The notes beneath the pieces were generated by a model. It was not told the DNA's origin, did no database searches, and saw only the letters and a list, made by a program, of their open reading frames with translations. Below, piece after piece: positions 1-64,000 of a stretch of DNA of 64,000 nucleotides. Positions within the stretch are counted from its first letter, which is position 1. Every line of letters begins with the position of its first letter. The translations under genes and the position numbers were made by a program. Where the stretch lies: the NCBI GenBank assembly GCA_017431685.1, contig JAFRKO010000043.1, positions 1 to 64,000 on the forward strand, in the 5' to 3' direction. Source of the stretch: Mogibacterium sp. GTDB lineage: Bacteria; Bacillota; Clostridia; Peptostreptococcales; Anaerovoracaceae.

Positions 1-59
1 ATACGCAATTTCTCTTCAGCGGTCCATTTGCGATTCTTTCCTCCTTTTGGTCTTCCCAT
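1..59 (-). CDS. IS3-type transposase OrfA, N-terminal fragment (runs off window)
   Basis: Only the first codons of a minus-strand gene are in the window. The readable N-terminus is MGRPKGGKNRKWTAEEKLRI, a basic start followed by the beginning of a helix-turn-helix typical of the small OrfA protein of IS3-family elements. A strong ribosome site (GGAGGTGG) lies just upstream of the ATG, which supports both gene and start. The rest of the element is outside the window, so the family call rests on about 20 residues; another HTH transposase is possible. Confidence 0.55.
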   Translation of the reverse strand, partial: MGRPKGGKNRKWTAEEKLR

Positions 60-93
60 AAAACCACCTCCTTGCTTAAATCCTAACATAAGA

Positions 94-125
94 AAAGTAG
101 ACACGCTTTTTTGCATGTCTACTTT
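94..125. repeat. Perfect 10-bp inverted repeat at a probable IS boundary
   Basis: AAAGTAGACA at 94-103 is mirrored by TGTCTACTTT at 116-125 around a 12-nt AT-rich loop. It lies between the start of the transposase fragment and the end of the cofactor operon. Several IS3-family elements begin with TGTCTAC, so the end of the element is probably at or near this repeat. It could also act as a hairpin in RNA. The exact end cannot be fixed without the other end of the element. Confidence 0.45.
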
Positions 126-173
126 GATCTTACAAGTTCAAGCTGTAAACCAGCCCGGCTTTTTTCTTTCTGC

Positions 174-2084
174 TTATTCCGGAATTATCTGTCTTATCTC
201 ACCGGTATGCTCTGCAGTATAGCCTCCGAGCTTTTCAAGCTCCGCCTTGAATTCTTCACAGGTGAGCAGTCTCAGGAAGCTCTGCATCTCCGGGAGCTCA
301 AGAGTCTCAGGTCTCATTACAAAATCGTACTCTTCATTGCCGACAGGAATGAAATCCAGTCCCATCGCGTGAGCGGCTGAATAAACACCCATGCCGCAGT
401 CGGCTTCTCCTCCGGCGACCTGAGCAGCCACCGCCATATGAGTTGCCGCTTCCGTGTCGTATCCGTCTATTTCTTCAGGAGAGATCCCCGCCTGCTTCAG
501 CCTGTAATCAAGCAGCACACGTGTGCCAGCTCCCCTCTGTCTGTTGACATACTTTACCCTCGTGAGGTCATCTATTCCTTTTATACCTAAAGGGTTTCCC
601 GGTGCAGTCATAAGACCCTGCACTCTTCCGACGCCCTTTACAAGCACCATTTTCTCTCCCGGGAAGAGCGAGCGTATATATGACACATTGTAAATTCCGG
701 TCTCCTCATCGAGCAGATGCGAAGGTGTGATATGCGCTTCTCCCCTCTGCAGCGCCATGAGGCCTCCGAGGCTTCCTATATGCGTGCTCGAGAGCCTTAC
801 GCCCTCTGCCTCACCTGACATCATGTCTGAGATCACATCGAGAAGCATGTCATGGCTTCCCGTACATACGATAGTCCTGTCTATCTCTTCAGGTGAGCAC
901 AGCAGTGTCACATCAACGGTCTCACCCGCCTCATAGCCCTCTGTCTCCTGAGGTATAACGCAGAATCCATCTGCTCTCACCATGCTCATGGCAGCTCCGG
1001 CTCCTCTTGCAAGAGGAGCGCATACGTATCTGTCTCCGACGCGACCGACTCTCACCCGCACATACTCCCTGTGCTTGAGTGACGAGACCAGCCTGCGGGA
1101 AAGCACGGCTTTTATGTTTCTCTCATCTGATTCCCTTATGCCGGTAAACCTTCTGATCACCGGATACGCGAAGTTCTCCATCGCCAGATACGCTGAGACA
1201 GGATATCCCGGAATGCCTATGACAGGCTTGCCGCACGCTTTCGCCAGTATCACCGGCTTGCCGGGCTTCATCGCCACACCGTGTACGAATACTTCCCCTA
1301 TCTCCCTCAGGATGTGGACGGTATAGTCCTCTGTGCCTGCGCTGGAACCGGCGTTGACTATAACCATGTCATTCTCATCCAGAGCCCTGAGCACGCTTGC
1401 CTTTATTTCTTCGTAATCGTCCGGAACTATGTCATATCTGTGGGGGATACCGCCCTGCTCACGCACCATCGCCTCGAACATTCTGGAATTCGATTCAATG
1501 ATGTCGCCCTCTTCAGGGTCCTCATACGGCTCAACTATCTCCGAACCGGTCGGTATTATTCCCACCTTCGGCTGCGCAAACACGGAGATCTCCGTTACAC
1601 CGCCCGACAGCAGCACTCCGATGTCTATAGGCCGTATCCTGTGGCAGCGCGTGAGTATCATCTCGCCCTCTACTATATCTTCCCCAACAGGCCTCACATG
1701 CTGCCACGCAGGAGCTGCAGATCGTATGATCATGCCGCCTTCAGTCTCCTGTGTGTCCTCCGCCATTATGACGGCATCGTAAGGCTTTCTTATGGGATCG
1801 CCCGTGTCGACTATGACATAATCCTCTCCCGCCTTCAGCGTAAGCGGTGATGCCTCTGATGCACCGGCTGTCGCCGACGAAATGACTGCTATGCCGTCCA
1901 TTGCCGCCGAGTTATACAGCGGCGACGAATAAATGGCGTGAACAGCCTCAGAAGTGACCCTTCCAAGAGCATCGATCACCCTGACAGTCTCCGTTTTAGG
2001 CTCCGCAGAGCTGCCGAGCGCATCCATGTATATTTCTCTGGCCTCTTCAACAGGCCTTGTAGTCAGATAAAGATTTCTCTTCAT
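174..2084 (-). CDS. MoeA-family molybdopterin molybdotransferase fused to a periplasmic-binding-like domain
   Basis: Metal insertion step of molybdenum/tungsten cofactor synthesis. Residues 1 to about 400 are a MoeA domain: the SAAMDGIAV motif near the N-terminus, the SSAGTEDYT loop of the adenylyl-pterin site and the VAMKPGKP motif are all visible. Residues from about 405 to the end form a second domain of the substrate-binding-protein type (starts near SHDMLLDVIS, contains GEADCGMGVY), as seen in many clostridial MoeA proteins; it may sense or deliver oxyanion, but that is inference. I chose the ATG at 2084, which has an AAGGGA ribosome site; an upstream ATG at 2108 overlaps the preceding gene. 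Last gene of the cofactor operon, 14 bases after another moeA. Confidence 0.9.
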   Translation of the reverse strand: MKRNLYLTTRPVEEAREIYMDALGSSAEPKTETVRVIDALGRVTSEAVHAIYSSPLYNSAAMDGIAVISSATAGASEASPLTLKAGEDYVIVDTGDPIRKPYDAVIMAEDTQETEGGMIIRSAAPAWQHVRPVGEDIVEGEMILTRCHRIRPIDIGVLLSGGVTEISVFAQPKVGIIPTGSEIVEPYEDPEEGDIIESNSRMFEAMVREQGGIPHRYDIVPDDYEEIKASVLRALDENDMVIVNAGSSAGTEDYTVHILREIGEVFVHGVAMKPGKPVILAKACGKPVIGIPGYPVSAYLAMENFAYPVIRRFTGIRESDERNIKAVLSRRLVSSLKHREYVRVRVGRVGDRYVCAPLARGAGAAMSMVRADGFCVIPQETEGYEAGETVDVTLLCSPEEIDRTIVCTGSHDMLLDVISDMMSGEAEGVRLSSTHIGSLGGLMALQRGEAHITPSHLLDEETGIYNVSYIRSLFPGEKMVLVKGVGRVQGLMTAPGNPLGIKGIDDLTRVKYVNRQRGAGTRVLLDYRLKQAGISPEEIDGYDTEAATHMAVAAQVAGGEADCGMGVYSAAHAMGLDFIPVGNEEYDFVMRPETLELPEMQSFLRLLTCEEFKAELEKLGGYTAEHTGEIRQIIPE

Positions 2085-2098
2085 ACCAGTTCCCTTTT

Positions 2099-3331
2099 TT
2101 ATTTCCACAGATGGACTTCCACAATATCTCCGTTCTTTACGCCTTCGCAGTTCTCCTCCATCTCGAAGAAGCCGTCAGCCAGGCTGACCGGAGATATCAT
2201 TCCGGATCTCGCAAACACCGGCACTGCCTCAGGCATTTCCCCGTCCCTGAGAGTGACAAGCTGGAATGTCCTCCTGCCCGGTGCCGATGGGATATTTGTT
2301 TTCACCATTGCTTTTATTGTTATCTCCGGGCTCTGTCCCGTCATGCTTCGCCACAGCCGTATGAGCAGCTGCTCATACACTATGAGTGCCGCAGCCGGAT
2401 GACCCGGAAGCCCTATGAACAAAGTCGCGCTTTCATTGTCGAATCCGGTTATTGTAGGCTTGCCCGGCTTTGCCGCTATACCGTGCGTCAGGACTCCGCA
2501 GTCAGCTGCTTTACCGATCAGATCAGCCGTCATGTCCTTTTTGCCCTGAGAGCTTCCTCCTGACATGACTATGACATCGCTGTCAGCTTTTGAGGCTTTC
2601 AGAACGGCTGCTATTTCTGCGTCATCATCCCTTACAGAGACCGTCCTCACTACCTTTAATCCTTCAGTCATGCTTCGCGCTGTGACCGTAAAGGAATTGA
2701 TATCGCGTATCTGTCCGGGACCCGGTGTCTCCTCAGGGCGCACGAGCTCATCTCCTGTCGAAATCACTGTCACACGCCACGGTACACAGACCGGTACTTC
2801 TGTGACCCCCACAGCAGCAAGCACGCCGATGTCCTGCGGTCTCAGCCGTCTGCCCCTTGCAAGAAGCACATCGCCTGCAGCGACATCCTCGCCTATCTGT
2901 ACTATGTTTTCTCCGGCCGAAGCAGACTTCGATACCGCAAGCATCCCGCTGCCGAAAGGTTCGCAGTATTCCACCATGACTACGGCATCTGCGCCCTCAG
3001 GAACATATCCTCCGGTCGGAACATATATGCACTGCCCTGCCTCCAAAAAAAGATCCGAGGAATCAGTGCCGAGCAGCACCTCTCCGGAGATCTTAAGGAA
3101 TGAAGGCACCATATCTCCGGCTGCACCGATGTCCCGGCTCCTGACGGCATAGCCGTCCATGATGGACCTTCTGTACGGCGGGATATTCTCCTTCGATATT
3201 ATGTTTTGTGCCAGGACGCGTCCGATGGCGTCATGCAGACTTACATTTTCGATACGCGGCATAATGCTGCTGCAGTGTTCCTCAAGTTTTCCCCTTGCAG
3301 CGTCAACAGTATCAACTCTGAGAAGATCCAT
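2099..3331 (-). CDS. moeA: MoeA, molybdopterin molybdenumtransferase
   Basis: A 410-aa stand-alone MoeA. Visible motifs are RRSIMDGYAV near residue 50, SGGSSQGKKD in the nucleotide/pterin loop, AAKPGKP and the FIGLPGHPAAA segment of the central domain. MoeA cleaves adenylyl-molybdopterin and inserts molybdate or tungstate. An upstream in-frame ATG at 3376 would overlap the previous gene; the ATG at 3331 has a perfect AGGAGG eight bases upstream and is preferred. It sits between the MOSC-MogA gene and the MoeA-binding-protein fusion, so this operon carries two MoeA proteins, as in organisms thought to separate Mo and W insertion. Confidence 0.93.
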   Translation of the reverse strand: MDLLRVDTVDAARGKLEEHCSSIMPRIENVSLHDAIGRVLAQNIISKENIPPYRRSIMDGYAVRSRDIGAAGDMVPSFLKISGEVLLGTDSSDLFLEAGQCIYVPTGGYVPEGADAVVMVEYCEPFGSGMLAVSKSASAGENIVQIGEDVAAGDVLLARGRRLRPQDIGVLAAVGVTEVPVCVPWRVTVISTGDELVRPEETPGPGQIRDINSFTVTARSMTEGLKVVRTVSVRDDDAEIAAVLKASKADSDVIVMSGGSSQGKKDMTADLIGKAADCGVLTHGIAAKPGKPTITGFDNESATLFIGLPGHPAAALIVYEQLLIRLWRSMTGQSPEITIKAMVKTNIPSAPGRRTFQLVTLRDGEMPEAVPVFARSGMISPVSLADGFFEMEENCEGVKNGDIVEVHLWK

Positions 3332-3344
3332 ACCCCGGTCCTCC

Positions 3345-4289
3345 TCAGTGTCTTGCGCACTCGCCTGTGCGTCCAAGCATTATCTCAAGCCCGTGCTCAA
3401 GCGGATGCAGCAGAAACTCCAGGCATTCTCTTACAGCCTTCGGGCTGCCCGGAAGGTTGATTATGAGAGTCTCGTTTCTCATGCCTGCCGTCGCTCTCGA
3501 AAGCATGGCAGTCGGAGTCTTGGTCATCGAGTATGCCCTTATCGCCTCTGCTATTCCCGGCGTCATGCGGTCGCACACAGCCGCAGTCGCTTCAGGAGTT
3601 CTGTCTCTCTGTGAGAATCCCGTTCCTCCCGTAGTGAAAATGACATTGACCTGTCTCTGATCCGCGAGCCTCATGAGCTGTCTCTTAAGCTCTGCAGGCT
3701 CGTCAGCTATGAGCACACCCTCTACAACGTTGTATCCTGCTTCCGTCAGGATCTCTCCGATGAGAGGTCCGCTCTTGTCTTCGCGCTCTCCTGCTGCTCC
3801 CTTGTCTGAAAGGGTTATCCATGCTGCGGTAAATGGCCTGTCAGGAGCAGCCTCTATCAATTCGATATCATCGCCTGCCTTCACGCTGCCTCCCTCGAGG
3901 ACTATGGTAAATACGCCCTCTCTTGGCATTATGCAGTCGCCCACCTGGTGATATATGGCACAGTGATCGTGGCATTCCTTGCCTATCTGCGTCAGCTCCA
4001 GCAGAGCGCTGCCTATCCTGAAGCGCGTGCCCACAGGAAGATTCCTGAGATCGAAGCCCTCGACTATTATGTTTTCTCCGAAAGCTCCGAAATCGACCTC
4101 CGCGCCTCTTTCCCTGAATGCCTCTATCTTCTCGAGAGCAAGCAGGCTGACCTGCCTGTGCCACTTGCCGGCATGGGCGTCACCATCTATGCCCCACTCC
4201 GGAACGAGCTTTATCGAAGGCACCTCTGTTTTCTGTGTGCCCTTTTTTTCGCTTATGCATACAGCAATTACCTTGCCTGTTTTACCCAT
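3345..4289 (-). CDS. MOSC domain - MogA/MoaB molybdopterin adenylyltransferase fusion
   Basis: A 314-aa two-domain protein. Residues 1 to about 145 are a MOSC (molybdenum cofactor sulfurase C-terminal) domain with VSLLALEKIE, FGENIIVEG and KECHDHCAIY, the pattern of small stand-alone MOSC proteins. Residues about 150-314 are a MogA/MoaB domain with TLSDKGAAGERED, TTGGTGFSQRDRTPE and INLPGSPKAVRE, which adenylylates molybdopterin before MoeA acts. The role of the MOSC part is not known; sulfur transfer or metal-pterin binding is inferred. The ribosome site AGGAGG overlaps the stop codon of moaA, pointing to coupled translation. Confidence 0.93.
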   Translation of the reverse strand: MGKTGKVIAVCISEKKGTQKTEVPSIKLVPEWGIDGDAHAGKWHRQVSLLALEKIEAFRERGAEVDFGAFGENIIVEGFDLRNLPVGTRFRIGSALLELTQIGKECHDHCAIYHQVGDCIMPREGVFTIVLEGGSVKAGDDIELIEAAPDRPFTAAWITLSDKGAAGEREDKSGPLIGEILTEAGYNVVEGVLIADEPAELKRQLMRLADQRQVNVIFTTGGTGFSQRDRTPEATAAVCDRMTPGIAEAIRAYSMTKTPTAMLSRATAGMRNETLIINLPGSPKAVRECLEFLLHPLEHGLEIMLGRTGECARH

Positions 4290-4293
4290 TCCT

Positions 4294-5268
4294 CTAGCCT
4301 CCTATCTGTGACATAAGGCGATGCTCAGTACGCCCGTCGTCTTCAAAGTGTTTCTCGTCGAAGCAGTGTTCCTCAGGCTTCTCGAGTATGGCAGCGCGTA
4401 TCGCTTCCTTCAGCTCATCGTCCGTGCCCGCAAGATACGGCCTGAGGTCTGTTCCGGCCTCGTAGCACAGACACGGTTTGAGCTGCCCCTGCGAAGTGAG
4501 CCTTACCCTGTTGCAGTCTGAGCAGAACTTGCCACTAAGGGCGCTGATGAAACCTATTGCACCCGCTGCGCCTTCTCTTCTGTAATACACAGCCGGACCG
4601 TTGCCGTGAACGGAGCTGTCAGGCTCAAGATCGGGCCACCTCTCGCGAAGCCTGCGCAGCACCTCATCGTTCGATATCCCTCTGGAGCTGTATCCGGCCC
4701 CTACAGGCATTATCTCTATGAAACGGACATCTATGCCATGTTCGAAAGCCAGGCCTGCCATATCGAAGATCTCGTCCTCGTTAAAAGATCTCTGCAGAAG
4801 GCAGTTCACCTTTGTCTTAAGGCCGGCAGCCGCTGACAGCCCGATGGATCTCACTGTCCTTTCCAGCTTTCCTCCTCCGGTAATGTATGCAAACTTTTCC
4901 GGATCAAGGGTATCGAGGCTTATGTTTACGCCATCTATGCCAATCTCCTTAAGTTCATTTATGTAACGGTCGAGCGTCTGGCCGTTCGTTGTGACCGTGA
5001 CCTCGTCTATCCCGTTTATCGCTTTGATGTTTCTAATAAGGTCGATGCATCCGAGTCTCACGAAAGGCTCCCCTCCGGTGATCTTGATCCTGTTTATCCC
5101 AAGTCCGGCAGCAGCTCTGCAGATGCGCTCTATCTCCTCATAAGTCAGTATCTGAGCCATGGAGACCTTTTCACAGCCTTCAGGCATGCAATATCTGCAC
5201 CGAAGGTCGCACCTGTCGGTGATGGAAACACGCATATAATCGATTTTTCTGCCGTAGTTATCTGTCAT
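4294..5268 (-). CDS. moaA: GTP 3',8-cyclase MoaA (radical SAM)
   Basis: First enzyme of molybdopterin synthesis, converting GTP to 3',8-cyclo-7,8-dihydro-GTP. The radical SAM cluster motif CDLRCRYC is near residue 20, ITGGEPFVR follows, and the second 4Fe-4S site FCSDCNRVRL with a later Cys (KPCLC) lies in the C-terminal half. The protein ends in Gly-Gly, the conserved double-glycine tail needed for activity. Length 324 aa is normal. The ATG overlaps the end of moaC (TGATAATG) with no clear ribosome site, so translation is probably coupled. Confidence 0.97.
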   Translation of the reverse strand: MTDNYGRKIDYMRVSITDRCDLRCRYCMPEGCEKVSMAQILTYEEIERICRAAAGLGINRIKITGGEPFVRLGCIDLIRNIKAINGIDEVTVTTNGQTLDRYINELKEIGIDGVNISLDTLDPEKFAYITGGGKLERTVRSIGLSAAAGLKTKVNCLLQRSFNEDEIFDMAGLAFEHGIDVRFIEIMPVGAGYSSRGISNDEVLRRLRERWPDLEPDSSVHGNGPAVYYRREGAAGAIGFISALSGKFCSDCNRVRLTSQGQLKPCLCYEAGTDLRPYLAGTDDELKEAIRAAILEKPEEHCFDEKHFEDDGRTEHRLMSQIGG

Positions 5269-5270
5269 TA

Positions 5271-5744
5271 TCAGAATGTAAAGTCTCCGCTCTTGCCGCC
5301 CGTTTTTTCGGCAAGATGTATATTCTCTATGACCATGCGCTTATCTATGGCCTTGCACATATCGTAAATGGTGAGAAGCGCAGCGCTGACGCCGGTAAGC
5401 GCCTCCATCTCAACGCCTGTCTTTCCGTCAGTTACAGCTGTACAGACAGCTTTGATTGAGCATGCCTCTTCATCGACCTCAAAAGTCACTTTCGCATTTG
5501 TCAGGCTCAGAGGATGGCACATCGGAATCAGATCTGATGTGTGCTTTACAGCCATAATGCCTGCCGTCTGTGCAACCGTGAAAACGTCGCCCTTCTTTAC
5601 CTTTTTGCCGAGAACCGCGTCCATCACATCGCGGGAAACTTTTATGCTCCCCTCAGCAGTCGCGCTCCTTCTGGTGATCTCCTTATCTGACACATCGACC
5701 ATGAAAGCGTTGCCCTTTTCATCAAAATGTGTGAAATCGCTCAT
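5271..5744 (-). CDS. moaC: Cyclic pyranopterin monophosphate synthase MoaC
   Basis: Converts the MoaA product to cyclic pyranopterin monophosphate. About 157 aa with the conserved blocks VAQTAGIMAVKHTSDLIPMC, HPL, the GKTGVEMEALTGVS active-site segment, MCKA and GGKSG near the C-terminus. In-frame starts exist at 5804, 5750 and 5744. The ribosome site AAAGGGG is correctly spaced for 5744 and too close for 5750; the 5750 ATG overlaps the stop of the upstream oxidoreductase (ATGA), so coupling from there remains possible. Directly followed by moaA. Confidence 0.95.
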   Translation of the reverse strand: MSDFTHFDEKGNAFMVDVSDKEITRRSATAEGSIKVSRDVMDAVLGKKVKKGDVFTVAQTAGIMAVKHTSDLIPMCHPLSLTNAKVTFEVDEEACSIKAVCTAVTDGKTGVEMEALTGVSAALLTIYDMCKAIDKRMVIENIHLAEKTGGKSGDFTF

Positions 5745-5746
5745 AT

Positions 5747-7156
5747 TCATTCCCCTTTCACGATCAGATCCGTAATGCGCCTGCGGCATCTGCTCCCCTG
5801 ACATTTTCCGAAGCCCGCACCGGTGCGCCTTTTTACGGATTCGAAGTCATGCGCGCCTCTTTTTATTGCCTGGAGTATCTCGGCCTTCGTTACATCCATG
5901 CATGAGCATACGATCTCACCGTAAGCGCTGTCCCTGCTTATCAGATCAGCACGCTCATCCTCACTGAGGTCTCGCGCCCTTATTATCGCCTTTCTGTGAG
6001 GATCAAAGTCCGGGTTGAGCTCTGTTTTTCCCGCATGCGCAGCTGCTTTGTCAGCAACTATCTTACCAAGTTCATTTGAAAATGTCAGTCCCGGAGTTTT
6101 TATCCCTATCAGGCTGAAGAGGCCGTCCTCCTCTGTGAGCCTTATATCCTTTATACTGTCTTCCCTCTTTATTACATCTCCCCCACGGAGCGAAACGTAA
6201 TACGGATTCGGTCTGAGCGAGCCGAAAGTCCTTATCTGCCTGTTGAGATCCGCTTCCGGCACTATTTCACCGCAAAGCTCTTTCAGCTGATCCAGTCCGT
6301 ACCGGCAGGTCCTCATATCCTTCTCTGCCGTTTCTTCTTCTGACGCCTCCCTGTTTGTAGGCCCTATCAGCAGATTGCCGTCGACAGTCGGAACGAGAGT
6401 GAGTCCTTTTCCGTTCTCTCCTTCATGAAAGATCACGCGGTCTACGATGCTGCCAGCTGACCTGTCGAGCACTATATAGTCAGCAGCTGTAGGAAAGAGC
6501 CGGATGAGAGGGTTTTCGCTCATCTCTCTTATGCTGTCCGATGCAAGACCTGCTGCGTTTACAACCGCTTTAGCGAAGTACGTCTCAGCCTTCGTTTCTA
6601 CAGTGAATCCTCCGGTTTCTCTTTTCACATCAGTAACGCGGCTGCCGAATACGAACCGCGCTCCGTTGTCCCGCGCATTCTCATATGCGGCAATGCAGAG
6701 TTCCCAGGGATCGACCGTGCCTGTCTCTGATGAGTACAGCGCGCTTGTTATACCTTTCGCAAGCGCAGGTTCCATTGCTTCAGCCTCGCTTCCGCTCAGA
6801 AGTCTCAGTCCCTGAGTGCCGCCCTCAATACCGTCCCGGTACTTGCGGGCAATAACGGCATCAGCTTTCGGTCCGTAGCTTATCATAAGCGAACCCGGAC
6901 GTCTGAAAGGCACTTCGAGCTCGCTGCAAAGCCTGTCGAACTCCTCGTTCGCCTGCATGCAGAGCTTGTGCTTCTCGGATCCGGGCTTGTGGTCGTAGCC
7001 GCTGTAGATAATGCCTGTGTTGGCTTTGGATATGCCGCGGCAAACATCGCCCTCCTTTTCGAGAACGATGACGTCAATGTCATATCTGGTCAGGTTTCTT
7101 GCTGTGAAGCACCCGAGCAGACCCGCACCTATAATGATCACATCCGTTTTAATCAT
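5747..7156 (-). CDS. NAD(P)/FAD-dependent oxidoreductase with C-terminal BFD-like [2Fe-2S] domain (GlpA-like)
   Basis: A 469-aa flavoprotein. The N-terminus has the dinucleotide-binding motif IIIGAGLLGCFTA, and the body resembles glycerol-3-phosphate/2-hydroxyglutarate dehydrogenases (GlpA/LhgO type, with SKANTGIIYSGYDH). The last 60 residues hold a BFD-like cluster domain: CSCMDV, then about 30 residues on, GKCQGSRC. Substrate not deducible; an alcohol or hydroxyacid is the usual kind. It is the first gene of the cofactor operon, overlapping moaC, so it is co-transcribed with pterin synthesis. GlpB/DUF1667 partners are missing here, which argues against a standard anaerobic glycerol-3-phosphate dehydrogenase. 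Confidence 0.85.
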   Translation of the reverse strand: MIKTDVIIIGAGLLGCFTARNLTRYDIDVIVLEKEGDVCRGISKANTGIIYSGYDHKPGSEKHKLCMQANEEFDRLCSELEVPFRRPGSLMISYGPKADAVIARKYRDGIEGGTQGLRLLSGSEAEAMEPALAKGITSALYSSETGTVDPWELCIAAYENARDNGARFVFGSRVTDVKRETGGFTVETKAETYFAKAVVNAAGLASDSIREMSENPLIRLFPTAADYIVLDRSAGSIVDRVIFHEGENGKGLTLVPTVDGNLLIGPTNREASEEETAEKDMRTCRYGLDQLKELCGEIVPEADLNRQIRTFGSLRPNPYYVSLRGGDVIKREDSIKDIRLTEEDGLFSLIGIKTPGLTFSNELGKIVADKAAAHAGKTELNPDFDPHRKAIIRARDLSEDERADLISRDSAYGEIVCSCMDVTKAEILQAIKRGAHDFESVKRRTGAGFGKCQGSRCRRRITDLIVKGE

Positions 7157-7183
7157 CAGCCGCCTTTCCTTTTTCCAATTCTA

Positions 7184-7212
7184 AATATATCGCATTTGCA
7201 GATGAGCTTCAA
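7184..7212 (-). promoter_or_regulatory. Predicted sigma-A promoter of the cofactor operon
   Basis: On the minus strand TTGAAG (7207-7212) and TATATT (7184-7189) are separated by 17 bases, upstream of the GlpA-like gene at 7156. Placed by eye; it lies back to back with the predicted promoter of the plus-strand gene at 7251. Confidence 0.5.
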
Positions 7213-7224
7213 TCGTGTTAGCAT
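7196..7224 (+). promoter_or_regulatory. Predicted promoter of the divergent FAD oxidoreductase gene
   Basis: TTGCAG (7196-7201) and TAGCAT (7219-7224) are 17 bases apart, with TGT directly before the -10 (extended -10). It overlaps the minus-strand promoter of the cofactor operon, so the two units could be controlled together. Confidence 0.4.
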
Positions 7225-7250
7225 TTTGAAAACGATGTAAAGGAGCTGAA

Positions 7251-8186
7251 ATGTCACCGGTCAAGACTCTGAAAACTGACATCCTTATAGTTGGAAGCGG
7301 TGCGGCGGGTATGGCGGCTGCTGCAGCTGCTTCTGATTTTGGTGTTTCGGCGACGGTCGCAGATGACAGGAATGCCCCGGGCGGCGTGCTGAACCAGTGC
7401 GTCCACAGCGGCTTTGGCCTTGGCAGATACGGAAAGGAGATGACCGGTCCGGAGTATTCTGGGGAGGAATTCCGCCGTTTCGCGGATTCGTCCGCAGTCT
7501 ACCTCCCAGGATGCCGCGTGCTCTCGCTGGCAGCGGACAGGACTGCTCTGGTCTCGAATGCCGAGGGGCTCTGCAGGTTCAGTTTCGACGAATGCATACT
7601 CGCGACGGGATGCACGGAAAGGTCCCTCTGGTCGCTCTCTGCAGCAGGTACAAGACCCGAAGGCATACATACCGCCGGAGAAGCCCAGGAGATGATCGAG
7701 CTCGGTGGTTACGATACGGGCAGCAGAATATTCATTCTGGGCAGCGGCGACATCGGACAGATAATGGCCCGCAGGTTCGTTCAGCTTGGAAAGACTGTGG
7801 TCTGCATGGCTGAGCAGAACGGCCATATAGGCGGAATGAAGCGGAATCAGGATGAATGCATCCGCGCATATGATATTCCGGTCATACTGAACTCCACAGT
7901 TACCGAAGTTCACGGCTTTCCGCACATCACAGGAGTGACGCTCCATCATATTGACAGCGGTATCGATGAGCTCATCGAATGCGATACCCTCATAACAGCG
8001 CTCGGACTTGAGCCTGACAAAACACTTGCGGAAGACCTGAAAACAGCGGACGGCTATCCGCGATGGCTGCACTTCTGCGGTAACGCGGACTTCGTGCATG
8101 AGATCGCTGACAGCGCTTCTGCGCAGGGAGAAAAGCTCGGTATCACTGTTGCCGGGCGCATTCTGAATAAGAGAAAAGAGGTATGA
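7251..8186 (+). CDS. FAD-dependent pyridine nucleotide-disulfide-type oxidoreductase
   Basis: 311 aa with the FAD motif LIVGSGAAGMAAAAAA at the N-terminus, a CILATGCTER segment and a second dinucleotide site FILGSGDIGQIMARR near residue 165 for NAD(P). It resembles the GlpB/HcnB-like class of small FAD oxidoreductases but ends earlier than most (usually above 400 aa) and lacks the C-terminal cysteine-rich part. Ribosome site AAAGGAG is five bases before the ATG. It pairs with the ThiF-like gene one base downstream and is divergent from the GlpA-like gene; a joint redox function of the two flavoproteins is inferred from position only. Confidence 0.8.
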   Translation: MSPVKTLKTDILIVGSGAAGMAAAAAASDFGVSATVADDRNAPGGVLNQCVHSGFGLGRYGKEMTGPEYSGEEFRRFADSSAVYLPGCRVLSLAADRTALVSNAEGLCRFSFDECILATGCTERSLWSLSAAGTRPEGIHTAGEAQEMIELGGYDTGSRIFILGSGDIGQIMARRFVQLGKTVVCMAEQNGHIGGMKRNQDECIRAYDIPVILNSTVTEVHGFPHITGVTLHHIDSGIDELIECDTLITALGLEPDKTLAEDLKTADGYPRWLHFCGNADFVHEIADSASAQGEKLGITVAGRILNKRKEV

Positions 8187-8187
8187 G

Positions 8188-8874
8188 ATGTCAGAGATAA
8201 AAGCAAGACACAGCAGGAACATCCCTGCCCTGTCAGAAGCGGATATGGAAAAGCTTGCAGGGAGCAGGGTTCTGGTAGTAGGCTGTGGCGGACTCGGCGG
8301 CAATATAATCGAATATCTTGCCAGAGCCGGAGTCGGCGCTCTCAAAGTGGTTGACGGAGATGTATTTGAAGAATCGAACCTCAACAGGCAGATACTGAGC
8401 ACATCTGAAAACATCGGTCAGAAGAAGGCTCTCGCAGCTGCTGAGCGCGTAAAGGCCGTCGATCCGTCGATCGATGTGACTCCTGTCTGCGAATTCCTTA
8501 CAAAAGAAAACGCATCCGCTCTGATGGCGGACGCTGATCTGGTCGTTGACGCTCTGGATAATGCTGCAGCGAGACTCATTCTTGAAGACGCTGCTGCGGA
8601 GGCAGGTCTTGCAATCGTACATGGTGCCATCTGCGGATGGGACCTGCAGGCAATGCTTGTACCGCCGGGATCGGGCCTTCTGCATCAGATGTATCCCGAA
8701 GGCTACGCACCTGCATCAAAGACTTCACTGCCCGTAACACCGGCGATCTGCGCTGCGATAGAGGCATCGACAGCTATCAGATATCTTTGCGGCCTCGGTG
8801 TGCCGCTGGAGAAAAACCTGCTGATCGGCTCGATCGCCGATATGAGCTTCGATATCATTCACTTTGCAGATTGA
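8188..8874 (+). CDS. ThiF/MoeB/HesA-family adenylyltransferase
   Basis: E1-like ATP-dependent activating enzyme, 228 aa. The nucleotide motif VLVVGCGGLGGN, the VVDGDVFEESNLNRQ arginine-finger block and VVDALDNAAAR are intact. The family adenylylates the C-terminal glycine of MoaD or ThiS proteins; two MoaD-like proteins are encoded in this window and are likely partners. The paired CxxC zinc-binding cysteines usual in MoeB and ThiF are not present in the C-terminal third, where the equivalent stretch reads SLPVTPAICAAIEAS. The start follows the previous stop within two bases. The 3' end overlaps the convergent LysR gene by 20 bases. Confidence 0.87.
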   Translation: MSEIKARHSRNIPALSEADMEKLAGSRVLVVGCGGLGGNIIEYLARAGVGALKVVDGDVFEESNLNRQILSTSENIGQKKALAAAERVKAVDPSIDVTPVCEFLTKENASALMADADLVVDALDNAAARLILEDAAAEAGLAIVHGAICGWDLQAMLVPPGSGLLHQMYPEGYAPASKTSLPVTPAICAAIEASTAIRYLCGLGVPLEKNLLIGSIADMSFDIIHFAD

Positions 8875-9736
8875 AGTAATCTATCATCGATTGTCTGAAG
8901 GCACCTCCCAGAACGGAGAGGTGCTTTTCTCTTTTGAAGCAGGCTTTCATCTGCCTTGAGAATCTGTCATCTGTCAGATGAAGCAGTTTGATCCTGCTGT
9001 CGTTGCGATAGATTTCAGAGCTCCCTTCCGGCACGAATCCGCAGGCGATGCCATTGGATATCATCTGCCTGTGAAGATCCCTTGAGTCGACAAAATTAAC
9101 AGAGCTCATTTTTACTGTCTGAGCCAGGCAAACGTGGTAAGGATACTCGTATTCCAGCTTGTGATTAAGGAAGACCATAGGTATTCCGTCCATCATCTTT
9201 ACCGGAAGCGACACCCTGTCAGCCAGCGGATTGTCGTTTCTGACGGCAAACAGGTATTTTTCGGTATAGAAATCTATGCCCTTGAACTTCCTGTATTTAA
9301 GCTCATCAGGATAGATGATCAGGTCGTATTTGTTGATGTCAGGCAGCTCCTCACGGTCCGGTATGGAGTCAACTGCATATTCCACTTCAGGATAAGACAC
9401 CTTGAAAATCGACATGAAGGTGAACAGATGCGAGTCCGTTCCCACGGCACAGATCCTGATCAGATTGTCATCTCCTGTCGACATGTGCTTTAGATCTTTG
9501 GTCACAGTCTCGGCTTCCTGCAGAATGCGGTCGCAACTCTGCAAAAATCTCTTTCCGGCATCGTTAAGAACGAGCTTTTTGCCGTGTCTGTCAAAAAGCT
9601 TTGTTCCCAGCTCCTCCTCAAGCGTAAAAATGTTCTTCGAAATGGACGACTGCGAGGTATGCATCAGCTCTGCAGCCCTCGAAACGTTCTCGAGCTTGGC
9701 AACTATTGCGAAATATCTGAGATTCTGTATGTTCAT
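8855..9736 (-). CDS. LysR-family transcriptional regulator
   Basis: 293-aa LysR protein. The N-terminal winged helix is clear (LRYFAIVAKLENVSRAAELM, then HTSQSSISKNI), followed by an effector-binding domain with the usual length. The ATG at 9736 starts the canonical MNIQNLRYF; an upstream ATG at 9787 would add 17 residues of no family similarity. No strong ribosome site is visible. It is transcribed away from the aldehyde oxidoreductase operon at 9901, the usual arrangement for a LysR protein that controls its divergent neighbour. Effector unknown; an aldehyde, acid or metal signal is only a guess. Confidence 0.92.
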   Translation of the reverse strand: MNIQNLRYFAIVAKLENVSRAAELMHTSQSSISKNIFTLEEELGTKLFDRHGKKLVLNDAGKRFLQSCDRILQEAETVTKDLKHMSTGDDNLIRICAVGTDSHLFTFMSIFKVSYPEVEYAVDSIPDREELPDINKYDLIIYPDELKYRKFKGIDFYTEKYLFAVRNDNPLADRVSLPVKMMDGIPMVFLNHKLEYEYPYHVCLAQTVKMSSVNFVDSRDLHRQMISNGIACGFVPEGSSEIYRNDSRIKLLHLTDDRFSRQMKACFKREKHLSVLGGAFRQSMIDYFNLQSE

Positions 9737-9761
9737 GATGATTGAATTATATTCTGTGCTT

Positions 9762-9900
9762 ATTCCAAAAAGCAATATGGAACGCATTATCCGATATTAT
9801 TTCGAGGAATATCTTTGTATTAAAATAAATACGTAGATATTGGTCTTTTATAAAAAGTATTTATAAGGGAGGTGAAGGGCCTTTTTGTGCCCGCGATATT
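9762..9900 (+). promoter_or_regulatory. Intergenic control region of the AOR operon with SD-to-start hairpin
   Basis: The 164-base gap between lysR and the ferredoxin gene holds an inverted pair ATTCC (9762-9766) ... GGAA (9779-9782), a possible LysR-type site. A very strong ribosome site GGAGGTGA (9868-9875) is 25 bases from the ATG at 9901, too far for direct use. Between them GGGC (9877-9880) can pair with GCCC (9889-9892) across an 8-base loop. Folding this hairpin would bring ribosome site and ATG to about 11 bases apart. No convincing -35/-10 pair could be fixed. Confidence 0.4.
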
Positions 9901-10371
9901 ATGAAACAGTTAGTGATAAAGCCGGAAAAATGCATCGGCTGCCGCACATGCGAACTTGCATGTTCATTCGGCCACTATGGTGAGTTCAACCCTAAGTATG
10001 CCAATGTACATGTATTCGAGTATGAGAAAGCCGCTGTAGCCATTCCGATGATGTGCCTGCAGTGCGAAGAGCCTTCCTGCATGAAGGTATGCCCTGTTAA
10101 AGCCATCACCCGCAACGAGTTCAATGCAGTTGTCATCAATTACAACAAGTGCATCGGCTGCAAGATGTGCGAGAACGCATGCCCTCTCGGCAACATCTCG
10201 TATCATCCTGCTCTTAAGAAGGTATTCAAGTGCGACCTGTGCGACGGCGATCCTAAATGCGTAAAGTTCTGCCCTGGCCATGCTCTCGAGTTTGTCGATA
10301 CTGACGCGATCCATGATAAGAGAGCCGCAGTAAGCGCACAGTACAGAGATCTTATCGGAGAGGAGGCGTAA
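9901..10371 (+). CDS. 4Fe-4S ferredoxin-type electron transfer subunit of aldehyde oxidoreductase
   Basis: 156 aa with cysteine motifs for four [4Fe-4S] clusters: CIGCRTCELAC, MCLQCEEPSCMKVCP, CIGCKMCENACP and CDLCDGDPKCVKFCP. This is the HycB/DmsB-like pattern of the small subunit (often called AorA or WorS) that pairs with AOR-family catalytic subunits. It should pass electrons from the tungsten site to the diaphorase subunits encoded downstream. The stop overlaps the start of the AOR gene (TAATGATG), showing tight coupling. The distant ribosome site and intervening hairpin are described under the upstream region. Confidence 0.92.
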   Translation: MKQLVIKPEKCIGCRTCELACSFGHYGEFNPKYANVHVFEYEKAAVAIPMMCLQCEEPSCMKVCPVKAITRNEFNAVVINYNKCIGCKMCENACPLGNISYHPALKKVFKCDLCDGDPKCVKFCPGHALEFVDTDAIHDKRAAVSAQYRDLIGEEA

Positions 10372-10373
10372 TG

Positions 10374-12179
10374 ATGAATAACGGATATGTCGGAAAGATC
10401 CTCCGCGTAAACCTTGAAAGCGGAAAAATCACAAAAGAGCCTCTCAACGATAAAAGCGCACATGATTTCGTAGGCGCAAGAGGACTGGGAACCAAGTATT
10501 TCTGCGATGAGTGCAATCCTAAGTGCGATGTTTTCGGACCTGGCAACAATCTCATCTTCATGACAGGACCTCTGACAGGTACATTTGCAACATCTGGCGG
10601 ACGTTACAATGTAATCTGCAAGTCCCCTCTCACCGGCACCATCGAGGCTTCCAACTCGGGCGGCCACTTCGGACCGGAGCTCAAGTATGCCGGGTATGAC
10701 GGCATCATCTTCGAGGGCATTTCGGAAAAGCCTGTCTATCTCTACATCAATGATGATTGTGTAGAGCTGAGAGACGCCGAAGCTATCTGGGGCATGGACG
10801 TATTTGACTCCACAGAAGCTCTCTATGCTGAGTGCGGCGAGAACTTCAGAGTTGCTACCATCTCAAAAGCTGCTGAGGAAGGCGTCCTCTTTGCAGGCAT
10901 TATGAACGACAAGCACCGCGCTGCCGGAAGAGGCGGCACAGGCGCTGTAATGGGCTCCAAGAAGCTCAAAGCCATCGCCGTAAAAGGAACAAAGTCCGTC
11001 AAGGTAGCTCATCCTGATGCATTCTTCAAGGAATGCGCAGATGCAAGAGCAACTCTCGCAGCACACCCTGTAACAGGTGCAGGACTCGGTCAGCTCGGAA
11101 CTATGATCCTCGTAAACATCGTAAACGGTGTAGGCGGACTTCCTGTAAACAACGGCCGTGACGGAGCTCTCTTCCCACAGGCTGACGAGATCTCCGGCGA
11201 GACTCTCGCTGCAAGACACCTGATCCGCAACAAGGGCTGCTTCGGCTGCTCCATCGGCTGCGGCAGACTCGTCGACATCGCTGAAGGCGCATTCAAGTCC
11301 AGAGGTGAAGGTCCTGAGTACGAAGCAGGCTGGTCATTCGGATCCGACTGCGGTGTAGAAGACCTCGGAGCTGTTTGCAAAGCGAACTTCCTCTGCAACC
11401 AGTACGGCCTGGACCCTATCACAATGGGTGCTACCATTGCATGCGCAATGGAGCTCTTTGAGATGGGCTGCATCAAGGAAGAAGAAGTCGGTTTCCCTCT
11501 CAGATTCGGTGATGCCCAGGCAATGGTAGATGCTACTGAAATGACATGCAAGGGCGAAGGCTTCGGAAAGATCCTCGGCCTCGGCTCATACCGCATGGCT
11601 GAGAAATACGGTCACCCTGAACTCTCGATGTCCGTAAAGAAGCAGGAGATGCCTGCTTACGACGGACGTGCTATCCAGGGTATCGGCCTCAACTACGCCA
11701 CATCCAACAGAGGCGGCTGCCACGTAAGAGGATACATGATCTCCCCTGAGGTACTCGGTATCCCTGTAGCGATGGATCCGCTGGTTACAGAAGGCAAGGC
11801 TGCACTGCTCAAGGTCTTCCAGGATCTGACAGCTCTCTGCGACTCGTCCGGTATCTGCCTGTTCACAACATTCGGACAGGGACTTCCTGAGATCGCAGGC
11901 ATGCTCAGAGAAGCATGCGGCTGGGACGGCGAGTCTGATGAAGACATCCTGCTCAAGGGCGAGCGTATCTGGAACCTCGAGAAGAAGTTCAACATCGTAG
12001 CCGGCATCGAGAAGGATACTCTCCCGCCTCGACTGCTCAGAGAAGAGCTCAAGAACGGACCGGCCAAGGGCAAGGTAAACGAGCTCCATACGATGCTCAA
12101 GGAGTACTATGAGGTCCGCGGATGGGATGCTGACGGTATCCCTACTCCTGCAAAGGATGCGGAGCTTGGCCTCAACTAG
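10374..12179 (+). CDS. Aldehyde ferredoxin oxidoreductase family protein (tungsten/molybdenum bis-pterin)
   Basis: About 600 aa, the normal size for AOR catalytic subunits, which oxidise aldehydes to acids using a W (or Mo) bis-molybdopterin site and one [4Fe-4S] cluster. The N-terminal AOR domain starts with VGKILRVNLESG and contains the GPLTGT and ICKSPLTGT blocks. The cluster cysteines are in KGCFGCSIGC at about residues 290-297, with the fourth probably in DSSGICLF. Two adjacent ATGs exist; the one at 10374 is seven bases from AGGAGG. Genes downstream (MoaD, NuoE/F/G-like) suggest a multi-subunit enzyme that donates electrons to NAD and perhaps ferredoxin. Physiological substrate unknown. 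Confidence 0.95.
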   Translation: MNNGYVGKILRVNLESGKITKEPLNDKSAHDFVGARGLGTKYFCDECNPKCDVFGPGNNLIFMTGPLTGTFATSGGRYNVICKSPLTGTIEASNSGGHFGPELKYAGYDGIIFEGISEKPVYLYINDDCVELRDAEAIWGMDVFDSTEALYAECGENFRVATISKAAEEGVLFAGIMNDKHRAAGRGGTGAVMGSKKLKAIAVKGTKSVKVAHPDAFFKECADARATLAAHPVTGAGLGQLGTMILVNIVNGVGGLPVNNGRDGALFPQADEISGETLAARHLIRNKGCFGCSIGCGRLVDIAEGAFKSRGEGPEYEAGWSFGSDCGVEDLGAVCKANFLCNQYGLDPITMGATIACAMELFEMGCIKEEEVGFPLRFGDAQAMVDATEMTCKGEGFGKILGLGSYRMAEKYGHPELSMSVKKQEMPAYDGRAIQGIGLNYATSNRGGCHVRGYMISPEVLGIPVAMDPLVTEGKAALLKVFQDLTALCDSSGICLFTTFGQGLPEIAGMLREACGWDGESDEDILLKGERIWNLEKKFNIVAGIEKDTLPPRLLREELKNGPAKGKVNELHTMLKEYYEVRGWDADGIPTPAKDAELGLN

Positions 12180-12215
12180 TAAACTCTGATATTATTTGAT
12201 AAATCCAACCAAACG

Positions 12216-12245
12216 ATCCGGAGGCGGCAGATGCCGCTTCCGGAT
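12216..12245 (+). other. Stable intercistronic hairpin after the AOR gene
   Basis: ATCCGGAGGCGGC (12216-12228) pairs with GCCGCTTCCGGAT (12233-12245) around AGAT, a 13-bp stem with one G-U pair. There is no T-run, and the MoaD ribosome site follows 8 bases later, so it looks like an mRNA stabiliser or processing site that would keep AOR transcripts more abundant than the distal ones, rather than a full terminator. Confidence 0.6.
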
Positions 12246-12272
12246 TTGGTGCATTATCAAAGGAGGTCAGCC

Positions 12273-12557
12273 ATGACAGTAAAATACTTCGCATACTACC
12301 GTGATCCGGGATTTGCCGGATGCAAGGAGATGGAATGGCCCGGAAAAGCAGACACGGTCATCGATCTTTGCCGTCAGATCGCAGACAGATTCGGTGATAA
12401 ATTCCGCGCTGAGCTTCTCACTCCTGACGGCAATGGCATAAGCGACCGCTCCATTGTCATGGTAAACGGACGCCGCATAGATTTCATCGGCGGCCCGGAA
12501 GCTCCTCTTAAAGACACAGATACCGTACTTGTATTCCCTGTTGTAGCAGGGGGCTAA
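12273..12557 (+). CDS. MoaD/ThiS-family sulfur carrier protein
   Basis: 94-aa ubiquitin-like protein ending in Gly-Gly (VVAGG), the tail that is adenylylated and thiocarboxylated for molybdopterin synthesis. VMVNGRRIDFIGG and DTVLVFPVVAGG are the usual MoaD features. The ATG at 12273 is preceded by AAAGGAGGT and is clearly the start, not the in-frame ATG 42 bases upstream. Lying inside an AOR operon, it probably serves maturation of this enzyme. MoaE, its normal partner, is not encoded in the window. The ThiF/MoeB-like protein at 8188 is the likely activating enzyme. Confidence 0.9.
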   Translation: MTVKYFAYYRDPGFAGCKEMEWPGKADTVIDLCRQIADRFGDKFRAELLTPDGNGISDRSIVMVNGRRIDFIGGPEAPLKDTDTVLVFPVVAGG

Positions 12558-12579
12558 ACAGAAAGGCTGGTACGAACAA

Positions 12580-13047
12580 TTGGGTGTTAATGTAGATAAA
12601 ATCAATAAAATCCTGCAGAGCTATCCTGCAGACCAGCACTACAGCCTGGCCATCATGCAGGACCTGCAGCATGAATTCCAGTATATCCCGAGAGAAGGAC
12701 TCGAGGCGCTGGCAGATTATCTGAGCGTGCCCCTCTCCTCTCTCTATTCCATGGCGACCTTCTATAAAGCGCTTTCACTCAAACCGAAGGGGAAGCATAT
12801 CATCAAGCTGTGTGACGGTACGGCCTGCCACATCCGCGGTTCCATGACCCTCGTAGAAGGTGTCACCCGCGTTCTGGGCATATCCGACGGCGAAACGACA
12901 GAAGACGGTCTCTTCAGCCTTGAGCTGGTGAACTGCCTCGGTTCGTGTGCTCTGGCTCCTGTCATGGTCGTAGATGACACATACTACGGCAAGATGACAA
13001 TGGAAAAGCTTCCGGGTGTGATCGAATCTTACAGGAAGGAGGGCTAA
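12580..13047 (+). CDS. NuoE-like NADH dehydrogenase subunit ([2Fe-2S], thioredoxin-like)
   Basis: 155 aa of the complex I 24-kDa/NuoE family. The N-terminal helical part has LQHEFQYIPREGLEALADYL and SSLYSMATFYKAL; the thioredoxin-like half binds one [2Fe-2S] cluster through CDGTACH and, further on, LVNCLGSCALAP. Start is most likely the TTG at 12580, as no ATG is in frame; the ribosome site (AAAGG) is weak and distant. It is followed three bases later by the NuoF-like gene. Such NuoE/F/G-like trios serve soluble hydrogenases, formate dehydrogenases and bifurcating AOR complexes; here the partner is the AOR. Confidence 0.9.
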   Translation: MGVNVDKINKILQSYPADQHYSLAIMQDLQHEFQYIPREGLEALADYLSVPLSSLYSMATFYKALSLKPKGKHIIKLCDGTACHIRGSMTLVEGVTRVLGISDGETTEDGLFSLELVNCLGSCALAPVMVVDDTYYGKMTMEKLPGVIESYRKEG

Positions 13048-13050
13048 AAG

Positions 13051-14841
13051 ATGAAAACCATTCGTATTTGCTGCGGCACCGGATGTCTGGCTAACGGCAG
13101 CGCCAAGGTCGCAGAAGAGTTCGAACGTCTGACAGCCGGAGATGGCGGCATCTTTGTTGAATGCGATATAAAGCGCACCGGATGCAACGGTTTCTGTGAA
13201 AACGGACCGCTCGTCACCATCCTTCCTGACGAGATCTCCTATTACCATGTCAAAGTGTCCGATGTAAAGGACATCCTCGAAAAGACCGTTCTTCACGGAG
13301 AGCTGGTTGAAAAGCTGCTGTACAGGAATGATAAAGGCGAATACGTAAGGAGTCAGAACGAGAACCCATTCTATGCCCCTCAGATGAAGATCGCCCTTCG
13401 CAATATCGGTAAAATATCACCTGCCCACATAGAAGACTACATCGCTTCCGGCGGATATGAGGCACTGAAGAAGGCTCTGGGCATGACTCCTGAAGAAATA
13501 ATCGACGAGATCGACGCGTCAGGCCTCAGAGGACGCGGAGGCGCCGGCTTCCCTACCGGACGCAAATGGCGCACTGCACTGGGTTATGACAACTTCCCTA
13601 AGTACGTTGCATGCAACGGTGACGAAGGTGACCCGGGCGCTTTCATGGATAGATCCATACTCGAGGGAGACCCTCACAGCGTAATTGAAGGACTTGCCAT
13701 CTGCGCGCTGGCGATCGGATCCGAGCAGGGTTACCTCTATATCCGTGACGAGTACAACCTGGCGGTAAAGAACATCCGCAAGGCTCTTGAAGACGCAGAA
13801 GCTGCCGGCTTCATAGGCGATAACATATGCGGATCAGGCAGAAAGCTTCACCTCGAAGTAGTACGCGGCGGCGGAGCATTCGTATGCGGAGAGTCTACCG
13901 CACTGATGCAGTCAGTAGAAGGCAAGGTCGGAGAGCCTCGCGCCAAGTATATACGTTCCGTACAGAGAGGCCTGTGGAACCAGCCTACTGTACTCAACAA
14001 CGTTGAGACTCTTGCAAACGTGCCTTACATAATCAGTCACGGCGGCGCAGCCTTTGCTTCTGTCGGTACTGAAAAGAGCAAGGGCACAAAGGTATTCGCT
14101 CTTGTAGGTAAGGTCAAGAGAACAGGTCTTGTCGAAGTGCCTATGGGAACTACCCTTCGCGAGCTTATATTCGATATCGGAGGCGGAATCAAGGGCGACA
14201 GGCCTTTCAAGGCTGTACAGACCGGCGGGCCGTCGGGAGGCTGCATACCTGAGAGCATGCTCGACCTTCCGGTCGACTTCGATACCCTTAAAGCATATGG
14301 GGCGATGATGGGCTCAGGCGGCATGATCGTTATGGACGACCGCAGCTGCATGGTGGATGTGGCAAGATACTACGTCAACTTCCTCTGCGGAGAGTCCTGC
14401 GGAAAGTGCACTCCGTGCCGTGAAGGTCTCAAACAGATGCTTGAGATCCTCACAGACATATGTGAAGGCAGAGGCAAAATGGAAGACCTCGATCTGCTCG
14501 AGGCTCTCGGCGAGACCATGATAGACTGCTCGCTCTGCGCTCTTGGCAAGTCAGCTCCTAACCCTGTGCTCACCACCCTGAAATACTTCAGGGATGAATA
14601 TGAGGCTCACATTCTCGAGCACAGATGTCCTGCGGGAGTCTGCAAGGCCTTGACTACATTCAGGATCGATCCTGAAAAATGCAGAGGATGTACATCATGC
14701 GCGAGAGCATGCCCTGCAGGTGCAATATCCGGATCAGTTAAGCAGCCTCACAGCATAGACTCCAGCGTGTGCATAGCGTGCGGAAGCTGCCGCGAGACCT
14801 GCAGGTTCGACGCAGTATTTACAGAAGGGAGGCAGGCGTAA
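13051..14841 (+). CDS. NuoF-like NADH-binding diaphorase subunit with extra Fe-S domains
   Basis: 596 aa in four parts. Residues 1-100 are a thioredoxin-like [2Fe-2S] domain (CCGTGCLANGS, RTGCNGFCENG). Residues about 130-480 are the NuoF core with the FMN/NADH glycine-rich loop GLRGRGGAGFPTGRKW. The N3 [4Fe-4S] site GESCGKCTPCREG follows. The C-terminus carries two ferredoxin clusters (CRGCTSCARACP and CIACGSCRETC). This layout is that of HydB/NfnB-like subunits of electron-bifurcating or NAD-linked complexes. It should exchange electrons between NADH and the Fe-S chain from the AOR. Strong GGAGG ribosome site. Confidence 0.93.
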   Translation: MKTIRICCGTGCLANGSAKVAEEFERLTAGDGGIFVECDIKRTGCNGFCENGPLVTILPDEISYYHVKVSDVKDILEKTVLHGELVEKLLYRNDKGEYVRSQNENPFYAPQMKIALRNIGKISPAHIEDYIASGGYEALKKALGMTPEEIIDEIDASGLRGRGGAGFPTGRKWRTALGYDNFPKYVACNGDEGDPGAFMDRSILEGDPHSVIEGLAICALAIGSEQGYLYIRDEYNLAVKNIRKALEDAEAAGFIGDNICGSGRKLHLEVVRGGGAFVCGESTALMQSVEGKVGEPRAKYIRSVQRGLWNQPTVLNNVETLANVPYIISHGGAAFASVGTEKSKGTKVFALVGKVKRTGLVEVPMGTTLRELIFDIGGGIKGDRPFKAVQTGGPSGGCIPESMLDLPVDFDTLKAYGAMMGSGGMIVMDDRSCMVDVARYYVNFLCGESCGKCTPCREGLKQMLEILTDICEGRGKMEDLDLLEALGETMIDCSLCALGKSAPNPVLTTLKYFRDEYEAHILEHRCPAGVCKALTTFRIDPEKCRGCTSCARACPAGAISGSVKQPHSIDSSVCIACGSCRETCRFDAVFTEGRQA

Positions 14842-15593
14842 TGATTATAAAAATCGACGGTAAGGAATGCACCTGCGAAAAAGGCGAATTCCTGCTTAAC
14901 ATCGCGCGCCGCAACGGCATCACCATCCCTACCCTTTGCCAGCACGATTCTCTCGAAGAAGGCATGGGCGCCTGCCGTCTGTGCATCGTTGAGATCACTG
15001 ACAGAGGCAGAAAGAGCGTCGTGGTATCCTGCGTGTACCCTGTAAACGGTGAGATCGAGGTGGAAACCAACAGCGAACGCATACAGCGTGAGCGCGCCAT
15101 GATACTCACACTGCTCGCCAAGCGCGCGCCTGACAGCCCTGAGATCGCCAGAATGTGCAAATACTATAAAGTACCTGATGTCGACAGATTCATCAAGGTA
15201 GAAGGCGAAAAATGCGTCATGTGCGGGCTATGCGCAAAAGTCTGTGCGTCCCTGTCTGTCGGAGCTATCTCCACAGTAAACAGAGGTATCACGAAGGCTA
15301 TTTCTACTCCTTACGGAGACCCAAGCAGCGTATGCATAGGATGCGGAGCATGCGCCAAGGTATGCCCTACGAAAGCGATTGAAATGGTCGAAAACTTCAG
15401 AACCAGAACCATCTGGGGCAAGACTTTCGACCTTGTTCACTGCGAGCGCTGCGGAGAAGTCATCGGTACGCCTGAGCAGATCGCTGAAGCAGCAAAGAGA
15501 AGCGGCAACGATGAAGACTGTCTCTGCGACAACTGCCGCAAGGAAAGAATGGCACGTGTAATGGCCAGCACATTCGGCTACGAAGCGCTGTAA
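14841..15593 (+). CDS. NuoG-like / HoxU-like iron-sulfur subunit
   Basis: 250 aa. An N-terminal plant-type [2Fe-2S] domain (CTCEKGEFLLNIAR, then GACRLC and SCVYP) is followed by a [4Fe-4S] pair (CVMCGLCAKVC, CIGCGACAKVCP) and a C-terminal zinc-ribbon-like segment with CERC and CLCDNC, which may hold another metal site. It corresponds to the N-terminal part of complex I NuoG, or HoxU/HydC, without the molybdopterin domain. The ATG overlaps the stop of the NuoF-like gene (TAATG). It is the last gene of the AOR operon and is followed by a terminator. Confidence 0.9.
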   Translation: MIIKIDGKECTCEKGEFLLNIARRNGITIPTLCQHDSLEEGMGACRLCIVEITDRGRKSVVVSCVYPVNGEIEVETNSERIQRERAMILTLLAKRAPDSPEIARMCKYYKVPDVDRFIKVEGEKCVMCGLCAKVCASLSVGAISTVNRGITKAISTPYGDPSSVCIGCGACAKVCPTKAIEMVENFRTRTIWGKTFDLVHCERCGEVIGTPEQIAEAAKRSGNDEDCLCDNCRKERMARVMASTFGYEAL

Positions 15594-15610
15594 TTCTACA
15601 TTGTAAAAGT

Positions 15611-15640
15611 AAACAGACCGGGATCTCTCCCGGTCTGTTT
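15611..15640. terminator. Bidirectional rho-independent terminator
   Basis: AAACAGACCGGG (15611-15622) pairs perfectly with CCCGGTCTGTTT (15629-15640) around a 6-base loop. A T-rich tract follows on the plus strand and a weaker one on the minus strand. It closes the plus-strand AOR operon and the minus-strand surface-system operon, which converge here. Confidence 0.85.
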
Positions 15641-15656
15641 TAATATTACAATGCTT

Positions 15657-15866
15657 CTAACCTCCTGCAGTCATGAAACTCAGGTAAAAGCGGCGGTACA
15701 GTTCATCCGCGTTTTCTCCGGAGATTATGATACGGGTCTGGGGCACAGTCATCGACCCAAGGGTCCTGTCAGCCAGCTGTATTACTGTGACATCACCCGG
15801 ACTCTTACTGAAAAAAGCTCTTATGCGCTCCGCATCAACCGCCCAGACCTCATCGTATACCATCAT
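15657..15866 (-). CDS. Small hypothetical protein (69 aa), last gene of the surface-system operon
   Basis: Not recognised. 69 aa, soluble and mixed alpha/beta in composition, with no cysteine and no membrane segment. It begins MMVYDEVW; AAGAGG lies just before two adjacent ATGs. It follows the lipoprotein gene by 18 bases and ends just before the terminator, which supports it as a real last cistron. The segment SGENADELYRRFYLSFM suggests an amphipathic C-terminal helix. Function cannot be guessed from sequence alone. Confidence 0.5.
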   Translation of the reverse strand: MMVYDEVWAVDAERIRAFFSKSPGDVTVIQLADRTLGSMTVPQTRIIISGENADELYRRFYLSFMTAGG

Positions 15867-15884
15867 AAACCTCTTGTAAGCGGC

Positions 15885-16403
15885 TCACTTAACAAACTCG
15901 ATCGATTTGACCATCCTTACCCAATATGCCGAATCGGATTCCGGAATTATGATCCTGCACGGAATGCTTTCCTCATCCAGAGGTTCTCCGTCGATACCGA
16001 TAGCAAGGTATATCTTATGTTCCGTTATGTAGTCGTTCAGCAGCTTAACATCATACTCATCGGAACCGTTTATTATGATTTTTGAAAAATCTGCTTTTGA
16101 TGTTCCGTAGTTTCCAAGAACTGTATCTAGTTCCGGACCTGTCGCTCTCACTTTGCCTATCTTGTCGCTCGTGCTCTCGGTCTTCAGAGTTTTGCAGTCC
16201 ATGGCCTTAAGGTCAGCCGGAGTCAAAACAACAGGTTCATCACCCAGACCGGTCAGTTCTATCTGCGCATCCGAATATTCGCTTATATCTATGTCATCCA
16301 CTCCGCATGACGAAAGCACCAGTGTCATCATCAGACAGGTCAGTGCCATCATCATACAGGAAAAGATCACATACTGTCTTTTCCCATGTCGTTTTCCGAT
16401 CAT
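15885..16403 (-). CDS. Lipoprotein with a single sulfite-oxidase-fold (Oxidored_molyb-like) domain
   Basis: 172 aa. The signal segment is followed by a lipobox LVLSSC with the acylated Cys at residue 33, so the protein is anchored outside the membrane. The rest matches the fold of the molybdopterin-binding domain of sulfite oxidase in its landmarks: LTPADLKAM, a ligand-loop stretch, GIDGEPL and a closing PCRIIIPESDSAYWVRMVKS that mirrors the RLVVPG...VKW block of that family. The catalytic cysteine of true enzymes has no equivalent, so cofactor binding, if any, would be non-catalytic. It overlaps the ExbD-like gene by one base. Confidence 0.7.
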   Translation of the reverse strand: MIGKRHGKRQYVIFSCMMMALTCLMMTLVLSSCGVDDIDISEYSDAQIELTGLGDEPVVLTPADLKAMDCKTLKTESTSDKIGKVRATGPELDTVLGNYGTSKADFSKIIINGSDEYDVKLLNDYITEHKIYLAIGIDGEPLDEESIPCRIIIPESDSAYWVRMVKSIEFVK

Positions 16404-16714
16404 CAGTTGTCCTCTATAACGTAGTACTTTCCTGTCTCAGGATCTCTGTAGACCTTGCCCATCTCTTCAAGCTCTATATCAGGATCGATCGTCTGCTCGG
16501 CCTGCTGCCCTATGTTCTCCACCTCATATTTTGTGCCTTGCTGGCTTATCTCTCCCCGTTCACTTATCTCTACATTCCAGCTGATGATAAGAGCCAGAAG
16601 AATGCCGCAGGCGAATACAAGCATGGCGTCAGCCATGTTGCCGACACCTTCCATAGGGCTGAAGTCCTCTTCTATATACTGCCTCCTGAGATGTTTATTC
16701 TGTCTGAGTCTCAC
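16403..16714 (-). CDS. ExbD-like small membrane protein (DUF2149-type)
   Basis: 103 aa: about 28 cytoplasmic residues, one membrane helix (about residues 29-48) and a charged extracytoplasmic tail. The helix begins with NMADAMLVFACG; the Asp at residue 29 followed by xML matches the proton-carrying Asp of ExbD/TolR (DVML). I believe it belongs to the family named DUF2149, often found beside ExbB-like proteins, but this needs a profile search. The start is a GTG with GAGAGG upstream. Just upstream lies the ExbB-like gene, 17 bases away, so the two probably form a proton-driven motor. Confidence 0.72.
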   Translation of the reverse strand: MRLRQNKHLRRQYIEEDFSPMEGVGNMADAMLVFACGILLALIISWNVEISERGEISQQGTKYEVENIGQQAEQTIDPDIELEEMGKVYRDPETGKYYVIEDN

Positions 16715-16731
16715 TTCCGGGTACCTCTCTG

Positions 16732-17406
16732 CTATTTCTTCTGCGCTTCCGATTCCTTCAGCCTGGCGTAAGCTCTCATTCTTGCCTGTGACTGCTCTTC
16801 GAGTATAGTCTCCATCAATGTCTCCAGAGCAGTCATGTACTGATCATACCAGCCTTTGCGTATACCGGATACGATATAAGATATGGCACCGGATATGAGT
16901 CCGGCCACGGTTGTATCAAAGGCGATCAGAAGTGAATCAGACAAGGTTTTGGTGTCTCCCTGTCCAAGTGCTATCAGTCCCGGTCCAAGAGGTATCAGAG
17001 TACCCATAAGGCCGAACATCGGAGCAATACGGGCTATTATGTCAGTCACTTTCGTTATCTTTCTGTACCTCGCCTCTTCTTCAGCAATCAGCTGGCGGGC
17101 CAGCGCTTCCCTGGTGTCATCAGGATATGAAACTTTGCCTATAAGATATTTGAGGGCCTTTTTCTGTCTTGGCAGAATGCCCGCACCGTCAATTATGTTA
17201 TACATTTTGGATGAGCTGCTGCCCTGTATATCTTCGATCAGCAAAGGTATGCTGGTCTTTAGCTTCCTGTGATCAGTGAAATATTCAGCTATTATGGATC
17301 CGAGCATAAATACCGCAATGCCTATGAGGATCAGCAAAATTATTATTGTAGGAATCTGCAAAGCGCTGCTTATCACTCTGAGTATATCCTTGACTGCGCC
17401 TGACAT
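16732..17406 (-). CDS. MotA/TolQ/ExbB-type proton channel protein
   Basis: About 225 aa with three membrane segments: residues ~18-40 (PTIIILLILIGIAVFML), ~130-150 (IAPMFGLMGTLIPLGPGLI) and ~165-185 (FDTTVAGLISGAISYIVSG), with a large cytoplasmic loop between the first two. The block MFGLMGTLIPL...FDTTVAGL is the ExbB/TolQ signature. In diderm bacteria ExbB with ExbD powers TonB; here no TonB receptor is visible and the neighbours are surface lipoproteins and an ABC importer. Start ATG at 17406 after AGAGGGTG; a GTG at 17415 is possible. Confidence 0.9.
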   Translation of the reverse strand: MSGAVKDILRVISSALQIPTIIILLILIGIAVFMLGSIIAEYFTDHRKLKTSIPLLIEDIQGSSSSKMYNIIDGAGILPRQKKALKYLIGKVSYPDDTREALARQLIAEEEARYRKITKVTDIIARIAPMFGLMGTLIPLGPGLIALGQGDTKTLSDSLLIAFDTTVAGLISGAISYIVSGIRKGWYDQYMTALETLMETILEEQSQARMRAYARLKESEAQKK

Positions 17407-17453
17407 GACTATCACCCTCTTTTTGTTTATTGCATTAAACTTTTATACTTTAA

Positions 17454-18866
17454 CTAATGTTTTGGTCTGAAGTCCTTCCGGTATCTTATGACCCTGCCTA
17501 TCGCTCCTGCCCCGCATAAGAGACCGGTGCCTGCTGCTGTTCCGGCAGCCGCTTCCCGACTGTACGTTTCAGCTTCATCCAAAGCCTCTGCATCCTCTGC
17601 CATCCTGGCTCTCAACTCGTCCTGAGGACTGGCCTGCTCTACTACAATATCGCCCAGGATTATCTCTCTTGCGTTTATTGTCACCTGACCGGCCGGCTCA
17701 GTTTTCTCCTCAGCGGCCTCTTCATCGCTGCTGTTTTTATCTTCACTCATATCGTCGGTTCTCTTTTCAGTATCACTTTCTGACTGATCATCTTCATCAG
17801 TTTCGATGATGACCGGTTCTTCTTCGTTTTCAACAATGACCGTTTCTTCATCGTCTTCGACAGTTTCAGAAGACGCTTCATCATCCTCGCCGATTCCGTT
17901 GATGACTATCTCCGCGGTGGTACCGTCAGGTGCTGTTGCCGTGATGGTGACCGCTCCACTCCCGTGTATAGTGACCTCTCCATCCGGACTTACTGTAGCA
18001 ATCGATTCATCACTGCTCGTCCATGTGAGATCCTCTGCTGAGAAGGCGCCGTCAAAAGCTTCATCAACACTGAAAGTGGCCGAGATTCTCTTCATGCTTC
18101 CGACTTTGATATCAGGATCATCGAGGTCGAGGCTCAGGCCTTTTATCGGCGACCCTGTAAGCGTTATGTCAATACCATATATACTATGACATGATTCCAT
18201 GGATGAGATATCTCCACCGCCGTCTGACGGGTCTGTCATCCTGCCCTCCTGAAGATCTGACTGTCCCATGCAGAATCTGTATGTGCGTGACGTACTCATC
18301 TCAAGATCCTCTGCGTGCACGCCGGGCTGTTTTGACTCACCGAATTCAAGCGCTAGTATAGCGGGAACTGGCTGCTTACCATCTATGGCTCCTTCAGTCG
18401 GTGTCAGCGCATTTCCGTCTTCATTCCTTTCATAGCACGAGGCCAGGTTCGGATAATAGTATTTTTCGGCTCTAAGATGCTTGTCTACCGTAAAATTCCT
18501 GGTATATCCATCAGTAGTGCGGAAAGTTATGTTTCCAATAGATCCGGTATCTATTCCTGCAGCTTCTATGATGGTGAGCACTTCAGGCCCGTACGCTGCC
18601 ATGGACATTACTGTGCCGACTCTGGTTATGTTGGTATAGTACCATGTCGAAGCTCCCATGGCTTCGAGTTCGCTTCGGCTGAACCTCGCTTTTTCACGTA
18701 TCTTATCGCCTATCTCACCGTAATACTGCACACGAACCACGAGTTCATCACCAGCTGTTTCCGCGTCAGATCTCAACGGCATGAACCATATGAACTGTGA
18801 CAGCATCAGAAAAAATACTGATATCAAAGCGAGTATTCTTGTTCCCCAGTCTGCCTGTTTCTCCAT
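17454..18866 (-). CDS. Membrane-anchored surface protein: sulfite-oxidase-fold domain, BIG2 domain, acidic linker
   Basis: 470 aa. N-terminal signal/membrane segment (residues ~10-32), then a sulfite-oxidase-fold-like domain (about 45-250) with VLTIIEAAGIDT and AILALEFGE landmarks. A BIG2 immunoglobulin-like domain follows (about 265-350; LTWTSSDESIATVSPDG is diagnostic), then a highly acidic linker of about 70 Glu/Asp/Ser-rich residues and a C-terminal glycine-rich hydrophobic segment (TAAGTGLLCGAGAIGRVI) with basic tail RYRKDFRPKH. Two membrane anchors around an extracellular body make it a possible mechanical partner of the ExbB/ExbD-like pair encoded downstream, but that role is inference. 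It starts 12 bases after the binding-protein gene. Confidence 0.65.
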   Translation of the reverse strand: MEKQADWGTRILALISVFFLMLSQFIWFMPLRSDAETAGDELVVRVQYYGEIGDKIREKARFSRSELEAMGASTWYYTNITRVGTVMSMAAYGPEVLTIIEAAGIDTGSIGNITFRTTDGYTRNFTVDKHLRAEKYYYPNLASCYERNEDGNALTPTEGAIDGKQPVPAILALEFGESKQPGVHAEDLEMSTSRTYRFCMGQSDLQEGRMTDPSDGGGDISSMESCHSIYGIDITLTGSPIKGLSLDLDDPDIKVGSMKRISATFSVDEAFDGAFSAEDLTWTSSDESIATVSPDGEVTIHGSGAVTITATAPDGTTAEIVINGIGEDDEASSETVEDDEETVIVENEEEPVIIETDEDDQSESDTEKRTDDMSEDKNSSDEEAAEEKTEPAGQVTINAREIILGDIVVEQASPQDELRARMAEDAEALDEAETYSREAAAGTAAGTGLLCGAGAIGRVIRYRKDFRPKH

Positions 18867-18878
18867 TGAGTTTATGCC

Positions 18879-19967
18879 TCAGTAGCCGAGTTTTTCCCTG
18901 CTGAGCTCCATTCCGTAGGCCATCATATAAAAATCTGTAACATCGTGCTCAAGCTGTTCATCTGACAGAAGTTCCGGATACATTGTGCTCATCATGAATT
19001 CGATGCCAAGCGAGCTCACTATTCCGGGGAACTCCCAGGAATCGTACGCTGAAGGTATCATGAACACGTGCTTTCCCTTAACAGCTTTCATTTCTGACCA
19101 TGCCGGGTCAGAGTATATGTCATCGGCTGTATATGAAGCACCGCTTCCTGTTATGAATATATAGTCGGGATCCCAGCTGAATATCTGCTCTGTACCTGCG
19201 GTCGGCCAGAGTTCTGCTGATTTGAGATCGGCAGCGCAGTTCACAGCCCCCGCAGACTCGAGCATCTTTCCCTGCAGCATGGATCCGTCGGCAACCTTGC
19301 CTATGGAAGACCCCATGACTATCGCAGTCTTTTTCTTATTATCACTGACAGTGCCCGCAAGCTCAAGCGTCATTTCGACTGACGTCTCATAATATTCAGA
19401 CAGCTCCAGAGCACGCTCCTCTGCACCGCAGACTTTGCCCAGTATATCCAGGGCTGTCAGCATTTCTTCAGGGCTCTCAACATCTATGCCCACAGAAGGT
19501 ATCCCTATATTCTGTACCGCATCAAGGGTCTCCGTATCTGACGCCTTGTGTATGAAAAGGTCAGGCTTAAGGGATGCGAGTGCCTCTATGTCAGCTACGC
19601 CCTTTCCGACATCGACGGTTTCCTTAAGCGAAGGCTGCACATCTTCGAGAAATGGTTCGGTCTTTCCCATACCGCTTATCCTGTCTCCCACGCCAAGGTT
19701 CAGCAGGAACCTGACTACTACCCTGTAACACAGAGCGATAGACTGCGGATCCCTGTTTACTGTGACCTCCCTGCCTGCCTGATCTATTATAGTCAGTTCA
19801 TTCTCAGTCTCGGAGATCACCGTACCGGGCGCTTTATCCGGCGAGGCAGCGCCCCCGCTGCTGACTCCGCATCCTGAAAGCATCAAAACGGCAGCCATGA
19901 TCAGTACGATAACAGATAAGGCTCTTTTCTTTATGTGGCTTTTCAATTTGAGTGTATCAGAACTCAT
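18879..19967 (-). CDS. FecB/BtuF-type ABC transporter substrate-binding lipoprotein
   Basis: 362 aa. Signal peptide and lipobox (VLMLSGCG) are followed by a type III binding-protein fold: IDQAGREVTVNRDPQSIAL, a domain-joining helix and LKPDLFI. This class binds siderophores, haem, cobalamin or, in the MolA group, molybdate/tungstate. The C-terminal YDSWEFPGIVSSLGIEFM resembles uncharacterised metal-complex binders more than known siderophore proteins. The ATG at 19967 gives a normal signal peptide; the in-frame ATG at 20042 would overlap the ATPase gene. Ligand undetermined. Confidence 0.9.
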   Translation of the reverse strand: MSSDTLKLKSHIKKRALSVIVLIMAAVLMLSGCGVSSGGAASPDKAPGTVISETENELTIIDQAGREVTVNRDPQSIALCYRVVVRFLLNLGVGDRISGMGKTEPFLEDVQPSLKETVDVGKGVADIEALASLKPDLFIHKASDTETLDAVQNIGIPSVGIDVESPEEMLTALDILGKVCGAEERALELSEYYETSVEMTLELAGTVSDNKKKTAIVMGSSIGKVADGSMLQGKMLESAGAVNCAADLKSAELWPTAGTEQIFSWDPDYIFITGSGASYTADDIYSDPAWSEMKAVKGKHVFMIPSAYDSWEFPGIVSSLGIEFMMSTMYPELLSDEQLEHDVTDFYMMAYGMELSREKLGY

Positions 19968-19998
19968 TTCTTCAAATTCCTTTTGAGCCGGGTCTTTT

Positions 19999-20790
19999 TT
20001 ATAGCCCCGGCACGAGACAGGAAGTCCTGCCGAGTTCTTCAATATATCTTATGCGGATATCCATTCCGTATACTTCGCTCAGTGTTTCCTCAGTAAGGAT
20101 AAAGCTGCTGTCTCCCTGCACGATCTTTCCGATGCGGCTGACGATAGCTGCCTTATCGCCCAAAAGGAGCGCGTGGTCCGGATTGTGCGTAGTGATCACT
20201 ATAGAATAGCCTTCAGATGCCATCTGTTTGATACGTCTTAGAACTCTGTGCTGATTGCCATAGTCCAGATGTGCGGTCGGCTCGTCGAACAGTACCACTT
20301 CAGGATCCTGAACTATTGCTCTGGCGATAAGAAGCTGCTGCCTCTCACCTCCGCTTATATCCAGATATGATTTATACGCCAGATGCCCCAGTCCCATTCC
20401 CTCCAGAATATCCAGGCACCTATGCTCATCGTCAGTTCCGGGTCTTCCGAACATGCCGGTCTCCGGCGCTCTGCCCATAAGCACAAAATCTATGACCCTG
20501 TAGTCGAAAGCAGGTGTATGAAGCTGAGGCACATATCCTGCAAGCGAGGCTATCTCCTTCACATTCATAGTGCGAATATCTCTGCCGCACAGCATGATCT
20601 CTCCTGCCTCAGGCGTAAGAAGCCCTGCCATACAGTTGAGCAGAGTCGTTTTGCCCGCGCCATTAGGACCCAGAATGCAAAGCACTTCACCTCTTCTGAG
20701 GATAAGCGAAGCATCGTCCAGTACTTTGCGTTCATATCCTGGATAGCTGAATGACAGATTTCTGACCTCATAGACTGCTTCACTTGTCAT
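19999..20790 (-). CDS. FecE/BtuD-type ABC transporter ATP-binding protein
   Basis: 263 aa with Walker A GPNGAGKTT, signature LDISGGERQQLLIARA, Walker B EVVLFDEPTAHLD and the switch His in VITTHNPDHA. The sequence class (YVPQLHTPAFDYRVIDFVLM) is that of iron-siderophore/cobalamin importers. Overlaps the permease gene by 4 bases and precedes the binding-protein gene, so the three encode one importer. Confidence 0.95.
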   Translation of the reverse strand: MTSEAVYEVRNLSFSYPGYERKVLDDASLILRRGEVLCILGPNGAGKTTLLNCMAGLLTPEAGEIMLCGRDIRTMNVKEIASLAGYVPQLHTPAFDYRVIDFVLMGRAPETGMFGRPGTDDEHRCLDILEGMGLGHLAYKSYLDISGGERQQLLIARAIVQDPEVVLFDEPTAHLDYGNQHRVLRRIKQMASEGYSIVITTHNPDHALLLGDKAAIVSRIGKIVQGDSSFILTEETLSEVYGMDIRIRYIEELGRTSCLVPGL

Positions 20791-21854
20791 CTGACATTCC
20801 TCCTCTGGCGGTACAGGAGCCAGGCAAAGAACGGAGCTCCTATCAGACCTGTAAGTATGCTCACCGGCATCTCAGCCGGTCCGATTATGCGGGTAACGGT
20901 ATCGACCAGCAGCATGAATATTCCGCCCATGCAGCAGCATGCCGGCAGCAATATCCTGTTGTCAGATCCTGCTGTCATACGACCGAAGTGCGGAACTACA
21001 AGACCTACCCAGCCAATTGTGCCGGATATACAGACAGCACCTGCGGTTAGTATTGTAGAGCATATGATGCAGATACCTCTCAGCTTTCTGACATCTGCTC
21101 CAAGGCTTTTAGCCTCCTGCTCTCCCAGAGACAGCACATTGATCCACCACGACATCGCAAGCAGCACCAAAGTGGCAATAATACTGAGCGGAAGCACGCT
21201 CAGTACAGCAGCGTTATTGACATATGCAAAACTGCCGAGCTGCCAGTACGTTATTGCCGCGAGCTGGGTTTCAGGATCCGCTATGTATTTTATGAAGCCG
21301 AGTATTGACGACATGGCTCCGCCGACTATTATTCCTGAGAGCACCAGCATTATGTTGGAGTCGCTTCGCATAAGCCCCGGTATGGCTACAGTGAGAAATA
21401 CTGCAGCAAGGCCTCCCAGAAATGCTGATACCTGCACAAGCCCTGAAGGCAATGACATGAGTATCGCTATTGCGGCTCCCACGCATGCGCCTGATGAAAC
21501 TCCGAGAAAGTCAGGTGATACAAGCGGGTTTTTGAATATGCCCTGGTAAACTGCTCCTGAAAGCGCGAGCGATGCCCCTACCATCACTGAAGCCATCGTG
21601 CGCGGAAACCTCACTCCGAGAAGCATGTTCTCATCCATCCCGTTCCAGTTTTGTTCCAAATGAAAGATTTGTCCGACAAGGATTTTCAAGCAGTCACCAG
21701 CGGAAATGGAATACTTCCCCACGCACAGGCATATAAGGATAAGAAACAGCAGCACCAGAAAGAGGGCCGCGTTTATGAGGCCCCCTCTCCTGTTTATGCT
21801 GTTCAATGTCTTTTCTCTGCCCAATGAAGTATTCCTTATACAGTTGTCACGCAC
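20787..21854 (-). CDS. FecCD-type ABC transporter permease
   Basis: About 345-355 aa, ten predicted membrane helices, FecCD/BtuC family: GVRFPRTMASVMVGASLALS is the diagnostic block after the second helix, and IGWVGLVVPHFGRM...NRILLPACC near the C-terminus is the coupling region. The start is uncertain: GTG at 21854, or TTG at 21824, which has AAGGAA upstream. A predicted promoter lies in the 91-base gap upstream, so the importer may be expressed independently of the large surface-protein gene. Confidence 0.93.
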   Translation of the reverse strand: MRDNCIRNTSLGREKTLNSINRRGGLINAALFLVLLFLILICLCVGKYSISAGDCLKILVGQIFHLEQNWNGMDENMLLGVRFPRTMASVMVGASLALSGAVYQGIFKNPLVSPDFLGVSSGACVGAAIAILMSLPSGLVQVSAFLGGLAAVFLTVAIPGLMRSDSNIMLVLSGIIVGGAMSSILGFIKYIADPETQLAAITYWQLGSFAYVNNAAVLSVLPLSIIATLVLLAMSWWINVLSLGEQEAKSLGADVRKLRGICIICSTILTAGAVCISGTIGWVGLVVPHFGRMTAGSDNRILLPACCCMGGIFMLLVDTVTRIIGPAEMPVSILTGLIGAPFFAWLLYRQRRNVR

Positions 21855-21889
21855 CGGTACCCATAAGTTCCTGGGCCTTGTTTACCTGT

Positions 21890-21919
21890 ATTATAATTCC
21901 AGGACAATTATCCCTGCAA
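21890..21919 (-). promoter_or_regulatory. Predicted internal promoter of the ABC importer genes
   Basis: On the minus strand TTGCAG (21914-21919) and a perfect TATAAT (21890-21895) are 18 bases apart, about 35 bases upstream of the FecCD permease start. Confidence 0.5.
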
Positions 21920-21945
21920 CTGCAATAAGGGCTTTTATTGCTCTG

Positions 21946-24900
21946 TCACCGTGTCTTTACAGCTCTGAACCTGCTCCACTTTGAGTAGTTCTTCTTTTTG
22001 CTGACAGTCCTGTAGGTACGGACACGTACATAGTATTTTTTGCCGGCTTTGAGCTTGGTGATCTTCTTGCTTGTCTTCTTATAACCCTTGACATTGAAAG
22101 TCTTCTTGTTCTTTGTGAACTTCCTGTCTGTCGCTATCTGGATCTGGTAGCCCGTGATACGATACTTCAGCATCTTTGCAGACTGCTTCTTCCATTTGAC
22201 CGTAAATGCCTTGCGGCCCTTCGTGAGCTTCTTTATGTAAGTCCCCTTAGGCCTGATCCTGTATTTCACCTTTACTTTGCCCTTGTATTTACCTATGCCG
22301 GTCACAGTAACGCTATACCTTCCGACGTTCTTCGGTGAAGTCTTGGAATACCTGACAGTATAGTCCACACCCTTTTTAAGCTTCTTGCCTCCGATACTTA
22401 CGACCTTAGGTCTGTGCACTTTCCTGTTGTAGGTATACACGGTATGTGAAAGGACGACCTTGGACTTTGAGATATCCTTACGTCCGTCGTTTCTGAACGT
22501 GAACTCGTGTGTCGCGAGACCGCCCGATGAGCCTGCAAAGAGGGTGCTGCCGTGGAAGTCCAGACTGTAGATGTTGTCATACCCTTCATCCCACGATCCT
22601 TTTGCCGAGGAGTACTGCGCAGTCAGGGTCAGCTTTCCGCTGCTGATATCCGCATCTTCACAATAGAACACGCCGTCCTTGGATGTTCCGAACCACAGTC
22701 CGCCGTCAGGATCGACAGTGACCATTCTCAGTTCAGAGTCCTGCGTGAAAGTCTTCTCGCCGAACAGATCGAATCCTGTAAATTCCTTAGCTTTTGCTCC
22801 AGGTGAGCTCACATACCAGACTTTTCCTCCGGTATTAGCCATGCCGGCGTATGATCCTGAAGCTACGATCCACGCACCGCCGTCTTTGTCCACAGCAATG
22901 TCCCTGATCCATACATCCCCGAGTCTGTAAGCGCCGGTATTCGCATCTTTTGGTGAAGTGTACTTATATACATTTGCGACCTTGCCGTCCTTGAAATAAG
23001 CAAATCCTCCTTTGAAAGGCTTTGAACCGTCATCGGCATCTGAGCTCGGATAGAAACCGCACCATATGCCTCCCTTGCTGTCGATTTCGATGTTGTCGAC
23101 AGACTTCGCAGGGAAGCCCTTTGACTTGTTCCATGTCTTCCATGTGCCGGCCTTAGGATCAAACTTTGTAAGACCTCCGAAAGAGCCTATCCAGACAATG
23201 CCTGAAGAGTCGATCTTGACCTCCTGTACATAGTCGTCCGGAACTGTGTCAGGCGCGCGGTACAGCTTTATCTTTTTGCCCTTCATGTATGCCAGGCCTC
23301 TGTTATCCGATGGGTTTGTATAGCTTGCGTTCTGGCTCATGTAGACGCCGCCTTTATCATCAGGACAGATCGCCGAAACGAATGTCGTTTCAAGAGCCGG
23401 CTTTGATGCCTTGTTGTAAACAACGAATTTATTTGAGCCCTTGGCTCTGTACGCAGCACCGCCGCCGTAAGTGCCTACCCAGAGGTTTCCGTCATTATCC
23501 ATGGCAGTCGATCTTATGCCCGCCATAGGCAGCTGTCCATCCTTTGAAGTTCCCGGGAATACATCGAATTTTACAGCACTGGTCTTGACTTTGACCTGTA
23601 TCTTTACAACGTTGCCCGCGCTCTTGCCGTTGGCATTATGTATTACAAGCCTCATAGGACCGTTGCCGTTATCAATGGACGAATCGTAGCCCGGCCCGGC
23701 CTCATCGTTCTTGCCGAACTGAGCCAGAGGAACTCCGTCGCAGCCATATGCAAGCATTATAGGGTAATAGCTCCCGCCATCCTTGACGCCATTTTTGATC
23801 GCATCCAGTCCCTGCTCCATAACGTTATAGGAGAAGCCGTCCATGGCTATGACATTGATTGCAACCGGATCATTCAGTCCATCCACGCCGTCCATGACCG
23901 TGGTTAAGAGATTCCAGAAATTCAGTCCCTCCCAGACATTGTCTACTTTAAGATGAAGTCCCTGCTGCGTGATCAGGTCTTTCATTGACTCCAGTTCAAG
24001 GACTGTCAGTTCTCTGGAGAATATCACCTTGCTGTCAGGATCTACAGCCTCGAAAGTCACCTTCCTGTCGAGGTAAGTCTCGAATGTGGCCGAGCTGCTG
24101 TGGTTCCAGTTGATCATCTCAGATGCTGTCACCTCAACGGATACAACGTCTGAAAGGCAGCTGCCCGCGTTTGCATCGTTCGCATCCTTCTGCCCTATTA
24201 CGAATCTTACAGGACCGCCGCTGTTCGAATAGCTGTCGACATAACCTGCGCTGTCCTTTCCTGTAACGAGCGGCTTGCCGTCCTTTTTGTCTGAATTGGA
24301 AACTGCCGCTGATCCGTAAGCCAGCATAGGCGGAAGCTCTGTAACGGTGCTGTCCGCTGTGTTGACATAATCCTTCCTGATGATGGCATCCATACTGAAT
24401 TCCATACTGCTGCCGTCTCTGCAGGTGATGATCACCTTGTCTGCATTAGGCTTCAGCCCTACATTGGATGATCTCAGGAAATCATAAAGTCTTATGCCTC
24501 TGAATCTTATAGAAGATGTATCTCCGCTGTTCTTGCGAAGACTGTAGTCGTATGTGCCTGCGAATGTCTGCTTTGACTCCAGTTCTGAGAGCTTGAAAAT
24601 CTTAGGACCGGTGAGATTGGTGCCTTCTCCGGAAATCGTTATCTCACTGTCTTCATAAGAGTCATAAGGAGCATCGATATGAGCATAATTGTCAGGTTCA
24701 AGATCTACCGTTATGGAAACCACATCAGACAAAGTCTGCGCTGATCTGCTTCCGTCCTTTGACCCCGGTATGATCACCTGAAGCGGCCCGCCCTGATTGT
24801 CAATGAACACCTCATTCTCAAATTGTGTGCCTGCCGCCAGCCTGACCGTACTGACATATCCGTCTGAAGCAGTCTTTCCCTTCGCGAGAGGCATGCCGTT

Positions 24901-26724
24901 CTTTCCGTAAGCCAGTACAGGCAGCAGTCCGGATACTCCGGTATCGGCATTGTAGCCGTCATCCATCGAAAGAATATCCGCAAGTGACGCTTCCAGAGTT
25001 TTTCCATCTGAACCTGTGAATCTGATCGTTCCGGAGATGCCCGACATCTCGACGACATTCTGCAGGAAATACGCGATGCTCATTCCTTCATAAACATCAG
25101 AGCCCGAGCCCAGATCGTATTTTGCCTTGACCCTTGCATCGCTGAGCTGTGTAGCTGTCAGTTTTCCGCCGTATATGATCTCCTCAATATCCCCTACGGT
25201 GTAGCTCTGAGTCTTGCTTTTAATGGAACCGCCTGCAGTCGTTTTGATGTCGACCTTCAGATTACTGCCTGCCAGATCCTGATACACCTTATCAGAGTGA
25301 TATTTGTGAGATGCATAGTGATATGTGTTTTCTCCTACTACGATACCGCTCAGTTTCTGTGCCTGGCTGGAACCGTTGTTGTGGTTATAGGCTGTCTTGC
25401 CCGAAATTACCCTGACAGGCCCGCCGTCATTCGAAAGACCGCTGAGGTAGCCATCGAGCTTAGAGCTGATGACATAAGGATATCCATTGACTCCATATGC
25501 AAGCAGCACAGGGTATCCGACTGCCAGCTTATCTCCCGTATTCACATCATCGCCCTGACGTATATTTTCGTTAGGTACGTATTTACCGTCATTGGTATCG
25601 CTCGAGTTCTTCTCATAAAAACCAAAAGCATTCTCATCAGCTATCTGCCTGAGAGTGAATTTATCCGTACCGGAGTAATTATCTGAAGTCAGATAGTTGA
25701 CGACGGTCGATGAGTCACTCGAAAGTCCCGGGTCGAGTCCCGAACGGAGCAGCAGGCTCCAGAGCCTTACTCCTTCGTACTCATTTACATACCAGTACGT
25801 TGTATTAGTCAGGCTGTAGTTGTCTCTGTATCCGTATCCGTTGTCGACTACCCCTCCTGAACTATCGTATTCAACCATATTCTCGATCTCTTCGATCGTA
25901 TAATTGACCTCGCGTCCCAGCTTGTCGCCGGTAACGCTGATAATGGCCTGTGTGTTTTCGACAGCATTGTACGGACTACCCTCAACAGTATGCTTGAAGC
26001 CCGGCCGCGCTCCCTCCTCGACATACACGTATGCCATGTTGCTGAATCTAGTGTAGCCTGTGTTGCTTCCGTATTTTGAGGTGTCGTAAACCAGCTTAAG
26101 GCAGCCATCATCATTGCCGAGACCCGGTATTATTCCGGTAGCCCCGTCAAATACGAACGGAGCAGGCGATGAGCCATCAGCGCCGGCAGTTCCGTATGCT
26201 ATGAGTATCGGGTTGCCGTCGTTATGTGCTTTAGTGACATCTTCAAGATCGAAGGTCGATATGGTCTGTCTGTTCCTGTTCTTGATCGTCACTTTTTTTG
26301 CTGAGTCGGTAAGTACTATGCCGCTGCTGCCCGAAGACATCTCATTCAGCAGATAGTAAAGATCCATGCCTTCATACATCATGGATGTTTCTTTGCCGCC
26401 TCTACTGTCTTTATATACAGCTCTGGAGTAACCTGTATCACGAGACTCCATATCTCTTACAGAGAGAGGAACGCTCGTCTTTACTCCCGGGCCCTCTATT
26501 GTCAGTGTCGCTCCGGTAATGGCATCAATGTTGTAAGGCCCGTCCTGACCGGTAATGCCTCCGTTGTTGACATGCTTATAAGGGCTGTCACTGTAATCGA
26601 TGGCATCGTCTGATGCCGCAAAAGAATATAAGTCTCCGGCGGGAGCCATGGCAAGCACCATCGCCAGAGACAGGAAGCCGGCCAGTAACCCGGCCAGCTT
26701 TTTTCTGATTCCTGTATTATTCAT
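21946..26724 (-). CDS. Giant secreted protein: five sulfite-oxidase-fold modules, sensor-type propeller, Ig/Fn3 C-terminus
   Basis: 1592 aa. Signal peptide (residues 1-36, hydrophobic core AGLLAGFLSLAMVLAM). Five diverged modules follow at about 45-240, 245-470, 490-685, 688-870 and 871-1050. Each has the order YEGxxLYxLL, a variable ligand loop, (L/I)LAYGxxGxPL and GGPxRxVI, as in the sulfite-oxidase molybdopterin fold, without a conserved catalytic Cys. A two-component-regulator-type beta-propeller follows (about 1060-1410: DNDGNLWVGTYGGG, SSGIVWIGSFGG, SKGGIWCG), then an Ig-like and a basic Fn3-like domain (about 1495-1592). Near the N-terminus NIDAITGATLT (residues 66-75) matches the covalent-flavin motif. 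No LPXTG anchor is seen. Ribosome site GGAGG. The propeller suggests binding or sensing. Confidence 0.72.
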   Translation of the reverse strand: MNNTGIRKKLAGLLAGFLSLAMVLAMAPAGDLYSFAASDDAIDYSDSPYKHVNNGGITGQDGPYNIDAITGATLTIEGPGVKTSVPLSVRDMESRDTGYSRAVYKDSRGGKETSMMYEGMDLYYLLNEMSSGSSGIVLTDSAKKVTIKNRNRQTISTFDLEDVTKAHNDGNPILIAYGTAGADGSSPAPFVFDGATGIIPGLGNDDGCLKLVYDTSKYGSNTGYTRFSNMAYVYVEEGARPGFKHTVEGSPYNAVENTQAIISVTGDKLGREVNYTIEEIENMVEYDSSGGVVDNGYGYRDNYSLTNTTYWYVNEYEGVRLWSLLLRSGLDPGLSSDSSTVVNYLTSDNYSGTDKFTLRQIADENAFGFYEKNSSDTNDGKYVPNENIRQGDDVNTGDKLAVGYPVLLAYGVNGYPYVISSKLDGYLSGLSNDGGPVRVISGKTAYNHNNGSSQAQKLSGIVVGENTYHYASHKYHSDKVYQDLAGSNLKVDIKTTAGGSIKSKTQSYTVGDIEEIIYGGKLTATQLSDARVKAKYDLGSGSDVYEGMSIAYFLQNVVEMSGISGTIRFTGSDGKTLEASLADILSMDDGYNADTGVSGLLPVLAYGKNGMPLAKGKTASDGYVSTVRLAAGTQFENEVFIDNQGGPLQVIIPGSKDGSRSAQTLSDVVSITVDLEPDNYAHIDAPYDSYEDSEITISGEGTNLTGPKIFKLSELESKQTFAGTYDYSLRKNSGDTSSIRFRGIRLYDFLRSSNVGLKPNADKVIITCRDGSSMEFSMDAIIRKDYVNTADSTVTELPPMLAYGSAAVSNSDKKDGKPLVTGKDSAGYVDSYSNSGGPVRFVIGQKDANDANAGSCLSDVVSVEVTASEMINWNHSSSATFETYLDRKVTFEAVDPDSKVIFSRELTVLELESMKDLITQQGLHLKVDNVWEGLNFWNLLTTVMDGVDGLNDPVAINVIAMDGFSYNVMEQGLDAIKNGVKDGGSYYPIMLAYGCDGVPLAQFGKNDEAGPGYDSSIDNGNGPMRLVIHNANGKSAGNVVKIQVKVKTSAVKFDVFPGTSKDGQLPMAGIRSTAMDNDGNLWVGTYGGGAAYRAKGSNKFVVYNKASKPALETTFVSAICPDDKGGVYMSQNASYTNPSDNRGLAYMKGKKIKLYRAPDTVPDDYVQEVKIDSSGIVWIGSFGGLTKFDPKAGTWKTWNKSKGFPAKSVDNIEIDSKGGIWCGFYPSSDADDGSKPFKGGFAYFKDGKVANVYKYTSPKDANTGAYRLGDVWIRDIAVDKDGGAWIVASGSYAGMANTGGKVWYVSSPGAKAKEFTGFDLFGEKTFTQDSELRMVTVDPDGGLWFGTSKDGVFYCEDADISSGKLTLTAQYSSAKGSWDEGYDNIYSLDFHGSTLFAGSSGGLATHEFTFRNDGRKDISKSKVVLSHTVYTYNRKVHRPKVVSIGGKKLKKGVDYTVRYSKTSPKNVGRYSVTVTGIGKYKGKVKVKYRIRPKGTYIKKLTKGRKAFTVKWKKQSAKMLKYRITGYQIQIATDRKFTKNKKTFNVKGYKKTSKKITKLKAGKKYYVRVRTYRTVSKKKNYSKWSRFRAVKTR

Positions 26725-26811
26725 GCTGTCATCCTCCAGTCCGTATTTACAGATGACTCATGTACTTTTCTGAAAAGTACCGGAATGATCCTGTCTGGTT
26801 TTTTCAGTCTG

Positions 26812-28206
26812 TTACTTCTTTGTTCTGATCTTCTTGACCTTTGAGTATTTTCCGAATACCTTCTTGCCCTTGCTGTTCAGTTTGTAAGCTCTGATCTTGT
26901 AGTAGTAAGTCTTGTTCTTTTTGAGCTTTTTGTTGGTGAACTTAACAGTACTGCCCTTCTTGAAGGTCTTGACTGCCTTGAAACCGGAAGACTTCTTGGT
27001 CGATCTGTAAACAACATAACCCTTTGCGCCGGACACCTTCTTCCACTTCAGTGTGACTGATGTCTTCTTTGAAGTCACGCTCTTTATGGTGACCTTGCCA
27101 GGCCTCTTTACTGAAGGAACAATAGGAGCAGGTACATCCTTGGCAGTGACGGTGATTTTAATAGTCTCGCCTTTGACCCATTTGCCTTTGTTCATCTCTC
27201 CTTCAGCGAACTGTCCGATCGCTGTCTTCTGAACTTTTTCACCATTCTCACTCCAGATGAACATAGCCTTGTTGCCCTGGATATCAGCATTGATGATCAT
27301 GTCAGCTGTGTAAGTCGTATTGTATCCGTCATCAGCTTCGATCAGCACCGAGTCAAGTTCTTTGCCATCCTTGATTCCTGCAAGATTGATAAGATCTTCG
27401 ATAGTAACACCCGTTACTGTAAAATCCTCTTCTGTTTCTTTGCTGTTAAGTGTGTGGAATACTACATCCTCTTTAATGAAAGGCTTTACATTCTCATCAT
27501 TTTTAAGGATCTTGATCGATTCATAGCTGAGCTGAGCTGACAGATCATCGCCGACTACACTGAGAACCGGTCCTTCAGGTTTTGTGTCAGGCTTTTTATC
27601 CCCATCTGACGAAGGATCAGTACCGGATGATCCGGCATCTTTAGCAGTCACTGTAAGCGTAATGGTGTTACCTGCTACCCACAGTTTTTTATTCTGCTCA
27701 TCTGCTGCAAACTGTCCGACCGCCATTTCCTGAACTTTCTCGCCCCCGTCATCCCAGACAAACATGGCTTTGTTGCCCTGCAGGTCTTCCTTGAGGATCT
27801 GATCGGCCGTATATGTCTTGCTGTATCCGTCTTCAGCAGTTGCAGTCACGGTATCAAGTTCTTTGCCATCCTTGAAACCAGCGAGCTTGAGAAGATCTTC
27901 CACAGTAACACCTGTTACAGTAGCGGACCCCTCTGTGTTGCTGCTGTTAAGAGTACGGAATACAACTCCTTCCTTGATAAGCGGCTTAATGTTCTCATCG
28001 TTTTTAAGAGTCTTGATCGAATCGTAGCTGAGCGATGTCACAAGATCATCACCTGATACGCTGAATACCGCAGTCGATGTTTCATCAGCAGCGAATACAT
28101 AGTCTGCCACAGGCATCATCGTGAATACCATTGCCATGGCAAGGAACATCACGAGAAGTCTCGCAGTTACCAGTCTGATCAGGTTTTCTCCCTTTCGGTT
28201 ACTCAT
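26812..28206 (-). CDS. Secreted protein with two tandem sulfite-oxidase-fold-like repeats and Fn3-like C-terminus
   Basis: 464 aa. Signal peptide (residues 1-40, core LLVMFLAMAMVFTMMPVA), then two repeats at about 42-200 and 212-365. They are close copies: SYDSIKTLKNDENIKPLIKE in the first and SYESIKILKNDENVKPFIKE in the second agree at 16 of 20 positions. Each contains GVT(V/I)EDL(L/I)xLAG and DGY(S/N)xTYTAD, recalling the sulfite-oxidase molybdopterin fold, again without the catalytic Cys. A basic Fn3-like domain (about 370-464) nearly matches the one in the 403-aa neighbour. Strong AAAGGAGG ribosome site. Probably a surface ligand binder; ligand unknown. Confidence 0.68.
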   Translation of the reverse strand: MSNRKGENLIRLVTARLLVMFLAMAMVFTMMPVADYVFAADETSTAVFSVSGDDLVTSLSYDSIKTLKNDENIKPLIKEGVVFRTLNSSNTEGSATVTGVTVEDLLKLAGFKDGKELDTVTATAEDGYSKTYTADQILKEDLQGNKAMFVWDDGGEKVQEMAVGQFAADEQNKKLWVAGNTITLTVTAKDAGSSGTDPSSDGDKKPDTKPEGPVLSVVGDDLSAQLSYESIKILKNDENVKPFIKEDVVFHTLNSKETEEDFTVTGVTIEDLINLAGIKDGKELDSVLIEADDGYNTTYTADMIINADIQGNKAMFIWSENGEKVQKTAIGQFAEGEMNKGKWVKGETIKITVTAKDVPAPIVPSVKRPGKVTIKSVTSKKTSVTLKWKKVSGAKGYVVYRSTKKSSGFKAVKTFKKGSTVKFTNKKLKKNKTYYYKIRAYKLNSKGKKVFGKYSKVKKIRTKK

Positions 28207-28289
28207 ACCTTTCCTCCTTTAGCTTCCTGTACTATTCACAATAACCTTTTTATATGATCCAGATCTGTACGATCTGATTATCAACACTG

Positions 28290-29501
28290 CTATTTGGCTC
28301 TGGTGCTCTTTACGGCTGAGTATCTGCCGTAAACTTTTCGGCCTTCCATAGTTCTGTAAGCGCGGACTTTATAGTAATATCTCTTGCCCTTCTTAAGCTT
28401 TTTGTTTACATATTTTAGCGTGCCGCCCTTTTTTATGGTTTTGACTGCCTTGAAGCCCGAGGACTTTTTAGTCGACCTGTATATAACATATCCGGTAGCG
28501 CCTGAGACCCTGCTCCATCTGACAGTAACTTTGCGTTTGCCGGCGGTCAGCTTCAGAGTCGGTTTTTCAGTTGATGGCCCGACATAATATCTGAAGTCAG
28601 CCACTTCGCTGTCCAGCTTTCCGTATGCCTTCACCTTCACCTTAAGGTGATAGACTCCATACTTGTTCGGAAGTACAGGTCTTGTCTCAGTTCCCTGATT
28701 CATGCCGCTGTTATATATTGTGCTCCCATAGTCAGGTTCTGAGCCGTCCAGGGTGTAATAGATGTATTCCATACTGCGCCCTGTCCCGTTAAGTACTATT
28801 TCTTCCCCTTTTTTGCATATCGATCTGTCAGCAGGAACTGATTCAGGAACTGCACACCGTGAAGCTGGTGTGGTCTTTATTTCTATTGTCGCAAGATATT
28901 TGGTAAATGCCGGCTTGTTCTCATCGTTAGGTGCCGCCTGACCTACACAGAGAACATTACCGTCCTTGCCGCCGGTCAGGTATATTACCGCTTCGACCTC
29001 TGAGGCATCTGCGTAGGATTCATCGGGCACAGCACCTGTTTTAGGGTCAGCAAGTCCTCCGTTCGGGAAACAGTACCTTTTTTCATTGAAAAGCTGATTT
29101 CCTGTGAAGGATGCTCCGTAACTGCCATCTGAGAATGTGACTGTGCCCGTATCAGTCACGGCATCCCTGACGCCGGCTTTCTTAAGTACCGCGTCTACTG
29201 TAGGACCTGTGACAGAGGCATACGTCTTTTTATCAAATGTAGGGAAAGTATTCCACGCGGAATACGTACATATCTTATTGCCCTCCTCTGCAGCTATCTG
29301 CTCGAGTTCCTCCAAAGTAAACTCTTTTACCACCTCACCGTCTTTCTTAATAGTGAGATCTGTACCTTCAGCATAAACAATCTGTATCGATCCGATCCAG
29401 AAAAAAGCAGCTAAAAAAACAGCAACGACCATAGCCATATGAATAGTGGCCTTCATCGTTGCTTTAATCCGGATTCTGTCAGTATCGGAGTAAGTTTTCA
29501 T
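28290..29501 (-). CDS. Secreted sulfite-oxidase-fold-like protein with chitobiase-C-like and Fn3-like domains
   Basis: 403 aa. Signal/anchor segment (about residues 20-43), then one sulfite-oxidase-fold-like module (about 45-215; VKEFTLEELEQIAA, TGPTVDAVLKKAGV, EAVIYLTGGKDGN). Next is a small beta domain with YYTLDGSEPDYGSTIYNSG, typical of chitobiase C-terminal/Fn3-like modules, then a basic Fn3-like domain (about 320-403). It overlaps the THEP1 NTPase by 4 bases (ATGA), so the two are translated together. It carries the same Fn3 module as the 464-aa protein. Confidence 0.66.
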   Translation of the reverse strand: MKTYSDTDRIRIKATMKATIHMAMVVAVFLAAFFWIGSIQIVYAEGTDLTIKKDGEVVKEFTLEELEQIAAEEGNKICTYSAWNTFPTFDKKTYASVTGPTVDAVLKKAGVRDAVTDTGTVTFSDGSYGASFTGNQLFNEKRYCFPNGGLADPKTGAVPDESYADASEVEAVIYLTGGKDGNVLCVGQAAPNDENKPAFTKYLATIEIKTTPASRCAVPESVPADRSICKKGEEIVLNGTGRSMEYIYYTLDGSEPDYGSTIYNSGMNQGTETRPVLPNKYGVYHLKVKVKAYGKLDSEVADFRYYVGPSTEKPTLKLTAGKRKVTVRWSRVSGATGYVIYRSTKKSSGFKAVKTIKKGGTLKYVNKKLKKGKRYYYKVRAYRTMEGRKVYGRYSAVKSTRAK

Positions 29502-30028
29502 ACTAGCCCCCCTCTTTCCTCAATAAGAGAACTGATAGTCTCATATAACTCATCACGGTTATCTGCATCTATGTAAAATACATCTGCGTTAGGGTGAACA
29601 AGCAGTTTATTGAGAAACTCAATGTCGTGCCCCGATTTTGCTGTCGCAATGATAGGAATATCTCCGTCAAAGAGCTCCAGGACCCGTGCACAGAATTTCT
29701 CAGCATTCTTTTCCATGAACCCCAGCTCATCCATTACTATGATGCCTCCGGGCTCAGCTTCAAGGCATTTAACTCCATAACCGTCAAAAGCCTCAGGATA
29801 AGCGACCGGCTGTATTCCATTACCATCCCCTATGTGATTTTCTTCGGATTCAGTCCTTACCGAGGCTCCGGCAGGATGTATAAAAAAAGAACGGTAACCT
29901 TTTTTCATGCTTCTCCCGGGAGCTGTGCGAAATCCATAGACCCTTGCGCCGGATCCTTCCAGGAGGCGGTCAACAAGTGTGGTCTTACCGATTTTTCTCT
30001 TTCCGGCAATTATGATATGTCTGCCCAT
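29498..30028 (-). CDS. THEP1-type nucleoside-triphosphatase (NTPase_1 family)
   Basis: 176 aa P-loop protein. Walker A is AGKRKIGKTTL at the N-terminus; Walker B is IIVMDELGFMEKNAEKF, the hallmark of the THEP1 family (DExGxMExxxxxF). Members hydrolyse NTPs or phosphorylate small substrates; their role is not settled, though they recur near metal uptake and pterin genes. Here it heads the surface-system operon and is translationally coupled to the first surface protein. A cytoplasmic maturation or salvage role is inferred. MobB is an alternative of similar fold, but the Walker B pattern favours THEP1. No strong ribosome site. Confidence 0.85.
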   Translation of the reverse strand: MGRHIIIAGKRKIGKTTLVDRLLEGSGARVYGFRTAPGRSMKKGYRSFFIHPAGASVRTESEENHIGDGNGIQPVAYPEAFDGYGVKCLEAEPGGIIVMDELGFMEKNAEKFCARVLELFDGDIPIIATAKSGHDIEFLNKLLVHPNADVFYIDADNRDELYETISSLIEERGGLV

Positions 30029-30080
30029 ACGCGACTCTGAGATTATGAAGTAAATATTAACCTTAATAAACGTATATATG

Positions 30081-30110
30081 ATTATAGCATATAATTAAAA
30101 AAGATATCAG
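30081..30110 (-). promoter_or_regulatory. Predicted extended -10 promoter of the surface-system operon
   Basis: Minus strand: CTGATA (30105-30110), 18 bases, then TGC-TATAAT (TATAAT at 30081-30086), a perfect -10 with extended TGn. About 50 bases upstream of the THEP1 gene in an AT-rich gap that otherwise holds only the terminator of the preceding operon. Confidence 0.6.
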
Positions 30111-30130
30111 AATATAACATAAAGTATATT

Positions 30131-30175
30131 CCAAAAAAGTATAAAAGCGACATGTGCCTTTATGGCATATGCCGC
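30131..30175 (-). terminator. Rho-independent terminator after the second AOR operon
   Basis: GCGACATGTGCC (30147-30158) pairs with GGCATATGCCGC (30164-30175) with one mismatch and one G-U pair around a 5-base loop. On the minus strand it is followed by TTTTATACTTTTTT (30131-30146). It separates the AOR-2/ferredoxin/MoaD unit from the surface-system operon. Confidence 0.7.
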
Positions 30176-30218
30176 AGAAGAATCCGTTGCAATAACTGCT
30201 GTTCAGGCAGGTTTAACT

Positions 30219-30452
30219 TTATCCTCCGGAGACAAGCGAGAAAAACCCAACTACGTCCCCGTCCCTGAGAACATGATCGAGTTTTGAATGCTCTCCATTT
30301 ACACTCACAAGAAGAAGTTTTGCCCTGACCGGACTGCATTTTATTATTCTCAGAACATCGCTAACTGTGCTTCCTTCAGGCAGATCTGCCCAATATCTTT
30401 CATCAAGAGCACTCCTGTCACAGCCTCTTGGCGGGAATATCTTAACCTTCAT
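30219..30452 (-). CDS. MoaD/ThiS-family sulfur carrier protein (second copy)
   Basis: 77-aa ubiquitin-like protein ending in Gly-Gly (SLVSGG). LLLVSVNGEHSKLDHVLRDGD is cut here to its key part VSVNGE...LRDGDVVGF, the MoaD/ThiS core. It overlaps the ferredoxin gene by 11 bases and is the last gene of the AOR-2 unit. It parallels the MoaD in the first AOR operon, so each AOR has its own carrier. Confidence 0.87.
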   Translation of the reverse strand: MKVKIFPPRGCDRSALDERYWADLPEGSTVSDVLRIIKCSPVRAKLLLVSVNGEHSKLDHVLRDGDVVGFFSLVSGG

Positions 30453-30669
30453 ATGGAATCACCATCGTTATGCATTCCATCGGACAGCTCTTTGCGCAAA
30501 GGCCGCATCCGATGCAGCTGTTATTTACAAGCTCAGGAAACAGGTTTCTGTACCTGCCGCTCTTTCCCCTGCGTGTCAGATTGAGGGCGCCAACCGGGCA
30601 GGCCTGCACGCATATGCTGCAGCTGACACAGTTTTCATAGTGAAAATCAGGTGATTTTTTGAATGCCAT
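30442..30669 (-). CDS. 2x[4Fe-4S] ferredoxin associated with AOR-2
   Basis: 75 aa with two cluster motifs, CVSCSICVQACPVG and CIGCGLCAKSCPME. Starts one base after the stop of the AOR-2 gene, so it is probably its electron carrier or small subunit. It is shorter than the four-cluster subunit of the first AOR and lacks associated diaphorase genes, so this AOR probably exchanges electrons with ferredoxin-type carriers only. Confidence 0.93.
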   Translation of the reverse strand: MAFKKSPDFHYENCVSCSICVQACPVGALNLTRRGKSGRYRNLFPELVNNSCIGCGLCAKSCPMECITMVIPYEG

Positions 30670-30670
30670 G

Positions 30671-32647
30671 TCATACCTCCATCAATCTGTTTATTCCAAG
30701 GGATTCTATCGTTTCCGGCAGCGGATGGCCCGTCTTTTCATCCCATCCGAACACTTTCCAGTGCATCGCTACCTGCTCTTCATTCTTAAGAGTCACACCC
30801 TTGAGCGGACCTGTCTTAAGAGGCGGCATGCCCTGCATGCGCTTCGGCAGCTTTACATCTGCCGGCTCGTATCCGTGCTTTACGTTGAACATCTGCCTGA
30901 TGGTCTGTATGCGGGCGCCTATCTCCATGTAGTGGTCACCGTCGTAATGCCAGCCTGCTGCAGCGTTGATGTATTCGATGGCCTTGTACATGTGAACACC
31001 CATCATCTCTGCATAGTAGCAGCCGCCTATACCGTCAAAGAGCATGGAGTAGCATGCATTCGCCTTGGAAATAAGAGCTATCGTCTCCGTCGCCTCAATA
31101 TCCTCTGACTTCGGATGAAGACTTGCCGGAGGGGCCCAGCTGCAGATATCGCAGAGCGACATCGCTCCGTACTGTACCGACATACCGATGGTGTGCTTTC
31201 CCGGTGCAGGCTCTGCCACCATATGTATGCCCAGCTGAGGATCGTTGCGCGTATCGTGCATGCCCGGCTCCTGTCCGCCTACATGCATGGCGTATTCCTT
31301 ACCTCCGTATTTCTCTGAAGCTCTCTTCACGCCGTCAGCGAGATCATTTCCGAAGCCTTCCCTGCTTATCATCTTACGCAGGAGCTCTATCTCAGCATCG
31401 TAATTGCCCCATGTGAGCTCTAGACCGTCTGTCTGCTCCTTTGTAATTATGCCGTTCTCATAGCATTCTATGGCCCATGCGACGGTGTTTCCGGCCGATA
31501 TGGAATCCACACCTGCCCTGTTAAGGAGCTCATTCATATAAAGGACTGACTTCAGATCCCTGTTTACGCAAAGAGGTCCGAACGCCTGAAGCGTCTCATA
31601 CTCAGGCTTGTGAGTCTCATAGTATTCGCTGTAGCCTATATCGCTTATATCAAGCCTTCCGCCGCAGCCGAGAGGACATGAATAGCAATGATATTTAGCT
31701 TCCTCTATCCTGTTTATCTTTTCCGGATTGTAGTCCAGTGCAAGGCGCATGCCCTTTACCTCGGAAGGACCGGCTCCCCAGTTTTTGAGAGGTCCGTCGC
31801 CGCTTGTTATAGCCAGCGGCGTATTTGAAGGCGTGCCCCATTCGCGGAAAAGATATGCCGTCATGGATCCGTCCAGCGGAAGCACGAACGGGCTCGCGCC
31901 CATGCTTACGCCCATCAGTCCGATGCCGCCTCCCATGCCTTTCGGGATCCACATCTTGTTTATCTTCCGGCCCAGCTCCTTTGACAGTGCCTTGACCGCT
32001 TCCGGATCAGCGCAAGGCATCGGCCTGCTGCCTGCAAGAACGACTGCCTTCAGCTTCTTGCTGCCCATTACAGCGCCAACGCCGCTTCTCCCCGCTATCC
32101 TTCCGCCTTCATTGCATATGCCCGAAATGAGAGAGAGATTCTCTCCGGCCTGGCCAATTACAGCTACGCGTGGTGTTTTTCCGCCGCGGTTATCTTCAAG
32201 GAGCCTGTTCTCTGCCTCTACGGCATCGAGTCCCCAGTACTGCGAAGCGTCGCGTATCTCGGCGCCTTTGTTATCGCAGTAGAGATAGACCGGCTTCTTC
32301 GAGATGCCGCTTATAAAGATAGCATCATAGCCGCACTGCTTGATCGCAGGCGAAAAGACTCCGCCGCAGTTGGCATCGCCCCAGCCTCCGGTGAGCGGGC
32401 TCTTGCAGACCACGGTAAATCTGCCTGTCATGAATGCGCCGGTGCCTGTCAGGGCACCCGAGCAGAAGCCCAGGATGTTGTCGGGACCCAGCGGATCTGC
32501 TCCGGCCGGGATATTCTTATACAGATACCAGGCTCCGAGGCCCTTGCCCGAAAGCACAGCCTCATAAACTTCATCAGGTATCTTCTCCACTGCTGTCGTC
32601 CCCGTGGTCAGATCAACCTTCAGGACCTTTCCCGTACATGATTTCAT
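30671..32647 (-). CDS. Aldehyde ferredoxin oxidoreductase family protein (second, 658 aa)
   Basis: AOR-family W/Mo bis-pterin enzyme. N-terminal domain GKVLKVDLTTG, then GALTGTGAFMTGRF and VCKSPLTGG; cluster cysteines in YHCYSCPLGCGGR. It is clearly diverged from the first AOR and about 55 residues longer, in the size range of the BamB-like (benzoyl-CoA reductase) branch as well as other AORs. Neighbours are an amidohydrolase, lipocalin-like protein and OYE-SDR fusion, so the substrate may not be a simple aldehyde. A BamB-type role is possible but unproven, as BamC-I partners are absent. Followed by its own ferredoxin and MoaD. Confidence 0.93.
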   Translation of the reverse strand: MKSCTGKVLKVDLTTGTTAVEKIPDEVYEAVLSGKGLGAWYLYKNIPAGADPLGPDNILGFCSGALTGTGAFMTGRFTVVCKSPLTGGWGDANCGGVFSPAIKQCGYDAIFISGISKKPVYLYCDNKGAEIRDASQYWGLDAVEAENRLLEDNRGGKTPRVAVIGQAGENLSLISGICNEGGRIAGRSGVGAVMGSKKLKAVVLAGSRPMPCADPEAVKALSKELGRKINKMWIPKGMGGGIGLMGVSMGASPFVLPLDGSMTAYLFREWGTPSNTPLAITSGDGPLKNWGAGPSEVKGMRLALDYNPEKINRIEEAKYHCYSCPLGCGGRLDISDIGYSEYYETHKPEYETLQAFGPLCVNRDLKSVLYMNELLNRAGVDSISAGNTVAWAIECYENGIITKEQTDGLELTWGNYDAEIELLRKMISREGFGNDLADGVKRASEKYGGKEYAMHVGGQEPGMHDTRNDPQLGIHMVAEPAPGKHTIGMSVQYGAMSLCDICSWAPPASLHPKSEDIEATETIALISKANACYSMLFDGIGGCYYAEMMGVHMYKAIEYINAAAGWHYDGDHYMEIGARIQTIRQMFNVKHGYEPADVKLPKRMQGMPPLKTGPLKGVTLKNEEQVAMHWKVFGWDEKTGHPLPETIESLGINRLMEV

Positions 32648-32669
32648 GGATGAATCTCTCCCAATATCT

Positions 32670-34247
32670 TTATTTCTTAAGCACTACCTTTCCGGCTCTG
32701 CCGCCGGTATACCTGCCGTCCTCCAGTACAGCATGGCCATTCACGTATACGTGCACTATGCCCTCCGGGCGGAAGTCAGGCTTTGTCTCGTCGACCTTCA
32801 TATGATCGAGATCGATGACTGTTATATCTGCTTTATAACCTTCCCTGAGGTATCCCCTCTCAGGGATTCTGTAACGGTCTGCGGTCTTTCCTGTCATCTT
32901 GCGGACTATCTTTTCAATTGGGATACCATACCTCTTCGCAAGTATGAAGAACTGCGGGAACGTCTGGAATGCCGCAATGTTCTGCATGCCTTTCTCCTCT
33001 ACCCAGGCATCGGTCATGAATACCGAAAGCTCGTCGTTCATCAGGCGGTGCACGATCTCGTCATTATAGTACTTGCCGAGATATATGCTTCCCGCGCGGT
33101 TTGAAAGTTCTACCAATTTCAGGTATGTATCAAGTTCTGAAGCTCCTTCTTCCTGTGCGATCTGCGGTATAGTCCTGCCCTCGTATTCCGGATGATCGTC
33201 CGATATATAAGCAACTACCATGTCATCCCAGTCTATGCCCAGCACCTTGCGGTACATGAGAATGGTCAGCTCAAGCTTGCGGCGGTTTACAGGCTTTGCA
33301 GCCTCTTCCCTGCTGAGCTGAGCGTACCACTCAGGGAATACTACCGTTATGACGGAAGCTCCGTAGTGGAACACATAGTTGTCGAATGCGATCGGATTGC
33401 CCGTGTAATGTTCGCGATGGAACGTAGAAAGCATTTTGTCGAGAAGCTTCCAGCTCCTCTGGCCGGTAAAGATCAGGTGGCTGTACTCCAGCCTGCAGCC
33501 TGATTTATGCATTATGTCCACAGCCTCGTCGAGTCCCATCTCAAGGTGTGACTTCTTAGTGAGGAGCGGATAATCTGCGCTTACTATTGAGCATGCTCTC
33601 GGATGGATCGTAACGATGCCGTCATACTTCGCGATCTCTTTCGCAAATGCAATTATCTCATCTTCCTTCGCGTATCTGTCAGGCTCATACATGAATCCCA
33701 GTGATCCGCCGAAAGCTCCGCCTTCCATGGCTTCGCGCACATAGCTGAGCTCCTTTTCGATTTGCTCCGGTGTATACGGAGCCGGATCATAGCCGGTCAT
33801 GCCTGCTCTTACAGAGCCCTGTCCGATAAGGGGAACAAGATTGACAAACAGATTACCTTCAGCACGCTTCTTAAAGTCAGCGAAACTTCCCGGATGCTGA
33901 GCATCGAAAAGGCCGCCGCCTATCTTGTCTCTGTATGGAGTGTCCTCCTCCATGCCAAACGGTGAAAAGCTGCAGTTGCCGGTTATCTGAGTGGTTATGC
34001 CCTGCTCAATGAATGGCTTATAATACTTCTCTGCGTCTTCTCTGTCATAGAAGAAATCGTTATGTGAATGCGCGTCTATAAGTCCCGGGCATATCTGATA
34101 CCCAGTGATGTCAACCGTTTTATCAGCTTTATCATCTATGTTTTCAGCTACCTTAACTATACGGTCGTCCTCAATAAGGACGTCTCCGGCGCAGGGTCTT
34201 CTGCCGGTTCCATCATATATCATTCCGCCCCTGAACAGTATTCTCAC
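32670..34247 (-). CDS. Amidohydrolase, N-acyl-D-amino-acid deacylase type
   Basis: 525 aa. The HxH metal motif appears in LIDAHSHNDFF near residue 60, and QITGNCSFSPFG contains the Cys that takes part in metal binding in D-aminoacylases. Later landmarks are VTIHPRAC and EYSHLIF. These enzymes remove acyl groups from N-acyl-D-amino acids, though the family also includes hydrolases of cyclic ureides. The start is a GTG seven bases after AAGGAGG. It lies between AOR-2 and the lipocalin-like gene; it may release or open an amide or lactam in the same pathway. Confidence 0.85.
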   Translation of the reverse strand: MRILFRGGMIYDGTGRRPCAGDVLIEDDRIVKVAENIDDKADKTVDITGYQICPGLIDAHSHNDFFYDREDAEKYYKPFIEQGITTQITGNCSFSPFGMEEDTPYRDKIGGGLFDAQHPGSFADFKKRAEGNLFVNLVPLIGQGSVRAGMTGYDPAPYTPEQIEKELSYVREAMEGGAFGGSLGFMYEPDRYAKEDEIIAFAKEIAKYDGIVTIHPRACSIVSADYPLLTKKSHLEMGLDEAVDIMHKSGCRLEYSHLIFTGQRSWKLLDKMLSTFHREHYTGNPIAFDNYVFHYGASVITVVFPEWYAQLSREEAAKPVNRRKLELTILMYRKVLGIDWDDMVVAYISDDHPEYEGRTIPQIAQEEGASELDTYLKLVELSNRAGSIYLGKYYNDEIVHRLMNDELSVFMTDAWVEEKGMQNIAAFQTFPQFFILAKRYGIPIEKIVRKMTGKTADRYRIPERGYLREGYKADITVIDLDHMKVDETKPDFRPEGIVHVYVNGHAVLEDGRYTGGRAGKVVLKK

Positions 34248-34308
34248 TTATGTACCTCCTTATTCCATTACGGAGTCAATGAATGTCTTTAACGCATCCC
34301 CTGTAAAG

Positions 34309-35460
34309 TTACTGTTCCGGATCGCAGTATTCACCGTATTCGCATCCTATGCCTTCAGCGTACACCTCGTCGATGAGTGTTTCCTTGCCGCCGAACAGTG
34401 AGCGTTTATACAGTTTCAGCGTGCCTGTACCGTTACCGCCGTTCCACAGTCTGTTGTGCTTCTTGTATCCTGTCGGAGCTTCATACTTTATGTTCAGCAT
34501 ATCTTTCTTATAGCACCTGATCTGAGTATCAAGCTTCGCGTTCTTAGTGGTTTGCAGTACATGCCAGTGTATCTCGTCATCAGTCTCCCAGCAGTCGAAC
34601 TTTGTGCGCGACAGAGTCCAGAACTTTGAGAAATTGAACTCATAATCCTTTCCCTCATAATAGAACTCTCCAAGGAGCTTTCTGTTGAGAGCTATGAAGA
34701 ACACCTTCGGTCTGCCGCCTCCGATGTTGAACACGCTGTTCTCCAGCTTCTTGCCGGTGATCATGCTCTTCAGATTGTTCGAAGAGAGCCACACCCAAGG
34801 GCTCGTGAAATCGCCGCCCCAGTTCTTGTCGGAATAGCCGTTGCAGGTCTCCTCTTTCAGCAGATACTTTGTTCCGTTGAGGATGATTTCTCCCCTGAAT
34901 GCTGACTTCATGCCCTCTGCATGCCAGAACATCTCAAAAGCGTTTATCCTTCTGAAGAACTTGCTTGCGCCATATCCTACATGGAAAGCTATCTCTTTGC
35001 GGATATCGAACTTCCAGCTGATTTCTCCGGCATCGCTCATCCACTCAGGATGAGCTGCTGCCTCTTCAGGAGTAACCTTAATATGGCCTTCGGTATGAAC
35101 TTCACTGCATTTGCAGTCATCAGCTACGATGCTGTATGGAGCATCTGCATGGATCTGTACATCCTTAAGTGAAAAGAATCTGTGCAGCTGTCCCTTCGGA
35201 TCGCCCCAGAATCCGGCATTGACCATAAGATATGACGGAAGGATGCCTGCTTTCTGCTTCTCAGGATCGTTCCATACGATAACAGGCTCGTCCTCAGCCC
35301 AGGCCGGGTTGCATGTAAAGAATTCAATGTAGAATGGCTTCTGCTCGCCTGTTTTGGCGTTCTCTGCTGTCATTGAATGCCACCACCAGTCGTAGCCCTT
35401 CTTTGCGAGCGGTCCCCTGAGCATCCATTCATCTCTGTTGATATCATGAATATTAGCCAT
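34309..35460 (-). CDS. Lipocalin-like protein (tocopherol cyclase/CrtC/AttH-like)
   Basis: 383 aa, no signal peptide. Rich in Trp and beta-strand-like segments (GYDWWWHSM, KPFYIEFFTCNPAW, YSDKNWGGDF, PWVWLSS). The N-terminal part and the NWG motif resemble the two-lipocalin proteins of the tocopherol cyclase, carotenoid hydratase and AttH group, which bind isoprenoid or other hydrophobic ligands. No catalytic residues can be assigned. It follows the OYE-SDR fusion by 13 bases. It may bind a hydrophobic substrate of the locus; the call is from overall pattern, not a firm motif. Confidence 0.5.
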   Translation of the reverse strand: MANIHDINRDEWMLRGPLAKKGYDWWWHSMTAENAKTGEQKPFYIEFFTCNPAWAEDEPVIVWNDPEKQKAGILPSYLMVNAGFWGDPKGQLHRFFSLKDVQIHADAPYSIVADDCKCSEVHTEGHIKVTPEEAAAHPEWMSDAGEISWKFDIRKEIAFHVGYGASKFFRRINAFEMFWHAEGMKSAFRGEIILNGTKYLLKEETCNGYSDKNWGGDFTSPWVWLSSNNLKSMITGKKLENSVFNIGGGRPKVFFIALNRKLLGEFYYEGKDYEFNFSKFWTLSRTKFDCWETDDEIHWHVLQTTKNAKLDTQIRCYKKDMLNIKYEAPTGYKKHNRLWNGGNGTGTLKLYKRSLFGGKETLIDEVYAEGIGCEYGEYCDPEQ

Positions 35461-35473
35461 GTCGGTCTCCTTT

Positions 35474-38400
35474 CTATAGTTTGTCTGCTATCTTGTTTTC
35501 GAGTTCAGCTTTCTTTCTGAGGAAACGTTTCAGTCTGTTTTTTTCAATGCCCCAGTAGACACTTTTTACCTGCGGGACCACCGACATCAACAGCTTTGAC
35601 GGTTTCCATATGCGGCACGGATAGACATGCTTTTTTGCCTTCTCGATCCCGTCTATCATGCGGTCGGCGACGAGTTCCGCTTTCTGTACAGGGAACGGGC
35701 GTCCGACATCTATGCCATTGCCGCCAACGTTGAAGAAGTTGGTTGCCGTAGATACAGGATAGACAGCGGTCACTTTGATATTCTCAGGGGCTTCAAGCCT
35801 GATCTCTTCCTGGAATCCCTTCATGGCGAACTTCGTTGCCGTATATAGCGCATATCCCGGGATTGCCATCTCCCCCATGGCAGAAATAGTGAACGCGATG
35901 TGTCCTTCCCTTCCGTTCAGATGTTCCAGATATTTGGTATATGTGTATATAGGTGAAATCGTGTTGAGATCGAAGATGTGCTGTATGCGGTCCCAGTCTA
36001 CATAGTCGAACTTCTCGTAGTAAGGAGCGCCTGCATTAGCGATGACAAGATCGATTTTGCTGAAAAGCGACTCTGCCTTTTCAAACAGCTTATCAACTCC
36101 TTCCTGCGTGCTGACATCGCTGTTGAACAGCGTAACGTTGCTTCCATACCCTTTCAGTTTCTCTATGGTTCTGCTTGTCGCGAGTACCTTATTGTTTTTC
36201 GAAGGGTCTGCCAGTCTGTCGAGCACTTCCCTGCCGATCCCGCTGGATGCTCCGGTTATAAGGATGTTCTTGCCCCTGATCTCATCCAGCTTTCTTTTAT
36301 ATACCAGTTCCGTTACCTTGCTTATACCACCCATCGCCGCAGCCTCCTTAACTCTGGCAGTTCCAGTTTTTTCAGCTTTGACTCCGGTCCCTTCTTTCCC
36401 CTTTCCTATGTTCATTACTGTATCGTAAGCGCTGTGGCAGGCGTGAGCTATGGTGCCGCTCTTTTCGGCATCACCCACACAGTAAACATTGTTTACGCCA
36501 AGCTCCTTCAGTTTATCTGCAAGAGCGGTCTGAGGTCTGACTCCCATTGCCAGCACCACATAATCCGCAGACAGCATCTGCTGCTTTCCGCTCTCCCTGT
36601 CTTCTACGATCACTCCGCTGTCTTCGATGGAGCAAAGTTTTGTCTTTGTCATAAAAACTGTGCCATACGGTCTGATTCTCTCCATCTCATCATCGATGAG
36701 CTGGAACCAGGCTCCCGGGGCGATATCATCAGCCATCTCTACTACTGTGACCTTATTGCCGTTTTCGTTGAGAAACTCCGTCGTTTCCAGTCCGGTCATA
36801 CCTGAGCCGATCACGGCGACCTTGCTGTTCTTAATAGAAACTTTGCCGAGCAGAAGATCAGGTGCCACTATGACATTTTCCCTGTCAGTCCCCGGTATTG
36901 AACGAGGTCTCAGGGGTATGCCGCCCGTCGCACAGATGACAGCATACGGTTTTTTTGCCTTTATTTCTTCAGCCGTGAGCTCCCTGCCGAGGAATACCTT
37001 CACGCCTTCTTTCTTTGCTGCAGTCATGAGGTCTTCGATCGCCCAGTACAGCCTCTCCTTGTGGCTGCCCGACGATGCCGCTATTACCTGTCCTCCTGCC
37101 TTTTCAGCCTTCTCGTACAGTTCGACGTCAAAGCCCCTCATAGCCATGGTTTTCGCGGCTGTAAGGCCGGCAGGACCCGCACCGATGACTGTCACCCTGC
37201 GGCCTTGCCCGTCTTTTGGCATGTCATAGTAGAGTCTCTCGCTGGCGATGCTCATGTTAAGCGCGCATTCGCCCGGCTTTCCTTCGCCTGCATTAGTCAT
37301 GAACGAGCGTATGCAGTTGAGGCAGCCTATGCACCTCTGTATGTCTTCCGGATGTCCGGACTGAGCTTTCTCAGGCCAGTGCGGATCGCAGATAAACGTT
37401 CTGGCAGAAGCCACGAAATCCTGATATCCCTCCTCGAGCTGCTTTTCTGCCTGCTCCGGAGTCCTGATGACATTGGCGGCGACTACCGGGATGTTCACAG
37501 TCTCTTTTATCGCCTTTGCCAGATGCTTGCGCCAGCCCGGCTCGTAAGTCGTAGGCTCGAGCCAGCAGTTATATGTGTCGTAATTGGCGCTCGATACGTT
37601 TATAGCATCAACACCGAGCTCCTCAAGCCTTTTTGCGATCTTCTTCCCGGTTTCGAGGCCGTATCCCTCGCCGGGTCTTCCTATCCTCTCCATCATCTCA
37701 TCGACTGTGAGACGGACCATAAGCGGATAGTCCTTTCCGCAGCGTTCCTTGATGCCTTTTACAATTTCCTCAAGGAACCTCATGCGGTTCTCAAAGCTGC
37801 CGCCGTATTCATCCTTACGGTGATTGGTATATGGCGACAGGAACTGCTGTATCAGATATCCGTGAGCCCCGTGGAGCTCAACTATGTCTACTCCCGCTTT
37901 TTTGCATCTTTCCGCTGCGTCGATGAAATCCTGCTGGAGCTTATGGATCTCCCTTTTGCTCATGGCATGCATGCGCGCCGCTCCGTGCGGAGCCAGAGGC
38001 TCATCGGACGGCGCCTGCACAGAGAAGCAGATCCCTTTCTCTTCCATGTTAAGCAGCACCGGTGTGCACTTATACATCAGGTCCATGAATTTCGGTACGC
38101 GTTCAGCGACAGGTATCACCATAGGAAGCGAGTTGATCGAACTCGCCAGTCCCTGCCTGCCGGCATGATGCAGCTGTATAGCCAGCTTTGCTCCATGGCT
38201 GTGAAGCTTTCTGGCCATCTCCCGCATCGGTTCTATGTGATAGTCATGGCTCATCGCAAGCTGTGTATATGTAGAAGCTCCCGCCATGTCGTTGACTCTG
38301 CAGATACCCGGAATTATAAGGCCAACTCCCCCTTTTGCCCTTTCCTCGTAGTAATCTGAAAGCCTCGGTGTAACTTTGCCGCTTGGTTCGCCAAGGCTGA

Positions 38401-38479
38401 ACTCTGCGGCTGTCATTACTATCCTGTTTTTTATCTCTACTTTCCCAATATTCAAAGGTGAAAACAGCATGTCGTACAT
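35474..38479 (-). CDS. OYE-type NADH:flavin oxidoreductase fused to FAD/NAD domain and a short-chain dehydrogenase
   Basis: 1001 aa in three parts. Residues 1 to about 360 are an old-yellow-enzyme barrel (LHHAGRQG, HGAHGYLIQQFLSPYTN), followed by the [4Fe-4S] motif CIGCLNC and a later Cys. Residues ~425-690 are an FAD/NAD(P) domain (VIGAGPAGLTAAKTM, VAVIGSGMTGLE). Together these match 2,4-dienoyl-CoA reductase/BaiCD-BaiH-type enone reductases. Residues ~738-990 are a complete SDR with TGASSGIGRE, a Ser in ISAMGEM and YTATK as the catalytic Tyr-x-x-x-Lys. Normal enzymes of this class end near residue 670. The fusion could reduce a C=C bond and the adjacent ketone in one protein. Own promoter likely. 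Confidence 0.92.
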   Translation of the reverse strand: MYDMLFSPLNIGKVEIKNRIVMTAAEFSLGEPSGKVTPRLSDYYEERAKGGVGLIIPGICRVNDMAGASTYTQLAMSHDYHIEPMREMARKLHSHGAKLAIQLHHAGRQGLASSINSLPMVIPVAERVPKFMDLMYKCTPVLLNMEEKGICFSVQAPSDEPLAPHGAARMHAMSKREIHKLQQDFIDAAERCKKAGVDIVELHGAHGYLIQQFLSPYTNHRKDEYGGSFENRMRFLEEIVKGIKERCGKDYPLMVRLTVDEMMERIGRPGEGYGLETGKKIAKRLEELGVDAINVSSANYDTYNCWLEPTTYEPGWRKHLAKAIKETVNIPVVAANVIRTPEQAEKQLEEGYQDFVASARTFICDPHWPEKAQSGHPEDIQRCIGCLNCIRSFMTNAGEGKPGECALNMSIASERLYYDMPKDGQGRRVTVIGAGPAGLTAAKTMAMRGFDVELYEKAEKAGGQVIAASSGSHKERLYWAIEDLMTAAKKEGVKVFLGRELTAEEIKAKKPYAVICATGGIPLRPRSIPGTDRENVIVAPDLLLGKVSIKNSKVAVIGSGMTGLETTEFLNENGNKVTVVEMADDIAPGAWFQLIDDEMERIRPYGTVFMTKTKLCSIEDSGVIVEDRESGKQQMLSADYVVLAMGVRPQTALADKLKELGVNNVYCVGDAEKSGTIAHACHSAYDTVMNIGKGKEGTGVKAEKTGTARVKEAAAMGGISKVTELVYKRKLDEIRGKNILITGASSGIGREVLDRLADPSKNNKVLATSRTIEKLKGYGSNVTLFNSDVSTQEGVDKLFEKAESLFSKIDLVIANAGAPYYEKFDYVDWDRIQHIFDLNTISPIYTYTKYLEHLNGREGHIAFTISAMGEMAIPGYALYTATKFAMKGFQEEIRLEAPENIKVTAVYPVSTATNFFNVGGNGIDVGRPFPVQKAELVADRMIDGIEKAKKHVYPCRIWKPSKLLMSVVPQVKSVYWGIEKNRLKRFLRKKAELENKIADKL

Positions 38480-38520
38480 AGGATTTTCCTCTCATTGAAT
38501 ATTGCTAAATTGTTTACTTC

Positions 38521-38526
38521 ATTATA
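38521..38526 (-). promoter_or_regulatory. Predicted -10 element of the OYE-SDR operon
   Basis: A perfect TATAAT on the minus strand, about 42 bases before the ATG at 38479 and just after the terminator of the upstream unit. A -35 is weak (TTAATT region), so the site is likely but may need an activator. Confidence 0.4.
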
Positions 38527-38550
38527 CAACAACAGGCATATTCAATTAAT

Positions 38551-38592
38551 AAAAAAACACACCCGGAACGGCATTTCAGTTTCCGTTCCGGG
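38551..38592 (-). terminator. Strong rho-independent terminator between the 51-aa gene and the OYE fusion
   Basis: CCCGGAACGG (38562-38571) pairs perfectly with CCGTTCCGGG (38583-38592). On the minus strand it is followed by TGTGTTTTTTTATT. It ends the ECF/2-hydroxyacyl-CoA dehydratase unit 14 bases after the small gene. Confidence 0.88.
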
Positions 38593-38605
38593 ATCCTTTT
38601 CAGTT

Positions 38606-38761
38606 TTACAGTCTGTTGTCACGCGGCATCGTGTCATAGTGCTTCATCATCGGTTTTTCCAGGAGTTTTACGAGTTTTGTATCCAGATTGAACCAATAGA
38701 CCGGCACCGTTACGGCAACGAATGCCAGCGCTGCCGTAAAAACTATTTTTATCAGCTTCAT
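38606..38761 (-). CDS. Small single-span membrane protein (51 aa)
   Basis: Translates as a 51-residue peptide starting MKLIKIVFTAALAFVAVTVP, one hydrophobic helix (about residues 4-23), then a charged tail with KLVKLLEKPMM and ending PRDNRL. The ribosome site AGGGAGGAG lies six bases before the ATG and is among the best in the region. It sits 12 bases after the 2-hydroxyacyl-CoA dehydratase-like gene and 14 bases before a strong terminator, so it is the last cistron of that operon. No family recognised; could anchor or regulate a neighbouring enzyme or transporter. Confidence 0.7.
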   Translation of the reverse strand: MKLIKIVFTAALAFVAVTVPVYWFNLDTKLVKLLEKPMMKHYDTMPRDNRL

Positions 38762-38773
38762 GGTATCTCCTCC

Positions 38774-40318
38774 CTACCAGCTTTCATCGTCGTCAAATTC
38801 CACGAGCGAGGCATCCAGAGGCTCTTCGTTCATCACGCTCTGCATAAAGATGTTCACGTCATTTCGCATCTCGCGCCGTGTAATAGAGGTCGGATCCATA
38901 AGATCCTGCCTCACGCGCACCATCGGTATGCCCCGCTTAAGGGCTCCTTCTTCAAAGAGTCCGTTGATAGCTCCTACACCTTTACATGATATCTGGTCGA
39001 ACATAATTATCATGTCAGCATTGTATTCCTCATACTTCTCCCAGAGGCTGTCGAGCATCACCTCGCTGCCGCCCTTCGTATGAGCACGCATGGTGGACGT
39101 CTGGTAATGATCTGCCAGCCCGCGGAGCATGCTCTCATGACTGCCTGTGTCTATCAGATCCGTTCCATGGATATCTATCATTTCACATACTGACTCGATT
39201 CCCCAGCAGTTGAGAAGCCAGTTGTTGAAGTTGGCGTAATTATTGCATGGAGTATTCCAGAGCACGGCGCGGTGACGTATGGTCTTAGGGCATTTCCCTG
39301 CGGCCACCTGTCTGCGGAGTACCCTGTTTACTTTAAGGTCGTTCTTAAGTGCCAGCGGCTCGCCTGCGACTGCCTGATGTTCAAAGATGCGATAAAGCCA
39401 GGCGGAAGACCCGGTATGCGGTGGAATGTTTGTACGGTTCATGTCCCACTTTTCGAACTTGCATTCGTTCTGCCTGTTCCAGATCTCGCATCCCTCTTTG
39501 AATGCGTCCCAGTCGAATCTGCATCCCGTGTGTTCTTCGAGGAATGCGATCGCAGATCTGATCTCTTCAACTGCATAATCCTGCACTTCATCCTCTTTCC
39601 AGCGGAGAGGCACATTCAGCACCTGCGACGGGAGTCCTATGCGACGCTCCTGCAGCATGGTAGTCATGATGCTTCCGTCACAGGGCATGTTGGATGTAAG
39701 CATGCAGCAGCCTATCTTAGGAAAGTCATCCTCTATAGCCAGTCCCGCCTCGAATGATGGGAGCGGGCAGACATCTGCCGGAAGCCCGTGCAGCTCGGAC
39801 TGCTCTATATAGTGCACAGGGCTGTGCTGGTTTATGAGGGACGGCAGGTACATAGGGTATTCCTGGAAGAGTATCATCTTGCAGTCAGGAAAACCCTTTC
39901 CCAGCAAATTCGGCAGAAGCTCATCCACGCATATGATTTTCCTGTTTAATTCCTCAGCTCTTTTGCTTCCCGGATGCAGATGCATGTCTGCGCTGAATAT
40001 GGTGGTGAGTGTTTTAGTGACATCACTGGCCAGGTAGTTGAGGTTGTTCCTGGCACCTCTAAGGCCGGCGCCTCTTTGCCCCTCACAGAGTCTGTCGAAA
40101 AAAGATGGTACAGTAAGGTATGAGAACATCCATCTGTATCTGAACAATGCCTTTACATTCTGCACCGGATGGGCTGCTGCCCATTTTATAAGTATTCCCC
40201 AGAGGCGGCACCACTGCAGGTAGTCATAAGCGGTGTCACGCCCGCCGCGCCACTCTCTGTGTTTCTGTATCGCGGTCTTGTCTTTCAGATTGTCAGCTGC
40301 GCCTTTTTTCTTCTTCAT
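38774..40318 (-). CDS. 2-hydroxyacyl-CoA dehydratase / benzoyl-CoA reductase-like family subunit (514 aa)
   Basis: 514 aa. Belongs to the HgdA/BcrC-BadD-type family by its segment pattern: GCCMLTSNMPCDGS, IRHRAVLWNTPC, a late IIMFDQISCKG, and conserved cysteines that could ligate a [4Fe-4S] cluster. These subunits pair with a second homologous subunit and need an ATP-dependent activator (HgdC type), not seen in the window. Substrate not deducible: 2-hydroxyacyl-CoA dehydration or ring/enoyl reduction are both possible. It overlaps the partner gene by 4 bases and is longer than the usual 400-430 aa, with a basic N-terminal extension. Confidence 0.8.
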   Translation of the reverse strand: MKKKKGAADNLKDKTAIQKHREWRGGRDTAYDYLQWCRLWGILIKWAAAHPVQNVKALFRYRWMFSYLTVPSFFDRLCEGQRGAGLRGARNNLNYLASDVTKTLTTIFSADMHLHPGSKRAEELNRKIICVDELLPNLLGKGFPDCKMILFQEYPMYLPSLINQHSPVHYIEQSELHGLPADVCPLPSFEAGLAIEDDFPKIGCCMLTSNMPCDGSIMTTMLQERRIGLPSQVLNVPLRWKEDEVQDYAVEEIRSAIAFLEEHTGCRFDWDAFKEGCEIWNRQNECKFEKWDMNRTNIPPHTGSSAWLYRIFEHQAVAGEPLALKNDLKVNRVLRRQVAAGKCPKTIRHRAVLWNTPCNNYANFNNWLLNCWGIESVCEMIDIHGTDLIDTGSHESMLRGLADHYQTSTMRAHTKGGSEVMLDSLWEKYEEYNADMIIMFDQISCKGVGAINGLFEEGALKRGIPMVRVRQDLMDPTSITRREMRNDVNIFMQSVMNEEPLDASLVEFDDDESW

Positions 40319-41511
40319 TTATCGCCGCCTCCTCTCTGAATCCTCTTAATCTCAAGGCTCTCAACAAATGCCTGCATGCGCGTTGCGAGCTGACCCGAGC
40401 CTCTGACTACATACTCGCGGTCGATGCCGAGAGTAGGTATACCGTATTCATTCTGAAATACCTGTGCATTGAGCGTGCGCTCATAGCCCCAGAAGTCGCA
40501 GAACTTTGCCTGCTCTATCACAATACCGTCCGCTTTGTATTCGCGGACAAGATCGCGTATGGTATCGCGGCGCTGCATGATCTTCTCCTGCGACATGAAG
40601 CGCGGGCACTGGTTTGTTTCCAGATAGAAGCGGCACACCTGGCCGAGAGCCGGCTCGTCCTCTGTAAGCGGGATCTGCTGACGTCCCGGGATCGAGCCGA
40701 AACAGTATCTGTCAGCCGCAACATAGCATCGTGCATTCTCCATTATCTCTGAGAAGCCGTAGTCGTCGAGCTCGCTGCCTACCACTACAACACGTGCCCT
40801 CCAGCGGTTCTGTGCATCAGCTTCCCTCATGCGGAGGTCTTCCAGAGTCTCGCGCAGATAAGGAAGTATGCGCGAAGTCGGGCTGGCATAGCTTATCAGC
40901 GACAGTATGTGAAACTCCCTCGGAGTGATCCTCGGGTTATCTTCTTTTCTCATCTCCGATATCTCCTCGAAGATGGCGCACATTTCATTATGCTCATTTA
41001 CGGCTGCCCGTATGGCTTCATCGGATATATCAACACCGTACCTGTCTGCGAGCGGCTTCAGCAGGTGCTCCCTGATCTGCTCTGTATAAAGCTTATTGCC
41101 ATGCGGACTGATCTTGAACGGAGCGTCTATTATGCCCCATCCAAAGCGCGGATTGTTTATGAGCTCCAGATCGCGGATGTTCTCCACCACCCTTACCATC
41201 TGCTGACAGGTATCTGAGCTAGCATAAAAATCCAGATAGTTCATACCGCCTTCAAAAGCACGCTCAAAAAGAGCACGCGTATAGCCGCAGATAAAGCTCG
41301 ACATATAATACTGGCTTATGTCGAGCGATCCGGTGTTAGGCGCGCGCAGGCGTACTGAAAACGCTTTTCCGCAGTTGAGGAGTACTTCGGGCACATAAAA
41401 GCATGTGTATCCCACAGCAACTCCTCCCGCTTCTTTCTCCTGCAGAACAAGCTCATTAGCTGTCTGTTCCAGAAGGTCTTCATAGTAATGAATGTGCTTC
41501 AGATCTTTCAT
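40315..41511 (-). CDS. 2-hydroxyacyl-CoA dehydratase family subunit (398 aa)
   Basis: 398 aa, HgdB/BcrB-like. Landmarks are the N-terminal VGYTCFYVPEVLL, the central DTCQQMVRVVENI, EQAKFCDFWGYER (cluster Cys) and the C-terminal IPTLGIDREYV...SGQLATRMQAFVE, all typical of this family. It pairs with the 514-aa subunit in the next gene; the two would form a heterodimer with one cluster each. Placed in the same unit as an ECF transporter and EamA permease. Confidence 0.87.
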   Translation of the reverse strand: MKDLKHIHYYEDLLEQTANELVLQEKEAGGVAVGYTCFYVPEVLLNCGKAFSVRLRAPNTGSLDISQYYMSSFICGYTRALFERAFEGGMNYLDFYASSDTCQQMVRVVENIRDLELINNPRFGWGIIDAPFKISPHGNKLYTEQIREHLLKPLADRYGVDISDEAIRAAVNEHNEMCAIFEEISEMRKEDNPRITPREFHILSLISYASPTSRILPYLRETLEDLRMREADAQNRWRARVVVVGSELDDYGFSEIMENARCYVAADRYCFGSIPGRQQIPLTEDEPALGQVCRFYLETNQCPRFMSQEKIMQRRDTIRDLVREYKADGIVIEQAKFCDFWGYERTLNAQVFQNEYGIPTLGIDREYVVRGSGQLATRMQAFVESLEIKRIQRGGGDK

Positions 41512-41512
41512 A

Positions 41513-42412
41513 TCAGTTTCCCTCGTCCTTTATCAGAGCTGAAACAGAAATGCATGCTATTATCATGACTGCGCCGGCGATACCTGCTGCGGTCAGTTTT
41601 TCTCCGAGAAGTATGAAAGAGAACACCGCAGTCATTACCGGGCATAGACTCTGCAGAAGGGACACTTCCCTGTCGCTTATCTTAGTAAGCGCCAGATTCT
41701 GGAGAAGGTAGCCGAGGAATGTGCATAGTATGGCGAGATACAGAATTATCATCCATGCTTTCGGAGTAGCGGATCCGGCATGTACTCCTCCCTCCACTAT
41801 GAGGCTGCCTGCAGAAGCTATGGCTGCGGAGCATCCCGCCTGGAGAGCTGTCATTGAAACAGGATCGACCTGTTCTAAATATTTTCCTGTGAAAACCAGT
41901 GTTGCTGCCACGAGTGCAGCTGCAATCAGTGCCAGGATCTCACCGATTCCGAATCCTGACAGTCCTCCTCTTACACACAGCAGATACATTCCCGGAAGCA
42001 CGAGTATCTGGGCAGCGATATGCTGCCATCTGTATCTCTTTTTATAGGCGATAAATGCCAGCGCAGGTGTCATGACCACCGCAAGTGATCTCAGGAAGGC
42101 AACTGAAGTTGCTTCAGTCATATTCAGAGCGATATTGTTCAGAATATAGCTCAGCGCGATGCAAAGTCCGGGTAACAGCCACGCCTTCACAGGCACGCTT
42201 TTTACCGTGCGCATTATCCTCTTTCCGAATATGGCAATGCAAAACACGAAAGCAATCGTGTAACGCACCGTCATCATCGAATAAACGGGCACTATCTCGA
42301 ACGCGATCTTGGATATCGGGTCACCGAAACCGTAGACCAGAGACTGAATCACTATCAGCATCTCCGCCCAGAGTCTGTATCCTGCTTTCTCTTTTCCAAT
42401 TCCTTTTTCCAT
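41513..42412 (-). CDS. EamA/DMT-family transporter
   Basis: About 299 aa with ten membrane segments arranged as two EamA repeats (GFGDPISKIAFEIVPV near the N-terminus, LGYLLQNLALTKISDREVSL in the second). Such proteins export or import metabolites. The ATG at 42412 has GGGAGG five bases upstream; the in-frame ATG at 42487 would overlap the previous gene. Likely moves a substrate or product of the dehydratase-family enzymes encoded downstream. Confidence 0.9.
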   Translation of the reverse strand: MEKGIGKEKAGYRLWAEMLIVIQSLVYGFGDPISKIAFEIVPVYSMMTVRYTIAFVFCIAIFGKRIMRTVKSVPVKAWLLPGLCIALSYILNNIALNMTEATSVAFLRSLAVVMTPALAFIAYKKRYRWQHIAAQILVLPGMYLLCVRGGLSGFGIGEILALIAAALVAATLVFTGKYLEQVDPVSMTALQAGCSAAIASAGSLIVEGGVHAGSATPKAWMIILYLAILCTFLGYLLQNLALTKISDREVSLLQSLCPVMTAVFSFILLGEKLTAAGIAGAVMIIACISVSALIKDEGN

Positions 42413-42425
42413 AAAGCCTCCCGCT

Positions 42426-43304
42426 CTATGAATCACCGTCCCACGGTGTTGCTGTGAACGAATAGTCTTTGGCCATCCCGAGCCCATCGTTCAGCTCAGG
42501 CGCGTATTTGTCGAAGAAGTTATCGTGGTTCAGGTTGAATCTTAGTGTCTGCCCTTCTCCTGCCTGTATGTCGCCGCACACAAAGGCTTCCCCTTTAGGA
42601 GCAAGGCCAAACGTCTTATCGTAGTAGCAGATTCCATCATATATAGCCTTCCGGCCGTCGCTTATGACCAGGTGGAATCTGTCGCCATAACGGAATCCGC
42701 AAATCTCCTGAAAATCTTTTGTGGTTATATTCACCCTGAGACATCCGAAAGCCTTTTCCATGTCGTAGAAACCGGCGTGAGCATATCCCTTGCGAACTAC
42801 AGTCTCTACGTTTGTGAGCGTATGTGTGATTATTTCGGATACCGGATATTCAGGTCCTACCTCTTCATAAGTGATAACGCCTGATGCCAGTCTGGCAGCA
42901 GTATATGAGTAAACATCGCGCCCGTGATATATGTAGCAGTTTTCGCTCCCGGGCAGCCTGTTTACCGATTCGTCTATCCTGCGTATCTCAATGACCATGT
43001 CTTTGAGCATGGTCAGTGTACCGTTATCAGGTGTGACTATGTAGCTTCCGTTGCTGAGCTTTGCTACACACGATCTTCTCTCCGTGCCGACTCCCGGGTC
43101 AACGACCGAGACAAATACCGTTCCGGAAGGCCAGTAAGGCACTGCACCGCTGAGACTTGCCGATGCAGCTATCGTGTTGAAAGCCTCTATATAATGGTCA
43201 AAATCGTAGACCGTAACTTCCGGATCGACAGACTTGATGACACCTGCCATCACGCCTCCCCCTCCGTTTCCGAAGTCTGTCTGAAGTACTACAGTTGGTT
43301 TCAT
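42426..43304 (-). CDS. SAM hydroxide adenosyltransferase (DUF62 family)
   Basis: 292 aa. The N-terminal QTDFGNGGGGVMAGVIKSVDP and VSVVDPGVGTERR, PDNGTLT blocks are diagnostic of the fluorinase/chlorinase-like family. Most bacterial members hydrolyse S-adenosylmethionine to adenosine and methionine. It follows the ECF T component by 18 bases, a pairing known in Bacillota, so it may handle an imported or internal adenosyl compound. A halogenase role is unlikely without the halide-loop residues, which I could not confirm by eye. Confidence 0.92.
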   Translation of the reverse strand: MKPTVVLQTDFGNGGGGVMAGVIKSVDPEVTVYDFDHYIEAFNTIAASASLSGAVPYWPSGTVFVSVVDPGVGTERRSCVAKLSNGSYIVTPDNGTLTMLKDMVIEIRRIDESVNRLPGSENCYIYHGRDVYSYTAARLASGVITYEEVGPEYPVSEIITHTLTNVETVVRKGYAHAGFYDMEKAFGCLRVNITTKDFQEICGFRYGDRFHLVISDGRKAIYDGICYYDKTFGLAPKGEAFVCGDIQAGEGQTLRFNLNHDNFFDKYAPELNDGLGMAKDYSFTATPWDGDS

Positions 43305-43322
43305 ATCCTGAACCTCCCGTTT

Positions 43323-44147
43323 TTATGTAAATGGGTTCCAGAAGCGGCTTCCGTTGACCACATTATATGCGACAACGAATGCCATCATGCCGATCCCGAT
43401 CGCGATGGTCAGATAGTCTCCTGCCCTGAAAGGTCTCGACATTATCCACGTTCTCCGCTTCTGTGTGCCGAATTTACGGAGCTCCATCGCGTTGGTTATG
43501 ACCTCTATCTGTTCAACACTCCCCAGAATAAGTGGGAGCACCAGAGCGGCCGCAGCCTTTATGCGTTTTAAGAGGCTCTCCTTGTTACTCATTTCGATGC
43601 CTCTTGCCTGCTGACACCTGGATATGTCTATGAATGATGCGACCGTATCCGGTATGTACCGGAGCGCAAGTGCGAACGAATAGCTGAAGCCGTAAGGAAT
43701 GCCGATCCTGTTCATCGATGCCGCAAGCTCGCTCGGCTGCGTAGATCCGATGAAGACCAGGATTATAGGTATGGTCGACAGATATTTGAGTATTACGTTG
43801 AACTGATAGAGCAGCTGCTCTTTGGTTATGGTGAACCTGCCCCAGATAGTAAAGATCAGGTTTCTGGTGCCGTAAAGCTCTACTCCGCGCTCCGGATTGA
43901 AGATATAGATCAGCAGTGCATTCAGCAGCATGAAGCAGAGCAGAAAGTACAGCAGGCCTTTCTGCTCAGACAGCTTAAGCCTCGACAGTCTGAAAGCCAC
44001 CGCGCCGAGGATGGTAGCTCCCAGCAAAAATGGTGTATTGAAAGTGATCATTGTTGAGCAGATCCACATCAGCAGGCAGAACAGCTTCGACGCGCCGTTC
44101 AGGCTGTGTATCAGCGACTTGCGCTCTATGTAGTTGAGAAGCTTCAT
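43323..44147 (-). CDS. ECF transporter T component (EcfT)
   Basis: 274 aa, five or six membrane helices, with two Ala-Arg-Gly-type coupling motifs: CQQARGIEM and, near the C-terminus, the MELRKFG segment. It couples the ATPases to the S component. Starts by 4-base overlap (ATGA) with the ATPase gene. Confidence 0.9.
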   Translation of the reverse strand: MKLLNYIERKSLIHSLNGASKLFCLLMWICSTMITFNTPFLLGATILGAVAFRLSRLKLSEQKGLLYFLLCFMLLNALLIYIFNPERGVELYGTRNLIFTIWGRFTITKEQLLYQFNVILKYLSTIPIILVFIGSTQPSELAASMNRIGIPYGFSYSFALALRYIPDTVASFIDISRCQQARGIEMSNKESLLKRIKAAAALVLPLILGSVEQIEVITNAMELRKFGTQKRRTWIMSRPFRAGDYLTIAIGIGMMAFVVAYNVVNGSRFWNPFT

Positions 44148-45856
44148 GAGCGCACCTCCCTGTCATAGTTTATGAAGTGCTGCACGAATTCAGAAGGATC
44201 ATCGATGCCGCACATCAGCGCAAGATGATAAAGCGAAGTTTCCTTGAGCGACGCCTTTTCGGTTATTGAGGGATTCGTCAGTATAGCAGCTGAAGTATCG
44301 TCTGCGAGTATGCGCCCGTCAGTAAACACAAGTGCCCTCTCCGCGTATTCGAGCATGAGGTGCATGTCATGTGTGATCATTATTATTGTAATGCCCCTCG
44401 AATTGATATCCTTGAGGAACTCCATGATGTCTGTGTAATGCCTGAAGTCCTGGCCGGCAGTCGGCTCATCGAGAATGATTATATCCGGATCAAGCGCGAG
44501 TATGGACGCGATCGTTACCCGCTTCTTCTGTCCATATGACAGTGCGGAGATCGGCCAGTTGCGAAACTCATACAGGCCGCAAATCTTCATTACGCTTTCG
44601 ACCTTCTCCCGGATCGCCTCTTCATCAAAGCCTCTCATCCTGAGACCCAGAGCGATCTCGTCGAATATCATGGTCTTTGAGATCATCTGGTTAGGGTTCT
44701 GCATCACGTAGCCGACCCTGTCCGCGCATTCCTTGATGCTGAGTGTCAGGAGGTCCTCGCCCATCAGCGCCATTGTGCCGGTACAGTCCTTCTCAAAGCG
44801 GCAGATCACCTTTGCAAGTGTCGATTTGCCTGCCCCGTTACGGCCTACTATTGCCATCAGCTCGCCTCTGTGCACTTCAAGGTCTACCCCTTTCAGCGTA
44901 GGCGGCCTGTCCTCATATGCAAATTCAAGGTTTTTTATATCCAGTATGGTATCGGTCTTTGGCTCCGGTTTTACTGTCGGAGTACTCTCATGCCACCTTC
45001 TTAACAGGTCCTTGTCTTCATATGTCAGGATTATGGATCGTATGCTGTGCGGCAGTTTGTTTTCTGTGATTTCTATCCCGGCGTATTTGAGAGCTGTGAT
45101 GTAAAGGGGTTCCCTTATACCGCCCTCGATAAGCAGATTCGATGAGAGAAGCTCGTCAGGAGTCCCGTCGAAAACTATCCTTCCGTTTTCCATGAGAATG
45201 ATGCGGTCCATCTCGATATGCAGCACGTCTTCTATACGGTGCTCTACAACTATGACTGTCGCTCCGGTCTTTACTGCCACATCATCGATCAGTTCCATGG
45301 CCGTCTTGCCAGTCGCAGGATCGAGGTTTGCAAGAGGTTCATCAAAGAGCATGACTTCGACATCATCGACAAGTATGCCTGCGATGCCTGTACGCTGCTT
45401 CTGGCCTCCTGACAGGTCAGTAGGTGCATACTCCAGGTGATCTGAGATATCAACGATCTCCGATGCCCTGCGCACGCGCTCCACCATCTCTTCTTTTACT
45501 ACACACTCATTTTCCAGCGCAAAAGCAATGTCCTCCAGGACAGTCATGCCGATAAACTGGGCATCACTATCCTGAAGGACCGTACCTACAGTATTCGAAA
45601 TCCGGGAGATGCTCTGCGATGAGCTCTCCACTCCCTTTATCTTCAGAGATCCTTTGATCTCTCCCTTATATGAAAACGGAATGAGACCGTTTATGCAGTT
45701 CACCATCGTGGACTTTCCGCATCCGGAAGGACCCGCAATAAGCACCTTCTCACCTTTGTGAATGGTGAGATCGATATCATAGAGGGTCGGCTCCATCTGC
45801 GCGTTATACTGGAAGGAGAAGTCCCTGAATTCGATTATAGGTTCTCCTTTTTTCAA
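44144..45856 (-). CDS. ECF transporter duplicated ATPase component
   Basis: 570 aa with two complete ABC domains. First: GPSGCGKSTMVN, LSGGQKQRTGIAG and MLFDEPLANLD. Second: GRNGAGKSTLAK, LSYGQKKRVTIAS and IILDEPTAGQD. This fused EcfA-EcfA' form is common in Bacillota and drives vitamin- or metabolite-type ECF transporters. The start is a TTG, six bases after AAGGAGG. Confidence 0.94.
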   Translation of the reverse strand: MKKGEPIIEFRDFSFQYNAQMEPTLYDIDLTIHKGEKVLIAGPSGCGKSTMVNCINGLIPFSYKGEIKGSLKIKGVESSSQSISRISNTVGTVLQDSDAQFIGMTVLEDIAFALENECVVKEEMVERVRRASEIVDISDHLEYAPTDLSGGQKQRTGIAGILVDDVEVMLFDEPLANLDPATGKTAMELIDDVAVKTGATVIVVEHRIEDVLHIEMDRIILMENGRIVFDGTPDELLSSNLLIEGGIREPLYITALKYAGIEITENKLPHSIRSIILTYEDKDLLRRWHESTPTVKPEPKTDTILDIKNLEFAYEDRPPTLKGVDLEVHRGELMAIVGRNGAGKSTLAKVICRFEKDCTGTMALMGEDLLTLSIKECADRVGYVMQNPNQMISKTMIFDEIALGLRMRGFDEEAIREKVESVMKICGLYEFRNWPISALSYGQKKRVTIASILALDPDIIILDEPTAGQDFRHYTDIMEFLKDINSRGITIIMITHDMHLMLEYAERALVFTDGRILADDTSAAILTNPSITEKASLKETSLYHLALMCGIDDPSEFVQHFINYDREVRS

Positions 45857-45857
45857 A

Positions 45858-46403
45858 CTAATCCTCCTTGGTCAGGGATCCCTTCTGTGCTCTGGAAGCA
45901 GCGTATGCCTTGCAGAGAATGCCTCCGACTACGATCGACGCTATCATTCCGCTGATGCCGACGAACAGTCCCTGGATAAATACGAGGTTTGCAGGCTCTG
46001 CATAGATGAGGATGTCTCCGATAGGTGCAATCACACCCCAGCAGAGCACGCAGCTGACTATCGAAACGATCGTGAAGCGGATGAATTCCTTCTTTCCAAA
46101 GAGTCCGTCTTCAAGATTAATGCCTTTGCATCCGAATCCTACAAAAAGTCCATAGAGTCCTGTAACGACTACCCATGTCCACCATACGCCCCAGCCTGCG
46201 GTCAGGTCTACAAGCAGGTTTCCGAGGAAGCCTCCGACGAATCCTACAGCAGGTCCGAACAGCACCGCAAAGAAAGCGACAACTGCTGCATAGATGCTCA
46301 GAGTTGTGTCAGGGAATGGTGTAGGAATAGCTACAAAACGGAGCAGCACGAATACGAGGGCTGCCAGAATAGCTGATGCGACTACATTTCTGACTGTTTT
46401 CAT
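45858..46403 (-). CDS. ECF transporter S component (UPF0397-like)
   Basis: 181 aa, five or six membrane helices: VVASAILAALVFVLLRF, FPDTTLSIYAAVVAFFAVLF and GGFLGNLLVDLTAGWGVWWT are the UPF0397-like pattern. It confers substrate specificity. Linked in other Bacillota with SAM or methionine metabolism, in line with the SAM hydroxide adenosyltransferase here. Substrate not proven. First gene of the eight-gene unit; ribosome site AAAGGAG. Confidence 0.87.
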   Translation of the reverse strand: MKTVRNVVASAILAALVFVLLRFVAIPTPFPDTTLSIYAAVVAFFAVLFGPAVGFVGGFLGNLLVDLTAGWGVWWTWVVVTGLYGLFVGFGCKGINLEDGLFGKKEFIRFTIVSIVSCVLCWGVIAPIGDILIYAEPANLVFIQGLFVGISGMIASIVVGGILCKAYAASRAQKGSLTKED

Positions 46404-46439
46404 TTGATTGTCTCCTTTTTGTTTATCTAACTAGTCCAA

Positions 46440-46469
46440 TATTTACAGCATATTAATTTTAACATTCAA
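46440..46469 (-). promoter_or_regulatory. Predicted promoter of the ECF operon
   Basis: Minus strand TTGAAT (46464-46469), 18-base spacer, TAAATA (46440-46445), 37 bases before the S component. No riboswitch fold could be recognised in this short leader. Confidence 0.35.
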
Positions 46470-46490
46470 ATACTTTTGCTGGCAACTCAT

Positions 46491-46519
46491 AAGAAGAGGC
46501 CGGGGGTAAACTCCGGCCT
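46491..46519 (-). terminator. Terminator of the sugar ABC operon
   Basis: AGGCCGG (46497-46503) pairs with CCGGCCT (46513-46519); on the minus strand a weak T-rich tract CTTCTTAT follows. It ends transcription of the msmK-like gene, 21 bases after its stop. Confidence 0.55.
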
Positions 46520-46539
46520 GAAATCCAAAAATTCTTTTT

Positions 46540-47625
46540 TTATATCGCCTTCTCTGTTTCCTTGTCAAACAGATGAATCTTTTCAACATCTATCGCGAGT
46601 TCGATGTTCTCCTCTGCTCTCTTTGCATATCTTGCCGGAACTCTTGCGATCATCTTCTGACCTGCGTATTCCAGATAGAGATATGATTCTGAACCCATCA
46701 TCTCATCAAGGTCGATGTATGCTTTGATCGAATTGCCTTCCTTGAAGAAAGATTGTTCTGCGTGAAGGTCTTCAGGCCTTATTCCAAGCACTACAGTCTT
46801 TCCCTCATACGCTGCAAGCTCAGACCTGTCAGAAATCACCTTGGTATCTCCGAAGCAAAGAGCATATCCGCCGTCCGCTTTCTTTACCTGTGCATCGATG
46901 AAGTTCATCTGCGGCGAACCGATGAAGCCTGCCACAAAGATATTGCACGGATGATCATAAAGATTCTGAGGTGTATCGAACTGCTGAACTATACCGTCTT
47001 TCATTACGCAGATGCGGTCACCCATCGTCATCGCTTCTGTCTGGTCGTGAGTGACATAGACAAAAGTGGTTCCCAGTCTCTTATGCAGCTTGCTGATCTG
47101 GGATCTCATCTCGGTTCTGAGCTTGGCATCCAGGTTTGAAAGTGGCTCGTCCAGGAGGAACACCTCAGGGTCGCGCACCATTGCCCTTCCAAGGGCTACT
47201 CTCTGTCTCTGGCCTCCCGACAGAGCCTTAGGCTTTCTGTCGAGATAAGGTTCGAGGCCGAGGATCTCTGCTGCCCACTGCACCTTTTTCTTCATTTCAT
47301 TTTTTGGAACCTTTGCAAGCTCCAGGGCGAATGTCATGTTCTTGTAAACGCTCAGGTGCGGATACAGAGCATAATTCTGGAACACCATAGCGATGTTTCT
47401 GTTTTTAGGCGCAACAGCGTTCATAAGCTTGTCGCCGATGTACAATTCACCGTCCGTGATGGACTCGAGGCCTGCGATCATTCTCAGAGTCGTTGACTTT
47501 CCGCATCCGGAAGGACCTACCAGTACCACGAACTCCTTGTCCTTAATCTCGAGGTTAAGGTCAGGAACAACGGTTACCCCGTTGTCATATGTTTTTACAA
47601 CATTCTTGAATGTAATACCTGCCAT
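46540..47625 (-). CDS. Carbohydrate ABC transporter ATP-binding protein (MsmK/UgpC type)
   Basis: 361 aa. Walker A GPSGCGKST, signature LSGGQRQRVALGRAM, Walker B VFLLDEPLSNLD, switch VTHDQTEAM, and a C-terminal TOBE domain (IRPEDLHAEQ). It energises the two sugar permeases encoded upstream. MsmK-type ATPases often serve more than one sugar importer in Bacillota. Confidence 0.96.
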   Translation of the reverse strand: MAGITFKNVVKTYDNGVTVVPDLNLEIKDKEFVVLVGPSGCGKSTTLRMIAGLESITDGELYIGDKLMNAVAPKNRNIAMVFQNYALYPHLSVYKNMTFALELAKVPKNEMKKKVQWAAEILGLEPYLDRKPKALSGGQRQRVALGRAMVRDPEVFLLDEPLSNLDAKLRTEMRSQISKLHKRLGTTFVYVTHDQTEAMTMGDRICVMKDGIVQQFDTPQNLYDHPCNIFVAGFIGSPQMNFIDAQVKKADGGYALCFGDTKVISDRSELAAYEGKTVVLGIRPEDLHAEQSFFKEGNSIKAYIDLDEMMGSESYLYLEYAGQKMIARVPARYAKRAEENIELAIDVEKIHLFDKETEKAI

Positions 47626-47643
47626 GTCTTTTTTCTCCTTATG

Positions 47644-48486
47644 CTATTCCTTGACTCCGCCAAGCGCCACACCTGCAACGATGTACTTGGACAGCGCTAT
47701 ATATACAATGATGATAGGGACAATCGCGATAGTTATGAGCATGTATACCTTGCCCATGTCGAACTTCAGGAAATCCGCGCTTCTTAGAGCTGCGATCAGT
47801 ATAGGCAGCGTCTTTTTGCTGTTGTCCGAGATGACCAGTGCCGGAATGAAGTAGTTGTTCCAGCTTGATACGAAAGCAAATATCGCCTGTACTGCCAGCG
47901 CCGGTTTCATGATAGGGATCACTACCCTATTGAAGGTGTGGAATTCACTTGAGCCGTCTATTCTCGCTGCTTCCACCAGCTCCAGAGGCAGGCTTGACTG
48001 CATGTAGCTGTACATGAAGTAGAACACCGCAGGTGCCGCAATCGATGGAAGGAACAGCGGATAGAGAGTGTTCAGCATGCCCATCTTTGTGATCAGGTTG
48101 ATGAATCCCATCGCGGATACCTGTGTAGGCATTACCAGGATCAGCATTATGAATACGAATGCCGGTTTCTTCAGCTTGAAGTCATACGCGTACAGTCCGT
48201 AAGCCGTGAGTGCCGAGAAGTATGTAGCTAGTATTGCCGACAGCGACGACACTATGAGGCTGTTCTTTATACCGGAAATGACAGGTATATTCGCATCGTT
48301 CAGCACGCTCCGGAGATTCTTCATGAACGAGTGCCCCGGGATGAATGAGAAGCCTTTCTGGATCTGCGGGTGGCTTCTTGTCGCGTTTACTATCAGTATG
48401 TAGAAGAAGAACAGACACAGGAATGTAAGTATTATCAGCACGATGTAAGCTATGACCGTTCTTGCATGTGAAGGCTTCTTATCCAT
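47644..48486 (-). CDS. Carbohydrate ABC transporter permease (MalG-like)
   Basis: 280 aa, six membrane helices and the EAA coupling loop LVEAARIDGSSEFHTFNRVV. Overlaps the upstream permease gene by 8 bases; strong AAAGGAGG ribosome site. Confidence 0.95.
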   Translation of the reverse strand: MDKKPSHARTVIAYIVLIILTFLCLFFFYILIVNATRSHPQIQKGFSFIPGHSFMKNLRSVLNDANIPVISGIKNSLIVSSLSAILATYFSALTAYGLYAYDFKLKKPAFVFIMLILVMPTQVSAMGFINLITKMGMLNTLYPLFLPSIAAPAVFYFMYSYMQSSLPLELVEAARIDGSSEFHTFNRVVIPIMKPALAVQAIFAFVSSWNNYFIPALVISDNSKKTLPILIAALRSADFLKFDMGKVYMLITIAIVPIIIVYIALSKYIVAGVALGGVKE

Positions 48487-49441
48487 TTATGGCCTCCTTT
48501 CTCGGTTTGAACCTGTCTCTCTTTCTGATGCGCTTGCTGTCATCATCAGCATTCAGCGTGAAGTAAACAGCCAGGCAGAGGACGGCGGCTATTACGAACA
48601 GTATCACTGATACCGCGCCTGCCATTCCGTAGTTCTTGCTGAACAGGTGATTGTTCAGATACATGATCAGCGTCATCGACGTACGGTCCGGAGTTCCCTT
48701 TCCGTTGGTCAGAATCTGAGGTACATCGAACATCTGCAGTCCGCCTATCATCGAGGTGATCAGAACATATATGAGTATAGGTCTTATCATCGGAAGCGTG
48801 ACCCTGAAGAATGTCTGCCTAGGTGAGCATCCGTCGAGTTCCGCCGCTTCGAAGAGTGACGGGTTGATGCCCATTACCGCTGCCATCAGCAGGATCGTGG
48901 TATTTCCGAACCACATCAGGAAGTTCATGAGTCCGACAAGTCCGCGTGTTCCCCATACCGATGACAGGAATCTGAACGGCTTGGCTATTATACCCATGGA
49001 TATAAGAGTGCTGTTCACCGGACCATTGTCAGAAAACAGTGCAAAGAACAGCATCGCGAAAGCCGAAGCCATTATCAGGTTTGGCATGTAGATCACTACC
49101 TTGAAGAACTGCTTTCCTTTGATCCTGAGACGTATGTCTGTGAACCATGCCGCCAGCAGAAGGGATATCAGTATCTGCGGGACGAATCCTATCACCCACA
49201 TGATTATGGTGTTACCCGCATACTTTCCGAAATCCGCTTCGAACAGCGCGGCGTAATTATCGAAACCTACAGGATTAGGTCCGATTATCTTAAGACCGCT
49301 GCGATAGTACTCAAAGAAGCTGTAGTATATCGTCTGTATCAGCGGTATAAACTGGAAGATCAGAAATGCGATGAAGAACGGTGCTATGAACAGATAGCCG
49401 TACTTCGCATAGCTGACTTCGTTGCCTTTGACTTTTTTCAT
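48479..49441 (-). CDS. Carbohydrate ABC transporter permease (MalF-like)
   Basis: About 320 aa with six membrane helices and the coupling loop EAAELDGCSPRQTFFRVTLP. The ATG at 49441 has AGGAGGAG just upstream; the in-frame ATG 99 bases earlier has no such site and would extend into the hairpin region. It is separated from the binding-protein gene by a stable hairpin. Confidence 0.94.
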   Translation of the reverse strand: MKKVKGNEVSYAKYGYLFIAPFFIAFLIFQFIPLIQTIYYSFFEYYRSGLKIIGPNPVGFDNYAALFEADFGKYAGNTIIMWVIGFVPQILISLLLAAWFTDIRLRIKGKQFFKVVIYMPNLIMASAFAMLFFALFSDNGPVNSTLISMGIIAKPFRFLSSVWGTRGLVGLMNFLMWFGNTTILLMAAVMGINPSLFEAAELDGCSPRQTFFRVTLPMIRPILIYVLITSMIGGLQMFDVPQILTNGKGTPDRTSMTLIMYLNNHLFSKNYGMAGAVSVILFVIAAVLCLAVYFTLNADDDSKRIRKRDRFKPRKEAING

Positions 49442-49552
49442 TCTCTCCTCCTGTTGATCGCTTAATAAACTGCAGCGGATCACATCAGCGTCTCCGGTAT
49501 TATTATGCCCCATATTAAGGGAGGCGCTGGTGTCATGCACTGACTTAATAAA

Positions 49553-49578
49553 TATGGGGTGACCGAAGTCACCCCATA
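49553..49578 (-). other. Intercistronic stem-loop with UUCG tetraloop
   Basis: TATGGGGTGAC (49553-49563) and GTCACCCCATA (49568-49578) form a perfect 11-bp stem. On the minus strand the loop is C(UUCG)G, an exceptionally stable tetraloop. It sits 19 bases after the binding-protein stop and well before the permease genes. This is the usual place for a hairpin that protects the binding-protein mRNA and lowers downstream expression. Confidence 0.7.
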
Positions 49579-49596
49579 AATTGTACTCCGGAGAGA

Positions 49597-51000
49597 TTAT
49601 TCCGGCCAGTTAACCGACTCGATTTCAGGGAATTTTTCCTTGATAGTCTTCTCGAAGTTAGCCTTAGCACCATCCATGTCAACGTTTCCGTCGAAGTAAT
49701 CCTTGAATGCGCCCTGGATTCCCTCGTTGCAGCCCTGGTCATAAGGACCTGCGTTGCTCATGTCGATGTTCTTGGCAGCCTCTACGAAGAGTGCGATGTG
49801 GTTCTGTCCGCCGAGGAATGCTGAACCGAATTCAGGGTCATCAGCGATCTCCTGCATAGCAGCCTGGTTGTTTGTGTAGTCCTGTGTATCAAGTGTGATC
49901 TTCTTCATGATCTCACCATTGCATGTGAGCTGCTTCATTACGTCAGCTACGAGCTCTGTGTTGTCAGTGCCTGTTGCTGCGAAGATCAATGTTACGCCCC
50001 AGTAATAAGGCTCTGGTCCATAGCATACTGCGTAGTCGCCGAAGATTCCGTTGCCGACTTCCTGAGCTCCATCCGGATCAGCAAGCGAGTTGCCGAGGAG
50101 TGTGAAGTTGATTCCCCATGTGGAGTAGAAGAATCCGAACACCTTTCCTTCAGGACCCTGATCAGCTGCCCACTCAGGCGCCCACAGTGATGTCTTGTTG
50201 TTATATCCCTTGTCAGTGAATTCTTTTGTCTGATCTACCCACTTCATGATGTTGGCGTCAACATTGACTGCTGTTCCGTCGACCCATGGTGCGGATACGT
50301 TGTTGGAGAAAGTACGATAGGAATCGTCATATCCTGAGAGCATCTTGTAGCCCTTTGCTGCAGCCTGCTCAGCTACTGCATTGAACTTATCCCAGTCAGC
50401 GAGAGCTGCCTGAACTTCTTCAGGATCGTCTGTTCCGAGAACGTCCTTTGCGATGGATCTTCTGTAAGCGAAGAGTCCCGGTGTAGCCTGCCATGTTGTT
50501 CCCTTCTGAGCACCGTTGGAATCGGTTACGATGTCTTTTGTGTACTGATACTGCTCAGACATGTCTGCGTCTGTCAGTCCGAGCTCCTTTACATCTACTG
50601 TGTAGTCGGAGTCTACATACTTAAGTGCGTAGTCTGCTTCTACCAGGAAGATGTCGATCTTCTCGTCATCAGCTGCGCTTTCCTGCGCGAGGAGTGCTGC
50701 ATCCAGCTTATCCTGATAGTTCATTCCTTCGTTAGGGTTGATGGTCCACTTAACGACTGTTCCGTCTTCAAGTGTTGTTGTCGACTTATCCTCAGCAATT
50801 TCTGCTACTCCTGGATAATAGTCATTGAAACGGCTCTGGAATTCGTCGTTCCAGCACCAGATGTTGAGTACCTTACCGGCCTCAGCAGCTGCTGCTTCTT
50901 CTTCACCGCCGCCGCTGTTGCCGCCGCCGCAAGCTGTCATTCCGAACATCATAGCTGCTGCAAGAGCGATACTCAGGAATGCTTTGAATCCCTTTTTCAT
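49597..51000 (-). CDS. Carbohydrate ABC transporter substrate-binding lipoprotein
   Basis: 467 aa. Signal peptide with lipobox FGMTACGGG, a Gly/Glu/Ala linker, then a type I/II binding-protein fold with VLNIWCWNDEFQSRF. Aromatic-rich motifs (APWVDG, GPEPYYWGV) fit an oligosaccharide ligand. Neighbours suggest cello-oligosaccharides. Ends PEIESVNWPE. Confidence 0.93.
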   Translation of the reverse strand: MKKGFKAFLSIALAAAMMFGMTACGGGNSGGGEEEAAAAEAGKVLNIWCWNDEFQSRFNDYYPGVAEIAEDKSTTTLEDGTVVKWTINPNEGMNYQDKLDAALLAQESAADDEKIDIFLVEADYALKYVDSDYTVDVKELGLTDADMSEQYQYTKDIVTDSNGAQKGTTWQATPGLFAYRRSIAKDVLGTDDPEEVQAALADWDKFNAVAEQAAAKGYKMLSGYDDSYRTFSNNVSAPWVDGTAVNVDANIMKWVDQTKEFTDKGYNNKTSLWAPEWAADQGPEGKVFGFFYSTWGINFTLLGNSLADPDGAQEVGNGIFGDYAVCYGPEPYYWGVTLIFAATGTDNTELVADVMKQLTCNGEIMKKITLDTQDYTNNQAAMQEIADDPEFGSAFLGGQNHIALFVEAAKNIDMSNAGPYDQGCNEGIQGAFKDYFDGNVDMDGAKANFEKTIKEKFPEIESVNWPE

Positions 51001-51029
51001 AATTATCCTCCTTGAAAATAATTCGTGGT

Positions 51030-52040
51030 TTACTTACTATTCCACCTTTTGACACTGTTTCCGCTAAGAAACTCCCCCGACACCATGATCTGTTCGGCTA
51101 CACTCGTGCCTTCTATCGATTCCACCAGCTTGCGTACCGATTCCTTTCCTATCATGTCAGCGTTCTGATACCAGGTGGTCAGCTGAGGGTTCAGTATCCT
51201 TGAAAGATTGATGCCGTCATATCCGCATACGCTTATATCATCCGGTATGCTCAGCCCTCTTTCAAAAATCTCGGTCTGCCCTCCTATAAAGGAGAAATCA
51301 TCGGGGAACATGATCGCCGTAGGCGGTTCGTCCAGATCGAGCAGTGCCGCTGTCGCCTTCCTGACCGAATCAGCATCGTGGTATCTGGCTTCGACCATGT
51401 ACTCATCAGGAGTCTCAATACCGTTTTCTTTCATGGCACGGTTGAATCCTCTGATACGCTTCTGTGTTACCAGGGTGCGCTCGCCGTGGATAAAAGCGAT
51501 CTTTCTGTGTCCCTGTTCAGCCAGATAGGAAGCAAGTCTGTATGCCCCCTCCTGATTGTCTGAAACTATTGAGCTCAGATTGTCGAATGAGTAGTCGATG
51601 GTAACCACCGGTACATCACTCCTGACAAGCTCGAGCACTTCCGGGTTCTGGAAGTCAACGCTTGCTATCACGACTCCGTCGCAGTTCCTGTACTTGCAGT
51701 GCTGCAGAAATGACATCTTTTGTCTGCCTATATTATTGCTGATAAAAGTGATGTCATATCCGTTGGTCTCGGCCTCCTCCTTCACGCTGTTAAGGATAAG
51801 GGAGAAGAACTCGTGTGTCAGACCGCTCATGGTGTCATCGACGAACAGAACGCCTATATTGTTGGATCTGTTTGTCTTGAGCAGTCTGGCCGCAGCATTC
51901 GGCATGTAATTGAGCTTACTTGCCGTTCGCTTGACCAGCTCAACTGTCTCAGGACTGATCTCAGCGTAGCCGTTGAGAGCCTTTGAAACAGTAGCCGGGG
52001 AAACGCCGCATTCCTTGGAGATATCTTTTATTGTTACCAT
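51030..52040 (-). CDS. LacI-family transcriptional regulator
   Basis: About 336 aa. N-terminal HTH (IKDISKECGVSPATVSKAL) with hinge helix PNAAARLL, then a periplasmic-binding-like effector domain (GVLFVDDTMSGLTHEFF). The ATG at 52040 has AAAGGA upstream and starts the canonical MVTIKDI; an ATG at 52061 is less likely. Three operator-like sites lie between it and the divergent GH94 gene, two of them over its own promoter, so it probably represses itself, the transporter and the phosphorylase. Confidence 0.95.
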   Translation of the reverse strand: MVTIKDISKECGVSPATVSKALNGYAEISPETVELVKRTASKLNYMPNAAARLLKTNRSNNIGVLFVDDTMSGLTHEFFSLILNSVKEEAETNGYDITFISNNIGRQKMSFLQHCKYRNCDGVVIASVDFQNPEVLELVRSDVPVVTIDYSFDNLSSIVSDNQEGAYRLASYLAEQGHRKIAFIHGERTLVTQKRIRGFNRAMKENGIETPDEYMVEARYHDADSVRKATAALLDLDEPPTAIMFPDDFSFIGGQTEIFERGLSIPDDISVCGYDGINLSRILNPQLTTWYQNADMIGKESVRKLVESIEGTSVAEQIMVSGEFLSGNSVKRWNSK

Positions 52041-52076
52041 TTGATTTCCTTTCTGCAGCATTCCAGCGAAAACGTG

Positions 52077-52090
52077 CGAATACGTTTTCG
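52077..52090. promoter_or_regulatory. LacI operator 1
   Basis: CGAATACGTTTTCG, a 14-bp near-palindrome matching the consensus CGAAWACGTWTTCG. A further half site (CGAAAACGT, 52067-52075) lies beside it. Located at about the transcription start of lacI. Confidence 0.75.
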
Positions 52091-52097
52091 TGGCTTC

Positions 52098-52126
52098 ATT
52101 TTAATTTACTAAAACGTTTTCGTCAA
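52098..52126 (-). promoter_or_regulatory. lacI promoter
   Basis: Minus strand TTGACG (52121-52126), 17-base spacer, TAAAAT (52098-52103): near-consensus sigma-A promoter. Operator 2 lies in the spacer. Confidence 0.75.
52109..52122. promoter_or_regulatory. LacI operator 2
   Basis: CTAAAACGTTTTCG, same core as operators 1 and 3, inside the -35/-10 spacer of lacI. A partial site (ATACGTTTTGG) follows at 52126-52136. Confidence 0.65.
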
Positions 52127-52217
52127 TACGTTTTGGAAATTTTTTTGTAATTTTTTGCGCTGGAACGCTCTTTTGTTGCGTTTTTCTAAAGTATACACCA
52201 TTTTTTTAAATTTGTCC

Positions 52218-52247
52218 TTTACAAATTACCGTTTCACCCTCTATAAT
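52218..52247 (+). promoter_or_regulatory. Promoter of the cellobiose phosphorylase gene
   Basis: TTTACA (52218-52223), 18 bases, TATAAT (52242-52247). Operator 3 lies 14 bases downstream, at the start of transcription. Confidence 0.7.
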
Positions 52248-52260
52248 ATGTTTAAGTTTA

Positions 52261-52274
52261 CGAAAACGTATTCG
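52261..52274. promoter_or_regulatory. LacI operator 3
   Basis: CGAAAACGTATTCG is the exact reverse complement of operator 1 and covers the start of the GH94 transcript, the position for repression. Confidence 0.8.
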
Positions 52275-52292
52275 CTAATGAGGGAGCGTTAT

Positions 52293-54725
52293 ATGAAATT
52301 CGGATTTTTCGACGATATAAATAATGAATATGTGATAACGACACCTGAAACTCCCCTTCCGTGGATCAACTACCTCGGATCACAGGATTTCTTCAGGCTT
52401 ATCTCAAATACATCGGGAGGCTACTGCTTCTATAAGGATGCAAAGCTTATGAGGCTCACCCGCTATCGCTACAATAACAGCCCTATGGACTGCAGCGGAC
52501 ATTACTTCTATATAAAGGATGGAAGTTGTATCTGGAATCCGGGCTGGCAGCCGGTGAAGACTCCTCTTGATTCATACAGATGCAGGCACGGTCTCGGGTA
52601 TACCGTATTCGAAAGTTCAAAGAATGGTCTTGATGCGGTTCAGGAAGTGTTCGTTCCTCTTCATGAGAACTGCGAACTCACAAGAGTGACCATGATGAAC
52701 CGCACTTCTGAAACAAAAGAGATAGATCTGTACAGCTATGTGGAATTCTGTCTGTGGGATGCCCAGGACGATGCCTCCAATTTCCAGAGAAACTTCTCAA
52801 TCGGTGAAGTTGAAGTTGAAGGAAGCACAATATATCACAAGACTGAATACCGCGAACGCAGGAATCATTATGCGGTGTTCCATGTAAATAAGGATATATG
52901 CGGATTCGATACAAGCCGCGATGAGTTCGCAGGAATCTACAACGGAGCAGACAGGCCCCGCGCAGTTGAGGCCGGTATCAGCTATAACAGCGTGGCACAC
53001 GGATGGGCTCCTGTAGGAAGTCATCATCTTAAGATATCACTTGCTCCTGGAAAGGTTTTCTCATGCATCTTCATTCTCGGATACTGCGAGAACCCGTATC
53101 AAAAAAAGTTCTCTGCCCCGGGAGTCATCAACAAAGATCCTGCTGACAGGCTTATCTCTCTGTTCAGTACTGATGATCAGTTTGATGCCGCTCTGCACGC
53201 TCTCAGAACTTACTGGCAGAATCTTCTTTCGATCTACAGTATCGATTCTGCAAACGAAAAGCTCAACAGAGCCGTCAATATCTGGAATCAGTATCAGTGC
53301 ATGGTAACATTCAATATGAGCAGATCCGCCAGCTATTATGAAAGCGGCCTCGGACGCGGCATGGGGTTCCGCGATTCGTGTCAGGATCTCCTCGGATTCG
53401 TTCATCTGATACCTGAAAGAGCCAGAGAAAGAATCTTAGACATCGCCAACACGCAGTTCCCTGACGGCAGCACCTATCATCAGTATCAGCCTCTGACAAA
53501 GCGCGGAAACATGGCAGTCGGAAGCGGATTCAACGATGACCCGCTCTGGCTTATAGCATGCGTTTCCGCATACATTAAAGAGACCGGAGACTTCGGCATA
53601 CTTGATGAACAGTGCACTTACGACAGTAATGAAAACAACAAAGCTTCACTTCTGGATCACCTCAGAAAGAGCTTCGGATATACATCGACCCACCTGGGGC
53701 CGCATTCGCTCCCGCTCATCGGGCGCGCTGACTGGAATGACTGTCTTAATCTGAATTGCTTCTCGGAGCATCCGGGCGAGAGCTTCCAGATCACAGGTCC
53801 AAGTGAAGGTCCTGTTGCAGAGAGCGTATTCATCGCCGGCATGTACGTAAAGTACGGCATTGAATTTGCTGATCTGCTTACTCATATCGGATGTGATTCT
53901 GAAGCTGATGAAGTAATGAGCTGCGTAGAAGATATGCGTACTGCCATACTGGATGCAGGATGGGACGGGGAATGGTTCAGACGCGCTTATGACGCTTATG
54001 GCTCCCCTGTCGGAAGCAAGGAATGCGAAGAAGGCCGCATATTCATAGAGCCTCAGGGCATGTGCGTAATGGCAGGCATCGGAACAAAGACCGGCGAGGC
54101 AGAGACTGCGCTGAAGAGCGTAGAGAAATATCTCGAAACCGGATATGGAATAATGGTGCTCCAGCCGGCTTATACAAAATATCATCTGGAGCTCGGAGAA
54201 ATCACCTCATATCCGCCGGGTTATAAAGAGAATGCCGGCATATTCTGCCACTGCAACCCTTGGATAGTGATATCTGAGGCTATGCTCGGACACGGCAGCC
54301 GTGCATTCGATGTATACCGCAAGACTAACCCGGTGTTCCTCGAGGACATCAGCGAGATTCACCGTACGGAGCCTTACGCATACTGTCAGATGATCGCAGG
54401 AAGAGACGCTGCTACTCACGGCGAAGGCAAAAACAGCTGGCTCACCGGTACAGCGGCATGGTCATTCGCAGCAGTCAGCCAGTACATACTGGGAATCAGG
54501 CCTGAGCTTGACGGACTTCGTGTCGACCCTTGCCTGCCTGCTGAGATAGATTCATTCAGCTGCGTACGCAGATTCCGTGGATCGACTTATCACATTAGCG
54601 TAGAAAACTCTGCGGGTGATCTGAAGGGTAAATCTTCCATAACAGTAAACGGCAAACCATCCGGCAGCCTCATTCCTGTACCGGATGAACCTATGGACAT
54701 AGATGTCCTTATCACAATAAGTTAA
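52293..54725 (+). CDS. Glycoside hydrolase family 94 phosphorylase, probably cellobiose phosphorylase
   Basis: 810 aa, the normal size for cellobiose phosphorylase, which splits cellobiose with phosphate to glucose-1-phosphate and glucose in the cytoplasm. The N-terminal [20 protein letters not shown] is typical; the catalytic domain carries the general acid in [10 protein letters not shown]. No signal peptide. The ATG at 52293 follows GAGGGAG; the longer in-frame reading upstream runs through the promoter and operator. Cellodextrin phosphorylase is the main alternative, but length and N-terminus favour cellobiose phosphorylase. Controlled by the LacI regulator. Confidence 0.93.
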
Positions 54726-54754
54726 AAGCTTTTTCTTCATACTTCCATAACTAT

Positions 54755-54814
54755 AAAAAACGATTCCGCGTTCTTGCGTCGTCAGCCGGACGGAAGAACG
54801 CGGAATCGTTTTTT
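54755..54814. terminator. Bidirectional terminator, perfect 21-bp stem
   Basis: Positions 54755-54775 and 54794-54814 are perfect inverse complements (A-rich end, GATTCCGCGTTCTT core) around an 18-base loop, with A-runs and T-runs at both ends. It serves the convergent GH94 and GH5 genes. Confidence 0.95.
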
Positions 54815-54822
54815 GCTGTTGC

Positions 54823-55758
54823 TTACAGGCAGCCTGTCAGTTCCTCTCTTACCTTATCCATTCGGGCATCGCTTATGCCGAAGTCCATCTGCTTGTAGCT
54901 CCACGCAGCACGTGATATGCCATGCCGCTCGAACACACGGTTTATAACCTTGTACCACTCAAGAACTTCATCAGGCGAAACTATATCTATTACGCCGTAC
55001 TCACCGCAATAGAGGTCCGCTCCGTGTACAGAAGCTTTGACAAGCGCCGACTCAAACAGCTGCTCAAACATTTCCTCAGTTGTGCCTGAATCCCTGAACG
55101 CCACCCTTTTTTCTTTATCGAGCCTCGGATCCCAGTATGCACCCTGATGCGTAAAATCATGTGGCTCATAACAATGGAAGCTATATGCCACCAGCTCGTC
55201 CTGAGGCGCATCAAGATCTTTGACTGCCCTTACATCGTTGTAATCGTAACTTCCTATAACTATCGCTGTGTCAGGAGCGTATCTGCGTATGCGCTCAATG
55301 CATTCTGCGGATATCTTCTTCCACTCAGGCAGATATGAAGCTTCAGTGATCTCGTTCAGCAGGTCGAATGCCACGTTTTCATGGTCGCCTCCGAATTCCT
55401 CCGCCAGTCTCTCCCAAAGCTTCAGGAACCTTTCCTGATAATCTCGGTTCTCAAAGAAGCCCGACTCCTGCTCCCCCGCGTCAAAGGAGTAGCCCGGAGC
55501 CTTATGCAGGTCGAGCATAACATTAAGACCGCTGCGCTTTGCCGAATCTACTGCCCTTCTGATCCTTGCGATGCCGTCATCCATGAGCTCCGCAACATCG
55601 TAATCCACAGGAAGTCTTACATGATCGGCTCCCCACGATGCTATGGTCTCAAAGTCCTTTTCTGTTATAAAGCCGTTGAGCCTCTCAGTACTGTAGTCAC
55701 ACTGCGACATCCAGCCTCCCAGGTTGACGCCTTTATAAAATCCTTTTTCTTTAAGCAA
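54823..55758 (-). CDS. Glycoside hydrolase family 5 (cellulase family), intracellular
   Basis: 311 aa single-domain GH5. The acid/base Glu is in FDLLNEI and the nucleophile Glu in YCGEYGVI; HVRLPVD and SFHCYEPHDF are the other conserved points. No signal peptide, so it acts on imported oligosaccharides, perhaps as a beta-glucosidase or short-chain endoglucanase. The start is a TTG, eight bases after AAAGGA. Last gene of the unit that begins with the SpoIIE-type phosphatase. Confidence 0.9.
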   Translation of the reverse strand: MLKEKGFYKGVNLGGWMSQCDYSTERLNGFITEKDFETIASWGADHVRLPVDYDVAELMDDGIARIRRAVDSAKRSGLNVMLDLHKAPGYSFDAGEQESGFFENRDYQERFLKLWERLAEEFGGDHENVAFDLLNEITEASYLPEWKKISAECIERIRRYAPDTAIVIGSYDYNDVRAVKDLDAPQDELVAYSFHCYEPHDFTHQGAYWDPRLDKEKRVAFRDSGTTEEMFEQLFESALVKASVHGADLYCGEYGVIDIVSPDEVLEWYKVINRVFERHGISRAAWSYKQMDFGISDARMDKVREELTGCL

Positions 55759-55779
55759 TTTGATTTTCCTTTCCCTATC

Positions 55780-56451
55780 CTAAATAACCCCTGCAGGTAT
55801 CAGTATAATAAGAAGCAGCGCTACTGCTCCCCATATCCCTATGAGGAATCTTTTTCTTTTTGCAGGCGCCATGTCAGGCACATAGTTTGCAGCCAGGAAA
55901 AACGGTATATATGTAGTGATGAATACCGGCAGCACGCCCCACCATTTATACACCCAGATGAATGAATGATTGGAAGTACCCGCAAGGAAGGATTCCACAA
56001 GGGCAAACAGAAGTGCCATGCTCAGCGCGCCGGCAAACTTGCAGTCTATGCCCTTTTTTCCGTTTCTGGCGAAATATCTTGTGCTGCGATCTTCAGGAAG
56101 CATCTTGAGAGATATCATCCCGGCCAGTGAAAACATCATGGAAAGTTCCCAGCATACTCCGATCAGCAGAATGAATGTTGTAGACCCATTGCTGACTGAC
56201 CAGAGCGGATAGCCTGTAACATGCCCTATTATTGCGTTGTAGATCTCATACAGCCAGTGAACTCCGTAAAGGGCAAGCCCGGCATAAATCATGTCATACT
56301 TCTTGTTATGGATCTCTGTCCAGTATACGTAGAATACGACCGCCAGAATGAAAATAAAGGTCCAGTTAAAATTGTCAGTACTGCGGACCTGTATGGCGTT
56401 CACCAGATCTTTCGCAGCCTGGGATCCGTCTCCCCAGAACACAAAATGCAT
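55780..56451 (-). CDS. Hypothetical multi-span membrane protein
   Basis: About 223 aa with six hydrophobic helices (for example NWTFIFILAVVFYVYW, FILLIGVCWELSMMFSLAGM, LLIILIPAGVI). Not recognised. It is Trp- and Tyr-rich with a conserved-looking acidic site WTEIHN. The ATG at 56451 is seven bases from AAAGGGGG, better than the ATG at 56457. It lies between the FGGY kinase and GH5 genes, so a role in sugar entry or sensing is possible, but no transporter family is evident. Confidence 0.75.
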   Translation of the reverse strand: MHFVFWGDGSQAAKDLVNAIQVRSTDNFNWTFIFILAVVFYVYWTEIHNKKYDMIYAGLALYGVHWLYEIYNAIIGHVTGYPLWSVSNGSTTFILLIGVCWELSMMFSLAGMISLKMLPEDRSTRYFARNGKKGIDCKFAGALSMALLFALVESFLAGTSNHSFIWVYKWWGVLPVFITTYIPFFLAANYVPDMAPAKRKRFLIGIWGAVALLLIILIPAGVI

Positions 56452-56465
56452 ACCCATCCCCCTTT

Positions 56466-58055
56466 CTACTTGGATACTGCTTTGAACAGGTTCCTGTTAG
56501 CAGAGTACAGTTTCTTGAAAGTCCTATAATATGGTTTATACTTTGCGTGTTTTTTCATATCAGGCTTATATGTTGCAACGACCGGTATGAACTGTTTTGT
56601 ACATTCAATGTCATGTATGAGTCCGAGTCCGACTGACACCACTGCAGCAGCCCCTACAGCTCCCACATTCTGAGGTGAATCTACCGTCTCAATGGTCCTT
56701 CCTAAAATGTCTGCAAGCATCTGGCAGGATACCGGTGAGAGAGCGCCTCCCCCGACAAATCTGATAGGATCAGATGTCTTAACCAGTCTCCCCTGACATT
56801 CAAGCATCCATCTGAGGTGATAGAATACGCCTTCCAGAACGGCATGTATCATCTCTGTTTTTCCGGTCTCAAGTCCCAGCCCGAAGAACATGCCTGTTGC
56901 GTTCGGATCCTCAAACGGGCATCTGTTGCCGTGCAGCCATGGAGTGAAAATGACGCCTCCGGAGCCCGGTTCTACATCTTTTACAACTTCGTTAAGATAA
57001 TCAAAAAGGCTTTTATTTCTCTGTTCGTAATCTGACGAAACACCCTCTTTTTTTATGTAAACGCCTATCTCATCAAGTGCCAGATGATCTCTCACCCACT
57101 CAAGGCACTTGCCGGCGGTCTCCATCTCAGCAAAGTAGTTGTACTTTCCCTCCTGTGCGCCTGTCACGGAAGCTATCATGGAAGTGACGTCAACCACCTG
57201 CCTCTTTGTTACTGTTGATACCCAGCCTGAAGTACCGCTGTAAATGTGTGTATCACCTACCTCAACGCTTCCGGCCCCGACACCTATAAGCGATGCGTCT
57301 CCGCCGCCTCCGAACACCGGAGTACCGGCCTTTAATCCGAGCTCAGAAGCTGCCTTCTCAGTCAGGCCTCCTACCATGTCGGTAGATTTGATGATACGCG
57401 GCAGAAGGTCCATGTTGATCCCGAACATTTCGCACAGTTCTTCGCTCCAGCACTTACCCTCAGGACGCGTGTCGTAAATAAGGGTCCCGAATGCTGAGTC
57501 CTCAGTCATGGTGAACTCACCGGTACAGCGGCAGATAAGATAGTCCTTTACATCGAGCCATCTGTAAGCCTCTCTGAATTTCGGTTCATGGGATTCAAGC
57601 CATTTATACTTCCATACAGGATCCTTGACTGAACTAGTTACAGCCCCTGTGATCCTCAGGCTCGGCACAAGTTTGAAAACATTCGCACCGGCAATCTGAA
57701 TACCATAAGCTATACCCTTCTTCAGCTCTTCTTTTGCGCGCTGATCCATATAGCTCATAGGTCTGTGTATCGGCTCGCCATTCCTGTCTACAATAACAAG
57801 GCCCTGCATCTGCGAGCAAAAGGATATCCCTTCTATCTGATCCGGGGTCACTTTCACTTTTTCGAAAAGCTCCCTCGTACTGGAAGCCATGCCGTTCCAC
57901 CAGTCGTCTCCATCCTGCTCAGCTCCGCCGCCTTCAAGAATGTACAGCGGATACCCGGCGGATGTTGATTCCAGCAGTCTGATCGTCTTGTCGACCTCAA
58001 ACAGACAAGTTTTTACACCGGTAGTGCCGATATCATAAGTCAGAACAAAAGCCAT
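56466..58055 (-). CDS. FGGY-family carbohydrate kinase (xylulokinase-like)
   Basis: 529 aa. N-terminal phosphate motif LTYDIGTTGVKTCLFEV, the catalytic Asp region SYMDQRA, and the C-terminal FVGGGALSPVSCQMLADILG with GAVGAAAV are all present. Xylulokinase/gluconokinase-type members phosphorylate a keto- or aldo-sugar. Substrate not fixed by sequence. It starts 16 bases after the SpoIIE-type phosphatase gene. Confidence 0.9.
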   Translation of the reverse strand: MAFVLTYDIGTTGVKTCLFEVDKTIRLLESTSAGYPLYILEGGGAEQDGDDWWNGMASSTRELFEKVKVTPDQIEGISFCSQMQGLVIVDRNGEPIHRPMSYMDQRAKEELKKGIAYGIQIAGANVFKLVPSLRITGAVTSSVKDPVWKYKWLESHEPKFREAYRWLDVKDYLICRCTGEFTMTEDSAFGTLIYDTRPEGKCWSEELCEMFGINMDLLPRIIKSTDMVGGLTEKAASELGLKAGTPVFGGGGDASLIGVGAGSVEVGDTHIYSGTSGWVSTVTKRQVVDVTSMIASVTGAQEGKYNYFAEMETAGKCLEWVRDHLALDEIGVYIKKEGVSSDYEQRNKSLFDYLNEVVKDVEPGSGGVIFTPWLHGNRCPFEDPNATGMFFGLGLETGKTEMIHAVLEGVFYHLRWMLECQGRLVKTSDPIRFVGGGALSPVSCQMLADILGRTIETVDSPQNVGAVGAAAVVSVGLGLIHDIECTKQFIPVVATYKPDMKKHAKYKPYYRTFKKLYSANRNLFKAVSK

Positions 58056-58071
58056 GTTTTTACCTGTTCTT

Positions 58072-61000
58072 TCACTCCAATATATTTCCTAAATACTCTA
58101 CAGCCAGCATTGTCAGGTCGTCAAACTGCTCTGCACCTGCTGTATATTCTGATATAGCCTTACGGACATTTCTCAGCAGCTCCTCGACAGGTGCATAGCT
58201 GTCCGCATTCAGGGCTTCGAGCATGCGGTCTGTGCCAAACAATTCATCTTTAGTATTTGTCGCCTCAGGCACGCCGTCGGTATATACAAAGAGCTTGTCT
58301 CCCGGCTGGAGCTGCAGCTCGTAATCTGTGTATTTAACACCGTCCATTCCTCCGACAACAAATCCATGTTTGTCTTTGATGAGTTCAAATTTTCCTCCGC
58401 AGCGGCCGATTACAGGATACTCATGTCCGGCATTGGAAGCCACTATCTTACCTGTTGAAAGTTCAAGGATACCCAGCCAGACTGTGACAAACATTTCCAT
58501 CTGATTATTCTCGCAAATCTCCCTATTTGCTTTTGCCAGCACCTCTGCAGGTGAATTGTCACCCGAAGCAAATGACTTAATAAGCACCTTTGAGTTCATC
58601 ATGAACAGCGACGCAGGTATGCCTTTTCCGCTTACATCCGCCATAACCAGACACAGGTGGTCATCATCAATCAGGAAGAAATCGTAGAAATCTCCTCCGA
58701 CCTCTCTGGCAGGCTCCATCATGGCAAACAGCTCAAACTCTTTCCTTTCAGGGAACGGAGGAAATTCATGCGGAAGCACGCTTGTCTGAATCTGATTGGC
58801 CATGTGAAGATCGCTGGTGATACGTTCGCGCTCTGCCCTCTCACGATGCTGCTTTTCGATCTTTTTCAGCTTGTCTCGTACATACAGCTGCAGCAGCACC
58901 AGGGCTCCGCCTCCGAACAGAAGCAGGGCCAGCACAAAGAACCATGGCTGCTCGTAAAACGCTCTTGCTTTCATGATCGTTGCCGTCATGGTCTTACTGC
59001 TCCTGCCCATTGCATCCATTACCTGCATATCGAATCTATACGTTCCGCCTTGCAGATTGGTGTAGTATATCGGGCCCAGATCGCTTCTTCTGACAGTTGA
59101 CGGCCTTCTCTCAAATCCCCTGAGCTGGAATGCCACCAACGGGTCAGTCAGTGAGTAGTTGTATACATATGCATAAACCGCCAGCTTTTTGGTGCTTGCA
59201 GGGATATTGAACCTGCCTTTATTGTCAGGATAAATCATTTTGCTGTCAGCTTTTACATATGGGACTGACAATTTCAGATCATTGATATCTTCCAGCGATT
59301 CTTCAATATTTACCATCGCCACTCCTGACCTGCCTGCAATGTAAAGATCGCCGTCCTCAGTCAGATAGTTGTACGGATTGCTTGTGGTTATGCAAGGTAT
59401 CCCGTTGGCTATTCCGTAGTGAACCGGGTTGGTAGCCTTATCAGCCAGCAGCTCTTTAACAGGTGCAACATAAATCCCGTCACTGCTGAGTATCCACATA
59501 TCGCCCTTGCTGTTTATAAACGTATCGAAGTTGTCAGGATACGGGAATTTGCTTATCGTAGTAAGCTTGTAATTCTCTGTCATATAAGCAAGCGAATTTC
59601 CGGTGACGATCCAGAAAACTTTATTTTTTTCGTCATACTTTATTCGCATAATTACGCCGGATGTCAGCCCGGCATCTCTGCCGATATTGCTCGTACCCTT
59701 GTCATTTACGACGTAAATACCGTCACCGTTTGACCCGACCAGCACATCTCCGTTCGGCGCTTCGCAAACGTTGAGAGTCTCATTATTGGCTATACCATTG
59801 TCTTTATCACAGATAACTACTACCTTATCGTTTTTTATGATGTTGAGCCCCCCCGTGATTGCTACGAGGATCCTGCCATCTTTTGTTTCATATACGCTGC
59901 GTATGCGGTTTGACAAAAGCCCATCTGATTCGTCAAACACCGTAAGTTCTCCATGATCGTAACGCAGAAGGCCCAGCGATTTCCATGTGGATATCCAGAG
60001 TCTGTCCTTGCTGTCTCGTATTATGGAGCGGATACGTATACCATCCAGCATTTTCAGTAGGTCGGACCCATTCTGTCCTTCATTCAGAGGGCCTCCGTCT
60101 GCTGCCCTGACTGAATTCAGCGGAAAGGAATCCACCACCCCGTTTTCATCTGTAACCGTAAGTCCGGTATCCGATCCTATAAACAGCTTCCCACCCAGCA
60201 TGCAGGTGGTGTTAACGACATCTTCCTCGAGCCCATAACGCGCAAAGATATCAGTGAAGCGGTTAGCCACCAGTTTCATTACGCCTTGACGTGATGAAGT
60301 AAACCACAGGTTGCCCTCATAATCCATCATAACGTGGTCTACGGAGTTGTTGAGAGGCAGATAGTCCAGAGAGTGGAATCCGTCTTCACCGATAGCACCC
60401 GCCCCGTTGCGTGTGCAGATCCAGATATAGTCTCCTAACTGACTGATGTCGTAAACACCAACCAGAGGAGAAATGTCTATGTGATCTGCTGTTTTGAACC
60501 CGCTTTTCAGGTTAACGTGGAAAACTCCTTCGTCCTCAGTACCGTAATATATCCACCCCGGCTTTTTCGGGTCCGGATAAACACAGGTTATCGGGTGCAT
60601 GGTCTCGTCTTTCTCATAGTAATTTACGAGATTTCCGTCACGCAGAATAAATACATTGCCGTCATGTGAAGTACCATAAAGCAGTCCGTTGCTTCCCGAG
60701 ACCATGCTCTCAACATACACGTCATCAATTCTCTCGTCGTTCAGAGAGGTCATCTCAAGATCAGGCTTGAACATTGAGATACCGGCTGTAGTCCCTACAT
60801 AGACACAGCCGTCGTCATCTCCCTCAATATCGTTTATCTTTGAAGCCCCGAGACCGTCTTTCTCATCCCAGAAACGGAACTTTCCGTTTTCCATGACAGC
60901 TACACCGTTATCATTGGTGCCGATCCATAGCCTGTCCTGTTTGTCGACATACAGGCTTGATATACTGTTGACTCCCTGGGTGGAGTCAAGGCGCTCGAAA

Positions 61001-61284
61001 GTATTGCCATCGTACCGCACGAGACCGGCATAACAGCCTATCCAGATAAAGCCTTCTGAAGTCTGAACAATAGTATTTGCTTCAGAAGCAGGAAGGCCAT
61101 TTGTATTATCGTATACAACGGCAGAATAATTGTCATTGTACCTGATTGGATCTACAGACGGTTCCACCGCATCAGTATCAGCAGCTACAGCAGTCTGTGT
61201 CATCAGGAATAATGCCAGAAGCAGGCTCATGATAAGCCACACATAACGTTTCATGCCTTTTGATAATTTATATTGAAGTTTCAT
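58072..61284 (-). CDS. SpoIIE/RsbU-type PP2C phosphatase with extracellular two-component-type propeller
   Basis: 1070 aa. Signal segment (residues ~10-34), long extracellular beta-propeller (about 45-690; many repeats such as TSEGFIWIGCYAGLVRYDGN and KDRLWISTWKSLGLLRYDHG, cut short), a Y_Y_Y-type Ig domain (about 700-780, VAFQLRGFE), one membrane helix (~795-817, PWFFVLALLLFGGGALVLL), a short coiled coil and a C-terminal PP2C (about 845-1065: GGDFYDFFLIDDDHL, MADVSGKGIPASLFM, FDDLTMLAVEY). It senses an external ligand and dephosphorylates a cytoplasmic partner, usually an anti-sigma antagonist; none is encoded nearby. The propeller class is the same as in the giant surface protein at 21946. 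Confidence 0.9.
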   Translation of the reverse strand: MKLQYKLSKGMKRYVWLIMSLLLALFLMTQTAVAADTDAVEPSVDPIRYNDNYSAVVYDNTNGLPASEANTIVQTSEGFIWIGCYAGLVRYDGNTFERLDSTQGVNSISSLYVDKQDRLWIGTNDNGVAVMENGKFRFWDEKDGLGASKINDIEGDDDGCVYVGTTAGISMFKPDLEMTSLNDERIDDVYVESMVSGSNGLLYGTSHDGNVFILRDGNLVNYYEKDETMHPITCVYPDPKKPGWIYYGTEDEGVFHVNLKSGFKTADHIDISPLVGVYDISQLGDYIWICTRNGAGAIGEDGFHSLDYLPLNNSVDHVMMDYEGNLWFTSSRQGVMKLVANRFTDIFARYGLEEDVVNTTCMLGGKLFIGSDTGLTVTDENGVVDSFPLNSVRAADGGPLNEGQNGSDLLKMLDGIRIRSIIRDSKDRLWISTWKSLGLLRYDHGELTVFDESDGLLSNRIRSVYETKDGRILVAITGGLNIIKNDKVVVICDKDNGIANNETLNVCEAPNGDVLVGSNGDGIYVVNDKGTSNIGRDAGLTSGVIMRIKYDEKNKVFWIVTGNSLAYMTENYKLTTISKFPYPDNFDTFINSKGDMWILSSDGIYVAPVKELLADKATNPVHYGIANGIPCITTSNPYNYLTEDGDLYIAGRSGVAMVNIEESLEDINDLKLSVPYVKADSKMIYPDNKGRFNIPASTKKLAVYAYVYNYSLTDPLVAFQLRGFERRPSTVRRSDLGPIYYTNLQGGTYRFDMQVMDAMGRSSKTMTATIMKARAFYEQPWFFVLALLLFGGGALVLLQLYVRDKLKKIEKQHRERAERERITSDLHMANQIQTSVLPHEFPPFPERKEFELFAMMEPAREVGGDFYDFFLIDDDHLCLVMADVSGKGIPASLFMMNSKVLIKSFASGDNSPAEVLAKANREICENNQMEMFVTVWLGILELSTGKIVASNAGHEYPVIGRCGGKFELIKDKHGFVVGGMDGVKYTDYELQLQPGDKLFVYTDGVPEATNTKDELFGTDRMLEALNADSYAPVEELLRNVRKAISEYTAGAEQFDDLTMLAVEYLGNILE

Positions 61285-61375
61285 ATAAGACTTTCCTTAA
61301 CTGAAAATAATAATTTCATATTCTGAAGAAGCATGTTTTTACTTTCTGCCTATACATAGTTAATTATACTAAAAA

Positions 61376-61401
61376 AAGCCTTTGCAGTATAGCAGAGGCT
61401 T
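61376..61401 (-). terminator. Terminator after the MATE gene
   Basis: AAGCCTTTGC (61376-61385) and GCAGAGGCTT (61392-61401) pair with one mismatch; a run of seven T follows on the minus strand. Confidence 0.75.
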
Positions 61402-61424
61402 ATGTAAGCATTTATATTTTGACA

Positions 61425-62825
61425 TCAGTCCCTTCCTTCAGGACTCAATTCATGCAGATGTCTGAAACTGAGCATCACCATCGAAACTGACATGATGAAA
61501 GCCAGCGTATCCGCTATAGGACTGGCGGCAAGAACTCCGTTTATCCCCATGAACCGCGGCAGTATCAGCAACAGCGGTATCAGGAACAGACCTTGCCTTG
61601 ACAGCGATACGAGCAGTCCCTGTCTGTGATTTCCGGTCGCTGAGAAATAGTTTATTGTTACAGGCTGAATGTTCTGGAAGAACACAAGCAGCATGTATAT
61701 CTTGAGATATTTTTCCGCAAACTCAAAATAAAGATCGGAGCCGGTTCCGAATATTGAGATTATTTGCCTCGGGCATGTCTGCAGCGCTATAAAGAACAAA
61801 ACACCGACTGTAAATGCAGCGCCAAAAGCTCTCCAGTACGTGCCTTTCACCCGGTCATATTGCTTTGCACCGAGATTGAATCCCCAGATTGGCTGGCAGC
61901 CCTGCGCAAGCCCTACAGCGAATGACACCATTATCATGTTGGTCTTCTGTGCGATCCCCGCTACAGCCAGAGGGATATCCGGTCCATAGATGGATTCAGC
62001 TCCGTATGACGACAGCACATTGTTGAGGACTATCGCAGTGCACATCATGAGCATGTGGTTGCAGAAGTTCGGAATGCCTGCAGACATGCTTCTTTTCAGG
62101 TGCGGCATACTCACCTTCATATCGCTGAGCTTTATGTCGAAGGCCCTGAACCTTGGCAGATAAATGACAGCAAGCAGGCAGCTGAAGATCTGCGATATCG
62201 AAGTTGCGACAGCAGCGCCGGCAAGTCCCATGCCCAGAGGAAACATAAACAGCCAGTCCAGGAACACATTCAGTATGGCTCCTGAAACAGTGCAGATCAT
62301 CGAATAATTCGGGCTTCCGTCAGCTCTTATAATTGTGGATGCCGTGTGTGAGAACATATGGAACGGAAGGCCTATAGTAGTTATGGAAAGGTACGACACT
62401 GCATAGCTGTATACCATTCCTTCGGGATCTGCTCCACAGATCGCAACAACTCTGAATCTGAATAAATAAAGAAGTATGCCCGTAACCAGGCCGGTTATTA
62501 TAACTCCAGTCAGGCCTGTATGTATATACTTTCTGGCTTCATCCAGCTCATCTGCACCCTGGCTGATGCTGAAATTTGCAGCTGTTCCTATTCCGAAAAG
62601 CATGCTGAGTCCGGTTGTCAGCGTCACAGTCGGAAATACTACATTGGTTGCGGCATTTCCGAGCATGCCAACCACATGGCCGATAAAGATCTGGTCAGTA
62701 ATATTATAGGCTGCTCCGATAAGCATGCTTATGACAGCGGGGATAGAAAACCTTGCTATCAGTGGTGCCAGCGGAGCATTGCCGAGCGGATTATCTGTTG
62801 CCTGTGAATAGGTGCCCTGTTTCAT
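61425..62825 (-). CDS. MATE-family efflux transporter
   Basis: 466 aa, twelve membrane helices in two halves. N-terminal ARFSIPAVISMLIGAAYNIT with DQIFIGHV is the MATE signature (NorM/MepA-like branch). Exports cationic drugs or metabolites with Na+ or H+. The ATG has no strong ribosome site. Not linked to an obvious regulator. Confidence 0.93.
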   Translation of the reverse strand: MKQGTYSQATDNPLGNAPLAPLIARFSIPAVISMLIGAAYNITDQIFIGHVVGMLGNAATNVVFPTVTLTTGLSMLFGIGTAANFSISQGADELDEARKYIHTGLTGVIITGLVTGILLYLFRFRVVAICGADPEGMVYSYAVSYLSITTIGLPFHMFSHTASTIIRADGSPNYSMICTVSGAILNVFLDWLFMFPLGMGLAGAAVATSISQIFSCLLAVIYLPRFRAFDIKLSDMKVSMPHLKRSMSAGIPNFCNHMLMMCTAIVLNNVLSSYGAESIYGPDIPLAVAGIAQKTNMIMVSFAVGLAQGCQPIWGFNLGAKQYDRVKGTYWRAFGAAFTVGVLFFIALQTCPRQIISIFGTGSDLYFEFAEKYLKIYMLLVFFQNIQPVTINYFSATGNHRQGLLVSLSRQGLFLIPLLLILPRFMGINGVLAASPIADTLAFIMSVSMVMLSFRHLHELSPEGRD

Positions 62826-62859
62826 GCTTTAATTTTATCACAAACTGACAGGACAAAAA

Positions 62860-62883
62860 AAGCATATGTCTGTGCATATGCTT
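62860..62883 (-). terminator. Terminator after the MFS gene
   Basis: AAGCATATG (62860-62868) pairs with CATATGCTT (62875-62883); seven or more T follow on the minus strand. Confidence 0.8.
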
Positions 62884-62908
62884 CTCGTATTACATTATTG
62901 TCAATGAT

Positions 62909-64000
62909 CTATTCCTCTCCCTTTATCTCCCTGATTTTAGCCAGGATCATCTTCTCGTTATACAGGAAGAAGAGGCATGCGCCCGTAACACAGGTGACAA
63001 ATGCAACAGCTGCTGTAGCTCGGTAGCTTCCCGGTGTGCCCGATACTGTGATGGATGTAAACACTACCATTGCGAGAGCCTGACCCATCTTGAACGCAAA
63101 TGTACGTGCTGCGAAGAACATTCCGCTGCGGTCCTCGCCTGTCTCAAGTCGGCTGAGTTCTGCTACGTCAGCAACACATGCCTGAGGCAGTATGCCCAGT
63201 ATGGCCATAGGAACGGATGCGCACACAGCTACGATAAATCCCCAGTACAGGCCCTTTCCGCAGAGGAAAGTGATCAGGAACACAAGTGCATATCCGAAGA
63301 ATCCGGTGATGATCATTTTCTTTTTTCCGATCTTAGGCGCCAGTTTGTTGACGATCGGATACTGGCATACGCTGAGGAAAGTCATGGTTGCTGTCAGCAC
63401 GAAAGTCCAGGTATCCTCGATTCCCATAAGCTTGGTCTCATAAAAAGCAAGACCCGTCTGGAAGAGTGTAAGTGCAAAGAAGTAGATAACATCGCTGTAT
63501 ACAAAGCGTCTGAACTGCCTGTTCTGGAAAGTCTTGAGAAGCGAAGAAAATGCTTTTGTCTCACTCGGTTTAGCCTCAAGATAATCGCGCTCCTTGATGT
63601 AAAGTGAAGGTACGAGCATGGCTATGCATGCAAGGGTAGCCATAATTGCTACAGCCATCCTTACAGAACCTTCAAGCCCGAAAGCTCCCTGAAGAGCTCC
63701 GGCAACGTTAGGCAGCATGAACGATATCGACTGGCCTGCAATAAACGTGAATGAAATATATGTTGACACATTTATGCGGTGTTCCTGCGTATCACCAAGC
63801 TCAGCGATCAGAGCGTTATATGGTGTGCAGAATATTGTCATGAACAGATAGAACGTTATCAGCAAAGCAAACAGAATCACGTCGTTAATGACTATGTTAC
63901 CTGTCTGAGGCAGAGTAAAGAGTCCTATAGTTATGAGTGCGAACGGGACAGCAATTGTACGCATAAACGGTATACGGCGGCCGCCCTTGTATTTTGCGCG
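62909..64000 (-). CDS. MFS transporter, GPH (glycoside-pentoside-hexuronide) type, 5' end outside window
   Basis: At least 363 aa; the frame is open to the window edge, where RAKYKGGRRIPFMR resembles the RxxxGRRxPF loop between helices 2 and 3 of the GPH family, so the true start lies beyond 64000. About ten further membrane helices are visible (LFALLITFYLFMTIFCTPYN, VALALTLFQTGLAF). Likely a sugar or related solute symporter; substrate unknown. Confidence 0.82.
   Translation of the reverse strand, partial: RAKYKGGRRIPFMRTIAVPFALITIGLFTLPQTGNIVINDVILFALLITFYLFMTIFCTPYNALIAELGDTQEHRINVSTYISFTFIAGQSISFMLPNVAGALQGAFGLEGSVRMAVAIMATLACIAMLVPSLYIKERDYLEAKPSETKAFSSLLKTFQNRQFRRFVYSDVIYFFALTLFQTGLAFYETKLMGIEDTWTFVLTATMTFLSVCQYPIVNKLAPKIGKKKMIITGFFGYALVFLITFLCGKGLYWGFIVAVCASVPMAILGILPQACVADVAELSRLETGEDRSGMFFAARTFAFKMGQALAMVVFTSITVSGTPGSYRATAAVAFVTCVTGACLFFLYNEKMILAKIREIKGEE

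Follow-up and report, generated by a model that had tools for sequence, protein, structure and literature searches.

A minus-strand gene set of sulfite-oxidase-fold surface proteins, an ExbB/DUF2149 motor pair and a FecBCD importer in Mogibacterium sp., a candidate system for acquiring tungsten or molybdenum species

The window analyzed here (64,000 nucleotides at the start of contig JAFRKO010000043.1 of Mogibacterium sp., assembly GCA_017431685.1) carries at positions 15657-30028 of the minus strand a single operon-like run of twelve genes. The original prediction, which was made from the letters of the DNA, had counted eleven genes; its observation of the locus is confirmed, with this and other corrections. 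Starting with the first gene of the run, the genes code for the following products.

29498..30028, minus strand: THEP1-type NTPase, 176 aa, first in the run (PF03266, E 1e-20)
28290..29501, minus strand: secreted protein, 403 aa, with one sulfite-oxidase (SUOX)-fold module, a CHB_HEX/Fn3-associated region and a C-terminal fn3-like region (HMM built from other genomes, E 1.7e-11; Pfam, fn3 below cut-off)
26812..28206, minus strand: secreted protein, 464 aa, with two SUOX-fold modules and a C-terminal fn3-like region (module HMM, E 1.8e-23; PF00174, 1.2e-6)
21946..26724, minus strand: giant secreted protein, 1592 aa, with an N-terminal flavinylation-like motif DAITGATLT, five SUOX-fold modules, Reg_prop propeller repeats and fn3 (module HMM, E 4e-25; Reg_prop, 1.1e-13; FMN_bind, 0.047, below cut-off)
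20787..21854, minus strand: FecC-type importer permease, 355 aa (PF01032, E 1.1e-84)
19999..20790, minus strand: FecD-type importer ATPase, 263 aa (PF00005, E 1.1e-29)
18879..20042, minus strand: FecB-type substrate-binding lipoprotein; the longest frame gives 387 aa, but translation probably begins at an internal start (PF01497, E 8.7e-26)
17454..18866, minus strand: membrane-anchored protein, 470 aa, with a signal anchor, one SUOX-type module, BIG2, a disordered acidic linker and a C-terminal transmembrane (TM) helix (module HMM, E 3.5e-6; Big_2, 3.7e-9; structure model)
16732..17415, minus strand: ExbB/MotA-like motor subunit, 227 aa (PF01618, E 3.9e-12; alignment of 21)
16403..16714, minus strand: DUF2149 protein, 103 aa, a putative axle with one TM helix that carries the invariant Asp29 (PF09919, E 2.7e-9)
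15885..16403, minus strand: SUOX-fold lipoprotein, 172 aa, a single module
15657..15866, minus strand: 69-aa protein, role not assigned (NCBIfam CBO2463_dom, E 0.03, well short of the cut-off)

Ten modules distributed over five of the products were assigned to one domain family by an HMM made from other genomes; the window proteins contain 1-5 modules each, and the SUOX-type proteins of the whole set contain 1-9. The earlier statement that five products share one fold can thus be kept as a common domain family, the fold itself having been modelled for one product, maybe two. The model of the window lipoprotein has the SUOX fold, and its best structural matches are PruR pterin-binding proteins (PDB 7kom, 7kp2, 7kos and 7rkb). 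In a Foldseek search with the whole 470-aa anchor, the 50 matches listed were Ig-like and other unrelated structures, Lig and intimin Ig domains among them. The 464-aa protein, searched alone against the PDB, gave weak fn3 and Ig matches.

Sulfite-oxidase enzymes have the SUOX fold in common with the window lipoprotein and are marked by a Mo-ligating Cys and by Tat export of the cofactor-loaded protein. The Cys is absent from 31 of 33 single-module proteins, i.e., from the window lipoprotein (residues 71-86) and from 30 of its 32 relatives; the two proteins with a Cys in the ligand region belong to loci L074 and L048, the latter with the sequence CDGSCGN, which may be a ligand-like motif. A motif rule applied to uncurated starts detected a strict Tat motif in 0 of 207 proteins and a loose RR in 18. 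Asp115 is kept in all 33 single-module proteins and Tyr117 in 32. Like the window lipoprotein, PruR is a secreted, standalone SUOX-fold protein that lacks the Mo-ligand Cys. PruR, which has a pterin pocket with conserved Trp/Tyr and prefers tetrahydromonapterin, acts with its one module as the Proteobacterial partner of DcpA, whereas here proteins of one to nine modules, for which pterin binding is predicted, are found with a motor and importers.

The ExbB-like protein, the sole MotA_ExbB match in the draft genome, scores 46.5 bits against PF01618 (cut-off 22.9), and its profile matches MotA chains at 3e-4. In the DUF2149 protein, Asp29 inside the single TM helix is kept in 28/28 sequences. 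An hhalign comparison of DUF2149 with ExbD placed the TM Asp residues in register, but the alignment was not significant (P 0.1, with two control alignments scoring nearly as high). The "ExbD-like" label given earlier is retained by analogy, as that of a one-TM partner with an invariant Asp. Homologues of the 470-aa anchor align through its C-terminal hydrophobic helix. Since Omp85, the one marker used, was detected in 0 of 19 genomes by a search that found it in 7 of 14 controls, the ExbB-like motor appears to act in cells without an outer membrane. The locus resembles the Ton system (ExbB-ExbD-TonB) in its ExbB family member, its small one-TM partner with an invariant TM Asp and its TM-anchored protein with a disordered linker; it differs in the apparent lack of an outer membrane, in the analogical nature of the DUF2149-ExbD likeness and in the C-terminal position of the anchor's TM helix.

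Co-occurrence of these families in other genomes had been set beforehand as a test that could refute the prediction. The set recurs: out of 106 distinct ExbB/DUF2149 loci, 57 (a proportion of this sample, not a frequency in nature) have SUOX-type modules within 10.5 kb, 27 have CobN and none has both. The loci, deduplicated by ExbB, come from one phylum sample and from the best 80 of at least 236 confirmed places in a scan seeded with the ExbB of this set. The phylum sample gave 37 DUF2149 places, and 30 of these, the window included, were mapped over long stretches; the seven unmapped places (G162, G300, G084, G075, G118 and a second place each in G161 and G235) are all in CobN genomes. Gene labels on the maps were assigned by purpose-built HMMs, with Pfam or NCBIfam checks for some of the proteins. 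CobN was not found in the window genome.

The conserved core consists of SUOX-fold proteins, ExbB and DUF2149. THEP1, originally counted as a member of the system and indeed the first gene of the window run, was found in only 5 loci and is not part of the core; the 69-aa protein has matches in 3 loci only, the window's included. The ExbB and DUF2149 pair is not new in itself, having been described in heme (hmu) operons. Among the papers listed by a literature search that covered few subscription journals and no bioRxiv preprints, none gave an account of a system such as the one described here. According to the available parts of PMC10434189 and PMC12583661, the hmuYRSTUV heme operon of Bacteroidota (CobN/HmuS, HmuT, ExbB and DUF2149) places the same motor pair beside a ligand-handling protein; it works with a TonB-dependent receptor, an outer membrane, a CobN dechelatase and heme, whereas SUOX-type proteins are found here.

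The FecCD permease, the ATPase and the Peripla_BP_2 binding protein form a complete FecBCD (type II) set in the window. An importer is located nearby in 30 of the 57 SUOX-module loci versus 8 of the 49 remaining ExbB/DUF2149 loci; no importer is within reach in 27 of the 57, contigs ending in some of them. FecBCD is the type found in the window's clade, and ECF parts take its place in other clades, so the FecBCD importer of the original prediction, though present in the window, represents just one of the two importer types and lies outside the conserved core. Both types mostly carry large chelates and vitamins. The nearest solved relatives of FecB, for which the structure listing gives no ligand, are 4hn9 (1e-34), 4ovk (1.7e-24) and, third-best, HI_1472 (3psa, 3.9e-16), which we take to be the molybdate/tungstate protein MolA. 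Heme and B12 models also match FecB and FecC, with scores that stay under the cut-offs. The Isd/NEAT heme system of monoderm bacteria likewise combines tandem wall-side modules with a FecBCD-type importer, with a different fold and ligand and no motor.

Riboswitches of the RF01055 (Moco/tungsten-cofactor, Moco/Tuco) family were found in 17 of 46 related loci, which are partly dependent (L075 and L109 overlap on one contig, L059 and L060 adjoin, and L039 and L041 are near-identical) and include L058-L065, selected for SUOX-type genes and without the motor in their stretch; the other 29 show none in the stretch scanned. The expected number was 0.8, an enrichment of about twentyfold; its p value is a guide only, since genome counts were made under strict filters and the loci were picked for SUOX-type genes. 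At gathering cut-offs, 777,831 non-window bases contained 22 Moco/Tuco riboswitches and no cobalamin riboswitch. Stem P3, as judged by eye, is absent in 22 of 24 riboswitches; RNAs without it have been proposed to be sensors of the tungsten cofactor. One Tuco-type riboswitch is located 29 nt upstream of the THEP1 homologue in L074, and two riboswitches are directly upstream of ApbE genes. No RF01055 match, sub-threshold ones included, was obtained in the window or its genome; the window leader gave none at E up to 10, and no variant RNA was found either. The genome of L072, the closest relative, has no such riboswitch. The window's own link to tungsten therefore rests on homology and on its AOR neighbours. 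In many relatives, members of this gene set are preceded by the RNA family that marks the Moco/Tuco regulon, in whose description neither a motor nor surface capture proteins appear in the available part of PMC2408646; that part also places the class before molybdate transporters and has two P3-lacking S. wolfei RNAs in front of "sulphite oxidase" genes, left as possible exceptions by Regulski et al. 2008. Separately, a candidate new riboswitch variant was noted upstream of AOR genes.

TupA-like, WtpA and ModA genes are located near SUOX-type genes in some genomes. A gene beside L079 that had been taken for TupA is PstS/PstC (phosphate), and L079 was therefore dropped from the TupA count. To our knowledge, TupABC, WtpABC, ModABC and MolBCA, which handle the same metals, have no surface modules and no motor. 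Among genomes with the set, PF12849 is found in 21 of 28 and PF13531 in 28 of 28, although both families extend beyond the Tup, Wtp and Mod proteins; the window genome has ModA and ModB and no match to PF12849 (TupA/PstS family). AOR is present in 10 of 12 genomes with the CobN-type set, so its presence does not discriminate. Judging by moa/moe-like genes at 174-5804 that were named from sequence, the organism appears able to synthesize the pterin cofactor itself, and, given ModA and ModB, importing the complete cofactor would only supplement this supply.

We propose, with confidence that is neither high nor low, that the locus serves the proton-driven acquisition of a tungsten or molybdenum species, a metal-pterin cofactor (or pterin) being the likeliest. 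The earlier guess of a metal or pterin complex is favoured by the riboswitches of related loci, by the neighbouring TupA-like, WtpA, ModA and AOR genes and by the fold similarity to PruR; we infer the identity of the ligand, its binding and hand-over, the direction of import and the energy coupling. Secreted and lipid-anchored proteins of 1-5 SUOX-fold modules would bind the ligand outside the cell and pass it along the wall. A TonB-like place may be filled by the membrane-anchored SUOX-type protein, whose linker is disordered; the ExbB-like channel and the DUF2149 axle would use the proton gradient to move this protein, and the movement would release the ligand to FecB. Import by FecCD would then feed W/Mo enzymes (AORs). 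More tentatively, and with doubt prevailing, the set may be the first importer of an intact W/Mo pterin cofactor, in which a wall-spanning relay of non-catalytic apo-SUOX-fold proteins would catch released Wco/Moco (or pterin), a Ton-like proton motor without an outer membrane would drive its hand-over to FecBCD or ECF, and a cofactor-sensing riboswitch would provide feedback, as the cobalamin riboswitch does for B12 import. The PruR site is described as probably too small for Moco, which counts against the cofactor reading.

It is unlikely, though it deserves to be taken seriously, that the ligand is the oxyanion tungstate or molybdate or a small chelate and not a pterin, with modules that bind the anion and a FecBCD that acts like MolBCA. 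The relation of FecB to HI_1472, the Tup-, Wtp- and Mod-type genes beside SUOX-type genes, the occurrence of the riboswitch class before molybdate transporters and the lack of a PF12849 match in the window genome would all fit, but PF12849 or PF13531 binding proteins are often already present in genomes with the set, the linked importers are of types that mostly carry larger molecules, and the modelled fold is a pterin-binding one. We consider it improbable that the SUOX-fold proteins, carrying FMN that ApbE has attached, serve as reductases or electron carriers outside the cell, the motor and importer being incidental. Such a surface redox system is suggested by the flavinylation-like motif, kept in 5 giants and found 0 times in 306,179 aa of unlabelled ORFs, by FMN_bind, Fer4_5 and ApbE in L039 and by the ApbE genes downstream of two riboswitches; the loss of the Mo-ligand Cys from most single-module proteins, the lack of strict Tat signals and the linked importer genes argue against it, and FMN could instead reduce a captured cofactor.

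Capture of heme or another tetrapyrrole, as in the hmu operons with the same motor pair and CobN/HmuS, appears very improbable: CobN and the SUOX-type set were never found in one locus, and the riboswitches counted are of the Moco/Tuco and not the cobalamin class, even though CobN, ExbB and DUF2149 make up hmu operons of P. gingivalis and P. intermedia in the available part of PMC10434189 and FecB and FecC give sub-threshold scores on heme and B12 models. Cofactor riboswitches, linked importers and W/Mo neighbours make it hardly credible that these are adhesion or wall-remodelling proteins with the fold as a mere scaffold and unrelated neighbours. The fn3, BIG2 and propeller repeats, which are common in surface adhesins, and the Lig and intimin Ig domains among the best fold matches of the anchor are the features that speak for such a role.

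According to the available part of PMC11980592, the human gut is rich in tungsten-enzyme genes, yet its tungstate level lies well below 100 nM. The proposed acquisition system is a testable answer to the question of what, beyond TupABC, WtpABC and ModABC, lets gut bacteria that lack an outer membrane compete for tungstate. It would extend the use of Ton-like motors beyond diderm cells and could explain the S. wolfei exceptions of the 2008 riboswitch paper; DUF2149 and the secreted Oxidored_molyb proteins gain a function that can be tested. Should the cofactor itself be the ligand, gut microbes could cross-feed one another with Wco/Moco.

Of the 398 genomes in the phylum sample, 34 encode the DUF2149 protein, the putative axle of the motor; 14 of these also contain CobN and 19 Oxidored_molyb. 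A total of 106 distinct ExbB/DUF2149 loci were mapped, taken from the phylum sample and from the best 80 places of a search across 84,980 species genomes. SUOX-type proteins (with modules of one Oxidored_molyb-like family) are encoded within 10.5 kb in 57 of the 106, an association of motor and surface proteins that the original prediction had proposed to look for in other genomes. CobN is found in 27 loci, only similar surface proteins in 5, and none of the three in 17. Since no locus among the 106 contains both SUOX-type proteins and CobN, one motor pair has two partners that were never found together. The CobN-type loci correspond to the known hmu heme arrangement (PMC10434189; PMC12583661). 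A common gene order is SUOX-type anchor, ExbB, DUF2149 and SUOX-type protein, and in several loci giants with 5-9 modules adjoin the anchor/ExbB/DUF2149 array. Three hybrid loci (L044 7809-9215, L046 10919-12331 and L053 9386-10774) encode a protein of 462-470 aa whose match to CobN is confined to a fragment (profile 718-971); it sits upstream of ExbB, the slot of SUOX-type anchors or HmuT-like proteins elsewhere.

A search of 19 genomes that carry the set or stand close to it found no Omp85 (7 of 14 controls were positive), so the motor probably has no outer membrane to serve. The ExbB-like protein retains the core of its family. DUF2149 has a single TM helix with an invariant Asp (28/28) that resembles ExbD, although homology is not significant. 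The C-terminal helix and low-confidence linker of the anchor point to a possible TonB-like transmission.

Catalytic SUOX proteins require a metal-ligating Cys, and extracellular ones also require Tat export of the loaded protein. No Cys is present in the metal-ligand region of 31 of 33 aligned single-module proteins; the exceptions are in loci L074 and L048, the latter with CDGSCGN, which could be a ligand-like motif. The strict Tat motif is absent from all 207 SUOX-type ORFs, 18 of which carry a loose RR motif and 54 a lipobox. We read these proteins not as ordinary molybdenum enzymes but as probable apo-binding modules, on the model of PruR, which is secreted, Cys-less and pterin-binding; a review considers the PruR pocket probably unable to accommodate Moco. 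Asp115 (33/33) and Tyr117 (32/33) are among the most conserved residues of the aligned proteins and are candidate pocket residues. A flavinylation-like motif, D[AS]ITGATLT, opens the first SUOX-type module of giants in the window (21946-26724, 1592 aa, from residue 67), L064, L075, L076 and L153. ApbE-labelled genes adjoin giants in L064 and L059, and another lies within the L075 locus.

When 46 related loci (777,831 bases excluding the window) were scanned with Rfam, 17 of them proved to contain Moco/Tuco riboswitches (RF01055), 22 in all. The other hits were two c-di-GMP-I type RNAs and a pan motif; cobalamin riboswitches were not found in these loci. Two further RF01055 RNAs lie upstream of the L076 and L077 operons (stretches L152 and L153). 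Genome-wide counts, available for 22 loci in 17 genomes, give an expectation of 0.82 such riboswitches there; 17 were observed. Twelve of the 24 are followed within 250 nt by a gene for a SUOX-type or similar surface protein, and another, in L074, is followed by THEP1 after 29 nt. Two precede ApbE, one precedes a phosphoesterase gene and eight are elsewhere. Stem P3 is missing in 22 of the 24. For RNAs without P3, Regulski et al. 2008 (PMC2408646) suggested the tungsten cofactor as ligand, with two RNAs of S. wolfei that precede "putative Moco-utilizing sulphite oxidase" genes as possible exceptions. In genome G015, perhaps that of S. wolfei, a SUOX-type gene lies 953 nt after an RNA of this kind (L041), so the exceptions may well be genes of the SUOX-type system. 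The c-di-GMP-I type RNAs lie in two SUOX-type loci (L050 1252-1336 and L120 331-410) and are of interest because PruR works via c-di-GMP.

A candidate new variant of the Moco/Tuco riboswitch, R1, scores below the Rfam cut-off and was first found by regular expression at five distinct places:

L154 9196-9279, minus strand, R1 variant
L156 5813-5899, minus strand, R1 variant
L075 13437-13519, plus strand, R1 variant
L078 868-951, minus strand, R1 variant
L153 10842-10925, plus strand, R1 variant

Rfam 15 at gathering cut-offs did not match R1 in three scanned loci (L075, L078 and L109). Compared with the Moco/Tuco riboswitch, the GGAAAC loop and the inner P2 stem are missing; two-sided changes in 11 of 27 aligned pairs indicate covariation. 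Within the family, the covariance model matched 39 genomes out of 296, and none of the 20 listed from the window's genus. Among the 30 best loci, 24 have as next gene or genes a ferredoxin subunit and/or AOR, identified by their resemblance to those of the window. R1 also precedes a xanthine-oxidase-type molybdopterin aldehyde oxidoreductase (L203, L206), a TupA-like gene (L211) and the SUOX-type operon itself (L207 and L154/L212, the latter one place in one genome). The same RNA before AOR, TupA-like gene and SUOX-type operon strengthens the tungsten reading.

AOR genes are present in 19 of 20 set-carrying genomes versus 209 of 378 others in the phylum sample, and also in 10 of 12 genomes with the CobN-type set. 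Among other W/Mo neighbours, WtpA (L043) and ModA (L157) exceed the NCBIfam cut-offs, which proteins similar to TupA and TupB (L063) and a ModE-TupA-like fusion (L054) do not reach. The window genome contains ModA and ModB, and a search with PF12849, the TupA/PstS family, found nothing in it. An HMM that may also catch fn3-like regions labels a purple-acid-phosphatase-like metallophosphoesterase in 17 of the 57 SUOX-type loci (L033, L034, L055 and L083 among them); those of L034 and L055 match PF00149 and PF16656. Its gene lies once 13 nt downstream of a Moco/Tuco riboswitch, and the enzyme might remove phosphate from a pterin or nucleotide form after its capture.

An importer is often a member of SUOX-type loci: FecB or FecC is encoded within 10.5 kb in 17 of 57, an ECF transporter part in 13, and either in 30; of the 49 remaining loci, 8 have one (Fisher p 1e-4). 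Loci of the Mogibacterium type (L072-L079, L087, L114) as a rule carry FecBCD parts. ECF parts are seen in loci of the Syntrophomonas, Dethiobacter and Pelotomaculum types; Pfam ABC_cobalt or CbiQ identified those of L036, L063 and L065. Elsewhere in the window, outside the operon, positions 43323-46403 encode what looks like an ECF-type transporter (an EcfT-like protein, a double ATPase and an S component of 181 aa), adjoining a SAM hydroxide adenosyltransferase (PF01887).

The analysis shows the genes, the shared domain, the fold of one member, the signals, the linkage and, in relatives, the riboswitch linkage. A ligand of the W/Mo class is quite probable. We prefer a pterin cofactor to an oxyanion on account of the fold, the kinds of importer and the linked cofactor-sensing RNA, giving the pterin-bound form an even chance at best. 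The modules would capture the W/Mo species and relay it through the wall, the motor would drive its release to FecB, and FecCD would import it for use by AORs.
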